A stretch of DNA of 64,000 bases from assembly GCF_003258595.1 (NCBI RefSeq), contig NZ_QHHQ01000001.1:806001-870000 (forward strand), in the 5' to 3' direction. Each line of letters opens with the position of its first letter. Position 1 is the first letter of the stretch. Of the stretch, positions 1-64,000 are shown one piece after another. The stretch is from Acuticoccus sediminis (lineage in GTDB: Bacteria > Pseudomonadota > Alphaproteobacteria > Rhizobiales > Amorphaceae). Below the pieces are notes generated by a model. That model did not search any database. It worked only from the letters and a program-made list of their open reading frames with translations, and was not told where the DNA came from. The position numbers were made by a program, and so were the translations under genes.

Positions 1-211
1 GCCCTAAGCGTTTCGTTTTCCTGTTATCCGTGACGCAATTTTGGCGCGATTGGGGATAAGCGCGCGAGCGACGACGTGCGCGCAGACGCTTGTTGACTCC
101 GTGCCGGCGGCATCGGCGGTCTTGCAATATCGTCCGACGGCAGCGCCGGGAAACCGGACACGACTAGGATCGCAGGTCCGACAGACGCGAGCACGATGGA
201 GAAGGCTGTCT

Positions 212-2194
212 ATGGCGCGTTCCGGCAGTGACCGGCCGACGGAGACCGGTGGCGACGGCGGAACCGTACGCGGCCCCGCCTCGTCGCGCCGCGAGGCCGG
301 AACGCGGCACGTCTTCGCCCTGAATGCCGTCGGCGGCCTCTTCGTCGTCCTCACCTTCATCGCGATCTGTCTCTGGTCGATCCTCGCGGCCGAGGAGGAG
401 CTGAAGCAGACCGCCGAGCTGGCGGCGCAACGCTGGGCCCAGGCCGCCATCGTGGACAGCGACGCGCTCGATCACCTGCTGGCCGGCGATGGCGCCACGC
501 CGGCGGACGAGGTCTACCTCAACACCATCGCCCGGACCGCCGACGTCCTGTCGTTCCGGATCTACAACGCCGAAGGCGAGCCCGTCTTTTCGTACACGCC
601 CGACGACAACGACGGCCTCGCCGAGCATGCCCCCGCCGAATCCGACACCGCCGCGCGGGTCGAGATCATTCGACGCGGCGACGCGCCGGGACCCACCCCG
701 ATCGCCCGCGTCTGGATTCCGTTCGGGACCGTCGCCGACCCCGCCGGCTCGGTCATCGTGACGACGGACCAGAGCCCGAACGCCGCGATCTACCGGGAAG
801 AGCTGCTCGGCACCCTCGCCATCACCGGCCTCCTCGTCTTGATCGCCCTCGCGAACTGCTTCGGTGTCGCCTTCCTGCTGCGCCGGAAGAAGATCAGCGA
901 CGAACGGATCTTCAATCTCGTCCACCGGGACAGTCTCACCGGGCTTTCGAGCCGGAAGAACTTCCAGGACACGATGAGCCGGTGCTTCCCTGCCGAGGGG
1001 GGCGGTAGCCACGCCGTCGCCCTGCATCTCGTCGACGTCGACGGGTTCAAGTCCGTCAACGACACGCTCGGCCATCCGGTCGGCGACAGGCTGCTGCAAT
1101 CGGTGGCGACGCAGCTCCTGTCCAGCGTGGGCGAGAACGACGTCGTCGCCCGCCTTGGCGGCGACGAATTCGCCGTCCTCCAGCGTCATGCCGATACTCC
1201 GGGGAAGGCGGAGACCCTGGCGGAACGGATCGTCGAGAGCGTCCGCCTGATCCACAAGGGGACCGGCAGCACGGGACACGTCACCGTGTCGGTCGGTACC
1301 GCCCTCGCCCCGGTCCATGCGGACAACCTCGACGACCTGACGCGCTTTGCGGACATCGCGCTCTATCGCGCGAAGAACGACGGGCGCGACCGCAGCATCC
1401 TCTTCGCCCCGGGCATGGAGGACGAGCTGAACGCCCGCATTCTCCTGCGCACCATCGTGCGGGACGCGGTCGAGACCGGGGCCTTCGAGCTCCACTACCA
1501 GCCGATCTGCAGCACCGGGGACCGCACGATCCTCGGCTTCGAGGCGCTCGCCCGGCTGCCGGATCCGTCCGGCCAGCGCACCATCCCGCCGTCCGATTTC
1601 ATCCCCGTGGCGGAGACGATGGGGCTGATGCCGCGCCTCGGGGCGCTGCTGCTCAACGACGCCTGCCGCACCGCCGTGACCTGGCCGGCCCACCTGACGC
1701 TCGCCGTCAACCTCTCGCCCCAGCAGTTCGGCGACAACATCGTCGGGACGGTGGCCGATGCGCTCGCCACGTCCGGACTGTCCCCGCACCGACTGGAGCT
1801 CGAGGTCACCGAATCCCTGCTCTTTGCGAACGAGGACGTCGCCATGCAGCAGCTCAACGCCCTCAAGGCGCTCGGCGTGCGCATCGCGATGGACGACTTT
1901 GGCACGGGGTATTCGAGCCTGAGCTATCTCTGGCGGTTCCCGTTCGACAAGCTGAAGGTCGACCGCTCCTTCATCGCCTCCCTCGACGCGGCGGACAGCG
2001 TGGGCGTCGTGCTGCGCACGATCAGCGCGATGAGCGACGCCATGGCGCTGACGGTCGTCGCCGAGGGGGTCGAGACCGAGGCTCAGCACGCCTTCGCGAA
2101 GAACGCGGGTTACGACGCGGTGCAGGGCTATCTCTGCGGCCGCCCCATGCCGCGCGACGACATCCCCGCCTTCCTCGCCCGGCGTTGCTGCTGA
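212..2194 (+). CDS. Membrane-anchored GGDEF-EAL c-di-GMP enzyme
   Basis: 660 aa protein that makes and/or breaks cyclic di-GMP at the inner membrane. A basic N-terminus is followed by a transmembrane helix at about residues 34-58, a periplasmic sensor region of about 140 residues of no family I recognise, and a second helix at about 198-222. The GGDEF domain has an intact GGDEF motif near residue 314. The EAL domain has EAL at about 444, DDFGTGYSS near 560, KLKVDRSF, VAEGVET and QGYLCGRPMP. Both active sites look complete, so it may be bifunctional. I chose the ATG at 212 because GGAGAAGG stands 6 nt upstream; the frame stays open to a TTG at 41. No adjacent partner explains its signal. Confidence 0.93.
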   Translation: MARSGSDRPTETGGDGGTVRGPASSRREAGTRHVFALNAVGGLFVVLTFIAICLWSILAAEEELKQTAELAAQRWAQAAIVDSDALDHLLAGDGATPADEVYLNTIARTADVLSFRIYNAEGEPVFSYTPDDNDGLAEHAPAESDTAARVEIIRRGDAPGPTPIARVWIPFGTVADPAGSVIVTTDQSPNAAIYREELLGTLAITGLLVLIALANCFGVAFLLRRKKISDERIFNLVHRDSLTGLSSRKNFQDTMSRCFPAEGGGSHAVALHLVDVDGFKSVNDTLGHPVGDRLLQSVATQLLSSVGENDVVARLGGDEFAVLQRHADTPGKAETLAERIVESVRLIHKGTGSTGHVTVSVGTALAPVHADNLDDLTRFADIALYRAKNDGRDRSILFAPGMEDELNARILLRTIVRDAVETGAFELHYQPICSTGDRTILGFEALARLPDPSGQRTIPPSDFIPVAETMGLMPRLGALLLNDACRTAVTWPAHLTLAVNLSPQQFGDNIVGTVADALATSGLSPHRLELEVTESLLFANEDVAMQQLNALKALGVRIAMDDFGTGYSSLSYLWRFPFDKLKVDRSFIASLDAADSVGVVLRTISAMSDAMALTVVAEGVETEAQHAFAKNAGYDAVQGYLCGRPMPRDDIPAFLARRCC

Positions 2195-2204
2195 GCCGCC
2201 GGCC

Positions 2205-2223
2205 GGCTCGGGCCAGCCGAGCC
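2205..2223 (+). terminator. GC hairpin after the GGDEF-EAL gene
   Basis: Perfect 7-bp stem GGCTCGG/CCGAGCC with a 5-nt loop, 10 nt after the stop codon. No T-run follows, so it is at best a weak or factor-assisted terminator. Confidence 0.35.
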
Positions 2224-2284
2224 ATCCCCCCGCCGCGCGATCGCCGGCCGCGCATTTGTCTGGGGGACGGGGAGCGGATACTAA

Positions 2285-3622
<1,338 letters not shown>

Positions 3623-3730
3623 GCTGCGCGACCAGCCGCCCGCGAAGCACGCCGCGTCAGCGGACCGCGTCCGCCGGCCTGGCCCTTTGGTCCAACGTTC
3701 GTGACTGGCAAATCATGTTAGTCTCGGGTG

Positions 3731-5479
3731 ATGAAGGCAGCGGTCGAACACGCCAACGAGATCGGCATGGTGCTCGACGGTCTCGCGACCGGTCGTGATG
3801 CCCCGGTCGCTGCGTCGTGGCGCCGCTGTGTCGAGACCTACGGCATGGACCCGGCGCGCGACGAGCCCGCCCACATCGTCACCGAGACCGAGCTGCGGGA
3901 GCATCGCCAGCAGGCCGAGCACCTGATCGCCACCGCCCGATCGGGCCTCCAGTCCCTGTTCCGCCAGGTTGCCGGGCAGAACTACGTCCTGCTGCTGGCG
4001 GACGCGAAGGGCGTTTGTGTCGACTATTTCGGCGACCCCGTGTTCGAGGGGGAGCTGCGACGCTCCGGCCTCTACCTCGGCTCCAACTGGGCGGAGGATC
4101 TCGCCGGGACATGCGGCGTCGGCGCCTGCATCGTCACCGGGCAGCCGATCACCATCCACCAGAGCGACCATTTCGGCCTCGCCCACACGCCGCTCTCCTG
4201 CACCTCGGCGCCGATCTACGACACGATCGGCCAGCTCGCCGCCGTCCTCGACATCTCGCTGCTGCGCTCGCCGCAACCGAAGTCCAGCCAGAACCTCGCC
4301 ATGAGCCTCGTCACCGCGTCGGCACGGCGGGTCGAGATGGCGAACCTCATGGCCCGCAGCCGGCGCGAATGGGTGTTGCGCCTGTCCATGAGTCCGGAAT
4401 TCCTCGACGTCGATCCGGAGGCGGCGATCACCCTCGACGGGTCGGGGCGGATCACCGGCTACACCCATGGCGCCGGCGCCCTCGTCGGCACAGGCGACGG
4501 CGGCGGGGTCATCGGCCGCCGGATCGACACCGTGATGAGCGTCTCCATCGACGACCTGCCGGACCTGATGCGCGACCGCCCGACCGAGGAGCGGGTGCTG
4601 GAGCTGAACGACGGCCGCCGGCTGTTCGGCCACGCCATCGCCCCGCAGGTCACCCGGTCGGCGCCGCGCCCCCCGGTCCACGCGAGGCCGAGCGCGTTCG
4701 CCGCCCTCGCCGGTCCCGATCAGGCGCTCGACGCGCTGCTGGCCCAGGCCGAGCGGCTCGCCGCCACCGACGTCGCGATCCTGATCGCCGGGGAGACCGG
4801 TGTCGGCAAGGAGCGGCTGGCCCGCGCGCTCCACACCGTGGGCCGGGTCGGCGGGCGGTTCGTCTCGCTGGCGGCGGGCGGCCTCTCGGTGGGCGACCTG
4901 AGGGCGACGGTCGCCGCCGTGGGCGAGGCGCGGGCGACGCTCTTCCTGCGCGCGGTCGAGGACCTCTCGCCGGAGGTGCGCACCGCGCTCCCCGCGGTGC
5001 TCGACGCGCACCCGAACCTGCGCCCGGTCTCCTCCACGCGGCTCGACCCCTCGGCCCTGCGCGGCGAAGGCGGGCTGAAGCCGGAGCTCTGGTTCCGCCT
5101 CGCGCAGACGACGCTGCGGCTGCCGCCGCTTCGGTTGCGGGCGGACTTCGACTGGCTGGTCGACCGCCTGTTGCGGTTCCGCACGGCAGACAGCCCGCGT
5201 CTCACCCCGGCCGCGCGCGACGCGCTCAAGGGCCGCGCCTGGGGCGGGAACATCCGCGAGCTCGCGGCCGCGCTCGACGTCGCCGTCGCCCTGTCGGACG
5301 GGGGCGTGATCGACGTGACGGACCTACCGGCGGACCCGGAGCACGCGGCGGCGCTCGAGGAGGATCTCGAGGCGATGCTCGACGCCTGCGGCTGGAACAT
5401 GGCCGAGGCCGCTCGCCGCCTCGGCGTCAACCGCTCCACCGTCCTGCGGCGCATGCGGAGGGCCGGTCTCGCCGACTGA
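3731..5479 (+). CDS. AcoR-like regulator with degenerate AAA+ domain
   Basis: 582 aa cytoplasmic transcription regulator of the AcoR type: a GAF-like sensor region (about residues 20-200), an AAA+ domain (about 320-510) and a C-terminal Fis-type helix-turn-helix (about 555-578, NMAEAARRLGVNRSTVLRRM). Walker A GETGVGKE near 354 is intact. The ELFG...GAFTGA loop that contacts sigma54 is absent. The Walker B region reads TLFLRAVED near 403, where enhancer-binding proteins have LFLDE, so the acidic pair is lost. The arginine-finger segment PELWFRL and the RLPPLR motif remain. I infer a DNA-binding regulator that no longer opens sigma54 promoters, as in TyrR-like proteins. A GTG at 3728 is an alternative start. 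Tandem palindromes start 2 nt after the stop, before the monooxygenase gene it probably controls. Confidence 0.85.
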   Translation: MKAAVEHANEIGMVLDGLATGRDAPVAASWRRCVETYGMDPARDEPAHIVTETELREHRQQAEHLIATARSGLQSLFRQVAGQNYVLLLADAKGVCVDYFGDPVFEGELRRSGLYLGSNWAEDLAGTCGVGACIVTGQPITIHQSDHFGLAHTPLSCTSAPIYDTIGQLAAVLDISLLRSPQPKSSQNLAMSLVTASARRVEMANLMARSRREWVLRLSMSPEFLDVDPEAAITLDGSGRITGYTHGAGALVGTGDGGGVIGRRIDTVMSVSIDDLPDLMRDRPTEERVLELNDGRRLFGHAIAPQVTRSAPRPPVHARPSAFAALAGPDQALDALLAQAERLAATDVAILIAGETGVGKERLARALHTVGRVGGRFVSLAAGGLSVGDLRATVAAVGEARATLFLRAVEDLSPEVRTALPAVLDAHPNLRPVSSTRLDPSALRGEGGLKPELWFRLAQTTLRLPPLRLRADFDWLVDRLLRFRTADSPRLTPAARDALKGRAWGGNIRELAAALDVAVALSDGGVIDVTDLPADPEHAAALEEDLEAMLDACGWNMAEAARRLGVNRSTVLRRMRRAGLAD

Positions 5480-5480
5480 G

Positions 5481-5517
5481 CGCAACGTCCGTTGCGCGGC
5501 GTTGCGCGCGCAACGCC
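5481..5517 (+). promoter_or_regulatory. Tandem palindromes, probable activator sites
   Basis: Two adjacent dyads share the half-site CGTTGCG. The first, 5481-5496, is CGCAACG-TC-CGTTGCG. The second, 5498-5517, is a perfect 20-bp palindrome, GGCGTTGCGCGCGCAACGCC. They begin 2 nt after the AcoR-like gene and end 2 nt before a possible -35 box. This fits binding of a Fis-type dimer next to polymerase. They could also form a GC hairpin at the regulator's 3' end. Confidence 0.6.
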
Positions 5518-5519
5518 AA

Positions 5520-5547
5520 TTGTGGCGACGGCGCGAGATCGTACATT
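5520..5547 (+). promoter_or_regulatory. Possible sigma70 promoter of the monooxygenase
   Basis: TTGTGG (5520-5525), a 16-nt spacer and TACATT (5542-5547), directly downstream of the palindromes. I found no GG-N10-GC sigma54 signature between 5480 and 5626. The match to consensus is only moderate. Confidence 0.35.
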
Positions 5548-5625
5548 TTCGCATACGTGACCCTCGCGGGTCGCAGCCCTTCCCGTCATCCTCCCGCCAG
5601 CAACAACACGAATGGGAGGCAAGCC

Positions 5626-7425
5626 GTGCTCGACACAACGCTCACCGGCAAGGTGCAGAAGGTCCTCGACACCTTCGGCGACGCGCTCGCCGCGCGCGAT
5701 ATCGACAAGGTCGCGCAGATGTTCGCCGAGGTCTCGTACTGGCGCGACCTTCTGGCGTTCACCTGGAACATCAGGACGGTGGAGGGCCGGAAGGGTATCG
5801 CCGAGATGCTGCGCGCCCAACTCGACGCCGTCGACCCGACCTCCTTCCAGGTCCAGGCGGGCGAGACCCCCACCGAGGACGGCGGCGTCACCACCGCGTG
5901 GATCACCTTCGAGACGAAGGCCGGCCGGGGCTGGGGGCTCATCCGCCTGAAGGACGGCCTCATCTGGACGATCCTGACGGCGCTGCAGGAGCTGAAGGGC
6001 TTCGAGGAGAAGAAGGGCAGCGCCCGCCCGCTCGGCGCAAAGCACGGCGCCGCGAAGAACCGGGCGACTTGGAAGGAGGAGCGCGACACCGAAGCGAAGT
6101 CGCTCGGCTACGAGACGCAGCCCTACTGCCTGATCGTCGGCGGCGGGCAGGGCGGCATCGCGCTCGGCGCGCGCCTGCGCCAGCTCGGCGTGCCGACCAT
6201 CATCATCGAGAAGAACGAGCGTCCGGGCGATTCCTGGCGCCGCCGCTACAAATCCCTCTGCCTGCACGACCCGGTCTGGTACGACCACCTGCCGTACATC
6301 AAGTTCCCGGACAACTGGCCGGTCTTCGCGCCGAAGGACAAGATCGGCGACTGGCTGGAGATGTACACGAAGGTCATGGAGCTGAACTACTGGACGAAGA
6401 CGACCTGCAAGTCGGCGTCCTACGACGAGGCGAGCGGCACCTGGACCGTCGTCGTCGACCGCGACGGCGAGGAGGTGACGCTGCGGCCCAGACAGCTCGT
6501 CCTCGCCACCGGCATGTCGGGCAAGGCCAACAAGCCGAAGTTTCCAGGCATGGAGACGTTCAAGGGCGTCATCCAGCACTCCTCCGAGCATGAGGGGCCT
6601 GACGCGTGGACGGGCAGGAAGTGCGTCGTCATCGGCTCCAACAATTCCGCCCACGACATCTGCGCCGCGCTCTGGGAGAACGGGGCGGACGTCACCATGG
6701 TGCAGCGCTCGTCGACCCACATCGTGCGGTCCGACACGCTGATGGATATCGGCCTCGGGGCGCTCTACTCGGAGAAGGCCGTCGCCTCCGGCATGACGAC
6801 CGAGAAGGCGGACATGATCTTCGCCTCGATCCCCTACAGGATCATGCACGAGTTCCAGATCCCGCTCTACCAGCAGATGAAGGAGCGTGACGCCGACTTC
6901 TACGAGGGCCTGGAAAAGGCCGGGTTCGACCTCGACTGGGGCGACGACGGCTCGGGCCTCTTCATGAAGTACCTGCGCCGCGGCTCGGGCTACTACATCG
7001 ACGTCGGCGCCTCCCAGCTCATCATCGACGGCAAGGTGAAGCTGGTGAAGGGACAGGTGAAGGAGTTCGTCGAGGACGGCGTCGTGCTGGACGACGGCAC
7101 GAAGCTCCCCGCCGATCTCGTGGTACTCGCGACCGGCTACGGGTCGATGAACGGCTGGGCCGCCGACCTCATCAGCCGCGAGGTGGCGGACAAGGTGGGC
7201 AAATGCTGGGGCCTCGGCTCCGACACGACCAAGGACCCCGGCCCCTGGGAGGGGGAGCAGCGCAACATGTGGAAGCCGACCCAGCAGCACGGCCTCTGGT
7301 TCCACGGCGGCAACCTGCACCAGTCGCGGCACTACTCCCTCTACCTCGCGCTTCAGCTCAAGGCCCGGATGGAGGGGCTCGACACCCCCGTCTACGGTCT
7401 CCAGGAGGTCCACCACAAAGGCTGA
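5626..7425 (+). CDS. Flavin-containing monooxygenase with NTF2-like N-terminus
   Basis: 599 aa NAD(P)H/FAD-dependent oxidoreductase. The first 150 residues look like a SnoaL/NTF2 fold. The rest is a class B-type flavin monooxygenase: the FAD-binding motif IVGGGQGG near residue 170, an FMO signature FKGVIQHSSEH with the first histidine in place, a second Rossmann motif VIGSNNSAHDI near 336, and LVVLATGYGS. Such enzymes oxygenate soft heteroatoms or ketones, or decarboxylate keto acids; the substrate cannot be read here. The GTG start at 5626 is set by GGGAGG at 5614-5619 with a 6-nt gap; the frame upstream is open but runs through the regulator. Probably activated by the AcoR-like protein encoded upstream. 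Confidence 0.88.
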   Translation: MLDTTLTGKVQKVLDTFGDALAARDIDKVAQMFAEVSYWRDLLAFTWNIRTVEGRKGIAEMLRAQLDAVDPTSFQVQAGETPTEDGGVTTAWITFETKAGRGWGLIRLKDGLIWTILTALQELKGFEEKKGSARPLGAKHGAAKNRATWKEERDTEAKSLGYETQPYCLIVGGGQGGIALGARLRQLGVPTIIIEKNERPGDSWRRRYKSLCLHDPVWYDHLPYIKFPDNWPVFAPKDKIGDWLEMYTKVMELNYWTKTTCKSASYDEASGTWTVVVDRDGEEVTLRPRQLVLATGMSGKANKPKFPGMETFKGVIQHSSEHEGPDAWTGRKCVVIGSNNSAHDICAALWENGADVTMVQRSSTHIVRSDTLMDIGLGALYSEKAVASGMTTEKADMIFASIPYRIMHEFQIPLYQQMKERDADFYEGLEKAGFDLDWGDDGSGLFMKYLRRGSGYYIDVGASQLIIDGKVKLVKGQVKEFVEDGVVLDDGTKLPADLVVLATGYGSMNGWAADLISREVADKVGKCWGLGSDTTKDPGPWEGEQRNMWKPTQQHGLWFHGGNLHQSRHYSLYLALQLKARMEGLDTPVYGLQEVHHKG

Positions 7426-7517
7426 CGTCCCGTCGCGCGCGCCGCGGCCCATCCGGCGTCGGCCTCACGCGGGGACGGCGCCGGCCCGCGGACCCGCGCG
7501 CGGGAGGGCGCCGCAGG

Positions 7518-7548
7518 CCCGGCGGTCCGCCCCTGGCGGGCCGCCGGG
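7518..7548 (+). terminator. Strong GC hairpin after the monooxygenase gene
   Basis: A 14-bp stem (7518-7531 with 7535-7548, one G-U pair in RNA) closed by a 3-nt loop, about 95 nt after the stop codon. No T-tract follows. It probably ends or attenuates the monooxygenase transcript before the exported esterase gene. Confidence 0.4.
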
Positions 7549-7675
7549 GCGTCCGTTGGGGCGCTTGCTGGTGGCGGTCCGGCGTGGAGCGTCGTCCAAA
7601 CGTCAAGAACCCTTCATCGAACCGTCTTGCGTGGGCGCTACCGAGCGCACCAACGTCCACGACCAAGAGGTCACC

Positions 7676-9037
7676 ATGCTTCGCCTCTCCGTTGCGCTCA
7701 TCGCGCTCATGACCGCACCCGCGCTCGCGCAGGATGCCGACATCATCGGCCAGCAGTTCCCCGCCAAGCTCGTCGGCCATGCCGTGATCGAGGCGAACAC
7801 CATCATCCCGGCTCCGGCCGACGCTCCGGCCGACGCGCAGATCTCCGGCAAGTTCACCGGCGGTGCTGCCCGCGTCGACGAGCCGGCCTCCATCCCCGGC
7901 AACGTCGGCTCCTATCACGGCAACCGCGCCACCGGCCTGTCGCTGCCGTTCGAGGGCCAGCCGGTCCAGGGCTTCTCGGGCTTCGCGATGAACCGCCTCG
8001 ACGACGGCTCCATCATCGCCCTCACCGACAACGGCTTCGGCTCCAAGCTGAACTCGCCCGACGCGCTGCTCTTCTTCCACAAGATCAACCCGGACTTCGA
8101 GACCGGTGAGGTCGCCCGCGAGACGGTCTTCCTGAAGGACCCGAACAAGGTCGTGCCGTTCCGCATCGCCTACGAGGGCACCGCCGAGCGCTACCTCACG
8201 GGCTCCGACTTCGACCTCGAGTCCATCCAGCTCGTCGGCGACACGCTCTGGATCGGCGAGGAGTTCGGCCCCTACCTCATCGAGGCCAGCCTCGACGGCG
8301 TCGTGAAGGGCGTCTACCCGACGATGCTCGCCGGCGAAGAGATCAGGAGCCCCGACCACCCGGCCCTGAAGATCCCGGCGACCGCCGGCAAGGACTACCG
8401 TTCGCAGCGCTCCGGCGGCTACGAGGGCATGGCGCTCCAGCCCGGCACCGGCCTCCTCTGGGCGATGCTCGAGAAGCCGATCTACGAGGCGGACGGCTCG
8501 ACCGGCAACGCTCTCACCGTCATGGCCTTCGACCCCGAGACCAGGGCGTGGATCGGCGACGTCTTCAAGTTCCCGCTCGCCGAGGGCGCGACCGCCATCG
8601 GCGACTTCAACTTCATCGACGAGAAGCGCGCCATGGTCATCGAGCGTGACAACGGCGAAGGCGACCCGTCCCTGAAGTGCGAAGGCGAGGCGACCCCGGA
8701 GTGCTTCCCGAACCCGGCGATGGTGAAGCGCATCGTCCTCATCGACACCTCCGACCTCCACGAGGACGGCACGGTTCGCCGGATCGGCTACATCGACCTG
8801 ATGAACATCGCCGATCCGGACGGCGTCGCCCGCCTCGAGACCGACGCGAAGCGTGACCTGACGGGCCTCTACACCTTCCCGTTCTTCACCATCGAGGACG
8901 TCATGAAGGTCGACGACACGCACATCATCGTCGCCAACGACAACAACCTGCCGTTCTCCGCCGGCCGCAAGCTGACCGAGGCCGCGGCGAACGAGTTCAT
9001 CCTCCTCGAGGTGCCCGGGCTCCTCTCGGCCGAGTAA
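7676..9037 (+). CDS. Exported phytase-like esterase (beta-propeller)
   Basis: 453 aa secreted protein. A signal peptide MLRLSVALIALMTAPALAQ precedes the body, with likely cleavage after ALA. The rest matches the phytase-like / esterase-like family (DUF4394-type propeller), with the typical segments GFSGFAMNRLDDGSIIALTDNG, DFDLESIQLVGDTLWIGEEFGPYL, GGYEGMALQPGTGLLWAMLEKP and IERDNGEGD. These proteins act in the periplasm or outside the cell on phosphoesters or related substrates; the exact activity is unknown. The ATG at 7676 is set by AAGAGG 5 nt upstream and the signal peptide. It stands alone, with GC hairpins on both sides. Confidence 0.8.
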   Translation: MLRLSVALIALMTAPALAQDADIIGQQFPAKLVGHAVIEANTIIPAPADAPADAQISGKFTGGAARVDEPASIPGNVGSYHGNRATGLSLPFEGQPVQGFSGFAMNRLDDGSIIALTDNGFGSKLNSPDALLFFHKINPDFETGEVARETVFLKDPNKVVPFRIAYEGTAERYLTGSDFDLESIQLVGDTLWIGEEFGPYLIEASLDGVVKGVYPTMLAGEEIRSPDHPALKIPATAGKDYRSQRSGGYEGMALQPGTGLLWAMLEKPIYEADGSTGNALTVMAFDPETRAWIGDVFKFPLAEGATAIGDFNFIDEKRAMVIERDNGEGDPSLKCEGEATPECFPNPAMVKRIVLIDTSDLHEDGTVRRIGYIDLMNIADPDGVARLETDAKRDLTGLYTFPFFTIEDVMKVDDTHIIVANDNNLPFSAGRKLTEAAANEFILLEVPGLLSAE

Positions 9038-9047
9038 GGACAACGCG

Positions 9048-9072
9048 CCGGGCCGGCCATGCGCCGGCCCGG
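9048..9072. terminator. Hairpin between convergent esterase and xdhB genes
   Basis: Perfect 10-bp stem CCGGGCCGGC/GCCGGCCCGG with a 5-nt loop between two convergent genes. It could stop transcription from either side, but neither flank has a T-run. Confidence 0.45.
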
Positions 9073-9124
9073 TCGTTCCGGGCCCCTCGGCCCGCTCCGT
9101 CCCGGTCCGCCTCTGACGGTCGTG

Positions 9125-11491
9125 CTACCCGGCCAGCGCCGTCAGGACGCATTCGGGGGTCGCCGGCGCGTCGAGCGGGCGCCAGCCGCCGGCTGCCGCC
9201 GCGACCGCCGCGGCCACCGCCTGATGCGCCGAGATCGCCAGCATGAAGGGCGGTTCGCCCACCGCCTTGGAGCGGCGGATCGCCAGCTCCCGGTTCTCCC
9301 CCGGCCCCCAGATCCCGGCCCGGAAGTCGATCGGGCGGTCGGACGCACACGGGATCTTGTACGTCGACGGCGCGTGCGTCGTCAGCCGCCCGTCCTTCGA
9401 CCACACCAGCTCCTCCGTCAGCAGCCAGCCGCAGCCCTGGATGTAGCCGCCCTCGATCTGCCCCAGGTCGACCGCCGGGTTCAGCGAACGGCCGCAGTCG
9501 TGAAGGATGTCCGCACGCAGGAGCCGCGTCTCGCCCGTCAGCGTGTCGATGGCCGCCTCTGTCACCGCCGCGCCATAGGCGAAGTAGTAGAACGGCCGGC
9601 CCTTCGCGCTCTCGCGGTCCCAGTGGATCTTCGGCGTCGCGTAGTAGCCCGTCGAGGACAGCGAGACGCGCGCCATGTACGCGTCCCGCACCAGCGTGCC
9701 GAAGCCGTGGCGCGTGCCGCCCACCGTGACGGTCCCGCCCTCGAACCGCGCGGCGCCGGGCTCGACCCCCGCCCGTTCCGCCGCGAAGGCGACGAGGCGC
9801 GCCTTGATCCGGTCGCAGGCGTCCTGCACCGCCATCGCGTTCATGTCGGCGCCGGACGAGGCCGCCGTCGCCGAGGTGTTGGGCACCTTGTCGGTCCGCG
9901 TCGCGGTGATCTTCACGTCCTCGAGCGGCACCCCGAACGCGTCCGCCGCGACCTGCGCCACCTTGATGTAGACGCCCTGTCCCATCTCGATGCCGCCGTG
10001 ATTGATCATCACGGAGCCGTCCTTGTAGACGTGCACCAGCGCGCCGGCCTGGTTGAGGAAGGTCGTGGTGAAAGAGATGCCGAACTTCACCGGCGTCAGC
10101 GCGATCCCCCGCTTCAGCACCGGCGACGTCTCGTTCCACTCCGCGATCTCTGCCCGCCGGCGCACGTAGTCCGACCGCGCCACGAGGTCGTCGATGATCG
10201 GCGCTGCGACGGCGTCCTCCACCTCCATCCCGTAGTGCGTCATCCGCTCCGCCGCCGGGGCGGATGCGCGGTAGAGGTTGGCCCGCCGCACCTGCAGCGG
10301 ATCGACGCCGAGGTCGGCGGCGACATGCTCGATGACGCGCTCGATGCCCACCATCCCCTGCGGTCCGCCGAAGCCGCGATAGGCGGTGTTCGACACCGTG
10401 TTGGTGCGCCACCGGTGCGAGACGACGTCCAGCGCGGGGATGAAGTAGGCGTTGTCGGCGTGGAACATCGCCCGGTCGCAGATGGCGCGCGACAGGTCCA
10501 GCGACCAGCCGCAGCGGGCGTGCTGCACGAACGATACGCCGTGGAGCCGGCCCGTCTCGTCGAACCCGGCCTCGTAGTCGATGATGAAGTCGTGCCGCTT
10601 GCCGGTCATGACGAAGTCGTCGTCCCGGTCGAGGCGGACCTTGGCGGGGCGCCCGGTCACGCGGGCCGCAAGCGCCGCGACCGCCGCGCAGAGGTTGCCT
10701 TGGGTCTCCTTGCCGCCGAACCCGCCGCCGAGGCGCCGGACCTCCACCGTGACCGCGTTGTTCGGCGTCCCCAGCACGCGCGCCACCACCTCCTGGCATT
10801 CGGACGGGTGCTGGTTGGACGAGACGACGTGCATGTCGTCGTCCTCGCCGGGAGTGGCGACGGCGATCTGGCTCTCCAGCGCGAAATGCTCCTGCCCGCC
10901 GATCTTCATCCGCCCGGAGATGCGCCGCGGGGCGGCGGCGATCGCGGCCGCCGCGTCGCCCTGGCTCATGCGGTAGCTCTCGTCCACCTTGTCCGCGTCG
11001 GCGGCGATGGCGTCCTCGATGCTGACGATCGGCGTTGCGGGCGTGGCGTCGATCACCGCGAGCTTTGCCGCCGCGCGCGCGGCCCGGCGTGACGTCGCGA
11101 CCACCGCGAACAGAGCCTGGCCCTCGAGCACCACCTCGGCCGCGCCGCCCATGAGGGCCAGCATGATCTCGTCGTGCTTCACGGGGCCGACGTTGTTCTC
11201 GCCCGGCACGTCGTCGCCGGTCAGCACCGTGACGACCCCCGGCGCAGCCCGGACGGGCGAAAGGTCCGCCGTCAGCCGGCCCCGCGCGAACGTCGCGATG
11301 CCGATGTGGACGTGGAGGAGGGCGGCGGGCTCCGGTATGTCGTCGGCGTAGATGGCGCGGCCGGTGACGTGCTTGTCACCGGAATCGTGCCGGATCGGGC
11401 GATGCACCACGCCGGTCGCACCCGCGATCTCGACGGGCTCGTCGGGCATCAGCCGCCCTTCGGCGGCGCGCGGCAGAGCGTCCTCGGTCAT
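9125..11491 (-). CDS. xdhB: Xanthine dehydrogenase molybdopterin subunit
   Basis: 788 aa large subunit of xanthine dehydrogenase, which carries the molybdenum cofactor and hydroxylates hypoxanthine and xanthine to urate. Marks include the N-terminal a/b hammerhead (DKHVTGRAIYADDIP), GGQEHFALESQ near residue 200 with the purine-binding glutamate, RRLGGGFGGKETQ, AYRGFGGPQG near 372 with the substrate arginine, EMGQGVYIK, and KAVGEPPFMLA near 746 with the catalytic glutamate. The length is normal. The ATG at 11491 has GGAGGAAGG about 9 nt upstream. The FAD/iron-sulfur subunit xdhA normally lies directly upstream and xdhC downstream; neither is here. Upstream on this strand is exonuclease III. 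The subunit must pair with an XdhA made elsewhere, or act differently. Confidence 0.92.
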   Translation of the reverse strand: MTEDALPRAAEGRLMPDEPVEIAGATGVVHRPIRHDSGDKHVTGRAIYADDIPEPAALLHVHIGIATFARGRLTADLSPVRAAPGVVTVLTGDDVPGENNVGPVKHDEIMLALMGGAAEVVLEGQALFAVVATSRRAARAAAKLAVIDATPATPIVSIEDAIAADADKVDESYRMSQGDAAAAIAAAPRRISGRMKIGGQEHFALESQIAVATPGEDDDMHVVSSNQHPSECQEVVARVLGTPNNAVTVEVRRLGGGFGGKETQGNLCAAVAALAARVTGRPAKVRLDRDDDFVMTGKRHDFIIDYEAGFDETGRLHGVSFVQHARCGWSLDLSRAICDRAMFHADNAYFIPALDVVSHRWRTNTVSNTAYRGFGGPQGMVGIERVIEHVAADLGVDPLQVRRANLYRASAPAAERMTHYGMEVEDAVAAPIIDDLVARSDYVRRRAEIAEWNETSPVLKRGIALTPVKFGISFTTTFLNQAGALVHVYKDGSVMINHGGIEMGQGVYIKVAQVAADAFGVPLEDVKITATRTDKVPNTSATAASSGADMNAMAVQDACDRIKARLVAFAAERAGVEPGAARFEGGTVTVGGTRHGFGTLVRDAYMARVSLSSTGYYATPKIHWDRESAKGRPFYYFAYGAAVTEAAIDTLTGETRLLRADILHDCGRSLNPAVDLGQIEGGYIQGCGWLLTEELVWSKDGRLTTHAPSTYKIPCASDRPIDFRAGIWGPGENRELAIRRSKAVGEPPFMLAISAHQAVAAAVAAAAGGWRPLDAPATPECVLTALAG

Positions 11492-11574
11492 CGGTCGGCC
11501 CCTTCCTCCAGCCGCCAGCTTACATGTTTCGGGCCAATGTCCCGATGGGCCACACCGTCGCCGGCCTCCGGACG

Positions 11575-12465
11575 CTAGGCACCCGTCCCGGCCGCAATCG
11601 GAGCAGCGGGGGCGATGGTGGCGACCACCGGGACGTGGTCGGACGCCTTCTCCCAGCCGCGCGCCTCGGTGAGGACGCTGGTCGTCACCCGGTCCGCCAC
11701 GTGCGGCGAGGCCCAGACGTGGTCGAGCCGCCGCCCCCGGTTGTTCCCCGGCCAGACCGGATTGCGGTAGCTCCACCAGGTGTAGATCTTCTCGGGCTCC
11801 GGCCGGTCGCGGCGGACGACGTCGACCCACCCCTGCTCGGCGCGGATCCGCTCCAGCGCCTCGGTCTCCACCGGCGTGTGGCTCACCACCTTGAGGAGCT
11901 GCCTGTGCGACCAGACGTCGTCCGGGTACGGGGCGACGTTGAAGTCCCCCGTCAGCAACGCCGGCTCGGCGACGGCGGATCGGCCCCAGGTGAGCATCTC
12001 CTCCAGGAAGGCGAGCTTGTGGGCGAACTTCGCGTTGATCGCCGGGTCGGGCTCGTCGCCACCGGCGGGGATGTAGAGCGAGTGGAGGCGGATCGGCCCG
12101 CCGAAGTCCACCACCGCCGAGACGTGGCGCGGATGGTCGATCCCCCCGATGACGTCCGCCTTCACGTCGAGGATCGGCACCTTGGAGAGGATCGCCACGC
12201 CGTGGTGCCCGCCGACGCCGTTGAGCGCGGTGTACTTGTAGCCGCGCCGGCGGATCGGCTTCATCGGGAACTGCCCGTCGGAGCAGCGTGTCTCCTGCAG
12301 CAGGATCACGTCCGGCTTCGCCTTGCGCACCACCTTGCCGAACAGGTCGACCCGGGCCCGGATCGAGTTGATGTTCCAGGTGACGACCGTCAGCGGCGTC
12401 GTCGCGTCACCGGCATCGGCCGGCGCGTCCCCGGGGACCGGCACTTCGCTCATCGACTGGCTCAC
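11575..12465 (-). CDS. xthA: Exodeoxyribonuclease III (AP endonuclease)
   Basis: 296 aa DNA repair nuclease that cuts abasic sites and degrades duplex DNA 3' to 5'. Family motifs are complete: TWNINSIRAR, LLQETRC with the metal glutamate, SLYIPAGGD, LTGDFNVAP, a WWSYRNP block, and the C-terminal GWEKASDHVPV with the catalytic histidine. The GTG at 12465 overlaps the TGA of the upstream CitE-like gene in a GTGA arrangement, which suggests translational coupling. An ATG at 12453 is the alternative and gives a more usual N-terminus. The first dozen or so residues are a non-conserved extension. Confidence 0.92.
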   Translation of the reverse strand: MSQSMSEVPVPGDAPADAGDATTPLTVVTWNINSIRARVDLFGKVVRKAKPDVILLQETRCSDGQFPMKPIRRRGYKYTALNGVGGHHGVAILSKVPILDVKADVIGGIDHPRHVSAVVDFGGPIRLHSLYIPAGGDEPDPAINAKFAHKLAFLEEMLTWGRSAVAEPALLTGDFNVAPYPDDVWSHRQLLKVVSHTPVETEALERIRAEQGWVDVVRRDRPEPEKIYTWWSYRNPVWPGNNRGRRLDHVWASPHVADRVTTSVLTEARGWEKASDHVPVVATIAPAAPIAAGTGA

Positions 12466-13298
12466 GATGCGTCCACCGCGTCGGCGAGCGCCAGCACCCG
12501 GCGGGCGGCCTCGGCATGCAGGCGCTCGACCATGCGCCCGTCGAGCGTCGCGACCGAGCGGCCCTCGCGCTCGGCGGCGTCCATCGCCTCGACGATGGCG
12601 CGCGCCTTGGCGACCTCCTCCGCGGAGGGGGCGAAGACGGAGTTGACCGGGCCGATCTGCGCCGGGTGGATGACGGTCTTGCCAACCATGCCGAGCGCGC
12701 GGCCGGCCCTGGCCTCGGCCACCAGCCCCGCCTCGTTGCGGAAGTCGTTCATCACCCCGTCGATCACGTCGCACCCCGTCGCGCGGCCGGCGAGGACGAT
12801 GGCCTGCAGCGCGAACGCCAGGTTGGCGCGCTCCGGACCCGGTTCGCATCCAAGCTCCAGCGCCAGGTCGTTGGTGCCGACGATCAGCGCGACGTCGCCC
12901 GTCGCTTTGGCGGCGCGCGCGATGGGCAGCGCGTTCCAGATCCCCTCCGCCGCCTCCATCATCGGCCAGACGGTGCCGACCACTGCGCCGAGGCGGGTGA
13001 CGTCCTCGACCGTCTTCACCTTCGGCAGCACCACCGGGACGCCGAGGGAGGTGCCGAGCGCGGCGTCCTCGGCGTGCCACGGCGTGTCCGCTCCGTTGAC
13101 GCGGAGCGCGACTTCCTTGACGGGCTTCAGCGTCTCGACCGCCTGACGCGCCGCGTCGCGGGCGGCCACCTTCCGGTCGGGCGCCACGGCGTCCTCCAGG
13201 TCGACGATGACGGCGTCGGCGGGAAGCTCCGTCGCCTTGGCCAGCGCGCGGGCGTTATCGGCCGGAATGTAGAGGATGGTTCGGCGCAGCTTCGGCAT
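12462..13298 (-). CDS. HpcH/HpaI aldolase / CitE-like CoA ester lyase
   Basis: 278 aa TIM-barrel protein of the citrate lyase beta-subunit family. Seen are RTILYIPADN at the N-terminus, AVIVDLEDAVAPDRK with the metal aspartate and glutamate region, EVALRVNG with the CoA-phosphate arginine, VVLPKV, PMMEAAEGIWNA, LIVGTNDLALELG and GKTVIHPAQIGPVN. Relatives cleave or hydrolyse malyl-CoA, citramalyl-CoA or similar esters. No citrate lyase alpha or gamma gene is nearby, so it is a free-standing member rather than a true CitE. The ATG at 13298 has GGAGAG upstream. It is coupled to exonuclease III downstream and divergent from pdxY across a 73-nt gap that must hold both promoters. Confidence 0.85.
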   Translation of the reverse strand: MPKLRRTILYIPADNARALAKATELPADAVIVDLEDAVAPDRKVAARDAARQAVETLKPVKEVALRVNGADTPWHAEDAALGTSLGVPVVLPKVKTVEDVTRLGAVVGTVWPMMEAAEGIWNALPIARAAKATGDVALIVGTNDLALELGCEPGPERANLAFALQAIVLAGRATGCDVIDGVMNDFRNEAGLVAEARAGRALGMVGKTVIHPAQIGPVNSVFAPSAEEVAKARAIVEAMDAAEREGRSVATLDGRMVERLHAEAARRVLALADAVDAS

Positions 13299-13371
13299 TT
13301 TTCTCTCCGACCGCGAAACGTATTGAACTCCCTGCTATCGTCCCGCCGACACATCGAGCAAGAGGACGACA

Positions 13372-14199
13372 ATGTTGGGTAAGACGGTGGTGGCCATCTC
13401 ATCCACGGTGATGCGTGGCGCGGTGGGTCTCCGCCCGATCACGTTCGCGCTCGAACGACGCGGGCTGACCGTGTGGCCGGTGCCGACGGTGATGCTCCCG
13501 TGGCACCCCGGAATCGGCCCGTCGACGAAGACGCCGAACCCGGATCTCCCGGGCCATCTCGCCGACCTCGGCACCCGCGCGAACGAGATCGACGCCATCC
13601 TGACGGGCTACTACGCGCTTCCCGAGCACGTCGAGGCGACGGCGGCCTTCATCGACACCGTGCGGCGGACGCGGCCGGACATCCCGGTCCTGATCGACCC
13701 CGTGACCGGGGACGAGGCCGGGCGATACGTCCCGGACGCCGTCGCCACAGCGGTGCGCGAGGAGCTGGTGCCGCGGGCCGACATCATCACCCCGAACGTC
13801 AACGAGCTTGTGGACCTCGGCGGCAGCCCCGACCTCGTCCGGGCGGCCGAGGCGCTCGGCGCGCGGCAGGTGATCGTGACCTCGGCGGTGCAGGAAGACG
13901 GGCAGATCGGTACGCTGCTTCTGGAGAACGGCAATGCGACGCTGGTGATGCACGACGAGATGGACCCGTGCCCGAAGGGCACAGGCGACCTCTTCAGCGC
14001 CGTCTACCTCGCGTCCTCGATGGAGAATGCACCCGCCGATGCCGTGCGCGACGCGGCCGCGGCGACCTTCGCGGCGGTGCGCGCCTCGACCAACGACCTG
14101 TTGGCGTACGCCGCGGTGGTCGACGACATCGCCAATCCGGACAGGTCGAGCGTGACCGTCAAGGCGGCCGCCGACACGGCCCTGCGCCGCGCGGGATGA
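13372..14199 (+). CDS. pdxY: Pyridoxal kinase
   Basis: 275 aa ribokinase-fold enzyme that phosphorylates pyridoxal in B6 salvage. The N-terminus SSTVMRGAVGLRPITFALERRG aligns with the SHVVYGHVGN-type substrate loop of PdxY/PdxK, followed by TKTPNPDLPGHLADL, AILTGYY, LIDPVTGDEAG, the ITPNVNEL block and CPKGTGDLFSAV with the catalytic GTGD. AGAGGA lies about 10 nt before the ATG. Salvage of PLP suits a neighbourhood with a PLP decarboxylase (dgdA), though that gene is 11 kb away. The stop overlaps the next start as ATGA, so the DUF429 gene is translationally coupled. Confidence 0.85.
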   Translation: MLGKTVVAISSTVMRGAVGLRPITFALERRGLTVWPVPTVMLPWHPGIGPSTKTPNPDLPGHLADLGTRANEIDAILTGYYALPEHVEATAAFIDTVRRTRPDIPVLIDPVTGDEAGRYVPDAVATAVREELVPRADIITPNVNELVDLGGSPDLVRAAEALGARQVIVTSAVQEDGQIGTLLLENGNATLVMHDEMDPCPKGTGDLFSAVYLASSMENAPADAVRDAAAATFAAVRASTNDLLAYAAVVDDIANPDRSSVTVKAAADTALRRAG

Positions 14200-14918
14200 T
14201 CGTCATGTCCGATTTTGTCTATGGTGTTGATGGTTGCCGAAATGGTTGGGCTGTCGTCTCGATACGAGCGGATGGCCACCCCGATGCAGGGATTTCCTTT
14301 CACGCAGATCTCTCCGATCTGGTTGATAGCGGTTCGGTGATTGCGATCGACATGCCGATGGGATTGCCAGACCGGATCGCTGGCCCGGGCCGTGCCGCCG
14401 AACAAGCAGTCCGCCCTCTCCTGGGACTGCGTAAGTCATCCGTGTTCTCGATGCCGGGACGTGCCGCGATATTCGCGGACGACTATCGCACGGCGTGCGA
14501 TCTGGCACTTGCTGCATCTGACCCACCGAGGAAGGTGAGCCGTCAGGGGTTCGCATTGTTTCCTGCCATCAGGCGTCTGGACGCGCTGCTGACACCAGAC
14601 AATCAGAATCGGATTTTCGAAACCCACGCCGAAGTCGCGTTCTGGCGGCTCAACGGGGAGGCGCCGATGCCGACGGCCAAGCGCGTCAAGAACGTGCCGA
14701 CGCGCGAGGGGCTCGCCGAGCGGATCGCGCTGCTGGAGCGGCACGGCATCGACCCGGCGCTGTTCGACCGGCGCCCGCCGGGCATGCCGCTGGTCGACGC
14801 GGTGGACGCGGCCGCGATCGCGCTCATCGCCCGGCGCTGCGCGCGCGGAGAGGCGACGCCCTTCCCCGACCCGCCGGCGGTGGACGGTCGCGGCCTCAGG
14901 GTCGCGATCTGGGCCTGA
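14196..14918 (+). CDS. DUF429 family protein, coupled to pdxY
   Basis: 240 aa protein of the DUF429 family, a predicted RNase H-like nuclease fold. It shows YGVDGCRNGWAVV at the start with the first acidic residue, VIAIDMPMGLPD with the second, and a C-terminal VDAVDAAAIALIARR helix typical of the family. Its biochemical role is unknown. The ATG at 14196 overlaps the pdxY stop as ATGA; a second ATG lies at 14205. Base composition changes inside the gene: 34 of 60 bases are G or C at 14221-14280 but 48 of 60 at 14701-14760. The first 145 codons or so use many TTG, GTT, GAT and ATA codons, unlike neighbours. This suggests a recombined or foreign 5' half. Confidence 0.75.
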   Translation: MIVMSDFVYGVDGCRNGWAVVSIRADGHPDAGISFHADLSDLVDSGSVIAIDMPMGLPDRIAGPGRAAEQAVRPLLGLRKSSVFSMPGRAAIFADDYRTACDLALAASDPPRKVSRQGFALFPAIRRLDALLTPDNQNRIFETHAEVAFWRLNGEAPMPTAKRVKNVPTREGLAERIALLERHGIDPALFDRRPPGMPLVDAVDAAAIALIARRCARGEATPFPDPPAVDGRGLRVAIWA

Positions 14919-14945
14919 CGCGCCGGTGTGTTGTCCGGCCGCCCG

Positions 14946-16289
14946 TCAGCCGTGCGCGCCGACCACGGTGCAGAGCTCGTCCACCAGCGAGTGGATGAGC
15001 GCGGCGTCGTCGCCCTCAGCCATGATGCGGATGAGCGGCTCGGTGCCGGAGGGGCGGATGACGAGGCGCCCGGTCTCGCCGAGGCGCGCCTTCGCGGCGT
15101 CGATGGCGTCGATCACCGGCATCGCCTCCAGCGGCTTGCCGCCCTTGAAGCGCACGTTCTTGAGGATCTGCGGCACAGGCTCGAACCGGTGGCAGACCTC
15201 GGACACGCGCCGCCCGCTCTCCACGACCACCGCCATCAGCTCCAGCGCGGCGAGCAGGCCGTCGCCGGTGGTGGTGTAGTCGGTCAGGATGATGTGGCCG
15301 GACTGCTCGCCGCCGATGTTGAAGCCGCCCTCGCGCATCCGCTCGGCGACGTAGCGGTCGCCGACCTTGGTGCGCTCCATGGCGATGCCGCAGCTGTCGA
15401 AGTAGCGCTGCAGGCCGAGGTTGGACATGACCGTCGTGACCACGGTCCCCTTGGCGAGGCGGCCCGCCTCCTGCCACGACCGCGCGATCACCGCGAGGAG
15501 CTGGTCGCCGTCGACCACGTCGCCCTTCTCGTCGATGATGATCACCCGGTCGGCGTCTCCGTCGAGCGCGATGCCGATGTCCGCCCGGACCTCGCGCACC
15601 TTGGCGCGGATCGCCTCGAGCGAGGTGGAACCGCAGTCGCGGTTGATGTTGGTGCCGTTCGGATTGACGCCGATCGCCACCACCTCGGCGCCGAGCTCCC
15701 AGAGCAGGTCCGGCGCGACGCGGTAGGCGGCCCCGTTGGCGCAGTCGACCACGATGCGCAGCCCGTCGAGCGACTGGTGCCGCGGGAAGGTGCGCTTGGC
15801 GAACTCGACGTACCGGTCGCGCACGCCGTCGAGGCGGGTGGCGCGTCCGACGTCGCCGTTGCGCGCGAGCCTGGAGGACATGTCGGAGTCCATCAGCGCC
15901 TCGATCTCGGCCTCCACGCTGTCGGAGAGCTTGAAGCCGTCGGAGCCGAAGATCTTGATGCCGTTGTCGGCATAGCCGTTGTGCGATGCGGAAATGACGA
16001 CGCCGATGTCCGCCCGCAGCGAGCGGGTGAGCATCGCCACCGCCGGCGTCGGGATCGGGCCGAGCATGAAGACGTCCGCGCCGACGGCGGTGAAGCCCGC
16101 GCACAGCGCCGTCTCCAGCATGTAGCCGGAGAGACGCGTGTCCTTGCCGATGACGATCCGCTGGCTGCCCTCGCGGGTGGCGAGGACGATGCCGGTGGCC
16201 ATGCCGACGCGCATGGCGATGTCCGGCGTCATGTTGGCGCCGTTGGCAGGACCGCGGATGCCGTCGGTCCCAAAATACTTGCGTGCCAT
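14946..16289 (-). CDS. glmM: Phosphoglucosamine mutase
   Basis: 447 aa enzyme that interconverts glucosamine-6-phosphate and glucosamine-1-phosphate on the way to UDP-GlcNAc for peptidoglycan and LPS. It starts [13 protein letters not shown] as the family does. The phosphoserine loop [16 protein letters not shown] is at about residue 100, the metal loop is ALDGDADR, the sugar-specificity loop is GGEQSGHII, and the phosphate-binding loop is [14 protein letters not shown]. The length is standard. The ATG at 16289 is preferred over a TTG at 16316 on family grounds. In many relatives ftsH is directly upstream; here 2.9 kb with three other genes lie between. Confidence 0.96.
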
Positions 16290-16457
16290 TTGCTCGACCT
16301 TTTGCCGTGTACTCAACGCTCAACCGAAGGGGTTAAATCTGTATAACACCCCCGGGTCAAACGACTCGTCACCCGAATGCAACGCGGTCGATGTGGCCGG
16401 CTTCGCGCACGCCGCCGCCAGCCCGCAAGGCACAGCCGGCCGGCGACCCGGCGTCCG

Positions 16458-17276
16458 TCAGTAGAAGACGAAGCTGCGCATCGAGACCGATGCGATGTCG
16501 ATCGACTCGTTCATGAAGACGAGCTGGTCCCGATCGTCCGCCGCCCCGGCGACGGCGAGCGCGGGGAGGTAGTGGTCGAGCGACGGGTGCGCGAGCTCGA
16601 GGAGGTTCCCCAGCGCCTTGCGGTCGGCCAGCGCGGCACGGTCGCCGGCCTCCAGCCGCTCGGCGAAGCGGGTGTCGAAGTCGAGCGCCCAGTCGTACGG
16701 CGCCGCGCCGAAGCGCATCGTGCGCAGGTTGTGCACGATGTTGCCGGAACCGAGGATCAGAACACCCCGGTTGCGCAGCTCCGACAGCGCCCGGCCGATC
16801 TCGAGATGGTGCGGCAGGTCCTTCGTCATGTCGATGGAGAGCTGGAACACCGGCACGTCCGCATCGGGGTAGAGGAACTTCAGGACGGTCCAGGCGCCGT
16901 GGTCGAGGCCCCAAGTCTCGTCGCCCTCGGCGTGGTGGCTGGCGAGGATCGAGACGACCTCCTTCGCGACGTCCGGCGCGCCGGGCGCAGGATACTGCTG
17001 GGCGTAGAGCTCGGCCGGGAAGCGGTAGAAGTCGTGGATGGTCTTCGGGTGCGCGGTGACGTTCACCAGCGTCGAGCCGTTGGTCATCCAGTGGGCCGAG
17101 ACGACGAGGATCGCCTGCGGGCGCGGCAGCGACCGCCCCAGCTCGGACCAGGTCCGCGAATAGGGCGTGTCCTCGATGGCGTTCATCGGGCTGCCGTGGC
17201 CGAGGAAGACGACGGGCATCCGGTCGGACGCCTTGAGGCCGTCCTTCAGGGCCTGAAGCTTGTGGGCGATGCTCAT
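16458..17276 (-). CDS. ygiD: DOPA-type extradiol ring-cleavage dioxygenase
   Basis: 272 aa non-heme metal dioxygenase of the LigB superfamily, YgiD/4,5-DOPA dioxygenase type. Metal-ligand histidines are visible in VVFLGHGSPMNAI, VVSAHWMTNG and GSGNIVHNLRTM. The family opens catecholic rings such as L-DOPA or relatives; the natural substrate here is unknown. The ATG at 17276 has GAAGGA 8-9 nt upstream; an upstream in-frame ATG at 17333 lacks family support. It is divergent from a LysR gene, with a 25-bp dyad between them. That layout, common for LysR regulators and their targets, makes the LysR protein its likely regulator. Confidence 0.85.
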   Translation of the reverse strand: MSIAHKLQALKDGLKASDRMPVVFLGHGSPMNAIEDTPYSRTWSELGRSLPRPQAILVVSAHWMTNGSTLVNVTAHPKTIHDFYRFPAELYAQQYPAPGAPDVAKEVVSILASHHAEGDETWGLDHGAWTVLKFLYPDADVPVFQLSIDMTKDLPHHLEIGRALSELRNRGVLILGSGNIVHNLRTMRFGAAPYDWALDFDTRFAERLEAGDRAALADRKALGNLLELAHPSLDHYLPALAVAGAADDRDQLVFMNESIDIASVSMRSFVFY

Positions 17277-17452
17277 GGCGTTTTCCTTCACGCGTTTCCG
17301 GTCGGGTGCGCGGCGTTCGTCCCGGCTTCTCATCCCCGGCGAGGGGCTCCCGGCGCCATCTTAGCCGACACTGCGTCCATTGCTGCGGCCCGATGCACGG
17401 ACCGCTCGACGCTCCCAGACATGAGGCTTGCCGTTTGGGAATGAAATGGAGG

Positions 17453-17477
17453 ATATGGCGAATGACTTTCGCCATAT
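17453..17477. promoter_or_regulatory. LysR-type operator dyad
   Basis: Perfect inverted repeat with 10-bp arms, ATATGGCGAA and TTCGCCATAT, and a 5-nt spacer TGACT. It lies 18 bp before the LysR start and about 175 bp from the divergent dioxygenase start. It contains T-N11-A spacing typical of LysR boxes, so autoregulation and control of the dioxygenase are likely. Confidence 0.7.
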
Positions 17478-17495
17478 TGTACTGAAAGTGGCGCC

Positions 17496-18392
17496 ATGGA
17501 CATCATCGACGGTCTGCGGGCGTTCGTCGCCACGGCCGAGACCGGCTCGTTCACCGGCGCGGCGGAGCGGCTGGGCGTCTCCAACAGGCTGACGTCGAAA
17601 TATGTCGCCGAGCTGGAAAGGCGCCTCGGCGCGCGGCTCCTTCAGCGCACGACCCGGCGCGTCGGGATCACCTCGGCGGGCGAGACGCTGCTCGCCCGGG
17701 CGCCCGCGCTCCTCGACGAGCTCGACGACATGCTCGGCGCGGTCAGCGAGGAGAGCCGCGGCTACTCCGGTACCCTGCGGATCTCGGCGCCGGTGACGTT
17801 CGGGGAAATCGCGGTGAAGGACCTCCTCGCCCGGTTCGCCGCACCGCACCCCGCACTCACCGTCGACCTGCGCCTCAACGACCGGTACGTCGATCTCGCC
17901 GCCGAAGGCATCGACCTCGCCTTCCGCGTCGGCGAGGGCGGGATGCCGTCGCTGAAGCGCCGGAAGCTGGGCGAGATCGTCGGCATCCTCGTCGCCTCGC
18001 CCGCCTATCTGGAGGGCCGGGCGGCGCCGGTGGTCCCGGCGGACCTCAGGGACCACGCCACGATCGTCGACACCAACCGGACCGACCCGGCGCGGTGGGT
18101 GTTCGTGCGGGACGGGGAGGAGGTCGCCGTCGAGGTCGCGTCGCGCTTCATGGTCAACAGCGCGCAGGTCGCCCGCGATCTCGCGGTCGACGGGTGGGGC
18201 ATCGCCTTCTGCCCGACGTTCGTGCTGGGCGACGACATCGCGGCGGGCCGGCTGGTGCGCCTCCTGCCGGACTACGCCAGCCCGAACCTGCCGGTGAGCG
18301 TGGTCTACCTCGCGGGCCGGACCCTGCCGCGAAAGGTCCGCGCCCTGATCGACTTCGCGCACGCCGAGATGCGGCGATCGATGTTCGGCTGA
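17496..18392 (+). CDS. LysR-family transcriptional regulator
   Basis: 298 aa regulator. The N-terminal winged helix (LRAFVATAETGSFTGAAERL, then SNRLTSKYVAELERRLG) binds DNA; residues from about 90 form the periplasmic-binding-protein-like effector domain (GTLRISAPVTFGEIAV...). It resembles the AaeR/DmlR-like subfamily that controls single neighbouring enzymes. It is divergent from the ygiD-type gene and has a clear dyad 18 bp upstream of its own start, which fits negative autoregulation. The DUF1330 gene 148 nt downstream may be on the same transcript, but its own promoter is also possible. Confidence 0.92.
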   Translation: MDIIDGLRAFVATAETGSFTGAAERLGVSNRLTSKYVAELERRLGARLLQRTTRRVGITSAGETLLARAPALLDELDDMLGAVSEESRGYSGTLRISAPVTFGEIAVKDLLARFAAPHPALTVDLRLNDRYVDLAAEGIDLAFRVGEGGMPSLKRRKLGEIVGILVASPAYLEGRAAPVVPADLRDHATIVDTNRTDPARWVFVRDGEEVAVEVASRFMVNSAQVARDLAVDGWGIAFCPTFVLGDDIAAGRLVRLLPDYASPNLPVSVVYLAGRTLPRKVRALIDFAHAEMRRSMFG

Positions 18393-18540
18393 AGGTCCCG
18401 GGAGCCTGCCCGCTTGAACGGTGTGTTTGTGCCCTCTGTGAATTAACGGCGGTGACGGGACGCCGCCGGTCGTACAGGATGGCGCCAACTCGAACACGCC
18501 GGGCCGGAACGCGCCCGCAGCCGATCAAGGGAGCCGCACC

Positions 18541-18837
18541 ATGACCGCCTACGTCGTCATCACACGCGAGGTCACCACCAACCCCGACGAGCTCGCCGTC
18601 TATCGCCAGAAGGCGCCGGTCGCGCGCGAGGGCCATGCGCTGACGCCGGTCGCGTTCTACGGCGCGCTGCAGGTCCTGGAGGGCTCGCCGATCGAGGGGG
18701 CGGTGATCCTCAGCTTCCCGACGGTGGAGGAGGCGCGCGCCTGGTACGACAGCCCCGCCTACCAGGAGGCGCTGGCCCACCGCCAGGCCGGCTGCGAGAG
18801 CCGCGCCTTCATCGTCGAAGGCGTCGACGCGAAGTAG
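18541..18837 (+). CDS. DUF1330 small protein
   Basis: 98 aa cytoplasmic protein of the DUF1330 family, a dimeric alpha-beta barrel fold related to antibiotic-biosynthesis monooxygenases. It shows AYVVITREVTTNPDEL, FYGALQVLEG, GAVILSFPTVEEARAWYDSPAYQEAL and CESRAFIVEG, all family-typical. No catalytic function is established for the family. AGGGAG lies about 8 nt before the ATG. The 148-nt gap from the LysR gene holds a TTGAAC at 18414 with a poor -10, so its promoter is uncertain. Confidence 0.85.
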   Translation: MTAYVVITREVTTNPDELAVYRQKAPVAREGHALTPVAFYGALQVLEGSPIEGAVILSFPTVEEARAWYDSPAYQEALAHRQAGCESRAFIVEGVDAK

Positions 18838-19120
18838 CCGGCCCGCCGCCGCCCCGCCGCCGCCGCCCCGCCGCCGCCGCCCCGCCACCGCTGCCGCGCG
18901 GCCCGCGGGCCCGACTTCGGGCGGTTCCCTCCGATGGAGCAGGTGCCGCTGGCGCGAGGCCCGTCGGCTCTGCCGGCGGGAGCGCGCGCTTGCCGTCCGC
19001 GATGGACCTCGCGCCCGGCGGTCGGCCGCGCGCTTGATGCGCGGGCTGGCGACGCCGTTCGCCGCGGGTGAAGCGGCGAGGGGCGCCGCTGGAGGGCGGA
19101 CAGCACATCAGCCGCCTAAT
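18838..19120. other. Non-coding gap between DUF1330 and ftsH terminator
   Basis: I see no gene here. It starts with a (GCC)n-type low-complexity stretch and continues as GC-rich sequence with no ribosome site followed by a convincing frame. The ftsH terminator lies at its right edge. Confidence 0.6.
18841..18890. repeat. Short GCC-rich tandem repeat
   Basis: Imperfect tandem array of a 14-nt unit made of four GCC triplets and CC, about 2.5 to 3 copies, just after the DUF1330 stop. It is likely slippage-prone and has no evident function. Confidence 0.6.
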
Positions 19121-19148
19121 AAAAAAGCCGCCCGGTGGGCGGCTTTTT
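19121..19148 (-). terminator. Intrinsic terminator of ftsH, bidirectional
   Basis: GCCGCCC/GGGCGGC stem with a 3-nt loop, flanked by six A on one side and five T on the other. On the minus strand it follows the ftsH stop by 18 nt and reads stem-loop then U-tract; on the plus strand it can also end DUF1330 transcripts. It is the only textbook rho-independent terminator I see in the window. Confidence 0.93.
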
Positions 19149-19166
19149 CAATCGGTGAACGTCGGG

Positions 19167-21092
<1,926 letters not shown>

Positions 21093-21229
21093 GACATACC
21101 TTGATTGGCGCCAACACTGGCGCGCGAGCGGCCCCGCGACCCCTCGATAGATCCAGTCAACATAGGAACTTTGGGCTCGGGTGCCAACTACTTGGTGGTT
21201 ATGTTACGTGGGGGACGAATGAGCGCACC

Positions 21230-22474
21230 TCAGCGCTCGGGCCGCACGTTCGCCCCATTTGCTGGCCAGTCCCGCCGCCGAACCGCCATCGTCGGCAACG
21301 CAACCACCTGATCGCAAAGATGGATAGCCGGCGTCGTCATGGCCGCTTCCATAAGTACAGCACGCTGAGGACTGTGCCGCCATAACCGCGCGGCCCACTC
21401 CCTGCCCGTGCTTCCTGCGGCAGCCACGCGTACCGGGCGCATCCCCGCCGGCACGGTGACGCGGTAGCGGCCGTCGAACACCGCGCTCTCGCCGGGGGCG
21501 ACGGTCACCGCCTCGATCCCCCGCCGCTCCCGCCACAAAACGATGGAGCCGCCGCGGCTGACGGCGCGGCAGCGGCCGAGCGTGGTGGCCTGCCCGCGCA
21601 GGAGCGCGGTCGCGGCGGCGGCGAGGGTTTCGAAACGCGGCGGGAAGTCGAGACCGCCGGCGATCCGCACCGCCTCCGCCAGCGCCCGGAGGCGAACCTC
21701 CTCGTGCACGCCCGCCCAGGGGGCGACCGACAGGACGACGGCGCCGACCGGGGTTCGCCGCATCGCCGCCGACAGGAGGTCCGCCACGAGCCCGTCGACG
21801 AGGTCGCTCGCCCGCGCGAGGTGGGCGGCGGTGGCCGCGAGCCGCTCCGCCGTCAGGCCGACCCCGGCGAGCGCCGGGGCGAGCTCGCGCATGGCGATGC
21901 GGTCGTACGCGGTGTTCTCGTTGGACGGATCGTCGCGCCAGGGGATGCCGCGCTGGCGGAGCGCGTCGCGCAGCTCCTCGCGCCGGGCGGCGAGGAGGGG
22001 ACGCAGGATGCGGATCCCGTGGTGGGCGGCGTCCGGCCGCATCGCCGCGAGACCGCGCAGGCCGCTCCCCCGCGCGAGCCGCAGCAGCAGCGTCTCGGCC
22101 TGGTCGTCGAGGGTGTGACCGGTGGCGATCGCCGCGAGGCCGTGGGCGTTCGCGGCTTCGGCGATCGCCGTGTAGCGGGCCTCGCGGGCCCAGGTCTGAA
22201 GGGACCCGACCGGAGGACCGTTCGCCTCGAGCGCGAGGCAGGGGAAGCCGAGCCGCGCGGCGATGTCAGCGACGAAGCGGCACTCCTCCGCCGCCTCGGG
22301 GCGAAGGCCGTGGTCGACGGTGAGGACGGTGAAGGTGCGGTAGGGCCGCGCTTCCGCGAGGAGCACGGCGAGCGCGACGGAATCGCCGCCGCCGGAGACG
22401 GCAAGGCCGATCGCGCCGTCGACGGAATCGATCAGCGCGAGGTCGAGAAAGGGTGCGGTCGTCGCCGCGATCAA
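21230..22474 (-). CDS. tilS: tRNA(Ile)-lysidine synthetase
   Basis: 414 aa enzyme that converts C34 of tRNA-Ile(CAU) to lysidine so that it reads AUA. The PP-loop SGGGDS is at residues 27-32, followed by VDHGLRPEAAEE, ATGHTLDDQAETLLLRLARGSGLRGLAAM and ILRPLL, all family-typical. The start is a TTG at 22474 overlapping the cpoB stop as TTGA; no ATG or GTG occurs between it and the PP-loop, so coupled TTG initiation is the best reading. The C-terminal domain is shorter and more divergent than in E. coli, as is common in this class. It is an essential housekeeping gene. Confidence 0.93.
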   Translation of the reverse strand: MIAATTAPFLDLALIDSVDGAIGLAVSGGGDSVALAVLLAEARPYRTFTVLTVDHGLRPEAAEECRFVADIAARLGFPCLALEANGPPVGSLQTWAREARYTAIAEAANAHGLAAIATGHTLDDQAETLLLRLARGSGLRGLAAMRPDAAHHGIRILRPLLAARREELRDALRQRGIPWRDDPSNENTAYDRIAMRELAPALAGVGLTAERLAATAAHLARASDLVDGLVADLLSAAMRRTPVGAVVLSVAPWAGVHEEVRLRALAEAVRIAGGLDFPPRFETLAAAATALLRGQATTLGRCRAVSRGGSIVLWRERRGIEAVTVAPGESAVFDGRYRVTVPAGMRPVRVAAAGSTGREWAARLWRHSPQRAVLMEAAMTTPAIHLCDQVVALPTMAVRRRDWPANGANVRPER

Positions 22475-23358
22475 GCGCAGTTGGCGGTGCGGCGCTCGGC
22501 CTCGGCCTGGGCGCGCAGGCTGCCGCTGACGTTCGGGTAGGCGCCAAACAGCTCCTCCAGCGAGGAGCAGGCCGCCTCGCGCTCGCCCAGCCCGTTGAGC
22601 GCCGTGCCGAGCTTCAGGAGGCTCTCGGGCGCCCGCGCCCCGTTGGGGTCGGTCGTGTAGTTCTCGAGAAACTGGTTTGCGGCGCCGCGGTAGTCGTGCT
22701 GTGCCAGCAGGGCCTCGCCGAGCATGAAGCGCGCCTCACCGGCGACGGGGCCGGTGGGGTTGTCGGTCAGGACGGAACGGGCGGCGTCGGCGGCCATAGC
22801 GTAGCGGCCGGAGCGCTGCAGGTCACGCACCTGGTCAAGCGCGTTGTTCGACGCCGGCGCGGCATTGCGCGCCGCCGGCGAGGTTTGCGAGGGGCTCGGC
22901 GTCGACGAAAGGTCGCCGTTGAGGGCGGACAGGTCGACCGGGCCGGAATAGTTGCCGCCCAGAGACTGGGAGGAGGGGGCCGACTGGGCCGGGAGCTGGC
23001 CCAGCGTGCTCGGCGGGGCGCCGGGACCCGTGGTCCCCGGCGCGGGGCGCACGTCCGTCCGCTGTCCGGCGGCGCTGGCGGTCCCGGACTCGATCATCGA
23101 CTGCAGGCGGCGCACGGTGAAGGTGAGCTCCTCCACCTGGCCGGTCAGCATCCGGACCTGCGTTTCGAGCTGCTGGATCCGCAGCTCCGCGTCGGATTTG
23201 CCGGTGCTCTGCTCGCCGCCTTCACCCCCGCCGAAGATTCTCGGCAGGAACCGGTTCTGAACGGCGGTCACCGCGGAATCGGTCGATGGGGTCCAGCGCG
23301 GCAATGCGAGCACCGGAGTCGTCAGGGCGACGAGCACGACGGTCAGTACGAGGCGCAT
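22471..23358 (-). CDS. cpoB: Cell division coordinator CpoB (YbgF)
   Basis: 295 aa periplasmic protein of the Tol-Pal system that links peptidoglycan synthesis to outer-membrane constriction. It has a signal peptide MRLVLTVVLVALTTPVLA, a coiled-coil segment at about residues 50-90 (the trimerising stretch IQQLETQVRMLTGQVEELT), a Pro/Ser/Gly linker, and a C-terminal TPR region from about 170. The ATG at 23358 gives the cleanest signal peptide and has GGAG just upstream; ATG 23370 or GTG 23373 would add four or five residues. It overlaps tilS by 4 nt and lies 60 nt after pal. Confidence 0.9.
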   Translation of the reverse strand: MRLVLTVVLVALTTPVLALPRWTPSTDSAVTAVQNRFLPRIFGGGEGGEQSTGKSDAELRIQQLETQVRMLTGQVEELTFTVRRLQSMIESGTASAAGQRTDVRPAPGTTGPGAPPSTLGQLPAQSAPSSQSLGGNYSGPVDLSALNGDLSSTPSPSQTSPAARNAAPASNNALDQVRDLQRSGRYAMAADAARSVLTDNPTGPVAGEARFMLGEALLAQHDYRGAANQFLENYTTDPNGARAPESLLKLGTALNGLGEREAACSSLEELFGAYPNVSGSLRAQAEAERRTANCA

Positions 23359-23418
23359 GACACTCTCCATCACGGCAATGGGGCGCTTAAACCGGCGCCC
23401 CTGCCGTGGGAAACATGG

Positions 23419-23895
23419 TTAATTGCCCAGAACCGTGACGGCGCGGCGGTTCTGATTCCAACACGACTCGTTGTCGCAGACGGCGACCGGGCGCTCCTTG
23501 CCGAAGGCCTGGGTGCGCATACGGTTCGGCGCGACGCCGCGGCCGGCGAGGTAGCGGCGAGCCGCCTCGGCGCGGCGGGCGGACAGCGCGATGTTGTACT
23601 CGCGCGTGCCGCGCTCGTCGGCGTGGCCCTCGACGGTGACCTGGTAGCGCGGGTACTTCTGGAGCCACGCGGCCTGCCGGTCGAGCGTGCTCGCGGCGGT
23701 CGAGTTGATCTCCGAGGAGTCGACCGTGAAGAACACCCGGTCGCCCACGTTGATGGCGAAGTCTTGCTGCGACCCGGGCGTGGCCGCGCCAGCGCCGGTA
23801 TTCGTGGGCTTTTGCGCGCAGCCAGCCAGCGCAACAGCGACCAGCATGGCGCAGGCACCTTTGGCCACCCAGCGCCTTGTTCGGAACTCAGTCAT
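23419..23895 (-). CDS. pal: Peptidoglycan-associated lipoprotein Pal
   Basis: 158 aa outer-membrane lipoprotein that binds peptidoglycan through an OmpA-like domain and works with TolB. The lipobox LAGC puts the acylated cysteine at residue 26. The OmpA_C domain shows FFTVDSSEI, VEGHADERGTREYNIALSARRAE and the C-terminal NRRAVTVL. The length is typical. It is first in the pal-cpoB-tilS run. The tolQRAB genes that usually precede it are not in the 24-30 kb stretch upstream, where a nucleoside ABC operon lies instead. Confidence 0.97.
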   Translation of the reverse strand: MTEFRTRRWVAKGACAMLVAVALAGCAQKPTNTGAGAATPGSQQDFAINVGDRVFFTVDSSEINSTAASTLDRQAAWLQKYPRYQVTVEGHADERGTREYNIALSARRAEAARRYLAGRGVAPNRMRTQAFGKERPVAVCDNESCWNQNRRAVTVLGN

Positions 23896-24062
23896 TCACG
23901 CGACTCCGACGGATGTCATTCACCTGTGGATTACCAAGTAACGGTTAACGCACCCTTGGCATAACGTCTCGCCTTAGAGCGCGAGCGTCGGCGTCGCTAT
24001 ACGCGGGCATCCGGTCGCTCTTCAAGAGTGAATCCGTGTGCAGTCGCTCCCGGGGGCGGTCC

Positions 24063-25040
24063 TCAGCGCTCTTTCATGTACGGAACGCCGAGGGCGCGCG
24101 GCGGGATCGCGCGGCCGAAGAAGCCGGCGAGCAGGATCACCGTCAGCACGTACGGCGCCACCAGGATCACCTCGATCGGGATCTGCCCCACGAGGGGCAG
24201 CGAGACGCCGGACATGCGTGCCGCGGAGCTTTCCAGCACGCCGAACAGCAGGCATGCGAAGAGCGTCGGCACCGGCCGCCACTTGCCGAAGATCAGCGCG
24301 GCGAGGGCGATGTAGCCCTTGCCGGCGCTCATCTCGCGAACGAAGCCTCCGCCGTGGGCAGTCGAGAGGTAGGCTCCTGCCATCCCGCAGAGGATCCCGG
24401 TGATGATCACGGCCCGGTAGCGCAGCCAGGCGACGGAGTAGCCGGCGCTGTCGACCGCCTCGGGCGCCTCGCCGACGGCCCGCAGCCGCAGCCCGAACGT
24501 GGTCGAGAAGAGGATGAGGGCGGAGAGCGGCACCGCGAGGGTCGCCGCGTAGACGAGGAGGTTGTGGCCCGACAGGAGCTCCGCATAGAACGGGCCGAAC
24601 CAGGGCACGTCCGCGAGGCGGTCGGCGAAGGGGAGGGTGATCGGCCCGAACCGCTCCTCCCGCGAGAGCGGCGGGGTCTGGCCGCCCTGTGTGAAGAGGG
24701 CGATGCCGATCACCACCGTCAGCCCCGACGCCAGGATGTTGATGGCGACGCCGGAGACGATGTGGTCGCCCCGGTGGGTGATGCAGGCGAAGCCGTGCAC
24801 CAGCGCCAGGGCGACCGAGGCGCCGATGGCCGCCGCGAGCCCGGCCCATGGCGTGCCGGTGAGGCTCGTGACGGCGGCGGCGGCGAAGGCGCCCATGAGG
24901 AGCTTGCCCTCGAGGCCGATGTCGACGACGCCGGCCCGTTCGGAGAACATGCCGGCCATCGCGCAGAAGATCAGCGGGGTGGCGAGCCGCAGCATGCTCG
25001 CCAGGATCTGCATCGCGTCGAGCCACGCCTCAGTAGCCAT
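24063..25040 (-). CDS. BMP-type ABC transporter permease 2
   Basis: 325 aa inner-membrane permease of the BPD_transp_2 family (NupQ/YufQ type). It has about 8-9 hydrophobic helices and the family marks PLIFCAMAGMFSERAGVVDIGLEGKLLMGAF, GVAINILASGLT and AYLSTAHGGGFVREMSAGKGYIALAALIFGKW. With the BMP binding protein, the ATPase and the other permease it should import nucleosides or a related compound. It is the last gene of the operon and is separated from the first permease gene by a VOC gene, which is unusual. Confidence 0.9.
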   Translation of the reverse strand: MATEAWLDAMQILASMLRLATPLIFCAMAGMFSERAGVVDIGLEGKLLMGAFAAAAVTSLTGTPWAGLAAAIGASVALALVHGFACITHRGDHIVSGVAINILASGLTVVIGIALFTQGGQTPPLSREERFGPITLPFADRLADVPWFGPFYAELLSGHNLLVYAATLAVPLSALILFSTTFGLRLRAVGEAPEAVDSAGYSVAWLRYRAVIITGILCGMAGAYLSTAHGGGFVREMSAGKGYIALAALIFGKWRPVPTLFACLLFGVLESSAARMSGVSLPLVGQIPIEVILVAPYVLTVILLAGFFGRAIPPRALGVPYMKER

Positions 25041-25118
25041 GCCGCGCCCTCCATGTCGGCGCGGCCGCCGGGGGAGAACTGGGCGCGGCGGAGAGTCGCG
25101 AGCCGGTGGCGGGGTCGG

Positions 25119-25544
25119 TCAGACCTCGAAGGTGACCCTGCCGTCGTCCGCGATGCGGACCATGGGCTGGTAGGCGATCTCCCAGGCGTGCCCGTCCGGA
25201 TCCGCGACATAGCCGCGAAGTCCGCCATGCGGCGGCTTGTCCGCCGCGCGAACGAGCGTCCCGCCGGCGGCCACCAGCGCGACCATCACCGGCGTCACCT
25301 CCTCCGCCGTCCTGACGTTGTGGGCCAGCGCATAGGCGCCCGGGCGCCGGAACTCGCCCTTCAGCCCCATGTCCTCCGCCAGCGCCGGGGCGAGGAAGGT
25401 GCCGAGGATGAAGCCGTTCATCTGGTAGAAGACGATCTCGTCCGCCTTGAACACGGGCGCCCAGCCGAACCCGTCCTGGTAGAACCGGCTGGCGGCCTCG
25501 ATATCCGCGACTCCCAGCGTGATGACTGAAATCTGATGCTGCAT
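25119..25544 (-). CDS. VOC-family (glyoxalase-like) protein
   Basis: 141 aa protein of the vicinal oxygen chelate superfamily: ISVITLGVADIEAASRFYQDGFGW at the N-terminus and YVADPDGHAWEIAYQP with the second metal-ligand region at the C-terminus. The internal IVFYQMNGFILGTF segment is typical of lactoylglutathione-lyase-like proteins without a known substrate. The ATG at 25544 is preferred because the domain begins there. It sits between the two permease genes of the BMP transporter, 78 nt before the downstream permease, so it is probably cotranscribed and may act on the imported compound. That link is inference. Confidence 0.82.
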   Translation of the reverse strand: MQHQISVITLGVADIEAASRFYQDGFGWAPVFKADEIVFYQMNGFILGTFLAPALAEDMGLKGEFRRPGAYALAHNVRTAEEVTPVMVALVAAGGTLVRAADKPPHGGLRGYVADPDGHAWEIAYQPMVRIADDGRVTFEV

Positions 25545-25721
25545 CGGACAAACCCTTTCCGTTCCCCGGCGCACCGCGCGACGGGGTCACGTCAAGGGGC
25601 TCACGCTCGCGCACGGCCTGGTCCCGCGGAGCGCGGGGGGCGCGCCAACCGAGCCACGCCCTCACCATTTCTGACCGCGCCATCCTGCACGTAGCCCCCG
25701 GGGCACGCAACGTCTGCCGCC

Positions 25722-26825
25722 TCATGAGGTTGCGAGCCTCGCACGCGGCGCGAAGAGGCGCGACAGTGGGGCGTCCAGCATGTGCGCCAGCGCGCCGGAG
25801 AAGAGGATGATGAGGCCCTGCAGCACCAGCACCATGTTGCGGTCCAGGGTCGAGTAGGTGAACGAGAGTTCCGTGCCGCCCTGGTAGAGCGCCCCGAAGA
25901 GCAGGCTCGCCATGACGATCCCCACCGGATGCGCGCGCCCCATCAGCGCGACGGCGATGCCGGTGAAGCCGAAGCCCGCGGTGAAGTTGTTGACGAGCTT
26001 CTCCTGCGCGCCGAGCACCGCGTTGGTCGCCATCAGCCCGGCGAGGGCGCCGGAGATGACCATCGTGAGGATCACCATCCGCGGCACCGGCACGCCCGAA
26101 TAGAGGGCGGCGGGCTCGGACTCGCCCAGGGTGCGCAGGCGGAACCCGAACGGCGTGCGCCAGATGAGCACCCACACAGCGATCGCGGCGACCGCGGCGA
26201 GGACGATCGAGAGGTTCAGCGGCGACGAGGCGGCCTCGAAGCCGAGCGCCCGGGCGATCTCGTGGATCTGCGGGATGGTCGCCTCGGGGGCGATGTTGCG
26301 GGTCTGCGGCGTGGACTGGCCGGGCCGGATCAGCGGCCCCGTCAGGAGCCAGACGAGGATGCCGGCGGCGATGAAATTGAACATGATCGTCGTGATGACG
26401 ACGTGGCTGCCGCGCGTCGCCTGGAGCAGCCCGGGGATGTAGGCCCACGCGCCGCCAAACGCCGCCGCGCCGAGGATGGCGAACGGGATCACCAACGGGC
26501 CCGGCAGGTACGGGTCGAGCGCGAGGCACACGAGGATCGCGCCGAGCCCGCCCATCGCCGCCTGCCCCTCGCCGCCGATGTTGAAGAGCCGTGCATGGAA
26601 GGCGACCGCCACCGCGAGCCCGGTGAAGACGAAGTTCGTCGCGTAGTAAAGCGTGTAGCCGAGGCTGCCCGGGTAGACGAACGCGCCCTGGATCATGACG
26701 TCGAGCGCCTCGAGCGGGTTCTCGCCGATAATCGCCACCACGAGGCCCGCCACCACGAAGGCGAGCGCCACGTTGATGAGCGGGACGACGACGACGTCCG
26801 CCCAGACGGGAAGGGGGCCTCTCAC
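25722..26825 (-). CDS. BMP-type ABC transporter permease 1
   Basis: 367 aa inner-membrane permease (NupP/YufP type). Family marks are GENPLEAL after the first helix, FVFTGLAVAVAFHARLFNIGGEGQAAMGGL, TRGSHVVITTIMFNFIA and GFGFTGIAVALMGRAHPVGIV. It pairs with permease 2 to form the channel. The start is a GTG at 26825 overlapping the ATPase stop as GTGA, so the two are translationally coupled. The VOC gene follows after a 177-nt gap, longer than other gaps in the operon. Confidence 0.9.
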   Translation of the reverse strand: MRGPLPVWADVVVVPLINVALAFVVAGLVVAIIGENPLEALDVMIQGAFVYPGSLGYTLYYATNFVFTGLAVAVAFHARLFNIGGEGQAAMGGLGAILVCLALDPYLPGPLVIPFAILGAAAFGGAWAYIPGLLQATRGSHVVITTIMFNFIAAGILVWLLTGPLIRPGQSTPQTRNIAPEATIPQIHEIARALGFEAASSPLNLSIVLAAVAAIAVWVLIWRTPFGFRLRTLGESEPAALYSGVPVPRMVILTMVISGALAGLMATNAVLGAQEKLVNNFTAGFGFTGIAVALMGRAHPVGIVMASLLFGALYQGGTELSFTYSTLDRNMVLVLQGLIILFSGALAHMLDAPLSRLFAPRARLATS

Positions 26826-28390
26826 GCGCTTTTCTCCAGGTGCTGCCCGTCCGGGCCGTGCCCGGCGGAGATGCCGGCCATCATCAGGCCGACGCTCTGC
26901 CGGTCGGCGTCCGCGGCCGGGAGGGTGCCGACGATGCGCCCGGCGTTCATGCCGATGATCCGGTCCGACAGGGCGAGGATCTCGTCGAGCTCCACCGAGA
27001 CGAGGAGGATCGCGCAGCCCGCGTCGCGCAGGGCGAGCAGCTCGCGGTGAATGAACTCGATGGCGCCGATATCGACCCCGCGGGTCGGCTGGCCGACGAG
27101 GAGCACGCGCGGCGCCGCCCCGTGCTCGCGCGCGATGACGAGCTTCTGCTGGTTGCCGCCGGAGAAGCCGGACGCGGCGAGCCGCGGATCCGCCGGGCGC
27201 ACGTCGAACCGGTCCATCAGCGCCTGGCAGCGGGCGCGCATCCGCCTCGTCCTGAGGAGCCAGGGGCGGCTGGCGCGGGCTTCGTCGAGGTAGCCCAGCA
27301 CGGAGTTCTCGCTCATCTGGAACGGCAGCACGAGCCCTTCCCGGCGCCGGTCCTCCGGCACGTGGGCGACGTGGAGATCGCGGATCTCGCCGGGATCGGT
27401 CGGGCTCTCGGCGCTGATCGTGCGGCCGCCGACCGTGAAGCTGCCCCCGGACGGCGGGACGATCCCGGCCAGCACGTTGAGGAGCTCCGACTGGCCGTTG
27501 CCGGCGACGCCCGCGACGCCGACGATCTCGCCGGCATGTAGCGCGAACGAGACGTCCGACAGGCGCGTCACGCCCGCCTCGTCGCGCACGGTGAGGTGGT
27601 CGGCGATGAGGACCGGCGCACCGGCCGGCCGGGTCGACTGGTTGCGCACGACGGCGACCGCGCGGCCGACCATCAGCTCGGCGAGCTCCTCCCGCCCGGT
27701 CTCGGCAGTGCGCCGCTGGGCCACCATCCTGCCGCGGCGCATCACCGAGACCTCGTCCGTGACGGCCATGATCTCGCGCAGCTTGTGGGTGATGAGGAGG
27801 ATGGTGACGCCCTTCGCCTTCAGCATGGCGAGGCTCTCGAACAGGCGGTCCGTCTCGTCCGGCGTGAGGACGCCCGTCGGCTCGTCGAGGATTAGGATGC
27901 GTCCGCCGGCCAGCAGCGCCTTGATGATCTCGACGCGCTGCTGCAGGCCGACGGGGAGCTTCTCGACCACGGCGTCGGGGTCCACGGAGAGCCCGTAGGT
28001 GGTCTCGATCTCGGCGAGGCGGGTGCGGACCTCGGCGCGGCTCTCCTTGAGGAACGGCGCCTTCGCCGTCTGGAGCATCAGGTTCTCGAGGACGGTGAAG
28101 TTCGGGACCAGCATGAAGTGCTGGTGCACCATGCCGATCCCCTGGGCGATCGCGTCGGCGCTGGCGGCGAGCTTCACCTCCTGGCCGAACAGGCGGATCG
28201 TCCCGCTGTCGGCCTGGTAGTGGCCCGAGAGGATCGACACGAGGGTGGATTTTCCCGCCCCGTTCTCGCCGATGATCCCGTGCACCGCCCCGGCGCGGAC
28301 CGTGAGGTGAACGTCGTCGTTCGCCTGGACCGCGCCGAAGCGCTTCGAAATGCCGACCAGCTCGACGGCCGGCGCGTCGGAGAGCGTCAT
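26822..28390 (-). CDS. BMP-type ABC transporter ATPase (two domains)
   Basis: 522 aa ATPase with two ABC domains (NupO/YufO type). The first half has Walker A GENGAGKST near residue 45, Q-loop HQHFMLVPNFTV, signature LPVGLQQRVEI and Walker B ILILDEPT. The second half has the degenerate Walker A GVAGNGQSELL, signature FSGGNQQKLVIARE and VLLVGQPTRGVD, as usual for RbsA-like two-domain ATPases. The ATG at 28390 is chosen because the domain starts shortly after; the frame is open further upstream into the BMP gene. It lies 25 nt after the binding-protein gene and overlaps permease 1 by 4 nt. Confidence 0.93.
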   Translation of the reverse strand: MTLSDAPAVELVGISKRFGAVQANDDVHLTVRAGAVHGIIGENGAGKSTLVSILSGHYQADSGTIRLFGQEVKLAASADAIAQGIGMVHQHFMLVPNFTVLENLMLQTAKAPFLKESRAEVRTRLAEIETTYGLSVDPDAVVEKLPVGLQQRVEIIKALLAGGRILILDEPTGVLTPDETDRLFESLAMLKAKGVTILLITHKLREIMAVTDEVSVMRRGRMVAQRRTAETGREELAELMVGRAVAVVRNQSTRPAGAPVLIADHLTVRDEAGVTRLSDVSFALHAGEIVGVAGVAGNGQSELLNVLAGIVPPSGGSFTVGGRTISAESPTDPGEIRDLHVAHVPEDRRREGLVLPFQMSENSVLGYLDEARASRPWLLRTRRMRARCQALMDRFDVRPADPRLAASGFSGGNQQKLVIAREHGAAPRVLLVGQPTRGVDIGAIEFIHRELLALRDAGCAILLVSVELDEILALSDRIIGMNAGRIVGTLPAADADRQSVGLMMAGISAGHGPDGQHLEKSA

Positions 28391-28415
28391 CGCGACGGGT
28401 GCGTCAGGCGCGCCC

Positions 28416-29426
28416 TCAGACCGGGCACTCCTGGTCGTCCTCGTAGTTGTGGACCTTGATCTCGCCGGAGATGATGCCCTTCTCGGCGGCCTCGACGGCC
28501 GCACGGATCTCCGGCGTCATCAGCTCGGCGTTCTTGTCGTTCTCGACGAGGCCGACGCCCTCCTGCTCGAGGCCGAGGGAGACGATGCCGGCGGTGAACT
28601 CGCCGTTCTTGGCGTCCATCAGAGTGTCGTACGCGGCGTTGTCGACCCGCTTCAGCATCGAGGTCAGCACGGAGCCGGGAGCCACGTCCTCCTGGTTGGA
28701 GTCGACGCCGATGGCGAGCTTGCCCTCGTCCGCCGTGGCGCGGATCACGCCGAGGCCGGTGCCGCCGGCGGCGTGGTAGACGACGTCGGCCCCGCGGTCG
28801 ATCTGGCTCTGGGCAAGCTCGGCGCCCTTGGAGGGGTCGTTCCAGGCCAAAGGCGTGGTGCCGGTCATGTTCTGCAGGACGGTGGCGTCGGCGTTGGTGT
28901 CCTTCACGCCCTGGACGTAGCCGCACGCGAACTTGCGGATGAGCGGCACGTCCATGCCGCCGACGAAGCCGACCGTGCCGGTCTTGGAGGCCATCGCCGC
29001 CGCAACGCCGGCGAGGTAGGAGCCCTCGTGCTCCTCGAAGCGGTACTGGCGCAGGTTCGGCTGGTCGAGCCAGTAGACGTCGATGATGGCGAACTTGGTG
29101 TCGGGGTATTCCTGCGCCACCTTGTCGATGGCGTCCGCCTGGGCGAAGCCGACGCCGAGCACGAGGTCCGCGCCGCGCTGGGCCATGCGGGTGATCGCCT
29201 GCTCGCGCTGGGTCTCGTTGGTGACCTCGAACTCCATGACCTCGATGCCGGTCTCGTCCATGAAGCGCTTCACGCCGTTCCACACGCCCTCGTTGAAGGA
29301 CTTGTCGAACTTGCCGCCCATGTCGAACACGACGGCAGGCTTGAAGTCCTGCGCCTGTGCGGAAACGACGGGGGCGGAGACGGCGAAGACAGCGCCGGCG
29401 AGGCCGGCCAGAACGGCCTTGAGCAT
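28416..29426 (-). CDS. BMP-family periplasmic substrate-binding protein
   Basis: 336 aa periplasmic binding protein of the BMP/PnrA-like family, which captures purine nucleosides or related ligands for ABC import. A signal peptide MLKAVLAGLAGAVFAVSAPVVSAQA is followed by KPAVVFDMGGKFDKSFNEGVWNG, typical of the family start, then VLGVGFAQADAI, KFAIIDVYW, GFVGGMDVPLIRKFACGY and YHAAGGTGLGVI. The ATG at 29426 has GGAGGG about 7 nt upstream. It is the first gene of the transport operon. Ligand identity cannot be read; an xdhB gene 18 kb away hints at purine use but is not linked. Confidence 0.92.
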   Translation of the reverse strand: MLKAVLAGLAGAVFAVSAPVVSAQAQDFKPAVVFDMGGKFDKSFNEGVWNGVKRFMDETGIEVMEFEVTNETQREQAITRMAQRGADLVLGVGFAQADAIDKVAQEYPDTKFAIIDVYWLDQPNLRQYRFEEHEGSYLAGVAAAMASKTGTVGFVGGMDVPLIRKFACGYVQGVKDTNADATVLQNMTGTTPLAWNDPSKGAELAQSQIDRGADVVYHAAGGTGLGVIRATADEGKLAIGVDSNQEDVAPGSVLTSMLKRVDNAAYDTLMDAKNGEFTAGIVSLGLEQEGVGLVENDKNAELMTPEIRAAVEAAEKGIISGEIKVHNYEDDQECPV

Positions 29427-29517
29427 GGAACCCTCCAAGTTGCTTGTTCTCGACACTAAGACCGGACACCGCCGCTTGCCTAGCAAGTCGTCGGCCAGGG
29501 GCCCTGTTACACAACGT

Positions 29518-29540
29518 CTCCCGGCCGGGCCGACCGGGAG
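29518..29540 (-). terminator. Hairpin between oxygenase and BMP genes
   Basis: CTCCCGG/CCGGGAG 7-bp stem with a 9-nt loop, 15 nt past the oxygenase stop on the minus strand. It lacks a clear T-run. It probably separates the oxygenase transcript from the BMP operon. Confidence 0.35.
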
Positions 29541-29554
29541 TGGCTAGAGCATTG

Positions 29555-30394
29555 TCAGGCCAGCCCGATTTCCCTGAGCCGCTCGTTCAGGTAGGCGCCG
29601 GCGGTCTTCTCCGGGCTGAGCGCCACCTCGGAGCGCGGATGGATGAACATCGGCATCGAGAAGCGCGCGCCGTTGTCGCCCACCGGCGGGTTCACCACGC
29701 GGTGGGTGGTCGACGGGTAGTAGCCGCCCGAGGCGAGCTGCAGCATGTCGCCGATGTTCACCGCGATCATGCCGCCGTCGCACGGCACGGCGTGCCAGTC
29801 GCCGTTGCGGTCCTGCGCCTCGAGGCCGGGCGCGGAGCCCGCGAGAAGGAGCGTGATGAGGTTGATGTCCTCGTGCGCGGCGGCGCGGGTGGCGCCGGGC
29901 TCCGGGGGTGCGCCGGTCTGTGCCGGATAGTGCAGGATCCGGAACATCGAGTTGTCCGACCCGCGCAGCATGTCCGGCAGCGACTCGGAGAACCTGGCGC
30001 GCACGTCCTCGGGGGTGTTCGCCTCGATCCAGCCCAGCATGGTGATGCCGAGGGCGACGAGGTCCTTGTAGAGGCCGCGGGTGGTCGCCTCGACCGAGCC
30101 GGGCAGGTGCGTCCCGGGATAGACCTGGAAGAACTCCTTCAGGTCCTTCGTCTTCGACCCCTTCGCGTTCTCGGAGCGGAACGGGAAGTACCCCTCGGGC
30201 GACGGCGGCTGGACCTTGAAGCCGAACTTCGTCTCGCTGGCGAAGAACTGGCCCCACTCGGAGTAGGCGCGGCCGATCCGGTCGGGTGCGATCGGGTGGT
30301 CCTTCAGCACGGCGAACCCGGTCTCGTGCAGCGATCGCGCGAAGAGGGCGGGCGCCGCGGGGTCCGTGTAGCTGACGGCTTTGATGGCGAACAT
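29555..30394 (-). CDS. Isopenicillin N synthase-like 2OG-Fe(II) oxygenase
   Basis: 279 aa non-heme iron oxygenase that couples 2-oxoglutarate decarboxylation to substrate oxidation. Iron ligands are visible as HED near residue 174 (AAHEDINLITLLL) and the histidine of TTHRVVNP near 230; the 2OG-anchoring R-x-S is RFSMPMF near 242. The N-terminal GFAVLKDHPI matches the DIOX_N region. The ATG at 30394 is used because the conserved domain starts there; the frame is open upstream to 30526. It is upstream of, and codirectional with, the BMP transporter, so it may process an imported metabolite, but a hairpin separates them. Confidence 0.88.
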   Translation of the reverse strand: MFAIKAVSYTDPAAPALFARSLHETGFAVLKDHPIAPDRIGRAYSEWGQFFASETKFGFKVQPPSPEGYFPFRSENAKGSKTKDLKEFFQVYPGTHLPGSVEATTRGLYKDLVALGITMLGWIEANTPEDVRARFSESLPDMLRGSDNSMFRILHYPAQTGAPPEPGATRAAAHEDINLITLLLAGSAPGLEAQDRNGDWHAVPCDGGMIAVNIGDMLQLASGGYYPSTTHRVVNPPVGDNGARFSMPMFIHPRSEVALSPEKTAGAYLNERLREIGLA

Positions 30395-30508
30395 TGGGTC
30401 TCTCGACAGGGCGACTGAAGCGAAAGAGTATCCTGCCGGTCCGGGCGCTTGCAATGTGCGAGGCGGCGCGGCCCCCGGCCCGCCCGGCCACCACTGGCGA
30501 GACGTTCC

Positions 30509-31132
30509 GTGATCGAGCACCTGCACCTTCCCCTCATCATGCTGGCGGCGCTGATCGCGATGGCGAGCCCCGGCCCGGCGACGCTGGCGATCGCCGGGAC
30601 GTCGATGTCGCGCGGGCGCGTCCCCGGCCTCGCGCTGACGGGGGGCATCCTCACCGGCTCGCTGATCTGGTCCACGGCCGCGGCCTTCGGCCTCGCCGCG
30701 CTGATGCTATCGCACGCGTGGGTGTTCGAGGTGGTGCGCTACGCGGGCGGGGCGTACCTCGCCTATCTCGCGGTGAAGTCGGCGCGGGCGGCGTGTTCGG
30801 CGGAGGCGCTCAATACCCGCACGATGAACGGGTCCCTCTTCGCGCTCTACCGCAAGGGCCTCGCGCTGCACCTGACGAACCCCAAGGTCGTGCTGTTCTT
30901 CGGCTCTCTCTACACGATGGGGGTGCCGCACGACGCGACGCCGGCCGAATTCGCCCTCATCATCGGCGCGATCTTCACCCAGAGCGTGATCGTGAACGGC
31001 GGCTACGCGCTGCTCTTCTCCGCGCCGGCGGTGACGCGCGCCTACATCCGCCTGCGGCGGTGGTTCGAGGGGATGTTCGCGGTCGCCTTCGGGCTCGCGA
31101 GCGTCAAGATCGTGACGACGCGGCTGTCCTGA
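30509..31132 (+). CDS. LysE/RhtB-family amino-acid exporter
   Basis: 207 aa inner-membrane protein with about six helices. It has the family motif ASPGPATLAIAGTSMSRGRVPGLALTGGI after the first helix and GLALHLTNPKVVLFFGSL in the middle. The family exports amino acids or derivatives such as lysine, homoserine or threonine. The start is taken as GTG 30509 (VIEHLHLPLIML), with a weak GGCGAG site; the frame upstream is not family-like. It is divergent from the oxygenase gene (114 nt apart) and convergent with metH. Confidence 0.85.
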   Translation: MIEHLHLPLIMLAALIAMASPGPATLAIAGTSMSRGRVPGLALTGGILTGSLIWSTAAAFGLAALMLSHAWVFEVVRYAGGAYLAYLAVKSARAACSAEALNTRTMNGSLFALYRKGLALHLTNPKVVLFFGSLYTMGVPHDATPAEFALIIGAIFTQSVIVNGGYALLFSAPAVTRAYIRLRRWFEGMFAVAFGLASVKIVTTRLS

Positions 31133-31136
31133 GCGA

Positions 31137-31183
31137 CGGCGGCGCGCCGCCGCGGCGACTCTGCCGGGCGGCCCGGCCGCCCG
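31137..31183. terminator. Two hairpins between convergent LysE and metH genes
   Basis: A perfect 16-bp palindrome CGGCGGCGCGCCGCCG at 31137-31152 and an 8-bp stem CGGGCGGC/GCCGCCCG with a 3-nt loop at 31165-31183. They sit between convergent genes. No U-tract on either side. Confidence 0.45.
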
Positions 31184-31233
31184 TGAAGGGGTCAGCGCGG
31201 TGGACCGTGGCGGACCGGCCCACCGCGCTCGCC

Positions 31234-34938
<3,705 letters not shown>

Positions 34939-34949
34939 AAAAACTCCGA

Positions 34950-35816
34950 TCAGGCCGCGGCGGCAGCCTGCGCCACCGGGTTGATCCCGATGAGGCGGCA
35001 GAGCGCGTAGACGAGCTCGGCGCGGTTCATCGTGTAGAAATGGAAGGTGTCGACGCCGCGGGCCTGGAGGTCGAGGACCTGCTCGGCGGCGATGGCGGCG
35101 GCGACCAGCATGCGCTGCTCGGCATCGTCGTCGAGACCCTCGAAGCGGTCGGCGAGGCGGTCGGGGATCGAGGCGCCGCACATCTCGGCGAAGCGCTTGA
35201 TCTGCTTGAAGGACAGGATGGGCACGATCCCCGGAACGATGTCCACCTTGATGCCGCGCCGAGCGACGCGCTCGCGGTAGGCCTCGAAGAGATCGTTGTC
35301 GAAGAAGAACTGCGTGATCGCCCGGTCGGCGCCGGCGTCGACCTTGCGCTCGAGCTGGTCGATGTCGGCGTCCCAGTTGGCCGAGTCGGGGTGGCACTCG
35401 GGGTAGGCCGAGACCGAGACCTCGAACGGGGCGATCGACTTGATACCGGCCGTCAACTCGGCGCCGTTGGCGTAGCCGTCGGCGTGGGGCTTGTAGGGGG
35501 TGCCCGGTCCGTCCGGCATGTCGCCGCGCAGGGCCACGATGTGGCGCACGCCCGCATCCCAGTAGTCGCGGATGACGGCGTTCACCTCCTCCTTGGAGGC
35601 GGCGACGCAGGTGAGGTGCGCGGCCGCCTTGAGGTTCGTCTCGTCGACGATGCGCTTCACGGTGCGGTGCGTGCGCTCACGCGTCGAGCCGCCGGCGCCG
35701 TAGGTGACGGAGACGAAATCGGGCTGGAGCGGCTCCAGCTTCTGGATCGTCGCCCAAAGCGTCTGTTCCATGGCGTCGGATTTGGGCGGGAAGAACTCGA
35801 ACGAAACCCGGGTCAT
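34950..35816 (-). CDS. metF: 5,10-methylenetetrahydrofolate reductase
   Basis: 288 aa FAD enzyme that makes 5-methyl-tetrahydrofolate for MetH. It shows [15 protein letters not shown] with the catalytic glutamate, [56 protein letters not shown] and a C-terminal [17 protein letters not shown]. The length is typical of the bacterial enzyme. The ATG overlaps the regulator stop as ATGA, and metH starts 12 nt after its stop, so the three genes form a tight operon. Confidence 0.97.
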
Positions 35817-36823
35817 GCGTAGGCGCCTTCCTCTTGGCGAATATCGTCGGAGATGATGCGGGGGTCCTTGGCGAGCCACAGCGACACGGTGAGCGTGTCG
35901 CCGGTGCCCGCCCCGGACAGCCGCTCGGTGGCGATGCTGTCGAGGTGCGCGTCGCGGAGCCAGTCGGCCATCTCGCTGTCGGCGATGCCGAGGCGGCGGT
36001 GCTGGGCGTTGGTGCGCAGCTCCTCGAGGTGATGCGGTGCGAAGTCGACCACCAGGAGGCGGCCGCCGGGACGCAGCGTGCGCGCCGCTTCGGCGAGCGC
36101 CCGCCCCGGATTGTCGAGAAAATGCAGGACCTGGTGGATGATGACGACGTCGAACCGGTCCTCGCCCACGGAGAGGGCGTAGATGTCGTCCTGCGCGAGG
36201 CGGGCGTTGGACACGCCGGCCTTGGCGAGGTTGGCGCGCGCCACCGAGAGCATCGCCGCGCTGGCGTCGACGCCGAGGAGGCGCTGGGCGCGGTCGGCCA
36301 TCAGCTCCAGCATGCGGCCGGTGCCGGTGCCGACGTCGAGAAGGTTGCGGATCGGCCGGTCGCCCAGGATGGAGCGGATCGCGGCCTCGACCTCCGCCTC
36401 CGGCACGTGGAGGGAGCGGATGCGGTCCCACACGTCGGCGTTGGCGGCGAAGAAGTCGGCGGCCGCGGCGGCCTTGGCGGCGTGCGTCGCGTCCCGCCGC
36501 TCCCGGTCGCGGACGTGGATCGGGTCGTTGGGGTCGAGCTGGGCGAGCAGCGCCTCGGCGAGGCGGGAGCCGCCACCGGTGTCGGCGAGGCGGTAGAAGG
36601 CGAAGGCGCCTTCCGCGGAGCGGGCGATCAGCCCGGCGTCCGCCAGCAGCTTCAGGTGTCGCGAGATGCGCGGCTGGCTCTGGCCGAGGATCAGGGTGAG
36701 ATCCTTCACGGTCAGGTCCGAGTCCCGGAGGAGGGACAGGATGCGCAGGCGCGTCGTCTCCCCCGCTGCGCGGAGGGCCGCCACGAGAGCCTCATGTCCT
36801 GATCCGGGAGAACCGGCGTCCAT
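35813..36823 (-). CDS. ArsR-family regulator fused to SAM methyltransferase
   Basis: 336 aa fusion. Residues about 8-95 are an ArsR winged helix (ETTRLRILSLLRDSDLTVKDLTLIL, QPRISRHLKLLADAGLI). Residues about 130-310 are a class I methyltransferase with LLDVGTGTGRMLEL, LGVDASAAMLSVAR and ALAEAARTLRPGGRLLVVDF. Such fusions are common beside methionine-cycle genes in alphaproteobacteria, and ArsR regulators of the SahR type sense S-adenosylhomocysteine. I infer that the methyltransferase-like domain senses SAM or SAH. A perfect dyad 15 bp upstream of its start suggests it represses its own operon with metF and metH. It overlaps metF by 4 nt. Confidence 0.9.
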   Translation of the reverse strand: MDAGSPGSGHEALVAALRAAGETTRLRILSLLRDSDLTVKDLTLILGQSQPRISRHLKLLADAGLIARSAEGAFAFYRLADTGGGSRLAEALLAQLDPNDPIHVRDRERRDATHAAKAAAAADFFAANADVWDRIRSLHVPEAEVEAAIRSILGDRPIRNLLDVGTGTGRMLELMADRAQRLLGVDASAAMLSVARANLAKAGVSNARLAQDDIYALSVGEDRFDVVIIHQVLHFLDNPGRALAEAARTLRPGGRLLVVDFAPHHLEELRTNAQHRRLGIADSEMADWLRDAHLDSIATERLSGAGTGDTLTVSLWLAKDPRIISDDIRQEEGAYA

Positions 36824-36837
36824 CGATCACATTTCCA

Positions 36838-36855
36838 CATAAAGAAATCTTTATG
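36838..36855. promoter_or_regulatory. ArsR-type operator of the methionine operon
   Basis: Perfect 18-bp inverted repeat CATAAAG-AAAT-CTTTATG, AT-rich in a GC-rich setting, 15 bp upstream of the regulator start. The form fits an ArsR-family operator and resembles SahR-type motifs as I remember them. Its place between promoter and start suits repression. Confidence 0.8.
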
Positions 36856-37311
36856 AGATTATGCGTACTGTCCGGCACCCTGTCAACCGGCTCCCCGAGG
36901 CTCGTTCCGCGGGAGGGGACGGACCCGCAGCCTCGCCGGAGCCTTCAGGCCGCGGAGGAGGGGTGGCCCGACCACGTGGGTCGCCGGGCCGAAACGGCGA
37001 GGATCCGCAGCCGCTTCGGCGGCGGCGGCGTGAGTGCCGGACCACCTTCGGAGGGCCGGTCCGGCCGGTGTGCAGTCCGCCGGAGCCGGGGCCCCGGTGC
37101 CCGCGCGGGACCTCTGGCGCGGGTCCGGCGACGAGGCTGCAGCCACTTTCGCGTGAGCGCCCGACCGGCACCCTGCGAGGGCGCCAGGGAGTGAAACAGG
37201 CCCCGGCCATCCCCCGCGAACGGGCGGCCCCGACGGACGGCGGAAATCCAGACCCGGAGGCTTGCGCTCGAGGGGGAGTCGGCGCCATGTGCCGGGGAAC
37301 GAGGACATCCC
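36856..37311. other. GC-rich intergenic region, no gene recognised
   Basis: About 455 nt between divergent genes. I see no convincing coding frame and no cobalamin, SAM or SAH riboswitch consensus on either strand. It has strong dyads such as CCGGGGCCCCGG at 37086-37097. It must carry the promoters of the methionine operon (left end) and of the MATE gene (right end). Confidence 0.6.
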
Positions 37312-38655
37312 ATGATTGCAGTGAGCCGGACGCCGCGGCCTTTCGCGGTCACGTTGCGTATGGTGGCCGGTATCGCGGTGCCGATGACGCTCGCCTACCT
37401 CTCGACGCCCCTCATCGGCATCGTCGACGTCGCGGTGATCGGCCAGCTCGGCGACGCGGCGCTGATCGGCGCGGTGGCGCTGGGTGCGCTGCTGTTCGAC
37501 TTCCTCGGCGTGAGCCTCAACTTCCTGCGCTCCGGAACGACCGGGCTCGTCGCCCAGGCGATGGGCGCGGAGGACCGCGAGGCCGAGGCCATGGTGCTCT
37601 GGCGCGCCCTCCTGCTGGCCTTCGGCGCGGGGCTCCTCGTGGTGGTCCTCCACCGGCCGCTCCTCTCCGCCTTCCTGGTCGCGATGGGCCCGTCCGATGC
37701 GGTGGCGACGGCGACGCGCGACTACTTCACCGTGCGCGCCTTCGCGATGCCGCTGATGCTGGCCAACTACGCGATCCTCGGCTGGCTGCTCGGCCTGGGC
37801 CGGGCGCGGGTGGCGCTGGTGCTGCAGCTCCTCATCGGCCTCACCAACGTCGCCGGCTCCGTCCTCCTCGTGATGGGGCTCGGCTACGGCGTGGCGGGCG
37901 CCGCGGCGGCCTCGGTCTTCGCCGAGCTGGTGACGGCGCTCGCGGGCGGCGTCGTCGTGATGCGGGCGCTCGGCCGGCGGCCGCGCCCGTCGCTCGCGGC
38001 GGTGCTGGAACGGGCCGGCTTCATGCGCATGGTGGCCGTCAACAGGGACATCTTCGTGCGCTCGATGCTCCTCATCGGCACGTTCTCGTTCTTCTCCGCC
38101 GTCGGGGCGCGGTTCGGCGACGTGACGCTCGCGGCGAACGCGCTCCTCCTCAACATCTTCCTCCTCGGCGGCTACTTCCTCGACGGGCTGGCGACGGCGG
38201 CCGAGCAGCTCACCGGCCGCTCCATCGGCGCCCACTATCGCCCGGCTTTCGACAAGACGGTGACGCTGTCGGTGATCATCGGCGGGGCGATGGCGGCGCT
38301 CCTGGCGCTCCTGGCGCTGGTGTTCGGCGACGCGTTCGTCTACGCGCTGACGACGGCGGAGGACGTGCGCACAGCCGCCCTCGCGTTCCTGCCGTGGGCG
38401 GCGATGACGCCGATCGCCGGCGCGCTCGCCTTCATCATGGACGGCATCTACATCGGCGCGACGTGGTCGGCGATGATGCGCAACATGATGATCGTCTCGA
38501 CGCTGGTCTTCCTGGCGGTCTGGGCCGTGGCGGTCCCGGCGATGGGCAACCACGGCCTGTGGCTGGCGCTCCTCGTGTTCCTCGGCGCGCGGGGCGTGAC
38601 GCTCTACCTCGCGGTGCCGTCGCGCGCGAACGCGACGTTCGGGGCGGCCGGCTGA
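37312..38655 (+). CDS. MATE-family efflux transporter (DinF type)
   Basis: 447 aa inner-membrane antiporter with about 12 helices in two MatE halves. The N-terminal segment IAVPMTLAYLSTPLIGIVDVAVIGQLGD and LNFLRSGTTGLVAQAMGAED are typical of the DinF branch; the second half repeats the pattern (ANALLLNIFLLGGYFLDGLATAAEQLTG). The family expels cationic drugs or other small molecules using Na+ or H+. GAGGAC lies 7 nt before the ATG. It is convergent with the amidohydrolase gene 21 nt away and divergent from the methionine operon. Confidence 0.9.
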   Translation: MIAVSRTPRPFAVTLRMVAGIAVPMTLAYLSTPLIGIVDVAVIGQLGDAALIGAVALGALLFDFLGVSLNFLRSGTTGLVAQAMGAEDREAEAMVLWRALLLAFGAGLLVVVLHRPLLSAFLVAMGPSDAVATATRDYFTVRAFAMPLMLANYAILGWLLGLGRARVALVLQLLIGLTNVAGSVLLVMGLGYGVAGAAAASVFAELVTALAGGVVVMRALGRRPRPSLAAVLERAGFMRMVAVNRDIFVRSMLLIGTFSFFSAVGARFGDVTLAANALLLNIFLLGGYFLDGLATAAEQLTGRSIGAHYRPAFDKTVTLSVIIGGAMAALLALLALVFGDAFVYALTTAEDVRTAALAFLPWAAMTPIAGALAFIMDGIYIGATWSAMMRNMMIVSTLVFLAVWAVAVPAMGNHGLWLALLVFLGARGVTLYLAVPSRANATFGAAG

Positions 38656-38676
38656 GCCGCCGTCCGCCCGGCCCGC

Positions 38677-40137
38677 CTACCAGGCCTTGAAGGCGGGCGG
38701 GGCGAACTCGAGGATGTCGCGGCCCGCGTGGTCGAAGTCCTTGTAGCCGTCGTAGACCTTCTTCGCGTTGGCCCGGACCTCGGCGAGGAGCGCGGCCTCG
38801 TCGACCATCGTCAGGCGGCCCTCGTCGACCACCACGCGCCCGTCCACCATCACGTGATCGACGTGCTGGGCGTTGCCGATCTGGACGAGCGCCTTGATCG
38901 GGTCCTGCATCGGCCCGAACGCGAAGCGGCCGAGGTCCACCACCAGCATGTCCGCCTTCGCACCGGGGGAGAGGCGGCCGATGTCGTCGCGGCCGAGCGC
39001 CCTGGCGCCGTTGACCGTCGCCGCGTTGACGACGTCGCGGGCCGGCGCCGCGCGGAAGTCCTTGGAATGGACCTTCCCGAGAATCGAGGCGAACTTCATC
39101 TCGTTGAACATGTCCTGCGGGTAGGAGTCCGTGCCCAGCGTGATGTTGATGCCGAGTTCGGAGTAGGTCCGGAAGCCCTCGAACATGATGCCCCGCCGGG
39201 AGAAGACGAACGGCGAGTGGGAGACGTGCGCGCCGCTCGCGGCCACGCGCTCGAGGTCGCCGACGCGGGGGAAGCCGGTCTGCGAGTGCCCGCCGTAGAA
39301 CAGGCTGTGGCCGAGGATGACGTCGGGGGCGAGGAGGCCCTCGTCGGCGAGCACGCCGAGCGGCGTCGTCTGCTCGCGCCGCACCGTCTCGTGGAACTCC
39401 CAGATCGTCTCGGCGACGTGGAGGGTGACGGGGAGGCCGAGCCGGGTGGCTTCCTCGCGCGTGCGCCGCAGCAGGCGGCGGGACGTCAGCACCGCCTCCA
39501 CGGGGACGAGGATGCCGCGGATGCGGTCGTTGTACTTGCCGTTGTTGCGGCTGGCGGCCTCGCAAGCGACCTCGAACTGCTCCTCGCCGTCGTCCTCGAA
39601 CCACTCGTAGTGGAGGCGGCCGCGGTCGTCGAAGTGGTAGTGGGCGGAGGCGTAGCCGGGGGCGAAGTAGCCGCGGATCCCCATCTCGCCGGCGATGTCG
39701 ACCATCGTGTCGGTGTTGCCGCCGACCTCGCCGCCCATCTCGACCACGGTGGTGACGCCGGTCTTCAGAAGCTCGCCGATGGCGTACCGGATCCCGACCT
39801 CCGGATCCTCGGGGGCGAGGAAGTTGGCGCCGTCCCTGCCGGCGGGGAGGTAGTTGAGGAAGCCGCAGGAGAAGAGGTCGAGTCGCCCGCAGTCGCAGGT
39901 CATCCGGTCGCCGACGTGGCTGCACACGTGCGCGTGGCTGGAGATGAAGCCGGGCATCAGCAGCCCCTCGGGGAAGGCGCGGACCTCGACGCCCTCGGCT
40001 GCGGGCTCGCGGGCCGGGCCGACGTAGGCGATCGCGTTGCCGGCCACCTCGACCTCGCCGTTCTCGAGGAGGTGGTGGGCACCGTCCCTGAAGCCGAGCA
40101 CCCACTTGGCGCGGTAGATCACACGGTCGGCTGACAT
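38677..40137 (-). CDS. Amidohydrolase of the TRZ/ATZ type
   Basis: 486 aa metal-dependent hydrolase or deaminase. Metal and active-site residues appear as HAH in PGFISSHAHVCSH, a histidine in LHVAETIWEFH, a histidine in GHSLFYGGHSQ and the aspartate in LGTDSYPQDM; the C-terminal ARALGRDDIGRLSPGAKADM is family-typical. Relatives deaminate or dechlorinate triazines, cytosine, guanine or SAH. An unusual CDCGRLDLFSCG segment follows the HAH motif. AGGAG lies about 8 nt before the ATG. It is the last gene of an ABC import operon, 19 nt after a permease, so the transported compound is probably its substrate. Confidence 0.85.
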   Translation of the reverse strand: MSADRVIYRAKWVLGFRDGAHHLLENGEVEVAGNAIAYVGPAREPAAEGVEVRAFPEGLLMPGFISSHAHVCSHVGDRMTCDCGRLDLFSCGFLNYLPAGRDGANFLAPEDPEVGIRYAIGELLKTGVTTVVEMGGEVGGNTDTMVDIAGEMGIRGYFAPGYASAHYHFDDRGRLHYEWFEDDGEEQFEVACEAASRNNGKYNDRIRGILVPVEAVLTSRRLLRRTREEATRLGLPVTLHVAETIWEFHETVRREQTTPLGVLADEGLLAPDVILGHSLFYGGHSQTGFPRVGDLERVAASGAHVSHSPFVFSRRGIMFEGFRTYSELGINITLGTDSYPQDMFNEMKFASILGKVHSKDFRAAPARDVVNAATVNGARALGRDDIGRLSPGAKADMLVVDLGRFAFGPMQDPIKALVQIGNAQHVDHVMVDGRVVVDEGRLTMVDEAALLAEVRANAKKVYDGYKDFDHAGRDILEFAPPAFKAW

Positions 40138-40156
40138 TGGAGGAACTCCTGCGGGG

Positions 40157-40969
40157 TTAGCTGGCGCGGGCCTTCCAGGCCGAGCGCGCGATGAGGAAGA
40201 CGAGGCCGATGAGGACGGTCGCTCCGACCACCACGGTGGACGCGGCGGCGACGGTCGGGTCGAATTCGGAGCGGATCCCCTCCCACATGCGCCGCGGCAG
40301 CGTCCGCGTCGTCGAGTTGCCGACGAAGAGGGCGATGAGGAGCTCGTCGAACGAGGTGAGGAAGGCGAGGACCGCACCGGCGAGGATGCCGGGCATGGCG
40401 AGCGGGATCGTCACCGTGAAGGCGACGCGGGCCCGGCCGGCGCCAAGCGTCTGCGCGGCCCTCGCCAGGTTGGGGTCGATGCCGCGCAGGGTCGCGAGGG
40501 TCGTCAGGAGCACGAACGGCAGCGCCAGGCAGAGGTGGCCGAGGACGATGCCGAGTTCGGTCCCGGCGAGGCCGTATCGCGTGAAGCTCATGTACATCGC
40601 GAGCGCCAGCACGATGGGCGGCATCAGGATCGGCAGCGTCGTCAGCGCGGCGGCGACGGCGCCGAGCCGTCTCGGCAGCGCGGCCAACGACAGCGCGCCC
40701 GGGACGCCGATCGCGACGGCGAGCACGGTGACGATGGCGCCGATCTTGACGCTGCGGAGCGCCGCGCCGGTCCAGTCGTCACGGCCGAGGAAGTTCCGGA
40801 ACCACTCAAGGCCATAGCCCGGCGGGGGGAAGCGCACGAATTCGGAGGTCGAGAAGCTCATCATCACCACGACCGCGAGCGGGGCGAGGACGAAGACGAG
40901 GACGAGCGCCGCCACCGACCAGGCGAGGCCGGCGCCATGGGTCCGCGCCCTGGGATAGCGGCGGGCCAT
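40157..40969 (-). CDS. ABC permease, PotC type
   Basis: 270 aa inner-membrane permease with six helices and the EAA loop AAQTLGAGRARVAFTVTIPLAMPGILAG. It belongs to the spermidine/putrescine (PotC) group. Its ATG overlaps the TGA of the preceding permease (TGATG), so translation is coupled. With the other permease and the Tat-exported binding protein it forms an importer for a small organic solute, not necessarily a polyamine. The ATPase subunit is not encoded in this operon. Confidence 0.9.
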   Translation of the reverse strand: MARRYPRARTHGAGLAWSVAALVLVFVLAPLAVVVMMSFSTSEFVRFPPPGYGLEWFRNFLGRDDWTGAALRSVKIGAIVTVLAVAIGVPGALSLAALPRRLGAVAAALTTLPILMPPIVLALAMYMSFTRYGLAGTELGIVLGHLCLALPFVLLTTLATLRGIDPNLARAAQTLGAGRARVAFTVTIPLAMPGILAGAVLAFLTSFDELLIALFVGNSTTRTLPRRMWEGIRSEFDPTVAAASTVVVGATVLIGLVFLIARSAWKARAS

Positions 40970-41865
40970 CAGAGCTTCGCAACCGGCCGGAGCCGGGCGA
41001 TCAGCGCGCCCGCCGCTAGGAGCGCGGTCACGAGCAGCACCAGGATGACGGCGGCCGCGGCGGCGTTCGGCCAGTTCAGCGTCACGTTGACGATGGTGTC
41101 GACGTAGACCGCGAGCATCACGTTGGTGCGTCCGCCGAGCATGAGCGGCGTGATGTAGAAGCCGAGCGCGATGACGAAGACGATGAGCGCGCCGGTCGCC
41201 ACGCCCCGCCCGATCAGCGGGAGCACGACGGTCGCGAAGACGCGCGCCGGTCCGGCGCCGAGGGACTGCGCGGCGCGGATGAGCTCCGTCGGGATCGCGC
41301 GAACCGCGTTGTGGACCGGCAGGATCATGTAGGGGAGCAGCACGTGGACCATCCCGACGGTCACGGCGCCCCAGTTGAACAGCAGGGCGAGCGGCTCGGC
41401 GACGATGCCGGAGCCGACGAGGCCCGCGTTGAGGACGCCCTCGCGGCTCAGCATGTAGAGCCAGGCGTAGGTGCGCACGAGGGACGAGATCCAGAGCGGC
41501 AGCACCGCCGCGAGGAGCACGATGCGTCCGGCAAGCGGCGGCAGCGCGCGGACCGCCAGCGCGAAGGGCACCGCGATGACCGCGCAGATCGCGGTGACGG
41601 CCGCCGCGACGAGGACGGTGTTGGTGAGGATCGTGATCGCCGCGCGCGAGGCCATGAAGCGCTCGTAGCTCGCGAACGTCGTCGGTCCCTGGAACGAGGT
41701 GGCGATCAGGCCGCCGATGGGGACGAGGAAGAACACGCCCAGCACGAGGAGCGCCGGAACGCCGAGCATCATGGCGAAGCGGTCGCGGACGCGGTGGACC
41801 GGGTAGAGCTTCGCCCGCGCCTTGCGGCGGCGCGGGGCGGGGGCGTTGTCGGCGGCCAGTGTCAC
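40969..41865 (-). CDS. ABC permease, PotB type
   Basis: 298 aa inner-membrane permease with six helices: a first helix around MMLGVPALLVLGVFFLVPIGG, then PLWISSLVRTYAWLYML and the EAA loop AAQSLGAGPARVFATVVLPLIGRG. The frame stays open into the binding-protein gene but contains no ATG there. The GTG at 41865 is the best start: it overlaps the stop of a 17-codon leader frame that has a strong ribosome site. An ATG at about 41775 is the alternative. It is the partner of the PotC-type permease, with which it overlaps by 1 nt. Confidence 0.88.
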   Translation of the reverse strand: MTLAADNAPAPRRRKARAKLYPVHRVRDRFAMMLGVPALLVLGVFFLVPIGGLIATSFQGPTTFASYERFMASRAAITILTNTVLVAAAVTAICAVIAVPFALAVRALPPLAGRIVLLAAVLPLWISSLVRTYAWLYMLSREGVLNAGLVGSGIVAEPLALLFNWGAVTVGMVHVLLPYMILPVHNAVRAIPTELIRAAQSLGAGPARVFATVVLPLIGRGVATGALIVFVIALGFYITPLMLGGRTNVMLAVYVDTIVNVTLNWPNAAAAAVILVLLVTALLAAGALIARLRPVAKL

Positions 41866-41915
41866 GGGCGGCGCCGCGCGGTGGGGCGCCCCGGTCGGGC
41901 CGATGGGAGATGCAT
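41862..41915 (-). CDS. Possible 17-aa leader peptide before PotB-type permease
   Basis: ATG at 41915 has AGGAG with a 6-nt gap and opens a 17-codon frame rich in Arg and Pro (it ends RRRP). It stops with a TGA that overlaps the permease GTG as GTGA. The permease start has no ribosome site of its own, so ribosomes may be delivered by this small frame. The only support is the ribosome site and the overlap. Confidence 0.35.
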   Translation of the reverse strand: MHLPSARPGRPTARRRP

Positions 41916-41947
41916 CGTCGTCTCCTGCGGGGCGCCCGAGCCGTCGC

Positions 41948-43060
41948 TCAGAGCAGCGACCACTCGTTGAAGCGGTCGACCACCGCGCCGAAATTGTCGG
42001 CCCACCAGCGCGAGTCCTGCACGTACATCTTCGAGAGGTTGGCCGGATCGCTCGGCAGGACCGACGCGCGCCCGGGCTTGAGGCCGGCGAGGACGTCGGC
42101 ATTGGCCGGTCCGCCGGCGTAGGCGTTGAAGATGTCGACCTGCGGCTGAACCTTCAGCAGCGCGTCGAGGAGCTTCATGGCGGGCTCCATCGGGGCGCCC
42201 TTCACGATCATCAGGTAGTCGAGCGAGGCCTGGCCCTGGTTCCAGTTGAGGTCGACCGGGGCGCCCTCGTCCTTCGCGGTCAGGATGCGGCCGGAGTAGG
42301 TGGAGCCGGTCGTCACCTCGCCGGAGGTGAAGAGCTGCACCACCTCGCTGCCCGAGCTCCACCACTTGTTGACGTGCGGCTTGATCCTGTCGAGCGAGGC
42401 GAAGGCGCGGTCGACGTCGAGCGGATAGAGGTCTTCCTTGGCGACCCCGTCGGCCATCAGCGCGAATTCGAGGTTCGGGTACTGGCCGTCGCTGCCGGAG
42501 GTGAGCGTGCGATCGCCGGGGAACTTGTCGACGTCCCACACGTCGGCCCAGTCCTGCGGGACGGCGCCGCCGAATTTATCCGTGCGGTAGCCGATGTTGT
42601 AGGACCAGTAGAAATAGCCGACGGCCTTCTCGTGCTTCAGCTCGTCGGGGATGCCGGCGAGCGCCTCGGCGGAGAGCATCGAGTAGTCGATGGGCTCGAA
42701 GTACTCGCCCATGTCCTCCAGCGTGTAGACGGTGAGGAGGTCGGTCTCGACGACGTCGAACTCGAGGTTGCCCGAATCGACCATCGCCTTGATGCGGCTC
42801 GGGAAGGGGAGCGAGTCCTCGACGACCTTGATGCCGGACGCCTCCTCGAAGGGGTCGAGCACGTACTGGCGCTGCAGGTCCTGCAGGGAGCCGCCCCAGG
42901 AGCAGAAGCGGACGGTGTCGTCGGCGGCGAGGGCGCGGCGCGGCAGGACCAGGCCCGAGGCGGCGGCCGCCGCGGCGAGGCTGGCTGCCCCGCCGAGGAA
43001 GCGGCGGCGGCTGAGCCGGTCGATTTGGGCCAGTTTCGACAGCATCCGTGGGTCGCTCAT
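41948..43060 (-). CDS. Tat-exported ABC binding protein, PotD/F type
   Basis: 370 aa periplasmic binding protein. The N-terminus has a twin-arginine signal (SRRRFLGGAASLAAAAAASG, then LVLPRRALA), so it is exported folded through Tat. The mature part starts DDTVRFCSWGGSLQDLQR and belongs to the spermidine/putrescine-binding group, with FDVVETD and YFYWSYNIGYRTDKF. The polyamine-carboxylate pocket cannot be checked by eye. It is the first gene of the operon with two permeases and an amidohydrolase. A LacI-type operator lies 112-140 bp upstream. Confidence 0.9.
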   Translation of the reverse strand: MSDPRMLSKLAQIDRLSRRRFLGGAASLAAAAAASGLVLPRRALAADDTVRFCSWGGSLQDLQRQYVLDPFEEASGIKVVEDSLPFPSRIKAMVDSGNLEFDVVETDLLTVYTLEDMGEYFEPIDYSMLSAEALAGIPDELKHEKAVGYFYWSYNIGYRTDKFGGAVPQDWADVWDVDKFPGDRTLTSGSDGQYPNLEFALMADGVAKEDLYPLDVDRAFASLDRIKPHVNKWWSSGSEVVQLFTSGEVTTGSTYSGRILTAKDEGAPVDLNWNQGQASLDYLMIVKGAPMEPAMKLLDALLKVQPQVDIFNAYAGGPANADVLAGLKPGRASVLPSDPANLSKMYVQDSRWWADNFGAVVDRFNEWSLL

Positions 43061-43171
43061 ATCGGGTCCTCAGCGGCAGGGGTGAACCGTCGGCGGCGCG
43101 CCGACCGGGGTGGGTCGGTGGCGCTTCTCGAGCGAGCCGCGGGAGGCCCCATTGCGCGAGGGCGCCAGTAT

Positions 43172-43200
43172 CTGCTTAAGCTGCTTAAACGTTAAAGCAG
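43172..43200. promoter_or_regulatory. LacI-type operator between ABC operon and lacI-like gene
   Basis: Near-perfect 20-bp palindrome CTGCTTAAACGTTAAAGCAG at 43181-43200, centred on AACGTT, with one mismatched pair in each arm. An extra half-site CTGCTTAAG lies directly to its left. The central CG is typical of LacI-family operators. It can control both divergent units. Confidence 0.7.
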
Positions 43201-43328
43201 GGTGTGATCCCTGTCCAGACGGCGGGAGCCCTGTCCAGACGGCTCTGGCGGTGGGACTGCTATGCGCATGGGTCGGTCGCGGGCCGCCGGCGCCTTGGGG
43301 ACGATGGGCCGGGAAGCGGGAGGAACGC

Positions 43329-44366
43329 GTGCCGGGACGGGGAAGCCGCCAGCCGGGAAGACGGGTCGGGCTGAAGGACATCGCCCGTGCGGCGGACGTG
43401 TCGCCGGCCGCGGTGTCCTACGCGCTGAACGGGACGGGGCGGCTCGAGGAGGGGACGCGCCAGCGCATCATCGGCATCGCCAAGGCGCTCGGCTACCGGG
43501 CGAACGCGAACGCCCGCAACCTGCGGCGCCGCACGTCCGGTGTCCTGACGATCGCGGCATCCGTGCCGCCGGGGCTCGCCAGCATGCTGCCGGCGATGGA
43601 CTACGTGATGGCGATCTGGCAGGCGGCGGCCGCGGCGTCGCTGAAGCGGGGCTTCATGCTGCTGCTGCTGCCGTTCGGCGTGGAATCTGGCGAGCTCGCG
43701 GGGATCCCGGTCGACGGCGGCATCGTCGTCGACCCGGTCAAGGACGATCCCCTGCTGCGCCACTTCGCCAGGACGGACGCGCCGGTGGTGACGATCGGGC
43801 GGGATCTCGCGCGCCCGGCCGAGGCGTCCTGGTGGGTGGACAACGACCACGACGCGCTGGTGACCATGGCGCTGGAGCACCTCAGGTCCCGTGGGGCGCG
43901 CCGGGTCGGGGCGGTGCTGGCGGGGACGGGGTACGCCTACACGCTGGCCTACCGCCGGGCGTACGAGGCATGGTGCGCCTCCGTCGGCCAGGCGCCGATG
44001 CTGGTCGCGGTGGACGAGCCGGCGACCGAGTCGGCGGGCTACAACGCGGCGACGGGGCTGCTGGACCGGTGCGACCCGCCGGACGCGATCTTCGCCTCGC
44101 TCGACCGCTTCGCGGTGGGGGCGCTGTTCGCGGCGGCGGCACGGGGGCTCGCGGTGCCGGACGACCTGATGATCGTCTCCGGCAACGACGGGGTGGCGAC
44201 GCGCTCTGCGACGGTGCCGGTCACGGCGCTGGACCTGTCGCCGGCGGAGCTGGGGCGGATCGCGGTCGACATGCTGATCGACCGTATCGAGGGGGCCGAC
44301 GCGCCCAGGCATGTGATCGTCCCGGGCCACCTCGAGCCCCGCGCATCGACGGCTCGCGGAGGGTGA
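43329..44366 (+). CDS. LacI-family regulator of the ABC/amidohydrolase operon
   Basis: 345 aa regulator. The helix-turn-helix is GLKDIARAADVSPAAVSYALNGTGRLEEGTRQRI near the N-terminus, with the hinge helix ANARNLRRRTSGVLTI. The periplasmic-binding-protein-like core follows (DDLMIVSGNDGVATRSATVPVTALDLSPAELG). The GTG at 43329 is set by GGGAGG with a 5-nt gap. Inferred targets are the divergent binding-protein/permease/amidohydrolase operon and itself, through the operator at 43172-43200. The site differs from the WTTGMATR sites of the other LacI protein nearby. Confidence 0.9.
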   Translation: MPGRGSRQPGRRVGLKDIARAADVSPAAVSYALNGTGRLEEGTRQRIIGIAKALGYRANANARNLRRRTSGVLTIAASVPPGLASMLPAMDYVMAIWQAAAAASLKRGFMLLLLPFGVESGELAGIPVDGGIVVDPVKDDPLLRHFARTDAPVVTIGRDLARPAEASWWVDNDHDALVTMALEHLRSRGARRVGAVLAGTGYAYTLAYRRAYEAWCASVGQAPMLVAVDEPATESAGYNAATGLLDRCDPPDAIFASLDRFAVGALFAAAARGLAVPDDLMIVSGNDGVATRSATVPVTALDLSPAELGRIAVDMLIDRIEGADAPRHVIVPGHLEPRASTARGG

Positions 44367-44398
44367 CGACGGACGCCCGAGGGGAGCCGGATGCCAAG

Positions 44399-44416
44399 AT
44401 TGCATACGCATTTAAG
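44399..44416. promoter_or_regulatory. LacI regulon site A
   Basis: ATTGCATA-CG-CATTTAAG, 8+2+8 layout with CG centre. The left half fits WTTGMATR well and the right half weakly. It lies 33 nt after the stop of the first lacI-like gene and about 150 nt upstream of the SDR promoter. Confidence 0.5.
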
Positions 44417-44563
44417 GCTGGGCAGGATGTCGCTGGAAGTCGGTTCCCGGAGCCTGGTCGTGATATGGTAGTGATAGGGGCGGGGTGCCGATCGAATGGC
44501 CACTTCCCGTCTACTTTGACGATAATCCGAGCAGCTGGCATGGCCGTCGCCTAGATTATCGGT

Positions 44564-44592
44564 TTGACAAAACTAGATGCCTGATTAAGTTT
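44564..44592 (+). promoter_or_regulatory. Possible sigma70 promoter of the SDR gene
   Basis: Perfect -35 TTGACA at 44564-44569. The best -10 candidates are weak (TAAGTT, 44586-44591, 16-nt spacer). Operator-like site A2 overlaps the -10 region, which suits repression. Confidence 0.5.
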
Positions 44593-44607
44593 GCATGCCT
44601 ATGCAAA
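44590..44607. promoter_or_regulatory. LacI regulon site A2
   Basis: TTTGCATG-CC-TATGCAAA: same 8+2+8 layout and half-sites as the other sites but with CC in the centre. It overlaps the -10 region behind TTGACA at 44564. Confidence 0.6.
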
Positions 44608-44834
44608 ATTGGCGTGGTGCGGGTTTCGGTGAGGCGTGACGCTGGGGGCGGAGTGATGGTGCGGGGCGGGCCGGATAGCGGGACGATCGTGACGGGCCGG
44701 CGCGCCACCTGCCGCTCGGCGTCGGCCCTTGCCGGCATCCGCCCCGATGGCGCCCGTCGCGACGCGCCAATCGCGGTGGTGGCGAAGGCGCCGCCCCGTC
44801 GCGTCCAGCTCCAGCCGGCACGGGGCGCGCGGAA

Positions 44835-45578
44835 TTGAACCCGTTTCCGGGGCGGTTCGCCGGCCGGGTGATCGTCGTCACCGGTGGCGGCAGCGGGCCG
44901 GGCCTCGCGACCGCCGAACTGCTCGCGGCCGAGGGCGCGAGCGTGGTCGCCATCGACCTCGCGTTCGGCGACACAAGCTGCGGGGCGGCCCTTCGCTTCG
45001 CCGCCGACGTGTGCGATCGGGCGCGGCTCGATGCGATCGCGTGCGAGGTGCGGGACGCGGTCGGCGCGGTCGACGGGCTGGCGACGTTCGCCGGGATCGC
45101 TCGGCCCGGCGGGATCGAGGACGTCGCGCCGGAAGACTGGCGGCGCGTGCTCGACGTCAACGTCGTCGGTTCGGCGAACGCCGTGGCGGCATTCCTGCCG
45201 GACCTGTCATCGGTGCCGGGCGCGTCGGTCGTGCTGTGTTCCTCGCAGGTGTCGCTCGGCGGGGCGAGCAACTGCGTCGCCTACGCGGCTTCCAAGGGGG
45301 CGATCAACGCCATGTGCCGCTGCCTCGCCGTCGACCATGCGGACAGCGGGATCCGCGTGAACGCCGTCGCGCCGGGACCGGGCGAGACGTCCGTGATGGC
45401 GCGTGCATCGGCATGCGAATCCCCGGGGAACATGGCGCGGACACGGGCCCAACCGGCGCTGGGGCGGTTCGGCACGGCAGGCGAAACCGCCGCCGCGGCG
45501 GCCTTTCTCCTCAGCGAGGAGGCGAGCTTCATCACCGGCACGGTATTGCCGGTCGACGGCGGGTGGTCGTTCTCCTGA
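44835..45578 (+). CDS. Short-chain dehydrogenase/reductase
   Basis: 247 aa NAD(P)-dependent oxidoreductase of the classical SDR type. It has the cofactor motif TGGGSGPG (TGxxxGxG), AIDLAF with an acidic residue after strand 2 that favours NAD, NVVGSANAV, the catalytic serine in VVLCSSQVS and YAASK with the catalytic Tyr and Lys, and a C-terminal FITGTVLPVDGGW. It oxidises an alcohol or reduces a ketone of unknown identity. The start appears to be TTG 44835; a GTG at about 44868 would cut into the first strand. It is the first gene of the putative LacI regulon, with sites A and A2 upstream and B directly after its stop. Confidence 0.87.
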   Translation: MNPFPGRFAGRVIVVTGGGSGPGLATAELLAAEGASVVAIDLAFGDTSCGAALRFAADVCDRARLDAIACEVRDAVGAVDGLATFAGIARPGGIEDVAPEDWRRVLDVNVVGSANAVAAFLPDLSSVPGASVVLCSSQVSLGGASNCVAYAASKGAINAMCRCLAVDHADSGIRVNAVAPGPGETSVMARASACESPGNMARTRAQPALGRFGTAGETAAAAAFLLSEEASFITGTVLPVDGGWSFS

Positions 45579-45583
45579 GCAGA

Positions 45584-45601
45584 ATTGAATTCGTATTCAA
45601 A
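45584..45601. promoter_or_regulatory. LacI regulon site B
   Basis: ATTGAATT-CG-TATTCAAA: both halves match WTTGMAT around a CG centre. It lies 6 nt after the SDR stop and about 300 nt before the LacI start, so it may serve as an auxiliary operator for looping. Confidence 0.7.
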
Positions 45602-45877
45602 TCCTCGCGCAGCGGCATTGCGAGCTGCGTCAGGCGCTTTGGGCGGACGCTGCCCGAGCAGAATCGGCCGCCCCGACAAGAAGTTCTTGTCATTTGCAGG
45701 CGAACGATACCTCGGTCGCGAAGGCACGGATATCGGGACGGAATTCGGCAGGCTGGCCAATCCACCCTTGCAACGTCGCGCCGGAACGGCCACCGGACCC
45801 ATGCAAATCCCTATAAACGAAAAGTTTCATTGCCATCGTGGGCAGCAGTGATTAGCTGAACGTTCCTCGAACCACGC
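45602..45877. other. Intergenic region before the LacI gene
   Basis: No gene recognised. It contains a perfect 17-bp dyad at 45675-45691, a lone half-site ATGCAAAT at 45801-45808 and a -10-like TATAAA at 45812-45817 without a good -35. Confidence 0.5.
45675..45691. promoter_or_regulatory. Perfect 17-bp dyad of unknown use
   Basis: GACAAGAA-G-TTCTTGTC, a perfect inverted repeat in the SDR-lacI gap. It does not match the WTTGMATR half-site, so a second regulator or an RNA hairpin is possible. Confidence 0.4.
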
Positions 45878-45895
45878 AGTGCATGCGAATGCGGA
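45878..45895. promoter_or_regulatory. LacI regulon site E (autoregulation)
   Basis: AGTGCATG-CG-AATGCGGA: a weaker match with the CG centre and TGCAT-like cores, ending 3 nt before the LacI start codon and covering its ribosome site. Confidence 0.4.
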
Positions 45896-45898
45896 GCC

Positions 45899-46981
45899 AT
45901 GGGGACGATGGCGAAGAAATCGATCCGCACCACGTCGTTTGACGTGGCGGCCCTTGCCGGGGTGTCTCAGTCGGCCGTCTCGCGTGCGTTCACGCCCGGG
46001 TCCAGCATCAAGGCGACCACCCGGGACAAGATTCTCGAAGCCGCCCGCAAGCTGAACTACGTCCCGAACTCCATTGCAAGCAGCTTGACGAAGAACCGGT
46101 CCAGCATCGTCGCCGTGATCCTCGGCACGTTGTCGAACCCGTTCTACGTTCACACGCTCCACGCCTTCAGCCAGGAGCTGCAGAAGCTCGGCCGGCAGAC
46201 CCTGACCCTCACCCTGTCCGACACGATGGACACCGACGAAGCCATCCTGAAGGTGCTTCAGTACCAGGTGGAGGCGGTGATCCTGACGTCGGCCCAGCTT
46301 TCGACGCGGATGATCAACCTGTGCCATGACCGCGGCATCCCGGTGGTGCTCTTCAACCGCTACATCCCGCACAGCGACGTCTACGGCGTACGCTGCGACA
46401 ACGTCTCCGGCGGCCGGATGGTCGCCGACGCGTTCCTTGCCGCGGGCGCGCGCTCGTTCATGATGATCACCGGCGAGGCGAACGGCAGCACCAGTCAGGA
46501 TCGCGTGCGCGGTTTCGTCGAGCGGGTCCTCGAGGCCGGCATCCCGCGCAGCGCAATCTCGAGCTACCCCGGCCTTCGCTCGTACGAGGGCGGAGCGGCG
46601 GCCGTCGACATGCACGTCGCGGCCGGGCACGAGATTCCGGACGCGATCTTCGGGATCGCCGACGTGATGGCGATGGGGGCGATGGACGCGCTGCGGTACC
46701 GCTACGGCAAGCGCGTGCCCGAGGACGTGATGGTCGCGGGTTTCGACGGGATTCCGGAGGGCGGGCGGCCGCCCTACCAGCTCACCACGGTGCGCCAGCC
46801 GGTCGCCGAGATGGTGACCGAGACACTGAACCTCCTCAACTTCGACGGCGCGCGCGAGCCGGAGGAGCTGACGCGGGACCGCCCGATCGCCGGCGAGATG
46901 ATCTGGCGCGCGACCGTTCCGCGCCCGGCCCGCGCGGAGCCGGCGCCCGTCGCGGTGGCGCCGGAGGCCTCGGCCGGCTGA
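45899..46981 (+). CDS. LacI-family regulator of the catabolic locus
   Basis: 360 aa regulator. The helix-turn-helix is TTSFDVAALAGVSQSAVSRAF near residues 11-30, followed by the hinge NYVPNSIASSLTKNRS. The effector core includes ILGTLSNPFYVHTLHAFSQ, VVLFNRYI and a C-terminal VMVAGFDGIPEGGRPPYQLTTVRQP, all LacI/GalR-like. ATG 45908 is an alternative start. The gene sits inside the cluster whose promoters carry WTTGMATR-CG operator-like sites, and one such site covers its own start region. I infer that it represses the locus until a pathway intermediate binds. It is convergent with the FAD dehydrogenase gene, 27 nt away. Confidence 0.93.
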   Translation: MGTMAKKSIRTTSFDVAALAGVSQSAVSRAFTPGSSIKATTRDKILEAARKLNYVPNSIASSLTKNRSSIVAVILGTLSNPFYVHTLHAFSQELQKLGRQTLTLTLSDTMDTDEAILKVLQYQVEAVILTSAQLSTRMINLCHDRGIPVVLFNRYIPHSDVYGVRCDNVSGGRMVADAFLAAGARSFMMITGEANGSTSQDRVRGFVERVLEAGIPRSAISSYPGLRSYEGGAAAVDMHVAAGHEIPDAIFGIADVMAMGAMDALRYRYGKRVPEDVMVAGFDGIPEGGRPPYQLTTVRQPVAEMVTETLNLLNFDGAREPEELTRDRPIAGEMIWRATVPRPARAEPAPVAVAPEASAG

Positions 46982-47008
46982 TTCGCCGGCCCGGGAGCCC
47001 GGCGGCCC

Positions 47009-48436
47009 TCAGGCGTCCGCCATCGCCGCGTCGCCGACGAGCTCGGCCGCCGCCCTGCCCGCCAGCATGCCGAGCGTGATCGCCGTGCAGAGGCCGGCGG
47101 CGGGCAGGTAGCCGTCGCAGCCGCTGCCGGAGATGCTCTCCGCCGTACCGCCGCTCGCGAAGAGGTTCGGGAGGGGCGAGCCGTCCTCGCGCACCACCCG
47201 CGCCGTCCCGTCGATCTTGAGGCCGCCCTGGGTATGGAACAGCGCGCCCGTCGTGCGGATCGCATGAAGCCGCCCGGAGAGCGGCGGGTTGCGGGTGAAG
47301 TCGCGGCCGAAGGGGCAGGGGACCTCGCCCTTCGCCATCCGCTGCGTCTCGGCGATGGTCGCCTCCAGCGCCTCCGCCGGCACCTTGATGAGCTCGGCGA
47401 GGGCGCCGGCGTCCCCGGCCGTGCGGACGACGTTGAGCGCCTTGAGCTCGCGGAATTCCGGCAGGTCCTCGCAGGTCGCGCGCCGGGCGTCGTCGAAGAT
47501 CACCCAGCCGATGCCCTCCGGCTGCTGGAGCGTGTTGAGCGACTGGGCGGAGATGTCCTTCACCTCGTTCGAGTAGCGCCTGCCTTCCAGGTTCACCATG
47601 ATCCCGCCGTTCATGATCGGGTCGTAGTTGCAGATCACGCCGGCGGATTCGACCAGCGCGCCGTACCCCTGGAACGCGTCCATCGAGCCCACGGCCGCGC
47701 CGAGCGCCATGCCCCACTCGATGCCTTCGCCCTCGTTCCCCTCGTGGCCGAAGTACTTGTAGTAGGGCGCCTCGCCGAATGAAGGGATGAAGCGCCTCAC
47801 CATCCCGGCGTTGGCGCCGAAGCCGCAGGTGGCGAGGATGAGCGCCTTGCAGCCGATCGTCTCGACGGCGCCGTCCGCGCGGGTGACGCGCACGCCCGCG
47901 ACGCGCCCCTCGGCGTCGGCGTAGACCGTGTCGACGTGGGCACCGGTGACGATGTCGGCGCCGGCCGCCTCGGCCGCGCGCATCATCGTGTCGTGGAGTT
48001 CCTTGCCGGTCTTGGACGGGACGCCGTGCAGGCGGTTCACCGTATGGCCGAAGAAGCCGCCCCAGGAGAGGTCGAGGCGGAAGGGAATGCGGAACCGGTC
48101 GACCAGCCAGTCGATCGCCGGGCCGCAATTGTCCGCGACGGTGCGGGACACGCCGGTGTCGGCGGTACCCTTGCTGCGGGCCATGATGTCCCGGTAGAGG
48201 GCCTCCGCGTCGTCCTCGATCCCGTTCTCGCGCTGCAGCCTGGTGCCGGCGGCGCAGACGTTCCCCTGCGACATGCATGTGCTGCCGTAGGGGACCACGT
48301 CGCGCTCGAGGAGGAGGGTGCCCGCGCCGCTGTCGCAGGCGGCGAGAGTGGCCGCGAGTCCTGCCGCCCCGGCGCCGACGACGACCACGGGGACTTCGAT
48401 GTCGAACTCGGGGATCGACCTGTCCACACCCGTCAT
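47009..48436 (-). CDS. FAD-dependent dehydrogenase, fumarate reductase-like
   Basis: 475 aa flavoprotein of the FAD_binding_2 family (fumarate reductase, 3-ketosteroid dehydrogenase and tricarballylate dehydrogenase group). It has the dinucleotide motif VVVVGAGAAGLAATLAA, then LLLERD, STCMSQGNVCAAGT, ALILATCGFGANAGMVRRF, GGLKIDGTARVV, and a C-terminal LFASGGTAESISGSGCDGYLPAAGLCTAITLGMLAGR. Such enzymes add or remove a C=C bond next to a carboxylate or ketone. The ATG at 48436 has AAGG upstream. Its promoter appears to be at 48789-48817 with operator site C on the -10, giving a leader of about 350 nt. Confidence 0.88.
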   Translation of the reverse strand: MTGVDRSIPEFDIEVPVVVVGAGAAGLAATLAACDSGAGTLLLERDVVPYGSTCMSQGNVCAAGTRLQRENGIEDDAEALYRDIMARSKGTADTGVSRTVADNCGPAIDWLVDRFRIPFRLDLSWGGFFGHTVNRLHGVPSKTGKELHDTMMRAAEAAGADIVTGAHVDTVYADAEGRVAGVRVTRADGAVETIGCKALILATCGFGANAGMVRRFIPSFGEAPYYKYFGHEGNEGEGIEWGMALGAAVGSMDAFQGYGALVESAGVICNYDPIMNGGIMVNLEGRRYSNEVKDISAQSLNTLQQPEGIGWVIFDDARRATCEDLPEFRELKALNVVRTAGDAGALAELIKVPAEALEATIAETQRMAKGEVPCPFGRDFTRNPPLSGRLHAIRTTGALFHTQGGLKIDGTARVVREDGSPLPNLFASGGTAESISGSGCDGYLPAAGLCTAITLGMLAGRAAAELVGDAAMADA

Positions 48437-48774
48437 TATTGAGCCTTCATGTTGTTGATCTGATGGTGGGGCGCCCGGCGCGCGCGGGCCGGGGCCCGAA
48501 CCGCGGTGCCCTCGGGCGGCGCCGCAGTGCACCATGCCGGGCGGTTCCGGGAGAGGGTGACGCGGAGGGTATCCCGGCAGGCGCGCCCTGCCGCGACTTC
48601 TCGCCGATGCCCGGGCGGTGCGGGCGACGCACTGCCCGGTCCCACCCGCGGCCGCCCACCGGGTTGCCGCCGCCGGGCAGGCGCGGCGGCATCCCGGCGG
48701 TACCCTCTCGCGGGCATGTGCGGCACGGTGAGCGTTGGGTGGGGTAAGTGCGCATCGAGCGCCCTTGCGACCGA
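48437..48774. other. Long GC-rich leader of the FAD dehydrogenase gene
   Basis: About 340 nt between the FAD gene start and operator C. I see no convincing gene. A minus-strand frame of 126 codons crosses it but would begin upstream of the predicted transcription start and has no recognisable sequence. Confidence 0.5.
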
Positions 48775-48792
48775 TTTGAATACGAATTCATA
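48775..48792. promoter_or_regulatory. LacI regulon site C
   Basis: TTTGAATA-CG-AATTCATA, good match to the half-site on both sides. It overlaps the -10 of the minus-strand promoter for the FAD dehydrogenase gene. Confidence 0.75.
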
Positions 48793-48817
48793 ATCGACGT
48801 GCCGCAGCGGGTGTCAA
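48789..48817 (-). promoter_or_regulatory. Sigma70 promoter toward the FAD dehydrogenase
   Basis: On the minus strand a perfect -35 TTGACA (48817-48812), a 17-nt spacer and ATTATG (48794-48789); TATGAA two bases on is an alternative -10. The -10 is covered by operator site C. Confidence 0.6.
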
Positions 48818-48909
48818 GCGGCTTCATCTCCGGGCGGAAACGATGCCTTCGCGCATCTCGGGATCACCGAGGCGTCGCGATATTTGTCCCGCGCGGCCCA
48901 AGTTTCGCG

Positions 48910-48938
48910 TTGACACTCTCGCGAGGCGCTCATTGAAT
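48910..48938 (+). promoter_or_regulatory. Sigma70 promoter toward the prpD-like operon
   Basis: Perfect -35 TTGACA (48910-48915), a 17-nt spacer and -10 TTGAAT (48933-48938). Operator site D starts on the base before the -10, a classic repression layout. Transcription should start near 48945, which rules out the ATG at 48937 as a start codon. Confidence 0.7.
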
Positions 48939-48949
48939 GCGAATTCAAT
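48932..48949. promoter_or_regulatory. LacI regulon site D
   Basis: ATTGAATG-CG-AATTCAAT, the most symmetric of the seven sites. It covers the -10 of the plus-strand promoter and part of the start region. Confidence 0.8.
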
Positions 48950-49026
48950 ATGGTCGAAGCGGCGCGGCCGGACTGCCGCTCCGCCGCGGCCGAGGCGCCG
49001 GCGCACCCGCTTGTCGAGAGTTACGC

Positions 49027-49476
49027 ATGACCGCTTTCGCCCTGACCCAGGACGCCATCGATCCGCTGCTCGACACGCTGCTCCCCGGGAGCGACTTCCT
49101 TCCGCCCGCCTCCTGCACCGGCACCGGCGCGGAGGTCCTGATGAGCGCCAAGGGCGTGGATGCCGCCCGCGCCATCCTCGCCGCGCTGCCGCCGGACTTT
49201 GCCGACCTCGCGACGCCCGGCCGCGCCGCCGCCGTCCGCGAGGTCGCAAGGCTCTGCGGCGCCGTTCAGGCTCTGGTCGAAGTCGCGCATCGCGCCTACT
49301 ACTCCGATCCGGACGTGTCGGCGGCGGTGGCCCGGCTCGCCGCGTACCGTCATCCTCCCCGGCCGGCGGGACCGGAGATGCCGCCCTTCGATCCGTCGAT
49401 CCTCGACACCGTCCGAAAGGCGGCCCCCGCCTGGCGAGACCCCAGACCAGCAACCCCGGACGACAACGCGCGATGA
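49027..49476 (+). CDS. Small protein coupled to MmgE/PrpD gene
   Basis: 149 aa cytoplasmic-looking protein with no signal peptide or membrane helix. The segment LTQDAIDPLLDTLLPGSDFLPP, with a later GVDAARAILAALPPDFADL, faintly recalls gluconate 2-dehydrogenase subunit 3-type small subunits that pair with FAD dehydrogenases, but I am not sure. The C-terminus is proline-rich. The ATG at 49027 has GAGAG upstream and lies about 80 nt after the predicted transcription start. Its stop overlaps the next start as ATGA. If the likeness is real, its partner could be the divergent FAD dehydrogenase under the same repressor. Confidence 0.7.
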   Translation: MTAFALTQDAIDPLLDTLLPGSDFLPPASCTGTGAEVLMSAKGVDAARAILAALPPDFADLATPGRAAAVREVARLCGAVQALVEVAHRAYYSDPDVSAAVARLAAYRHPPRPAGPEMPPFDPSILDTVRKAAPAWRDPRPATPDDNAR

Positions 49477-50858
49477 GTGACACAGAGAACCCGCTCCCCT
49501 GGCTGACGGACCGCGTCGTCGGGACCTCCTACGGGGACCTGACCCCCGCCTCGATCGAGAAGGCCAAGACCTTCCTGCTCGACACGTTCGGGGTCGGCGT
49601 CGCCGGCTGCCACGGCTACCGGATCGACAGGATCGTCAAGGTGGCGTCCGGGTGGGGCGCAGGCGAGGAAGCGCGCGTCTGGGTTTCCGGCGAGACGCTG
49701 CCGGCCGGTGGCGCCGCCTTCGTCAACGCCTACCAGATCCACAGCCTGGAGTATGACTGCGTCAACGAGGACGCCGTGCTGCACCCGATGGCGACGCTGC
49801 TCTCCGCCGTCATGGCTTACTGCGAGCGCCGCTCGCGCCAGGGGCGGCCGGTCAACGGGCGCGACTTCCTGGCCGCGGTGGTGATGGGCGTCGACGTCTC
49901 GATCTTTCTCGGCAAGGCCTCCACCGGGCCGATCCGCTTCTTCCGCCCCGCCGCCGCCGGCGGCTTCGGCGCCGCCGCCGCGCTGGCCAAGCTGGAAGGC
50001 TTCGACGCGACGCGCATGACGCAGACGCTGGGCAACCAGTACGGCCAGTCCTGCGGGACGCTGCAGCCGCACGTGGAGGGCTCGCCGATGCTGGGCATGC
50101 AGGTCGGCTTCAACGCCCGCGCGGCGCTGGCGGCGGCCGACTTCGCCGCCGAGGGCGTGCTCGGACCGGAGGACGTGCTGACCGGGCGCTACGGCTACTT
50201 CCGCCTGTTCGAGAACGATGACTTCGACGTCGCCCACGGCAAGGCCGAGCTGGAAGCCGCGTTCCAGATGGAGCGCATGTCCCACAAGCCCTACCCGTCG
50301 GGCCGCCTCACGCACGGCGTCGTCGACGGGCTCGGCCGCCTCATCGCCGCGCACGGCTTCGCGCCGGACGACATCGCGACGATCACCGCGACCGTTCCGC
50401 AGCTCGTCAACCGCCTCGTCGGCCGGCCGGACATTCCGGAGCCGGCGCCGAACTACGCCAAGCTGTGCCTGCCGTTCGTCGCCGGCACCTTCCTCAACCA
50501 CGGCGTGGTGGACGTCGACGAATTCATCGGCCCCGAGAAGCTGAACGACCCGCGCACCCACGACTTCGCCGCGCGCGTCACCGTCATCCAGGACGACAAC
50601 CCGAGCCACAGCGCGATGACGCCGCAGACGATCGCCGTCACGCTGAAGAACGGCGCGTCTCACAGCGTCGTCCTCGAGGCGGTCTACGGGCACGCCGACA
50701 ACCCGCTGTCGCGCGAGGAGAATCTCGACAAGTTCCGCCGCTGCTGGTCCCGCGTGCCGCAGCTCGCGCCGGAGAAGGGCGAGGAGCTGATCGGCGTCGT
50801 CGACGCCTTCGAGACGCTGGACGACGTCGCCGACGTCGTGCGCTATCTGGTCGCCTGA
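49473..50858 (+). CDS. MmgE/PrpD-family dehydratase 1
   Basis: 461 aa protein of the MmgE/PrpD superfamily, which includes 2-methylcitrate dehydratase and cis-aconitate decarboxylase. Typical parts are AKTFLLDTFGVGVAG near the start, NAYQIHSLEYDCVNEDAVLHPMATLL (active-site region, with Cys-Val-Asn where PrpD has Asp-x-His), AAAGGFGAAAALAKLEGFD, SHKPYPSGRLTHGVVDGL and a C-terminal GHADNPLSREENLDKFRR. It probably (de)hydrates or decarboxylates a carboxylated intermediate. It is translationally coupled to the small protein upstream. A paralogue lies at 56221-57633, on the other side of hyuAB. Confidence 0.9.
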   Translation: MSDTENPLPWLTDRVVGTSYGDLTPASIEKAKTFLLDTFGVGVAGCHGYRIDRIVKVASGWGAGEEARVWVSGETLPAGGAAFVNAYQIHSLEYDCVNEDAVLHPMATLLSAVMAYCERRSRQGRPVNGRDFLAAVVMGVDVSIFLGKASTGPIRFFRPAAAGGFGAAAALAKLEGFDATRMTQTLGNQYGQSCGTLQPHVEGSPMLGMQVGFNARAALAAADFAAEGVLGPEDVLTGRYGYFRLFENDDFDVAHGKAELEAAFQMERMSHKPYPSGRLTHGVVDGLGRLIAAHGFAPDDIATITATVPQLVNRLVGRPDIPEPAPNYAKLCLPFVAGTFLNHGVVDVDEFIGPEKLNDPRTHDFAARVTVIQDDNPSHSAMTPQTIAVTLKNGASHSVVLEAVYGHADNPLSREENLDKFRRCWSRVPQLAPEKGEELIGVVDAFETLDDVADVVRYLVA

Positions 50859-50867
50859 CCGGGCCGC

Positions 50868-50889
50868 CGCCTCCGGCCCGCCGGAGGCG
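50868..50889. terminator. Hairpin between convergent prpD-like and lyase genes
   Basis: Perfect 9-bp stem CGCCTCCGG/CCGGAGGCG with a 4-nt loop between two convergent genes. No T-run on either side. Confidence 0.45.
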
Positions 50890-50906
50890 CCGCCGGCACG
50901 GCGGCC

Positions 50907-51788
50907 TCAGTCGTTGGCTGGCCCGGTGGGCTTGCCCCACTTGCGCTCGAACGCCCACACCTCCTCGAAGCCGATCAGCGAGTTGAACTCCTTGAAGGAG
51001 AACAGCGGGACGTCGGGCGACTGCGAGGTGCCGAGCGTCCTGAACGCATTGAACACCGCTTCGGCGGCGTGGGCGGCCGCAAGGCCCGTCGCGGCGGGAT
51101 AGATCGCCATGTCGTAGCCGATCTCCTTCAGCTCGGAGGCGCTGCGGATCGGGGTGAGGCCGCCGTCCGCCATGTTGGCGAGCGTGGGCTTGTCGAGCCG
51201 GCGGCAGGCCTCGCGCATCTCCTCGTCGCTGACGAGCGCCTCGATGAAGAGGACGTCGGCGCCGGCCTCCCCATAGGCGACGGCCCGCTTCACGGCGCCC
51301 TCGAAGCCCTCTGACTGGCGCGCGTCGGTGCGGGCGATGATGAAGGTGTCCGGATTCCTGCGGGCGTCGCAGGCGACCTTGATCTTGTCGACCATGTCCT
51401 CGACCGGGATCAGGCGCTTGAAGGGCGTGTGGCCGCACTTCTTCGGGAACTCCTGGTCCTCGATCTGGATCGCGGTGACCCCGGCCTCCTCGTAGCCGAT
51501 GACGGTGTGGTGCACGTTGAGGAGCCCGCCGTACCCGGTGTCGGCGTCGGCGATGACGCCGGCGTTCACCATGGTGCACAGCGTGCGCACGCGGTCGACC
51601 ATCTGCGTGTAGGTGGCGATCCCGGCGTCGGGGAGGCCATAGGCCGAGGCGGTCATCCAGTAGCCGGACGCGTAGGCGAAATCGAGGCCGCTCCTGTTGA
51701 ACACGGCGGCGGCGATCATGTCGTGGACCCCCGGGGCGACGACGAACTCGCCTGCCGCGAGAGCCGCCTTCAGTGTCGGTTTTGCCAT
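50907..51788 (-). CDS. Isocitrate lyase/PEP mutase family C-C lyase
   Basis: 293 aa TIM-barrel enzyme close to 2-methylisocitrate lyase (PrpB) and 2,3-dimethylmalate lyase. It has PGVHDMIAAAVFNRSG, YASGYWMTASAYGLPD, the metal-binding DADTGYGG near residue 85, IQIEDQEFPKKCGHTP near 116 with the KKCGH catalytic loop, and FIIARTDAR. Such enzymes split a 2-hydroxy acid into pyruvate (or glyoxylate) plus a carboxylic acid. The ATG at 51788 has a GAAGAAG site; an ATG at 51842 is less likely. It is divergent from hyuA across operator site F, so it probably belongs to the same regulon as the PrpD-like genes. Confidence 0.9.
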   Translation of the reverse strand: MAKPTLKAALAAGEFVVAPGVHDMIAAAVFNRSGLDFAYASGYWMTASAYGLPDAGIATYTQMVDRVRTLCTMVNAGVIADADTGYGGLLNVHHTVIGYEEAGVTAIQIEDQEFPKKCGHTPFKRLIPVEDMVDKIKVACDARRNPDTFIIARTDARQSEGFEGAVKRAVAYGEAGADVLFIEALVSDEEMREACRRLDKPTLANMADGGLTPIRSASELKEIGYDMAIYPAATGLAAAHAAEAVFNAFRTLGTSQSPDVPLFSFKEFNSLIGFEEVWAFERKWGKPTGPAND

Positions 51789-51972
51789 TCTTCTTCGATC
51801 CCTTTGCCGGAGGTGTGGCTGGCTGTGCGCCGCGTCTGACACCTCGTCATAGTCGGCGCCGCTTTCGAAGTGGTTGGCGCGCTATGGCCGGCTGCCATCC
51901 CGCCATGGCCTGCCCTCCCATGGCCGGCCGTGGCTCCCGGGCGGAATTCTTCGGCCGCCGATCCAATCACGC

Positions 51973-52000
51973 TTGCGCCACTTCAAGCTGAGATTATAGT
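51973..52000 (+). promoter_or_regulatory. Sigma70 promoter toward hyuAB
   Basis: TTGCGC (51973-51978), a 16-nt spacer and TATAGT (51995-52000), five of six matches in the -10. The expected start, near 52007, falls within operator site F. Confidence 0.6.
51993..51998 (-). promoter_or_regulatory. TATAAT box toward the lyase gene
   Basis: Perfect TATAAT on the minus strand. A TTGCAT 15 nt upstream, inside operator F, could be its -35. Together with the opposite promoter it makes a face-to-face pair around site F. Confidence 0.5.
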
Positions 52001-52002
52001 TC

Positions 52003-52020
52003 GATGAATGCGCATGCAAT
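52003..52020. promoter_or_regulatory. LacI regulon site F
   Basis: GATGAATG-CG-CATGCAAT, fitting WTTGMATR on the right side and slightly weaker on the left. It lies between the divergent lyase and hyuA genes, over the start of one promoter and the -35 region of the other. Confidence 0.7.
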
Positions 52021-52061
52021 GCTTGCCGCGCAGACGCTTCGTTCAACCGGGGGATGGATCT

Positions 52062-54116
52062 ATGAGGCTGGGTGTCGACGTCGGGGGAACCTTCACAGAC
52101 CTGCTCCTTCACGACGCCGCGACGCAACGCACCTACCAGGCCAAGACCCCGTCGACCCCCGAGGACCAGTCGATCGGCGTCGCCAACGGTGTGAAGCTCA
52201 TCTGCGAGAAGGCGGGCATCTCGCCGTCCGACATCTCGCTGATCCTCCACGGCACGACCGTGGCGACCAATGCGGTGCTGGAAGGCAAGGGTTCGCGCGT
52301 CGGCCTGCTTGTGACCGAGGGGTTCGAGTACACGCTGCACCTCGCCAAGTCCTGGACCCCGGGGCCGCTCTTCGGCTGGATCGTCATGGACAAGCCGGAG
52401 CCCCTCGCCGCGCTGGCCGACACGCGCGGCATCCCGGAACGGATGAACGCACGCGGCGAGGTGGTGAAGCCGCTCGACCGCGAGGCCGCGACCCGGCTGA
52501 TCGACGACCTCTGCTCCTCCGGCATCGAGGCGCTGACGATTTCGCTGATGCATTCCTATGCAAACCCGGATCACGAGCGCGTCCTCGCGCAGATCGTGAA
52601 GGCGCGGTACCCGGACATCCCGGTCTCGATCTCGTCGGAGATCCTGCCCGAGTTTCGGGAATACGACCGGGCGATCACAACGGTCATGAACGACTACGTC
52701 CGGCCGATCATGCGGCGGTACCTGTCGCGCATCGAGACCCGGCTCAAGGACGACGGCGTCCACGCGCGCCTCCATATCGTTCGCTCCGACGGCGGCCTGA
52801 TGAGCGCCGAGGCGGCGTCCGAGCGGCCGGTGCACACGGTGCTCTCCGGTCCCGCCGGCGGCGTGACGTCGACCGTGATGGTCGCCCGTCGCACCGGCCT
52901 CGGCAGACTTCTCGCCTTCGACATGGGCGGCACCTCCACCGACGTCTCCGTCGTCATCGACGGCGAGCCGACGATCTCCCGGTCGACCGAGGTCGGCTAC
53001 TTCCCCGCCAAGGTCCCGACGCTCGACGTGCGCTCGGTCGGGGCCGGCGGCGGCTCCATCGCCGAGGTCTCCGAACTGACCAGCTCGTTGCGCGTCGGCC
53101 CCCGCAGCGCCGGCGCGCGCCCCGGCCCCGTCGCCTACGGCCGCGGCGGCACCGAACCCACGGTGTCGGACGCCAACGTGGTGCTCGGCTACCTGCCGCC
53201 GGTTCTCCTCGGCGGCGACATGTCGCTCGACGTCGAAGGCGCCCGCGCCGCCGTCTCGAAGGTCGGCGAGGCGCTCGGACTGTCGCCGGAGGGCGCCGCG
53301 CAGGGGATCATCGACATCGCCAACGAGGTGATGCTCGGCGCCCTCCGCGTCATCACGGTGCAGCGCGGACTCGACCCGCGTGACTTCGGCATCGTCGCCT
53401 TCGGCGGCGCCGGCCCGCTCCACGCCAACGCGCTGGCCGAGCTTCTCGGCTGCTATCCGGTGGTCGTCCCGGCCAACCCCGGCGTCCTGTCGGCACTCGG
53501 CTTCCTGGAGTCGGAGTTCAAGAACGAGTTCGTGCAGACCTTCATCCGCTCGACCAAGGCGCTCGACGCGGCGGACGTGTGGGCCCGCTTCGACGCGCTG
53601 GCCGAGAAGGCGGCGCACTGGCTCGAGGAGGAGAAGGTGGCTCCGCAGGACCGCCACCTGCAGTTCTCGGTCGACCTGCGCTACGAGCAGCAGGGCTTCG
53701 AGGTGACGATCGACCTCGACGGGGACGTGATCGCCGGGAAGGCCAGCCTGGAGGCCGTGTTCGACAAGTTCCACGCCACCCACGAGCGGCTCTACGGTGT
53801 GCGCTTCCATGTGCCGGTCGAGCTCGTGGCGCTGCGGGTCGTCGCGACCGGCGCCACGACCCCGGTGGAGGAGGCCGCCGCGATCACCGGAGGCCCGGCG
53901 GCCGAGGCGATCATCGAGACGCGCCCGAGCTACTTCAACGGTGAGTGGGTGGAGACGCCGAACGTCGACCGCGCGCGGCTCGCCATCGGCGAGCGGGTCG
54001 CCGGCCCCGCCATCATCCGCCAGTACGACACGACCACCGTCCTTCTCCCGGATCATTACGCGGAGGTCGACCCGCACGGAAACCTCCTGATCTGGCCGAA
54101 CGCGAAGGGGAACTGA
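52062..54116 (+). CDS. hyuA: Hydantoinase/oxoprolinase subunit A
   Basis: 684 aa ATP-binding subunit of the HyuA family (N-methylhydantoinase A, 5-oxoprolinase and acetone carboxylase group). It starts MRLGVDVGGTFTDLLLHD, followed by LILHGTTVATNAVLEGKGSRVGLLVTEGF, FREYDRAITTVMNDYV, SGPAGGVTSTVMVA, LLAFDMGGTSTDVSV, SVGAGGGSIAEV and FGIVAFGGAGPLHA. The complex uses ATP to open or carboxylate a cyclic amide or ketone. The ATG at 52062 is used: it matches the family start, has a GGGGGATGG site, and lies after the predicted transcription start, unlike ATG 52008. hyuB follows after 1 nt. Confidence 0.93.
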   Translation: MRLGVDVGGTFTDLLLHDAATQRTYQAKTPSTPEDQSIGVANGVKLICEKAGISPSDISLILHGTTVATNAVLEGKGSRVGLLVTEGFEYTLHLAKSWTPGPLFGWIVMDKPEPLAALADTRGIPERMNARGEVVKPLDREAATRLIDDLCSSGIEALTISLMHSYANPDHERVLAQIVKARYPDIPVSISSEILPEFREYDRAITTVMNDYVRPIMRRYLSRIETRLKDDGVHARLHIVRSDGGLMSAEAASERPVHTVLSGPAGGVTSTVMVARRTGLGRLLAFDMGGTSTDVSVVIDGEPTISRSTEVGYFPAKVPTLDVRSVGAGGGSIAEVSELTSSLRVGPRSAGARPGPVAYGRGGTEPTVSDANVVLGYLPPVLLGGDMSLDVEGARAAVSKVGEALGLSPEGAAQGIIDIANEVMLGALRVITVQRGLDPRDFGIVAFGGAGPLHANALAELLGCYPVVVPANPGVLSALGFLESEFKNEFVQTFIRSTKALDAADVWARFDALAEKAAHWLEEEKVAPQDRHLQFSVDLRYEQQGFEVTIDLDGDVIAGKASLEAVFDKFHATHERLYGVRFHVPVELVALRVVATGATTPVEEAAAITGGPAAEAIIETRPSYFNGEWVETPNVDRARLAIGERVAGPAIIRQYDTTTVLLPDHYAEVDPHGNLLIWPNAKGN

Positions 54117-54117
54117 G

Positions 54118-55893
54118 ATGAAGACCGTCGATCCCATCACGCTCGACATCATCGAGAACGCGCTGAAGAACGCCCGCTTCGAGATGGACGGCGTCGTCGT
54201 GCGCATCGCCCTGTCGCCGGTGATCCGGGAGCAGCACGACGAGTTCCCGATGATCTGCAACGAGCGGGGGCAGATGATCGTCGGCCAGTTCGGCTCGTAC
54301 ATCCCGGCGATCGTCGAGAAGTTCCAGGGCGACCTCAACGAGGGCGACATCTTCGTCTGGAACGACCCCTACGCCTGCAAGGGCTCCATCTCGCACAACA
54401 ACGACTGGTGCGTGATGATGCCGATCTTCCACGAGGGGGTGCTGGTCGGCTTCTCCTCGATCTTCGGCCACATGGTCGACGTCGGCGGCAAGGTGCCGGG
54501 CTCGATGCCGGCCGATGCCTATTCGATCTGGGAGGAGGGGCTGCGCATCCCGCCGGTGCGCATCTACGACAAGGGCGTGCTGAACGCGGGTGTCCTCGAC
54601 ATCATGCTCAACAACACCCGCACGCCGGACATGAACCGCGCCGACCTGATGGCGCTGATCGCGGGCTGCCGGACCGCGGCGACGCGGGTGCGCGAGCTGT
54701 GCGACCGTTTCGGCCGCGATACCTACATGGCCGCGTGCGACATGCTGCTCGACCGCACCCACGAGGCGATGAAGGTCCTCATCGACAAGTACATCTCCGA
54801 GGAACCGGTCACGTTCACTGACTACGTCGACGACGACGGTGTCGGCAACGGCCCGTTCAAGATGACGCTGTCGATCTACAGGAAAGGCGACACGGCGGTC
54901 TTCGACTGGACCGGCACGGACCCGCAGGCGGAGGGCCCGATCAACTTCCATATCCACGAAGGGCTCTGCAAGCTCTTCTTTGGCGTCTACATGATCATGG
55001 CGTTCGACCCCTCGATCCTCTTCAACGAGGGGTTCTACGACCTGTTCGAGATCGTGCTCCCGGAGGGGAGCCTCCTCAATCCGCGCTTCCCCGCCGCGCT
55101 GTCGAACCGCCTCAACACGCACACGCGCTTCTTCGACTGCCAGGCCGGGGCGCTCGGCCAGCGCGCGCCGCACCTGTCGATGGCGGCGGGCTACGGGACG
55201 AGCCCGCACTTCATCTTCACCGGCCACGACCAGGACGGGAAATATTTCCAGCTGATGGAGCTCCTCTTCGGCGGCGTCCCCGGCCGCCCGCGCGGGGACG
55301 GCCTCGACGGCCACGCCTGGTGGCCTCTCTTCTCGGCGACGCCGATCGAGTACATCGAGAACTACTATCCCGTGCTGATCGAGAGCTACCGGCCGATCCG
55401 CGACTCCGGCGGGGCGGGGCTCCACCGTGGCGGCGCGGGCATCGCCAAGACCTATCGCCTTCTCGAAACCGGCAGGGTCTCGATCCATGACGACCGCGAG
55501 ATCGTCCCGCCCTGGGGGATCAACGGCGGCCTCTACGGCGGGACCTCGAGCAAGTGGATCGTGCGCAAGGCGACCGGCGAGACGGAGCGGATCCCCTCCA
55601 AGATCGACAACCTCGCGGTGGAGGCGGGCGACGTGGTGGTCTTCAACACCGCGGGCTCCGGCGGCTGGGGCGATCCGCTCGACCGACCGGCGGAGAGCGT
55701 CGCGCGGGACGTGCGCCACGACCTCGTCTCGCCGCAGGCGGCGCGGGACTTCTACGGTGTCGTCCTCACCCCCGCGAACGTGCCGGACGATGCCGCGACG
55801 GAGGCCCTTCGGGCGGACATGCGGACGAGGCGCGGCGAGCCGGAGCCCTTCAATTTTGGCTATGTCCCCGAGCAGGCGGAGGCCGCCGAGTAG
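54118..55893 (+). CDS. hyuB: Hydantoinase/oxoprolinase subunit B
   Basis: 591 aa catalytic partner of HyuA. It begins VDPITLDIIENALKNARFEMD as the family does, then VREQHDEF-like IREQHDEFPMICN, IFVWNDPYACKGSISHNNDW, SSIFGHMVDVGGKVPGSMPADA, DYVDDDGVG and a C-terminal GAGLHRGGAGIAKTYRL and TAGSGGWGDPLDRP. Together with HyuA it forms an ATP-dependent amidohydrolase or carboxylase whose true substrate cannot be told from sequence. AAGGGG precedes the ATG, which follows the hyuA stop by 1 nt. After its stop comes a long inverted repeat before the second PrpD-like gene. Confidence 0.93.
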   Translation: MKTVDPITLDIIENALKNARFEMDGVVVRIALSPVIREQHDEFPMICNERGQMIVGQFGSYIPAIVEKFQGDLNEGDIFVWNDPYACKGSISHNNDWCVMMPIFHEGVLVGFSSIFGHMVDVGGKVPGSMPADAYSIWEEGLRIPPVRIYDKGVLNAGVLDIMLNNTRTPDMNRADLMALIAGCRTAATRVRELCDRFGRDTYMAACDMLLDRTHEAMKVLIDKYISEEPVTFTDYVDDDGVGNGPFKMTLSIYRKGDTAVFDWTGTDPQAEGPINFHIHEGLCKLFFGVYMIMAFDPSILFNEGFYDLFEIVLPEGSLLNPRFPAALSNRLNTHTRFFDCQAGALGQRAPHLSMAAGYGTSPHFIFTGHDQDGKYFQLMELLFGGVPGRPRGDGLDGHAWWPLFSATPIEYIENYYPVLIESYRPIRDSGGAGLHRGGAGIAKTYRLLETGRVSIHDDREIVPPWGINGGLYGGTSSKWIVRKATGETERIPSKIDNLAVEAGDVVVFNTAGSGGWGDPLDRPAESVARDVRHDLVSPQAARDFYGVVLTPANVPDDAATEALRADMRTRRGEPEPFNFGYVPEQAEAAE

Positions 55894-56220
55894 GCGCGGC
55901 CGCCACGCGCACCCCTTCGGAGCCCTAAAGGGACCTGCCCCGGCGAGGCGGTGACCCCCCGCCCCGCCACGGGCACGGCCCCAGCCTGTTTCCCGGAGCC
56001 AGCCGTCGCTGATGCCCGACAGGAGCCGGACCGGAGCCGCGCGCAAGGCCACCGCAGGTGAGCGGAGCGGGCCTTGCGCGGGGCTCCGGTCCGGCTCAGG
56101 GCATCGATCAGCGAGGGCTGGCTCCGGGAAACAGGCGACCGCCCTGTTACCTGGTGAAGCCCGAGCGCCTGCAGCCTCGCATGCTGGTACGTTGGCTGCC
56201 CAATCCAAGGAGTCTCGACG
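55894..56220. other. Gap holding a long inverted repeat
   Basis: 328 nt between hyuB and the second PrpD-like gene. Apart from the 153-nt inverted repeat I see only a ribosome site (AAGGAG, 56208-56213) for the next gene. No WTTGMATR site and no clear promoter. Confidence 0.6.
55984..56136. repeat. 153-nt imperfect palindrome
   Basis: Arms 55984-56050 and 56070-56136 are inverted copies of each other with a 19-nt centre. The outer 21 bp are identical, then come single mismatches and two small gaps (GATC-type insertion and ACAG/T difference); the inner 11 bp ending AAGGCC are again identical. It would form a very long cruciform or RNA hairpin. It could be a palindromic mobile element remnant, a strong transcription barrier or an mRNA-stabilising hairpin. 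Confidence 0.85.
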
Positions 56221-57633
56221 TTGGATCACGCCCCGGAACCCGATCTCGATCCGATGCCGCATCTGGTGCGGCACGTCGCCGGCCTCGCCTATGACGATCT
56301 CCCGCCGTCGGCGGTGGCGGCGGCCAAGACGTTCACGCTCGATACGCTCGGGGTCGGCATCGCCGGCGCGAACGGGACCGGCGTCGACGCGCTGCGGGCG
56401 CTGGCGCAGACGTGGGGCGAGGGGCGGGAGGCGTCGGTGTGGGGGAGCGGCATCCGCCTTCCGGCGGCGACGGCGGCGTTCGTCAACGGCTACCAGGTCC
56501 ACTCGCTGGAGTACGACTGTGTCCACGAGCGGGCGGTGCTGCACCCGATGGCGGCCGTCCTCGGGGCGATGATGGCCGCGGCGGAGCGGCGTGTCGCGAG
56601 GGACGAGCCGCCGATCGACGGGAGGACCTTCCTCGCCGCCCTCGCCGGCGGGGTCGACTTCGCGACCTTTCTCGGCTTCGCGGCGCGAGGGCCGCTCCGG
56701 TTCTTCCGTCCGTCCACGGCGGGCGGGTTCGGGGCGGCTGCCGGTGTCGCACGCATGCTGGGCCACGACGAGGCGACGATCGCGAGCGCGCTGGGGATCC
56801 AGTACTCGCAGACGTCGGGGACCATGCAGCCGCACGTCGAGGGGTCGCCGTGTCTGGCGCTGCAGGTGGGACTGGCCGGGCGCGCCGGCCTCGTCAGCGC
56901 CGACCTCGCCGCGGCGGGCTTCAAGGGGCCGTCCGACATCCTGACCGGCCGCCACGGCTACTTCCGGCTGATCGAGCGGGACGCGTTCGACGTCGCGGCC
57001 GAGATCGGGCGCATCGGCCGGGAGTTCCAGGTGGAGGAGCTCGCCCACAAGCCGTTCCCCTCCGGGCGCCTCACCCACGGCACCGTCGACGCGCTGATGC
57101 AGTTCACGTCGCGCCTCGGGATCGGGGCGGACGATATCGCCGAGCTGCGCTGCCTCGTCCCGCCGGTGGTGTTCCGGCAGGTGGGCCGGCCGGACATTCC
57201 GGCGCCGGACCCCAACTATGCCAAGCTCTGCATCCCCTTCGTCGGCGCGACCTACCTCCGGCACGGCCGCGTGGACGTCGGCGAGTTCCTCGGCGAGGCG
57301 ATGCTGACCGACCCCAAGACGCACGAGATCGCGGCGCGCATCCGCGTCGAGGAGGACGGCAACCCCGACCAGAACGCGATGACGCCCCAGCGCTTCGTCC
57401 TGACGCTCACGGACGGGTCCAGGCACGAGCTGACGCTCGACCACGTCTACGGCCACCCCAGGTCGCCGCTGTCGGCCGCGGACAACGTCGACAAGTTCAT
57501 GCGCAACTGGGGGACGGTGCCGGGTCTCCCGGCCGGAAACGCGGAGCGGGTCGTGGAGCTGGTGGAGACGCTGGAGACGGTCGCCGACGTGACGGCGATC
57601 GCGCGCCTCATGGTCCCCGCCTCGGCGGCCTGA
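56221..57633 (+). CDS. MmgE/PrpD-family dehydratase 2
   Basis: 470 aa paralogue of the protein at 49473-50858. Shared segments include the AKTFTLDTLGVGIAG start, QVHSLEYDCVHERAVLHPMA, TAGGFGAAAGVARMLGHDE, GTMQPHVEGSPCLALQVGL, DILTGRHGYFRLIE and HKPFPSGRLTHGTVDAL. The active-site motif here is CVHE, against CVNE in copy 1, so the two may differ in substrate or one may be impaired. The start is TTG 56221, supported by AAGGAG with an 8-nt gap; an ATG at 56254 is the alternative. Probably cotranscribed with hyuAB unless the inverted repeat stops polymerase. Confidence 0.9.
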   Translation: MDHAPEPDLDPMPHLVRHVAGLAYDDLPPSAVAAAKTFTLDTLGVGIAGANGTGVDALRALAQTWGEGREASVWGSGIRLPAATAAFVNGYQVHSLEYDCVHERAVLHPMAAVLGAMMAAAERRVARDEPPIDGRTFLAALAGGVDFATFLGFAARGPLRFFRPSTAGGFGAAAGVARMLGHDEATIASALGIQYSQTSGTMQPHVEGSPCLALQVGLAGRAGLVSADLAAAGFKGPSDILTGRHGYFRLIERDAFDVAAEIGRIGREFQVEELAHKPFPSGRLTHGTVDALMQFTSRLGIGADDIAELRCLVPPVVFRQVGRPDIPAPDPNYAKLCIPFVGATYLRHGRVDVGEFLGEAMLTDPKTHEIAARIRVEEDGNPDQNAMTPQRFVLTLTDGSRHELTLDHVYGHPRSPLSAADNVDKFMRNWGTVPGLPAGNAERVVELVETLETVADVTAIARLMVPASAA

Positions 57634-57691
57634 GCCGCGCAGCGCCCGGACCCTCGCGTTGCCATGAAGGCACAGTTCGGCAATTTAAAGT

Positions 57692-57776
57692 TGGTGCGAG
57701 AGGGGGGACTCGAACCCCCAAGCCTTGCGGCGGACGATTTTGAGTCGTCTGCGTCTACCGGTTCCGCCACTCTCGC
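57692..57776 (-). tRNA. tRNA-Leu (anticodon CAA)
   Basis: Minus-strand cloverleaf with acceptor stem GCGAGAG/CTCTCGC, anticodon stem GACGA/TCGTC around the loop CTCAAAA (anticodon CAA, reads UUG), a long class II variable arm, T-arm GGGGGTTCGAGTCCCCC and an encoded CCA at 57694-57692. 85 nt including CCA. Its 3' end faces the catabolic locus, but I see no integrase and no second copy of the 3' end in the window. Confidence 0.96.
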
Positions 57777-57908
57777 AGGCGAGGCGTCTGCGGCGCCATG
57801 GGCTTTCGTCACCCCTGCGCCATCCGTCCCGCGGCGGCGCAACATACCGTTTCGTCGGCCACTGGCAAGAGCCATGGCGGCGCCACGGCCAGAGGTTGCT
57901 CCGACACC

Positions 57909-57954
57909 ACTATCATTCAACATAGGATTGTTGTAAACGACTATCATAGATTGT
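57909..57954. repeat. Direct repeats in tRNA upstream region
   Basis: ACTATCAT occurs at 57909-57916 and 57940-57947 (31-bp period) and GATTGT at 57926-57931 and 57949-57954. They lie in an AT-rich patch between tRNA-Leu and the exported-protein gene and may be part of either promoter. Confidence 0.5.
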
Positions 57955-57986
57955 CGTGACGTGGTGGGTCTGAGCGGAGGGGTCGC

Positions 57987-58847
57987 ATGCGTTTCGTGTT
58001 TGCCGCGCTGTTCGCCGGCTGCGCCACCTCCGCACTCGCCGGCGCCTGGACGATCGAGCGGGGGGAGACGCGCACCTACATCACCTCGAGCTTCACCTAC
58101 GGCGACCACGGGTTCGACGCGGACGGCAACCTCGTCGCCGTGCCGGAGTACCAGAAGCTGACGCTCTCGGCCGCGCTCGAATACGGCCTGCGCCCCTGGC
58201 TGACAGGCGTCGTTCGCGGCGAGCTCACCGAGGAGAGCAGCGAGCGGGAGATCGCGCCCGACCTTATCGGGCACGACCCGCAGACGTTCGCGTCGGTCGC
58301 CGGCGGGGCCCGCGTCCGCCTCTTCCAGGGGCCGTTCTGGGTCGCGTCGACGGAGCTGACGGCCTTCTCCGGCGGCTTCAGCTCGCAAGGCGATTCCAAG
58401 CCCAGCGACAGCCCTGGCGTGGAAGTGCGGGCGCTCGGGGGCGTCGGCACCACCCTCTACGACACGCCCGTCTTCGCCGACGCCCAGCTCGCCTACCGTG
58501 CGAGGTTCGACGACGACGCCTCCGACGAGGTGAAGCTCGACCTCACGCTCGGCGCCCAGATCCTTCCCAACTGGATGATCCTCGGCCAGACCTTCTCGAC
58601 CTTCGAGGTCGGTGGCGACAGCGACTACCACAAGGTGTCCGCCAGCGTGGTGCGCACCATCACCGACAACCTGCGCCTGGAGGTCGGCGGCGTGGCGACC
58701 GTCGCGGGGACGAACGCGATCCAGGAGTTCGGCGGGCACGTCGGCTTCTGGTGGGTGCTGCCCAAGCGCCGCCCGGTGGATGAGCCCGACCCCAGGCTCG
58801 CGGCCGACTACCGGGACTTCCAGGCCTACCGCTCCATCTTCAGATAG
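57987..58847 (+). CDS. Exported beta-rich protein of unknown function
   Basis: 286 aa protein with a signal peptide MRFVFAALFAGCATSALA. The mature part alternates polar and hydrophobic residues in strands with many Tyr, Phe and Gly (RTYITSSFTYGDHGF, LTLSAALEYGLRPWLTGVVRGEL, VSASVVRTITDNLRLEVGGV), like an outer-membrane beta barrel. I do not recognise a named family. GGAGGGG lies 6 nt before the ATG. The ion-channel gene starts 127 nt later on the same strand, so cotranscription is possible. Confidence 0.75.
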   Translation: MRFVFAALFAGCATSALAGAWTIERGETRTYITSSFTYGDHGFDADGNLVAVPEYQKLTLSAALEYGLRPWLTGVVRGELTEESSEREIAPDLIGHDPQTFASVAGGARVRLFQGPFWVASTELTAFSGGFSSQGDSKPSDSPGVEVRALGGVGTTLYDTPVFADAQLAYRARFDDDASDEVKLDLTLGAQILPNWMILGQTFSTFEVGGDSDYHKVSASVVRTITDNLRLEVGGVATVAGTNAIQEFGGHVGFWWVLPKRRPVDEPDPRLAADYRDFQAYRSIFR

Positions 58848-58974
58848 GGTTCGCCGCGCGGCTGGCCGCCAGCCCGTCCGCTTCGGCATGGCTGCACGGC
58901 GCGACGCCGTCGTCCTTGACGCTCGCCGTCGCCGGCGGCAACGACGGCGTCACCGAACCTCGCGGAGATCTCCG

Positions 58975-59790
58975 TTGCAGCAATCCCTACAAAGCCTCCT
59001 CCTGTCGCGTCGCTGGGAGGCCTTCATCGTCGTGCTCATCGTCGTCAACGCCGTCATCCTCGGCCTGATGACCTCATCGAGGGCCATGGCCGCGGCGGGA
59101 CCGCTGCTGGAGCTTCTCGACGGCGCCATCCTCGCCGTCTTCACCGTCGAGATCGCGCTGCGCATCTTCGCCTTCCGCGCACGGTTCTTCAAAGACCCCT
59201 GGAGCCTCTTCGACTTCTTCGTCGTCGCGATCGCCCTGATGCCCACCACCGAGAGCTTCTCGGTCCTGCGGGCCTTCCGGATCCTGCGGGTGATGCGGCT
59301 CATCTCGGTCATCCCGACCCTGCGCCGCGTCGTCGGCGGGCTGATCGCGGCGCTGCCGGGGATGGCTTCCATCGTCCTCCTAATGGTGATCATCTTCTAC
59401 ATCTTCTCGGTGATGGCGACCTCGCTCTACGGTGGCACCTTCCCGGACTGGTTCGGCTCCATCGGCTCCTCCGCCTACACGCTGTTCCAGATCATGACGC
59501 TGGAATCCTGGTCGATGGGCATCGTCCGGCCCGTCATGGAGGCCTACCCGAACGCCTGGGTCTTCTTCGTGCCGTTCATCATGGTGACGGCCTTCGCGGT
59601 CCTGAACCTCTTCATCGGTATCATCGTCTCCGGCATGCAGCAGGAGGTGGAGCAGGAGGCCGCGGCGAGCCGGGACGCCCTCCTGGAGGAGCAGACCCAC
59701 GTCGCGCACGACGTGAAGGCGCTGCGCGACGAGGTGCGGGAGCTGACGGCTGCCATCGAGCGCCTCACCGCCGCGAAGGGCACGAGCTGA
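58975..59790 (+). CDS. NaChBac-type voltage-gated sodium channel
   Basis: 271 aa ion-transport protein with six transmembrane helices. S4 carries regularly spaced arginines in LRAFRILRVMRLISVIPTLRRV. The pore loop has the selectivity filter TLESWSM near residues 176-182, the signature of bacterial homotetrameric sodium channels. After S6 comes a C-terminal coiled coil (QQEVEQEAAASRDALLEEQ...) that tetramerises. The start is TTG 58975 with GGAG 7 nt upstream; the frame upstream is open but reads as an arginine-rich shadow. The hydrolase gene starts 1 nt after its stop. Such channels serve pH homeostasis or motility in marine or alkaline settings. Confidence 0.93.
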   Translation: MQQSLQSLLLSRRWEAFIVVLIVVNAVILGLMTSSRAMAAAGPLLELLDGAILAVFTVEIALRIFAFRARFFKDPWSLFDFFVVAIALMPTTESFSVLRAFRILRVMRLISVIPTLRRVVGGLIAALPGMASIVLLMVIIFYIFSVMATSLYGGTFPDWFGSIGSSAYTLFQIMTLESWSMGIVRPVMEAYPNAWVFFVPFIMVTAFAVLNLFIGIIVSGMQQEVEQEAAASRDALLEEQTHVAHDVKALRDEVRELTAAIERLTAAKGTS

Positions 59791-59791
59791 G

Positions 59792-60568
59792 ATGGCGGGC
59801 CCCCCGCCGGAGGTCGTCTTCCTCCACGCCGTCACCCGCGACCGCTCCGACTTCGACGAGCTGCGGGCCAAGCTGGACGTTCCGACCCTCGCACTCGACC
59901 TCCCCGGCCACGGCGACGGGCCGCGCACGGCGCCCTATGTCATCACCGAGATGGCAAGGACGATCCGCCTTCCGGACGGGCCGCCGCCGGTCCTCTACGG
60001 CCACTCCCTCGGCGGCTGCGTGGCGCTGGCGCTGGCGGCGCAGCGCCCGGGCGCGATCCGCGGCCTCGTCCTGGAGGACCCGCCGCTCTTCGCCTTCGAC
60101 CCGAACCGCGAGGGCAAGCGCGCCTTCTACCGCGGCTTCGTCAAGCTGAAGGAGCAGATGGAGGGCCCCTTCGCCGGCTACGACGAGGCCGCCTGGGCCG
60201 CGGAAGTCGCAGGCTGGGGCTCGGGCCACGGCAAGGCCCGCCTGCTGGAGATGTTCGGCCCGGAGGCCGTCCGCCGGCGTGGCCACCAGCTCGCGACGTT
60301 CGACAGCCGCGTGCTCGACGGGCTCATCGACCTCTCCATCGGCGCCGGCTTCGACCCGATGGCCTTCCTCTCCGCCCTCGACGTTCCGGTGACGCTGATC
60401 GCCGGGGACCCGGAGCATTCGAGCGTCCTCGCGGCCGAGGAGGTCCGGCGGATTGACACCGAACTCGACATCGAGGTGGTGCAGATCCGCGGGGAAGGGC
60501 ACTTTGTCCACGAAGTCCTCCCCGAGCCGTGTCTCGCTCCCGTGCGCGCGCTCATCACCACACCCTGA
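59792..60568 (+). CDS. Alpha/beta hydrolase
   Basis: 258 aa cytoplasmic alpha/beta hydrolase. FLHAVTRDRSDF stands in the oxyanion region, LDLPGHGDGPR follows, the nucleophile elbow is GHSLGG near residues 70-75, the acid is in TLIAGDPEHSS, and the histidine is in RGEGHFVHEV. The substrate is unknown; esterases, lactonases and epoxide hydrolases share this build. It begins 1 nt after the channel gene and ends 13 nt before the DMT exporter gene, so the three form an operon. Confidence 0.88.
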   Translation: MAGPPPEVVFLHAVTRDRSDFDELRAKLDVPTLALDLPGHGDGPRTAPYVITEMARTIRLPDGPPPVLYGHSLGGCVALALAAQRPGAIRGLVLEDPPLFAFDPNREGKRAFYRGFVKLKEQMEGPFAGYDEAAWAAEVAGWGSGHGKARLLEMFGPEAVRRRGHQLATFDSRVLDGLIDLSIGAGFDPMAFLSALDVPVTLIAGDPEHSSVLAAEEVRRIDTELDIEVVQIRGEGHFVHEVLPEPCLAPVRALITTP

Positions 60569-60581
60569 AGGAACGCGAACG

Positions 60582-61562
60582 ATGGCTACGGCGACGGGTA
60601 CGCCCGCAGGCACGACTGGAGGCCCGGCGACGCGGATGGACGGCCTCGCGTGGCTGATGCTCATCGTTCTCGCGCTGCTCTGGGGCCTGTCGTTCCCGTT
60701 CGCCCATATCGCACTGCGGGGCCTTCCCGTCCTCACGCTGGTCGCGCTGCGCGTGCTGCTCGCCACGGTGACGCTCTGGGCCGTCGTCGCGCTGATGCGG
60801 CTCCAGGTGCCGGACTCGCGCGCCGCCTGGGCCTCGCTCCTCGGTATGGGGGTCCTGAACAACGTCATCCCCTTCTCGCTCATCGTCTGGGGCCAGACGG
60901 AGATCGCGGCCGGGCTCGCGGCGGTCCTGATCGGCACGACGCCGCTGTTCACCGCGTTCGTCGCGGGCGCGCTCCTGCCGGACGAGCGGATCACGGTGCC
61001 GCGCCTCACCGGCATCCTCTTCGGGATGGCGGGGGTCGTGGTGATCGTCGGGCCCGGGGTGCTGGGTGACCTCGGCCATTCGCTCTGGGCGCAGTGCGCC
61101 GTGCTGGGGGCCGCGCTCTCCTACTCGTTCTCGTCGGTGTTCGCGCGCCGGCTGCGGCGCTTCTCGATGCATCCGGTGGTGCTGAGCGCCGGGCAGACGC
61201 TGGCGTCGTCGGCGATCCTCGTCCCGGCCGCCTTGATCGTCGACAGGCCGTTCGGCCTGCCGATGCCCGGCGCCGACGTGTGGCTCGCGGTGCTCGCCTT
61301 CGCGGTGCTGGGGACGGCGGTCGCCTACATCCTCTATTTCGCCATCATCGCCCGCGCCGGGGCGACCAACACGATGCTGGTCACCGTCCTCAATCCGGTC
61401 TTTGCGCTCATCAGCGGCGCGCTGCTCCTCGGTGAGGCGGTGACGTTGCGCCAGGTCGGCGGGCTGGCGCTCATCGCCCTCGGCCTGTCGGTGGTCGACG
61501 GGCGGCTGTGGCGGCCGCTCGGCGCGGCGGTGGCGCGGCAGGCGGAGGGGACGCGGGGCTGA
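60582..61562 (+). CDS. DMT-superfamily (EamA) transporter
   Basis: 326 aa inner-membrane protein with ten helices in two EamA repeats. It has LALLWGLSFPFAHIALRGLPVLTLVALR in the first repeat and LGTAVAYILYFAIIARAGATNTMLVTVLNPVFALISGALLLGE in the second. EamA proteins export amino acids, metabolites or nucleotide derivatives. The ATG at 60582 follows AAGGA. It is the last gene of the channel-hydrolase-exporter operon. Confidence 0.9.
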   Translation: MATATGTPAGTTGGPATRMDGLAWLMLIVLALLWGLSFPFAHIALRGLPVLTLVALRVLLATVTLWAVVALMRLQVPDSRAAWASLLGMGVLNNVIPFSLIVWGQTEIAAGLAAVLIGTTPLFTAFVAGALLPDERITVPRLTGILFGMAGVVVIVGPGVLGDLGHSLWAQCAVLGAALSYSFSSVFARRLRRFSMHPVVLSAGQTLASSAILVPAALIVDRPFGLPMPGADVWLAVLAFAVLGTAVAYILYFAIIARAGATNTMLVTVLNPVFALISGALLLGEAVTLRQVGGLALIALGLSVVDGRLWRPLGAAVARQAEGTRG

Positions 61563-61925
61563 CGCGAAGCCGCCGGAGGCCCCGGAAGTCAGCCCGGCTC
61601 AACGACGCCGGATGACAACGGGGCGGGCGGTCCGGTTTCCTCGCCCGCCTCCACCATCCGGCGAGCCGGTGCGTGCCGTGAGGCCGTCTCAAGTCCCGGC
61701 TCAGGTCCCGGCTCAATCCCCGGCGCGAGCCTGCCCGGACCTTTCGGTCCGCGCGCCAGAGGTTCGATCCCCGCCGGGGATCGGATCGTTTTCGCAATTC
61801 TGAATACAACGAGCGCGGAAGCCTCGCGAAAGGCGAGGGCCCTACCTTTCCCCGTGGCGTTCGGTCCGGCCGCAAGTGTCAGGCGGCCGGTTCCGCCGAA
61901 CGGTTCAGGTCTTAAGGAGGGCGCC
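61563..61925. other. Intergenic region with 12-bp tandem repeat
   Basis: About 360 nt without a recognised gene. It holds three tandem 12-mers at 61689-61724 (TCAAGTCCCGGC, TCAGGTCCCGGC, TCAATCCCCGGC), a small hairpin CCTCGC-GAAAG-GCGAGG at 61822-61838, and the strong ribosome site AAGGAGG at 61914-61920 for the next gene. No clear sigma70 promoter is visible; TTTTCGCA-AT near 61789 is the most AT-rich spot. Confidence 0.55.
61689..61724. repeat. Three 12-bp tandem repeats
   Basis: Three head-to-tail copies of TCARKYCCCGGC with a few substitutions. Function unknown. Confidence 0.7.
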
Positions 61926-62552
61926 TTGCGTCACACTCAACTTGCTTTGGCGGCTGCGTTCGCTGTTGTCGCGGGCATGCTCCTGGATGGATCGTCCGCG
62001 CGCGCGCTGGAGCCCGCCAAGGGCCTCACCCCCGCTCTCATCACCGACGAGGTGATCGCGGAGGTGCGCGAGTTCCTCGCCAGTCCGCTGGTCGCGATGT
62101 CGATCGCCATGCAGAACGAGCGCCGCCACGGCGTCTCCCAGGAGCGGATCGACGCGCTCGACAAGCAATGGCGCGCCGAGGCGGACAGCGAGCGCAAGCC
62201 GCTGATCTCGGCGACGCTGTCGAGCCCGCTGTCGACCTACCTCACCCGCGTCCAGGCACGGTCCCTGGGGCGCTACTGCGAGATCTTCGTGATGGACGCC
62301 TACGGCCTCAACGTCGGCCAGTCGAGCATCACGTCCGACTACTGGCAGGGCGACGAGGCCAAGTGGCAGAAGACCTACCCCAAGGGGCCCGACGCCGTCT
62401 TCATCGACGAGGCCGAATGGAACGAGGAGACCCGCACCTGGCGGGCGCAGCTCTCCCTGACGGTCACCGAGCCCGGGACGGGCAGGGCGATCGGGGCGGC
62501 GACCATCGAACTCAACCTCACCGAGTTGCAGCGACAGGCGTTCACGCGATGA
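61926..62552 (+). CDS. Free-standing periplasmic Cache-like sensor protein
   Basis: 208 aa protein with a signal peptide from [20 protein letters not shown] to SARA and no further membrane helix. The mature part resembles the single Cache/PDC-like domains found inside sensor kinases and chemoreceptors: [35 protein letters not shown] and the segments [22 protein letters not shown] and [13 protein letters not shown]. The start is TTG 61926, fixed by AAGGAGG with a 5-nt gap. Its stop overlaps the chemoreceptor start as ATGA. I infer a soluble ligand-binding partner for that receptor. Confidence 0.8.
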
Positions 62553-64000
62553 TGGCCAATCTTTCGATATCCAAGAAGCTCTGGGTGGCGTTCGCCGCCG
62601 TCATCGGCGTGACGCTGCTGTCGGCCGGCTTCACGCTCCTCCAGTCCCGTGACGTGGTGAGGGGGCTCGAGGAGAGCGGCCGCCGCGCCGCGGGCCTCGC
62701 GACCGTCGAGACGTGGCGCACGACCGTCGCGGAGACGCACGAGGCGATGCTGTCGTACATCAACAGCGGCGAGGTGGCCTTCGCCGACGAAGTGCTGGCG
62801 GGCTTCCGGCGCATGGAGGCGACGGAGCAGTCGGCCCGGACCGTGGCGACGCCGGGGACCGCGCTGGCCGGCAATCTGGCAGGGGTCGCGGGTCTCGTCG
62901 CCGAATGGCGCCGCGACATTGCCGAGGCGCAGCTCCGCGAGATGACGGACCCGCTCACCTACGACCTCGCCCGCCTGCGCGAGATGTCGATGCAGAGCAA
63001 CCGGCTCTGGCGCGCGATCGGCAGCGGATTCGCGGACATCAGCGCCAAGACGCGCGCGGCGATCGCCGAGCAGCGGTCGCATCAGCTCCGCGAGCTGAAC
63101 TTCCAGATGTACGTCTCGCTCGGCTCGGCGGTGACGATCCTCCTCGTGTCGGTCGGCATGGCGGTGGCGATGCGTCATGGCGTGGCCCTCCCGGTGCGGC
63201 GGCTCGCGGCGACGACCTCCCGCCTCAAGGACAGCGACTGGACCGTCACCATCGAGGGGACCGGTCGCGGCGACGAGATCGGCGACATGGCCAAGGCGCT
63301 GCAGGTGTTCCGCGACCAGGGCGAGCGCAACGAGGTCATCGAGGCGGAGCGCGTTCGCGATGCCGAGGCCAAGGCGCGTCGCGCCGAGGAGATCACCAAC
63401 GCCGTGCGCGGTTTCCGCGGCCAGTCCAGCGCCCTCCTGGCCCAGCTTTCGGAGGCGGGGATCAAGCTCGACGGCGCGGCGACGTCGCTCGACAGCGTGG
63501 TCGGCGCGAGCTTCTCCTACACGCGCACGGTGAACGACGCGGCGATGGCGACCGGCCTCAGCGTCAAGAGCGTCGCGGCCGCGGTGGAGGAGATGACCGC
63601 CTCGATCCAGGACATCTCCAGCCAGCTCCAGAACGTCTCGCATCTGACGCGGACGACGACGGAGGCGACCGACACGGCAACCGGCAAGGTGGACGGGCTC
63701 AAGGCGCGCTCCGACGAGATCCACCAGGTGGTCGACCTCATCAACGGCATCGCCGGGCAGATCAACCTGCTGGCGCTGAACGCGACCATCGAGGCGGCGC
63801 GCGCGGGGGACGCCGGCAAGGGCTTCGCGGTCGTGGCGCACGAGGTGAAGCAGCTCGCCGACCAGACGGCCAAGGCGACCGAGGACATCGGCCGGGTGAT
63901 CGGCCAGGTCTCCGACGAGGTGGACGAGGTCGTCGGCGCCATCAACCTGATCAGTCGCTCGATCGCGCAGGTCAACGCGAACGCGGCGGCCGTCGCCTCC
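62549..64000 (+). CDS. Methyl-accepting chemotaxis protein, 3' end cut
   Basis: At least 484 residues; the window ends inside the gene. It has a transmembrane helix at about 10-32, a periplasmic helical region to about 188 that looks like a four-helix bundle rather than Cache, a second helix at about 190-210 ([17 protein letters not shown]), a HAMP domain to about 265, and the signalling domain with the conserved hairpin tip [26 protein letters not shown]. It signals to CheA/CheW. Two ATG codons in tandem open the gene, the first overlapping the upstream stop. No che genes are in view. Confidence 0.92.

What the first reader, a model, noticed from the sequence alone, without database searches (positions are those of the whole stretch)
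44399..52020. Seven LacI-type operator-like sites define a local catabolic regulon
Seen: seven 18-bp sites of 8+2+8 layout at 44399, 44590, 45584, 45878, 48775, 48932 and 52003. Most of the 14 half-sites fit WTTGMATR, and the centre is CG in six and CC in one. They lie at the promoters or ends of the SDR gene, the LacI gene, the FAD dehydrogenase, the prpD-like operon and the divergent lyase/hyuA pair. Known: LacI-family proteins bind such CG-centred palindromes. Inference: the LacI protein at 45899-46981 controls all these units as one regulon. I noticed no further copies elsewhere in the window, but I could not scan it by computer.
Basis: partly seen in the sequence, partly recalled or inferred. 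Interest (0 to 1): 0.75.

Follow-up and report, generated by a model that had tools for sequence, protein, structure and literature searches.

The report
LacI repressor regulon for catabolic cluster
A set of near-identical short palindromes at the promoters of a degradation gene cluster are very probably the binding sites of one repressor protein encoded in the cluster, and related bacteria keep a similar arrangement; it is a new, well-supported example of an ordinary kind of gene control.

Summary
The seven 18-bp sites are real and, as a set, far beyond chance. In the 7.76-Mb genome all 5 places within one mismatch of TTGMATRCGYATKCAA lie in this cluster (iid expectation 0.11). An eighth site lies inside hyuA (52547-52564). 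In seven other genomes with a related LacI (45-77% identity) the motif clusters around that gene: over all eight genomes 21 of 24 places with at most one mismatch are within 18 kb of it. LacI proteins with the same recognition helix often carry the motif beside their gene (7 of 14, against 2 of 80 others). A perfect TTGACA lies 21-31 bp from 13 of 42 sites (0.4-0.6% of control positions), so operators cover the -10 region: simple repression. The divergent FAD/prpD double operator keeps a 154-157 bp spacing in three genomes. The neighbouring LacI at 43260 has a different palindrome upstream. The inducer is unknown, perhaps a non-sugar acid or cyclic amide. New member of a known kind; nothing was tested at the bench.

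The parts
44399..44416 (.). operator-like site ATTGCATACGCATTTAAG, upstream of SDR gene, starting 33 bp after the end of the first LacI gene
   Evidence: 1 mismatch in genome scan
44590..44607 (.). operator-like site TTTGCATGCCTATGCAAA (CC centre); perfect TTGACA at 44564-44569
   Evidence: the same 18 bases occur at L005 2933 in N. galegae, also with TTGACA upstream
45584..45601 (.). operator-like site ATTGAATTCGTATTCAAA, between SDR stop and lacI; best matrix score in the window
45878..45895 (.). weak operator-like site AGTGCATGCGAATGCGGA, ending 3 nt before the lacI ATG, on the ribosome-binding region
   Evidence: weak site (15.2) ending 9 nt before the lacI ATG also in N. galegae (L005 9974)
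48775..48792 (.). operator-like site TTTGAATACGAATTCATA at the FAD-gene promoter (minus strand; TTGACA with first base at 48817)
   Evidence: (2 mismatches)
48932..48949 (.). operator-like site ATTGAATGCGAATTCAAT covering the -10 region of the orf149-prpD promoter (TTGACA 48910-48915)
52003..52020 (.). operator-like site GATGAATGCGCATGCAAT between divergent lyase and hyuA
   Evidence: sites just upstream of the hyuA homologue in all seven relative clusters (in G349 that hyuA is only 48% identical)
   Evidence: 18 of 5000 synonymous shuffles of hyuA reach it; same codons in N. galegae hyuA
45899..46981 (+). LacI-family protein, proposed repressor of this regulon (recognition helix SQSAVSR)
44835..45578 (+). 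short-chain dehydrogenase (start codon uncertain)
47009..48436 (-). FAD-binding dehydrogenase (flavocytochrome-c-like, below NCBIfam cut-off); longer start at 48535 possible
49027..49476 (+). 149-aa protein with no Pfam or NCBIfam match, first gene of the prpD unit; 41% homologue beside PrpD1 in N. galegae
49473..50858 (+). MmgE/PrpD-family protein
50907..51842 (-). PEP-mutase/isocitrate-lyase superfamily lyase (best NCBIfam methylisocitrate lyase, 258.1 bits, below cut-off 354.4)
52062..54116 (+). HyuA-like hydantoinase/oxoprolinase
54118..55893 (+). HyuB-like hydantoinase/oxoprolinase
56221..57633 (+). second MmgE/PrpD-family protein; probable distal gene of the hyuAB unit (inferred from order)
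   Evidence: 73% homologue in the N. galegae cluster

Best explanation
The LacI-family protein at 45899-46981 binds NTTGMATNCGNATKCAAN palindromes and represses its own cluster: SDR, itself, the divergent FAD/orf149-prpD pair and the divergent lyase/hyuAB(-prpD2) pair. At the promoters where a -35 box can be recognised, the operator covers the -10/start region, so a bound dimer blocks RNA polymerase; an inducer from the pathway releases it. The operator against the lacI ribosome-binding region is weak, which fits mild autoregulation. Further operators (44399, 45584, the intragenic 52547) are probably auxiliary sites that strengthen repression. Shown here: sites, conservation, helix-motif association, promoter geometry. 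Inferred: binding, repression, an inducer that is a non-sugar intermediate (acid or cyclic amide/imide), and the role of auxiliary sites.
For: Genome scan: 5 of 5 places with <=1 mismatch in the cluster (iid expectation 0.11). Seven relatives: places with <=1 mismatch within 18 kb of the related lacI: 3/3 (G061), 2/2 (G137), 2/2 (G228), 2/2 (G334), 2/4 (G349), 3/4 (G122), 2/2 (G088). The other two of G349 sit at a GMC oxidoreductase and a dipeptide-type ABC unit whose homologues (70-85%) belong to operator-led units of the N. galegae cluster. QSAVSR-helix LacIs: 7 of 14 have a site scoring >=18 within 1 kb, others 2 of 80, both SQPTVSR. Perfect TTGACA 21-31 bp from 13 of 42 sites v 0.4% of 5200 random positions and 0.6% of 11307 intergenic positions away from sites; 3 of the only 5 TTGACA in the window serve these sites. 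Divergent double operator spaced 157/154/156 bp in window, N. galegae, G349. The adjacent LacI has another palindrome upstream, 43181-43200.
Against: No binding or expression data. Site 45878 scores no better than chance on its own. Seven of 14 QSAVSR LacIs have no site >=18 within 1 kb, the 77% orthologue among them (its weak site scores 15.2; its stronger sites are farther off). Eight other places with 2 mismatches exist in the genome against 2.7 expected in all; two lie between genes near other hyu genes. One place with 1 mismatch in G122 (contig 6) is unexplained. Only 3 of 8 window sites have a perfect -35. No counterpart of 45584 was seen between SDR and lacI of N. galegae. The relatives share ancestry, so neither the Fisher p-value (1e-5) nor the counts rest on independent events.
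Confidence: 0.88

Rival explanations
1. The sites are bound by the neighbouring LacI protein (43260-44366) or by both LacI proteins.
For: Site 44399 starts 33 bp after that gene, and it also is a LacI-family protein.
Against: Its recognition helix is SPAAVSY, not SQSAVSR. It was among the query proteins (E<=1e-20, best label per ORF shown) and labelled no ORF in the related clusters; L136, L137 and L108 had no ORFs called there. Its own upstream region holds a different CG-centred palindrome, 43181-43200.
Confidence: 0.06
2. The LacI protein at 45899 binds the sites but acts as an activator, or as a mixed regulator, at some units.
For: Sites 44399 and 45584 are not on a recognisable -10 region; PckR, a LacI-family regulator, is predicted to act both ways (PMC4052901, passages seen).
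Against: Where a -35 box is recognisable the operator lies on the -10/start region, where a bound protein blocks polymerase.
Confidence: 0.12
3. The intragenic site in hyuA is a by-product of the conserved peptide HSYANP and has no role (this concerns the eighth site only).
For: The peptide's codons can form the motif. Five orthologous hyuA genes at 74-83% identity lack it (scores 0.2-12.2), and a 41% hyuA homologue scores 15.2. The shuffle test also gives few hits at a weak site: SDR, best score only 10.5, 5 of 5000.
Against: Synonymous shuffles reach the observed score in only 18 of 5000 (window) and 23 of 5000 (N. galegae). G137, G334 and G228 instead have an intragenic site in the divergent leuC-like gene (8, 16 and 2 of 5000). 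Thirteen genes were tested in all, FAD once in a wrong frame and then again, so the evidence is moderate.
Confidence: 0.4

Closest known systems
LacI-family local regulons of Ravcheev et al. 2014 (PMC4052901; passages seen, supplements not available)
   Same: Even palindrome with CG centre, sites at promoters of neighbouring genes and of the regulator's own gene, local regulon
   Different: There 176 of 182 orthologous groups with an assigned pathway control carbohydrate metabolism and under 1% of sites are in coding regions; here the genes are hyuAB, prpD, lyase, SDR and FAD enzymes, and one site is intragenic. Whether this group is in their supplementary tables could not be checked
TVSR recognition code of LacI proteins (Camas et al. 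2010, PMC2978694; passages seen)
   Same: Recognition-helix residues go with operator bases
   Different: This protein has AVSR, outside the TVSR group on which the code was built
E. coli lac O1/O2 arrangement (recalled; the lacZ site is also mentioned in a passage of PMC4052901)
   Same: Promoter operator plus an operator some hundreds of bp inside the first gene
   Different: This LacI ends in an Ala/Pro-rich tail with no evident leucine heptad (read by eye), so lac-type tetramer looping is not indicated

Membership tests
LacI-family transcription factor | LacI HTH domain plus periplasmic-binding-protein-like core | tested here: met
   PF00356 45.3 bits (cut-off 27), PF00532 77.3 (22.2), PF13377 76.2 (26.5)
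Known NCBIfam LacI equivalogs (RbsR, GntR, CcpA, PurR ...) | score above curated cut-off | tested here: not met
   best NF047341 150.9 bits v cut-off 382; none of 21 listed families reaches its cut-off
LacI-type operator | even palindrome of 16-22 nt with CG centre | tested here: met
   18 nt; CG in 6 of 7 listed sites, CC in 44590 and in 52547; definition from PMC4052901
LacI-type local regulon | sites beside the regulator and neighbouring units, conserved with related regulators | tested here: met
LacI-type local regulon | autoregulation | tested here: inconclusive
   weak site just before the lacI start in window and N. galegae; strong sites upstream of lacI in G137, G228, G334, G349, G122, G088, which in the first four may serve the divergent transporter
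LacI-type local regulon | binding of the protein to the sites and release by an effector | not testable with these tools
   needs protein
lac-type looping repressor | C-terminal tetramerisation helix | tested here: not met
   tail read by eye only: Ala/Pro-rich, no leucine heptad

The most novel reading that the evidence does not exclude
A subfamily of LacI repressors with the SQSAVSR helix controls non-sugar catabolism: uptake plus breakdown of a cyclic amide/imide or branched dicarboxylate through hyuAB, hydratase, lyase and, in N. galegae, a RutA-type ring-opening monooxygenase. It uses auxiliary operators written into coding sequence by synonymous codon choice, placed in hyuA in some lineages and in the divergent leuC-like gene in others.
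Probability: 0.3. Interest if true: 0.5.

Novelty: new member of a known kind. Interest (0 to 1): 0.4.

Why it matters
It ties genes of unassigned function (hyuAB, two prpD genes, a lyase, an FAD dehydrogenase, several transporters in relatives) into one co-regulated set, so the pathway and the repressor's inducer can be searched for together. It also suggests a helix-to-operator rule for a LacI group outside the TVSR code, which would let sites be predicted in other genomes.

Tried and rejected
Considered and rejected: chance palindromes; control by the neighbouring LacI; a genome-wide global regulon (no place with <=1 mismatch outside the cluster). Of the 42 other places in the genome (8 with 2 mismatches, 34 with 3), 13 were looked at in context: all 8 with 2 mismatches and 5 of the 34 with 3 (my own simple ORF caller). 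Five lie inside predicted genes, two overlap a predicted first codon, six lie outside predicted genes. C1:927193 (upstream of a second hyuA) and C1:1695026 (between hyuB and a transporter operon) look like candidates because of their neighbours; the other 29 places were not looked at. Helical phasing of paired sites gave no clear rule. Paper searches: searches had no hits; (six exact palindrome words) gave two unrelated papers; one search listed 13 papers and seven, of which I looked into two (PMC4052901, PMC2978694, passages only). In one search the FAD gene was shuffled in a wrong frame (end off by one); one search repeats it correctly (430 of 1000). Other genes of the window: lyase 54, LacI 224, HyuB 341, PrpD1 925, PrpD2 969 of 1000 shuffles reach their best score; G137 hyuA 704 of 5000. 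My ORF caller gave no genes for the lower-GC loci L136, L137 and L108, so the gene next to the third G122 site is unknown.
Full report
What was checked. The seven sites were read directly. A symmetrised matrix made from the seven sites ranks them 1-6 and 8; rank 7 is a site not listed, 52547-52564, inside hyuA. In leave-one-out scoring every site stays in the top 8. Site 45878 is weak: its leave-one-out score of 12.8 is about the mean best score of 60 shuffled windows (12.5, maximum 19.0; scored with the full matrix), so it stands on position and on a like-placed site in N. galegae.

Whole genome. The window lies in a 7.76-Mb draft (44 contigs). For TTGMATRCGYATKCAA with up to 3 mismatches there are 49 palindromic places v 33 for the reversed pattern. 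With at most one mismatch there are 5, all in the cluster; nine have exactly two, one of them in the cluster. An iid model at 70% GC expects 0.002, 0.106, 2.7 and 43 places with 0, 1, 2 and 3 mismatches. So the good sites are local, matches with 3 mismatches are mostly background, and those with 2 are somewhat in excess.

Which protein. Two LacI genes are adjacent. The one at 45899 has the recognition helix SQSAVSR, the one at 43260 SPAAVSY. Among 94 distinct LacI homologues in hand whose match covers the helix (own copies removed), 7 of 14 with QSAVSR have a site scoring >=18 within 1 kb, against 2 of 80 others; these two (L124, L125) are 45-47% relatives with SQPTVSR (Fisher p 1e-5, not corrected for kinship). 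Upstream of the 43260 gene lies a different CG-centred palindrome, CTGCTTAAAC/GTTAAAGCAG at 43181-43200, a likely operator for that protein.

Relatives. Related LacI proteins were found in Neorhizobium galegae DS1499 (77%), in 4 genomes at 61-64% and in 2 at 45-46% (7 of 397 genomes of the order at E<=1e-75, own included; at most five candidates per genome scored). Places with at most one mismatch within 18 kb of that lacI: G061 (N. galegae) 3/3, G137 2/2, G228 2/2, G334 2/2, G349 2/4, G122 3/4, G088 2/2. With the window's 5/5 this makes 21 of 24. The two remaining of G349 are at a second locus (L170) with a GMC oxidoreductase and a dipeptide-type ABC transporter, homologous (70-85%) to genes of operator-led units in the N. 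galegae cluster; a third site (20.1) is there too. One place in G122 (contig 6) is unexplained. Counts with <=2 mismatches, site pattern v reversed control: G061 14 v 2; G137, G228, G334, G349 7, 4, 2, 9 v 0 each; G122 16 v 4; G088 18 v 6. Of the 14 of G061, 9 lie on contig 10 between 41424 and 89029.

Regulon content. Window: SDR, lacI, FAD dehydrogenase, a 149-aa protein without family, PrpD, lyase, HyuA, HyuB, PrpD2. In N. galegae sites also precede a unit that begins with LeuCD-like hydratase genes (NCBIfam cut-offs met) and holds the lyase (84%), a transporter with a Peripla_BP_4 binding protein, TRAP (DctP) units, a unit with an SBP_bac_5 binding protein, and a TRAP unit that ends with a RutA (TIGR03612, 616.9 bits v cut-off 498.3) and a hydrolase with weak, sub-cut-off RutB and biuret-amidohydrolase hits (unit limits inferred from gene order). 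These enzymes point to a non-sugar compound, perhaps a cyclic amide or imide that ends as a branched C4-C6 dicarboxylate split by the lyase. This is inference. In the window's genome the four LeuC-like homologues (53-61%; C7, C8, C1:18764, C2) and the RutA homologue (73%; C11) lie far from the cluster, with no place of <=3 mismatches within 20 kb; LeuD was not searched.

How it works. TTGACA occurs 5 times on both strands of the window, and three of these are 22-26 bp from sites 44590, 48775 and 48932. Over the window (its 8 sites) and 12 relative loci (sites >=18), 13 of 42 sites have a perfect TTGACA at 21-31 bp, against 0.4% of 5200 random positions and 66 of 11307 (0.6%) intergenic positions away from sites. 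With 5 of 6 bases or better it is 19 of 42 v 13%. The operator thus covers the -10 region. The divergent pair 48775/48932 has outward promoters and a spacing of 157 bp; it is 154 in N. galegae (where transporter and other genes come first in both units) and 156 in G349. The weak operator abuts the lacI start (3 nt in the window, 9 nt in N. galegae). This fits repression by blocking polymerase; release by a pathway metabolite is inferred.

Intragenic sites. The hyuA site is at the same codons in N. galegae (score 25.8). Synonymous shuffles reach the observed maximum in 18 of 5000 and 23 of 5000. Five other orthologues (74-83%) lack it. G137, G334 and G228 have instead a site inside the divergent leuC-like gene, 578-593 bp from the promoter operator (8, 16 and 2 of 5000). 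So the hyuA site is not forced by the protein, but a role is unproven. Against over-reading: SDR has a weak internal match (45402-45419, score 10.5) that also beats most shuffles (5 of 5000), while six other window genes show nothing notable (54-969 of 1000 shuffles reach their best score). Ravcheev et al. 2014 (PMC4052901, passages seen) report under 1% of LacI-family sites in coding regions.

Verdict. The paper searches made showed no account of this motif or regulon in what I saw of them; supplementary tables were out of reach.

Noticed in passing
43181-43200: Different CG-centred palindrome CTGCTTAAACGTTAAAGCAG between the first LacI gene (43260-44366) and the divergent solute-binding-protein gene (41948-43060); likely operator of that LacI.
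   Followed up: partly
45402-45419: Weak internal match CGTGCATCGGCATGCGAA in the SDR gene (score about 11) that 5 of 5000 synonymous shuffles reach.
   Followed up: partly
L138 7193-7210 (genome contig 1, 927193): Site TATGCATGCGTATTCGAA (score 22.8) about 310 bp upstream of a second, 37% identical hyuA in the same genome; possible distant member of the regulon.
   Followed up: partly
L139 10026-10043 (genome contig 1, 1695026): Weaker site (18.2) between a hyuAB pair and a transporter operon.
   Followed up: partly
L127 8707-9801: RutA-type monooxygenase above its NCBIfam cut-off in a TRAP-transporter unit under two operators in N. galegae.
   Followed up: partly
L109: Five sites scoring >=18 of the same motif around a 39% identical SQSAVSR LacI, with two proteins that look histidinol-dehydrogenase-like by eye and a transporter: perhaps a sister regulon.
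   Followed up: no
L108 2853-2916: Three sites in tandem at 23-bp spacing (scores 28.0, 16.6, 27.6) next to a 41% identical LacI.
   Followed up: no
49027-49476: 149-aa protein with no Pfam or NCBIfam match, with a 41% homologue beside PrpD in N. galegae.
   Followed up: no
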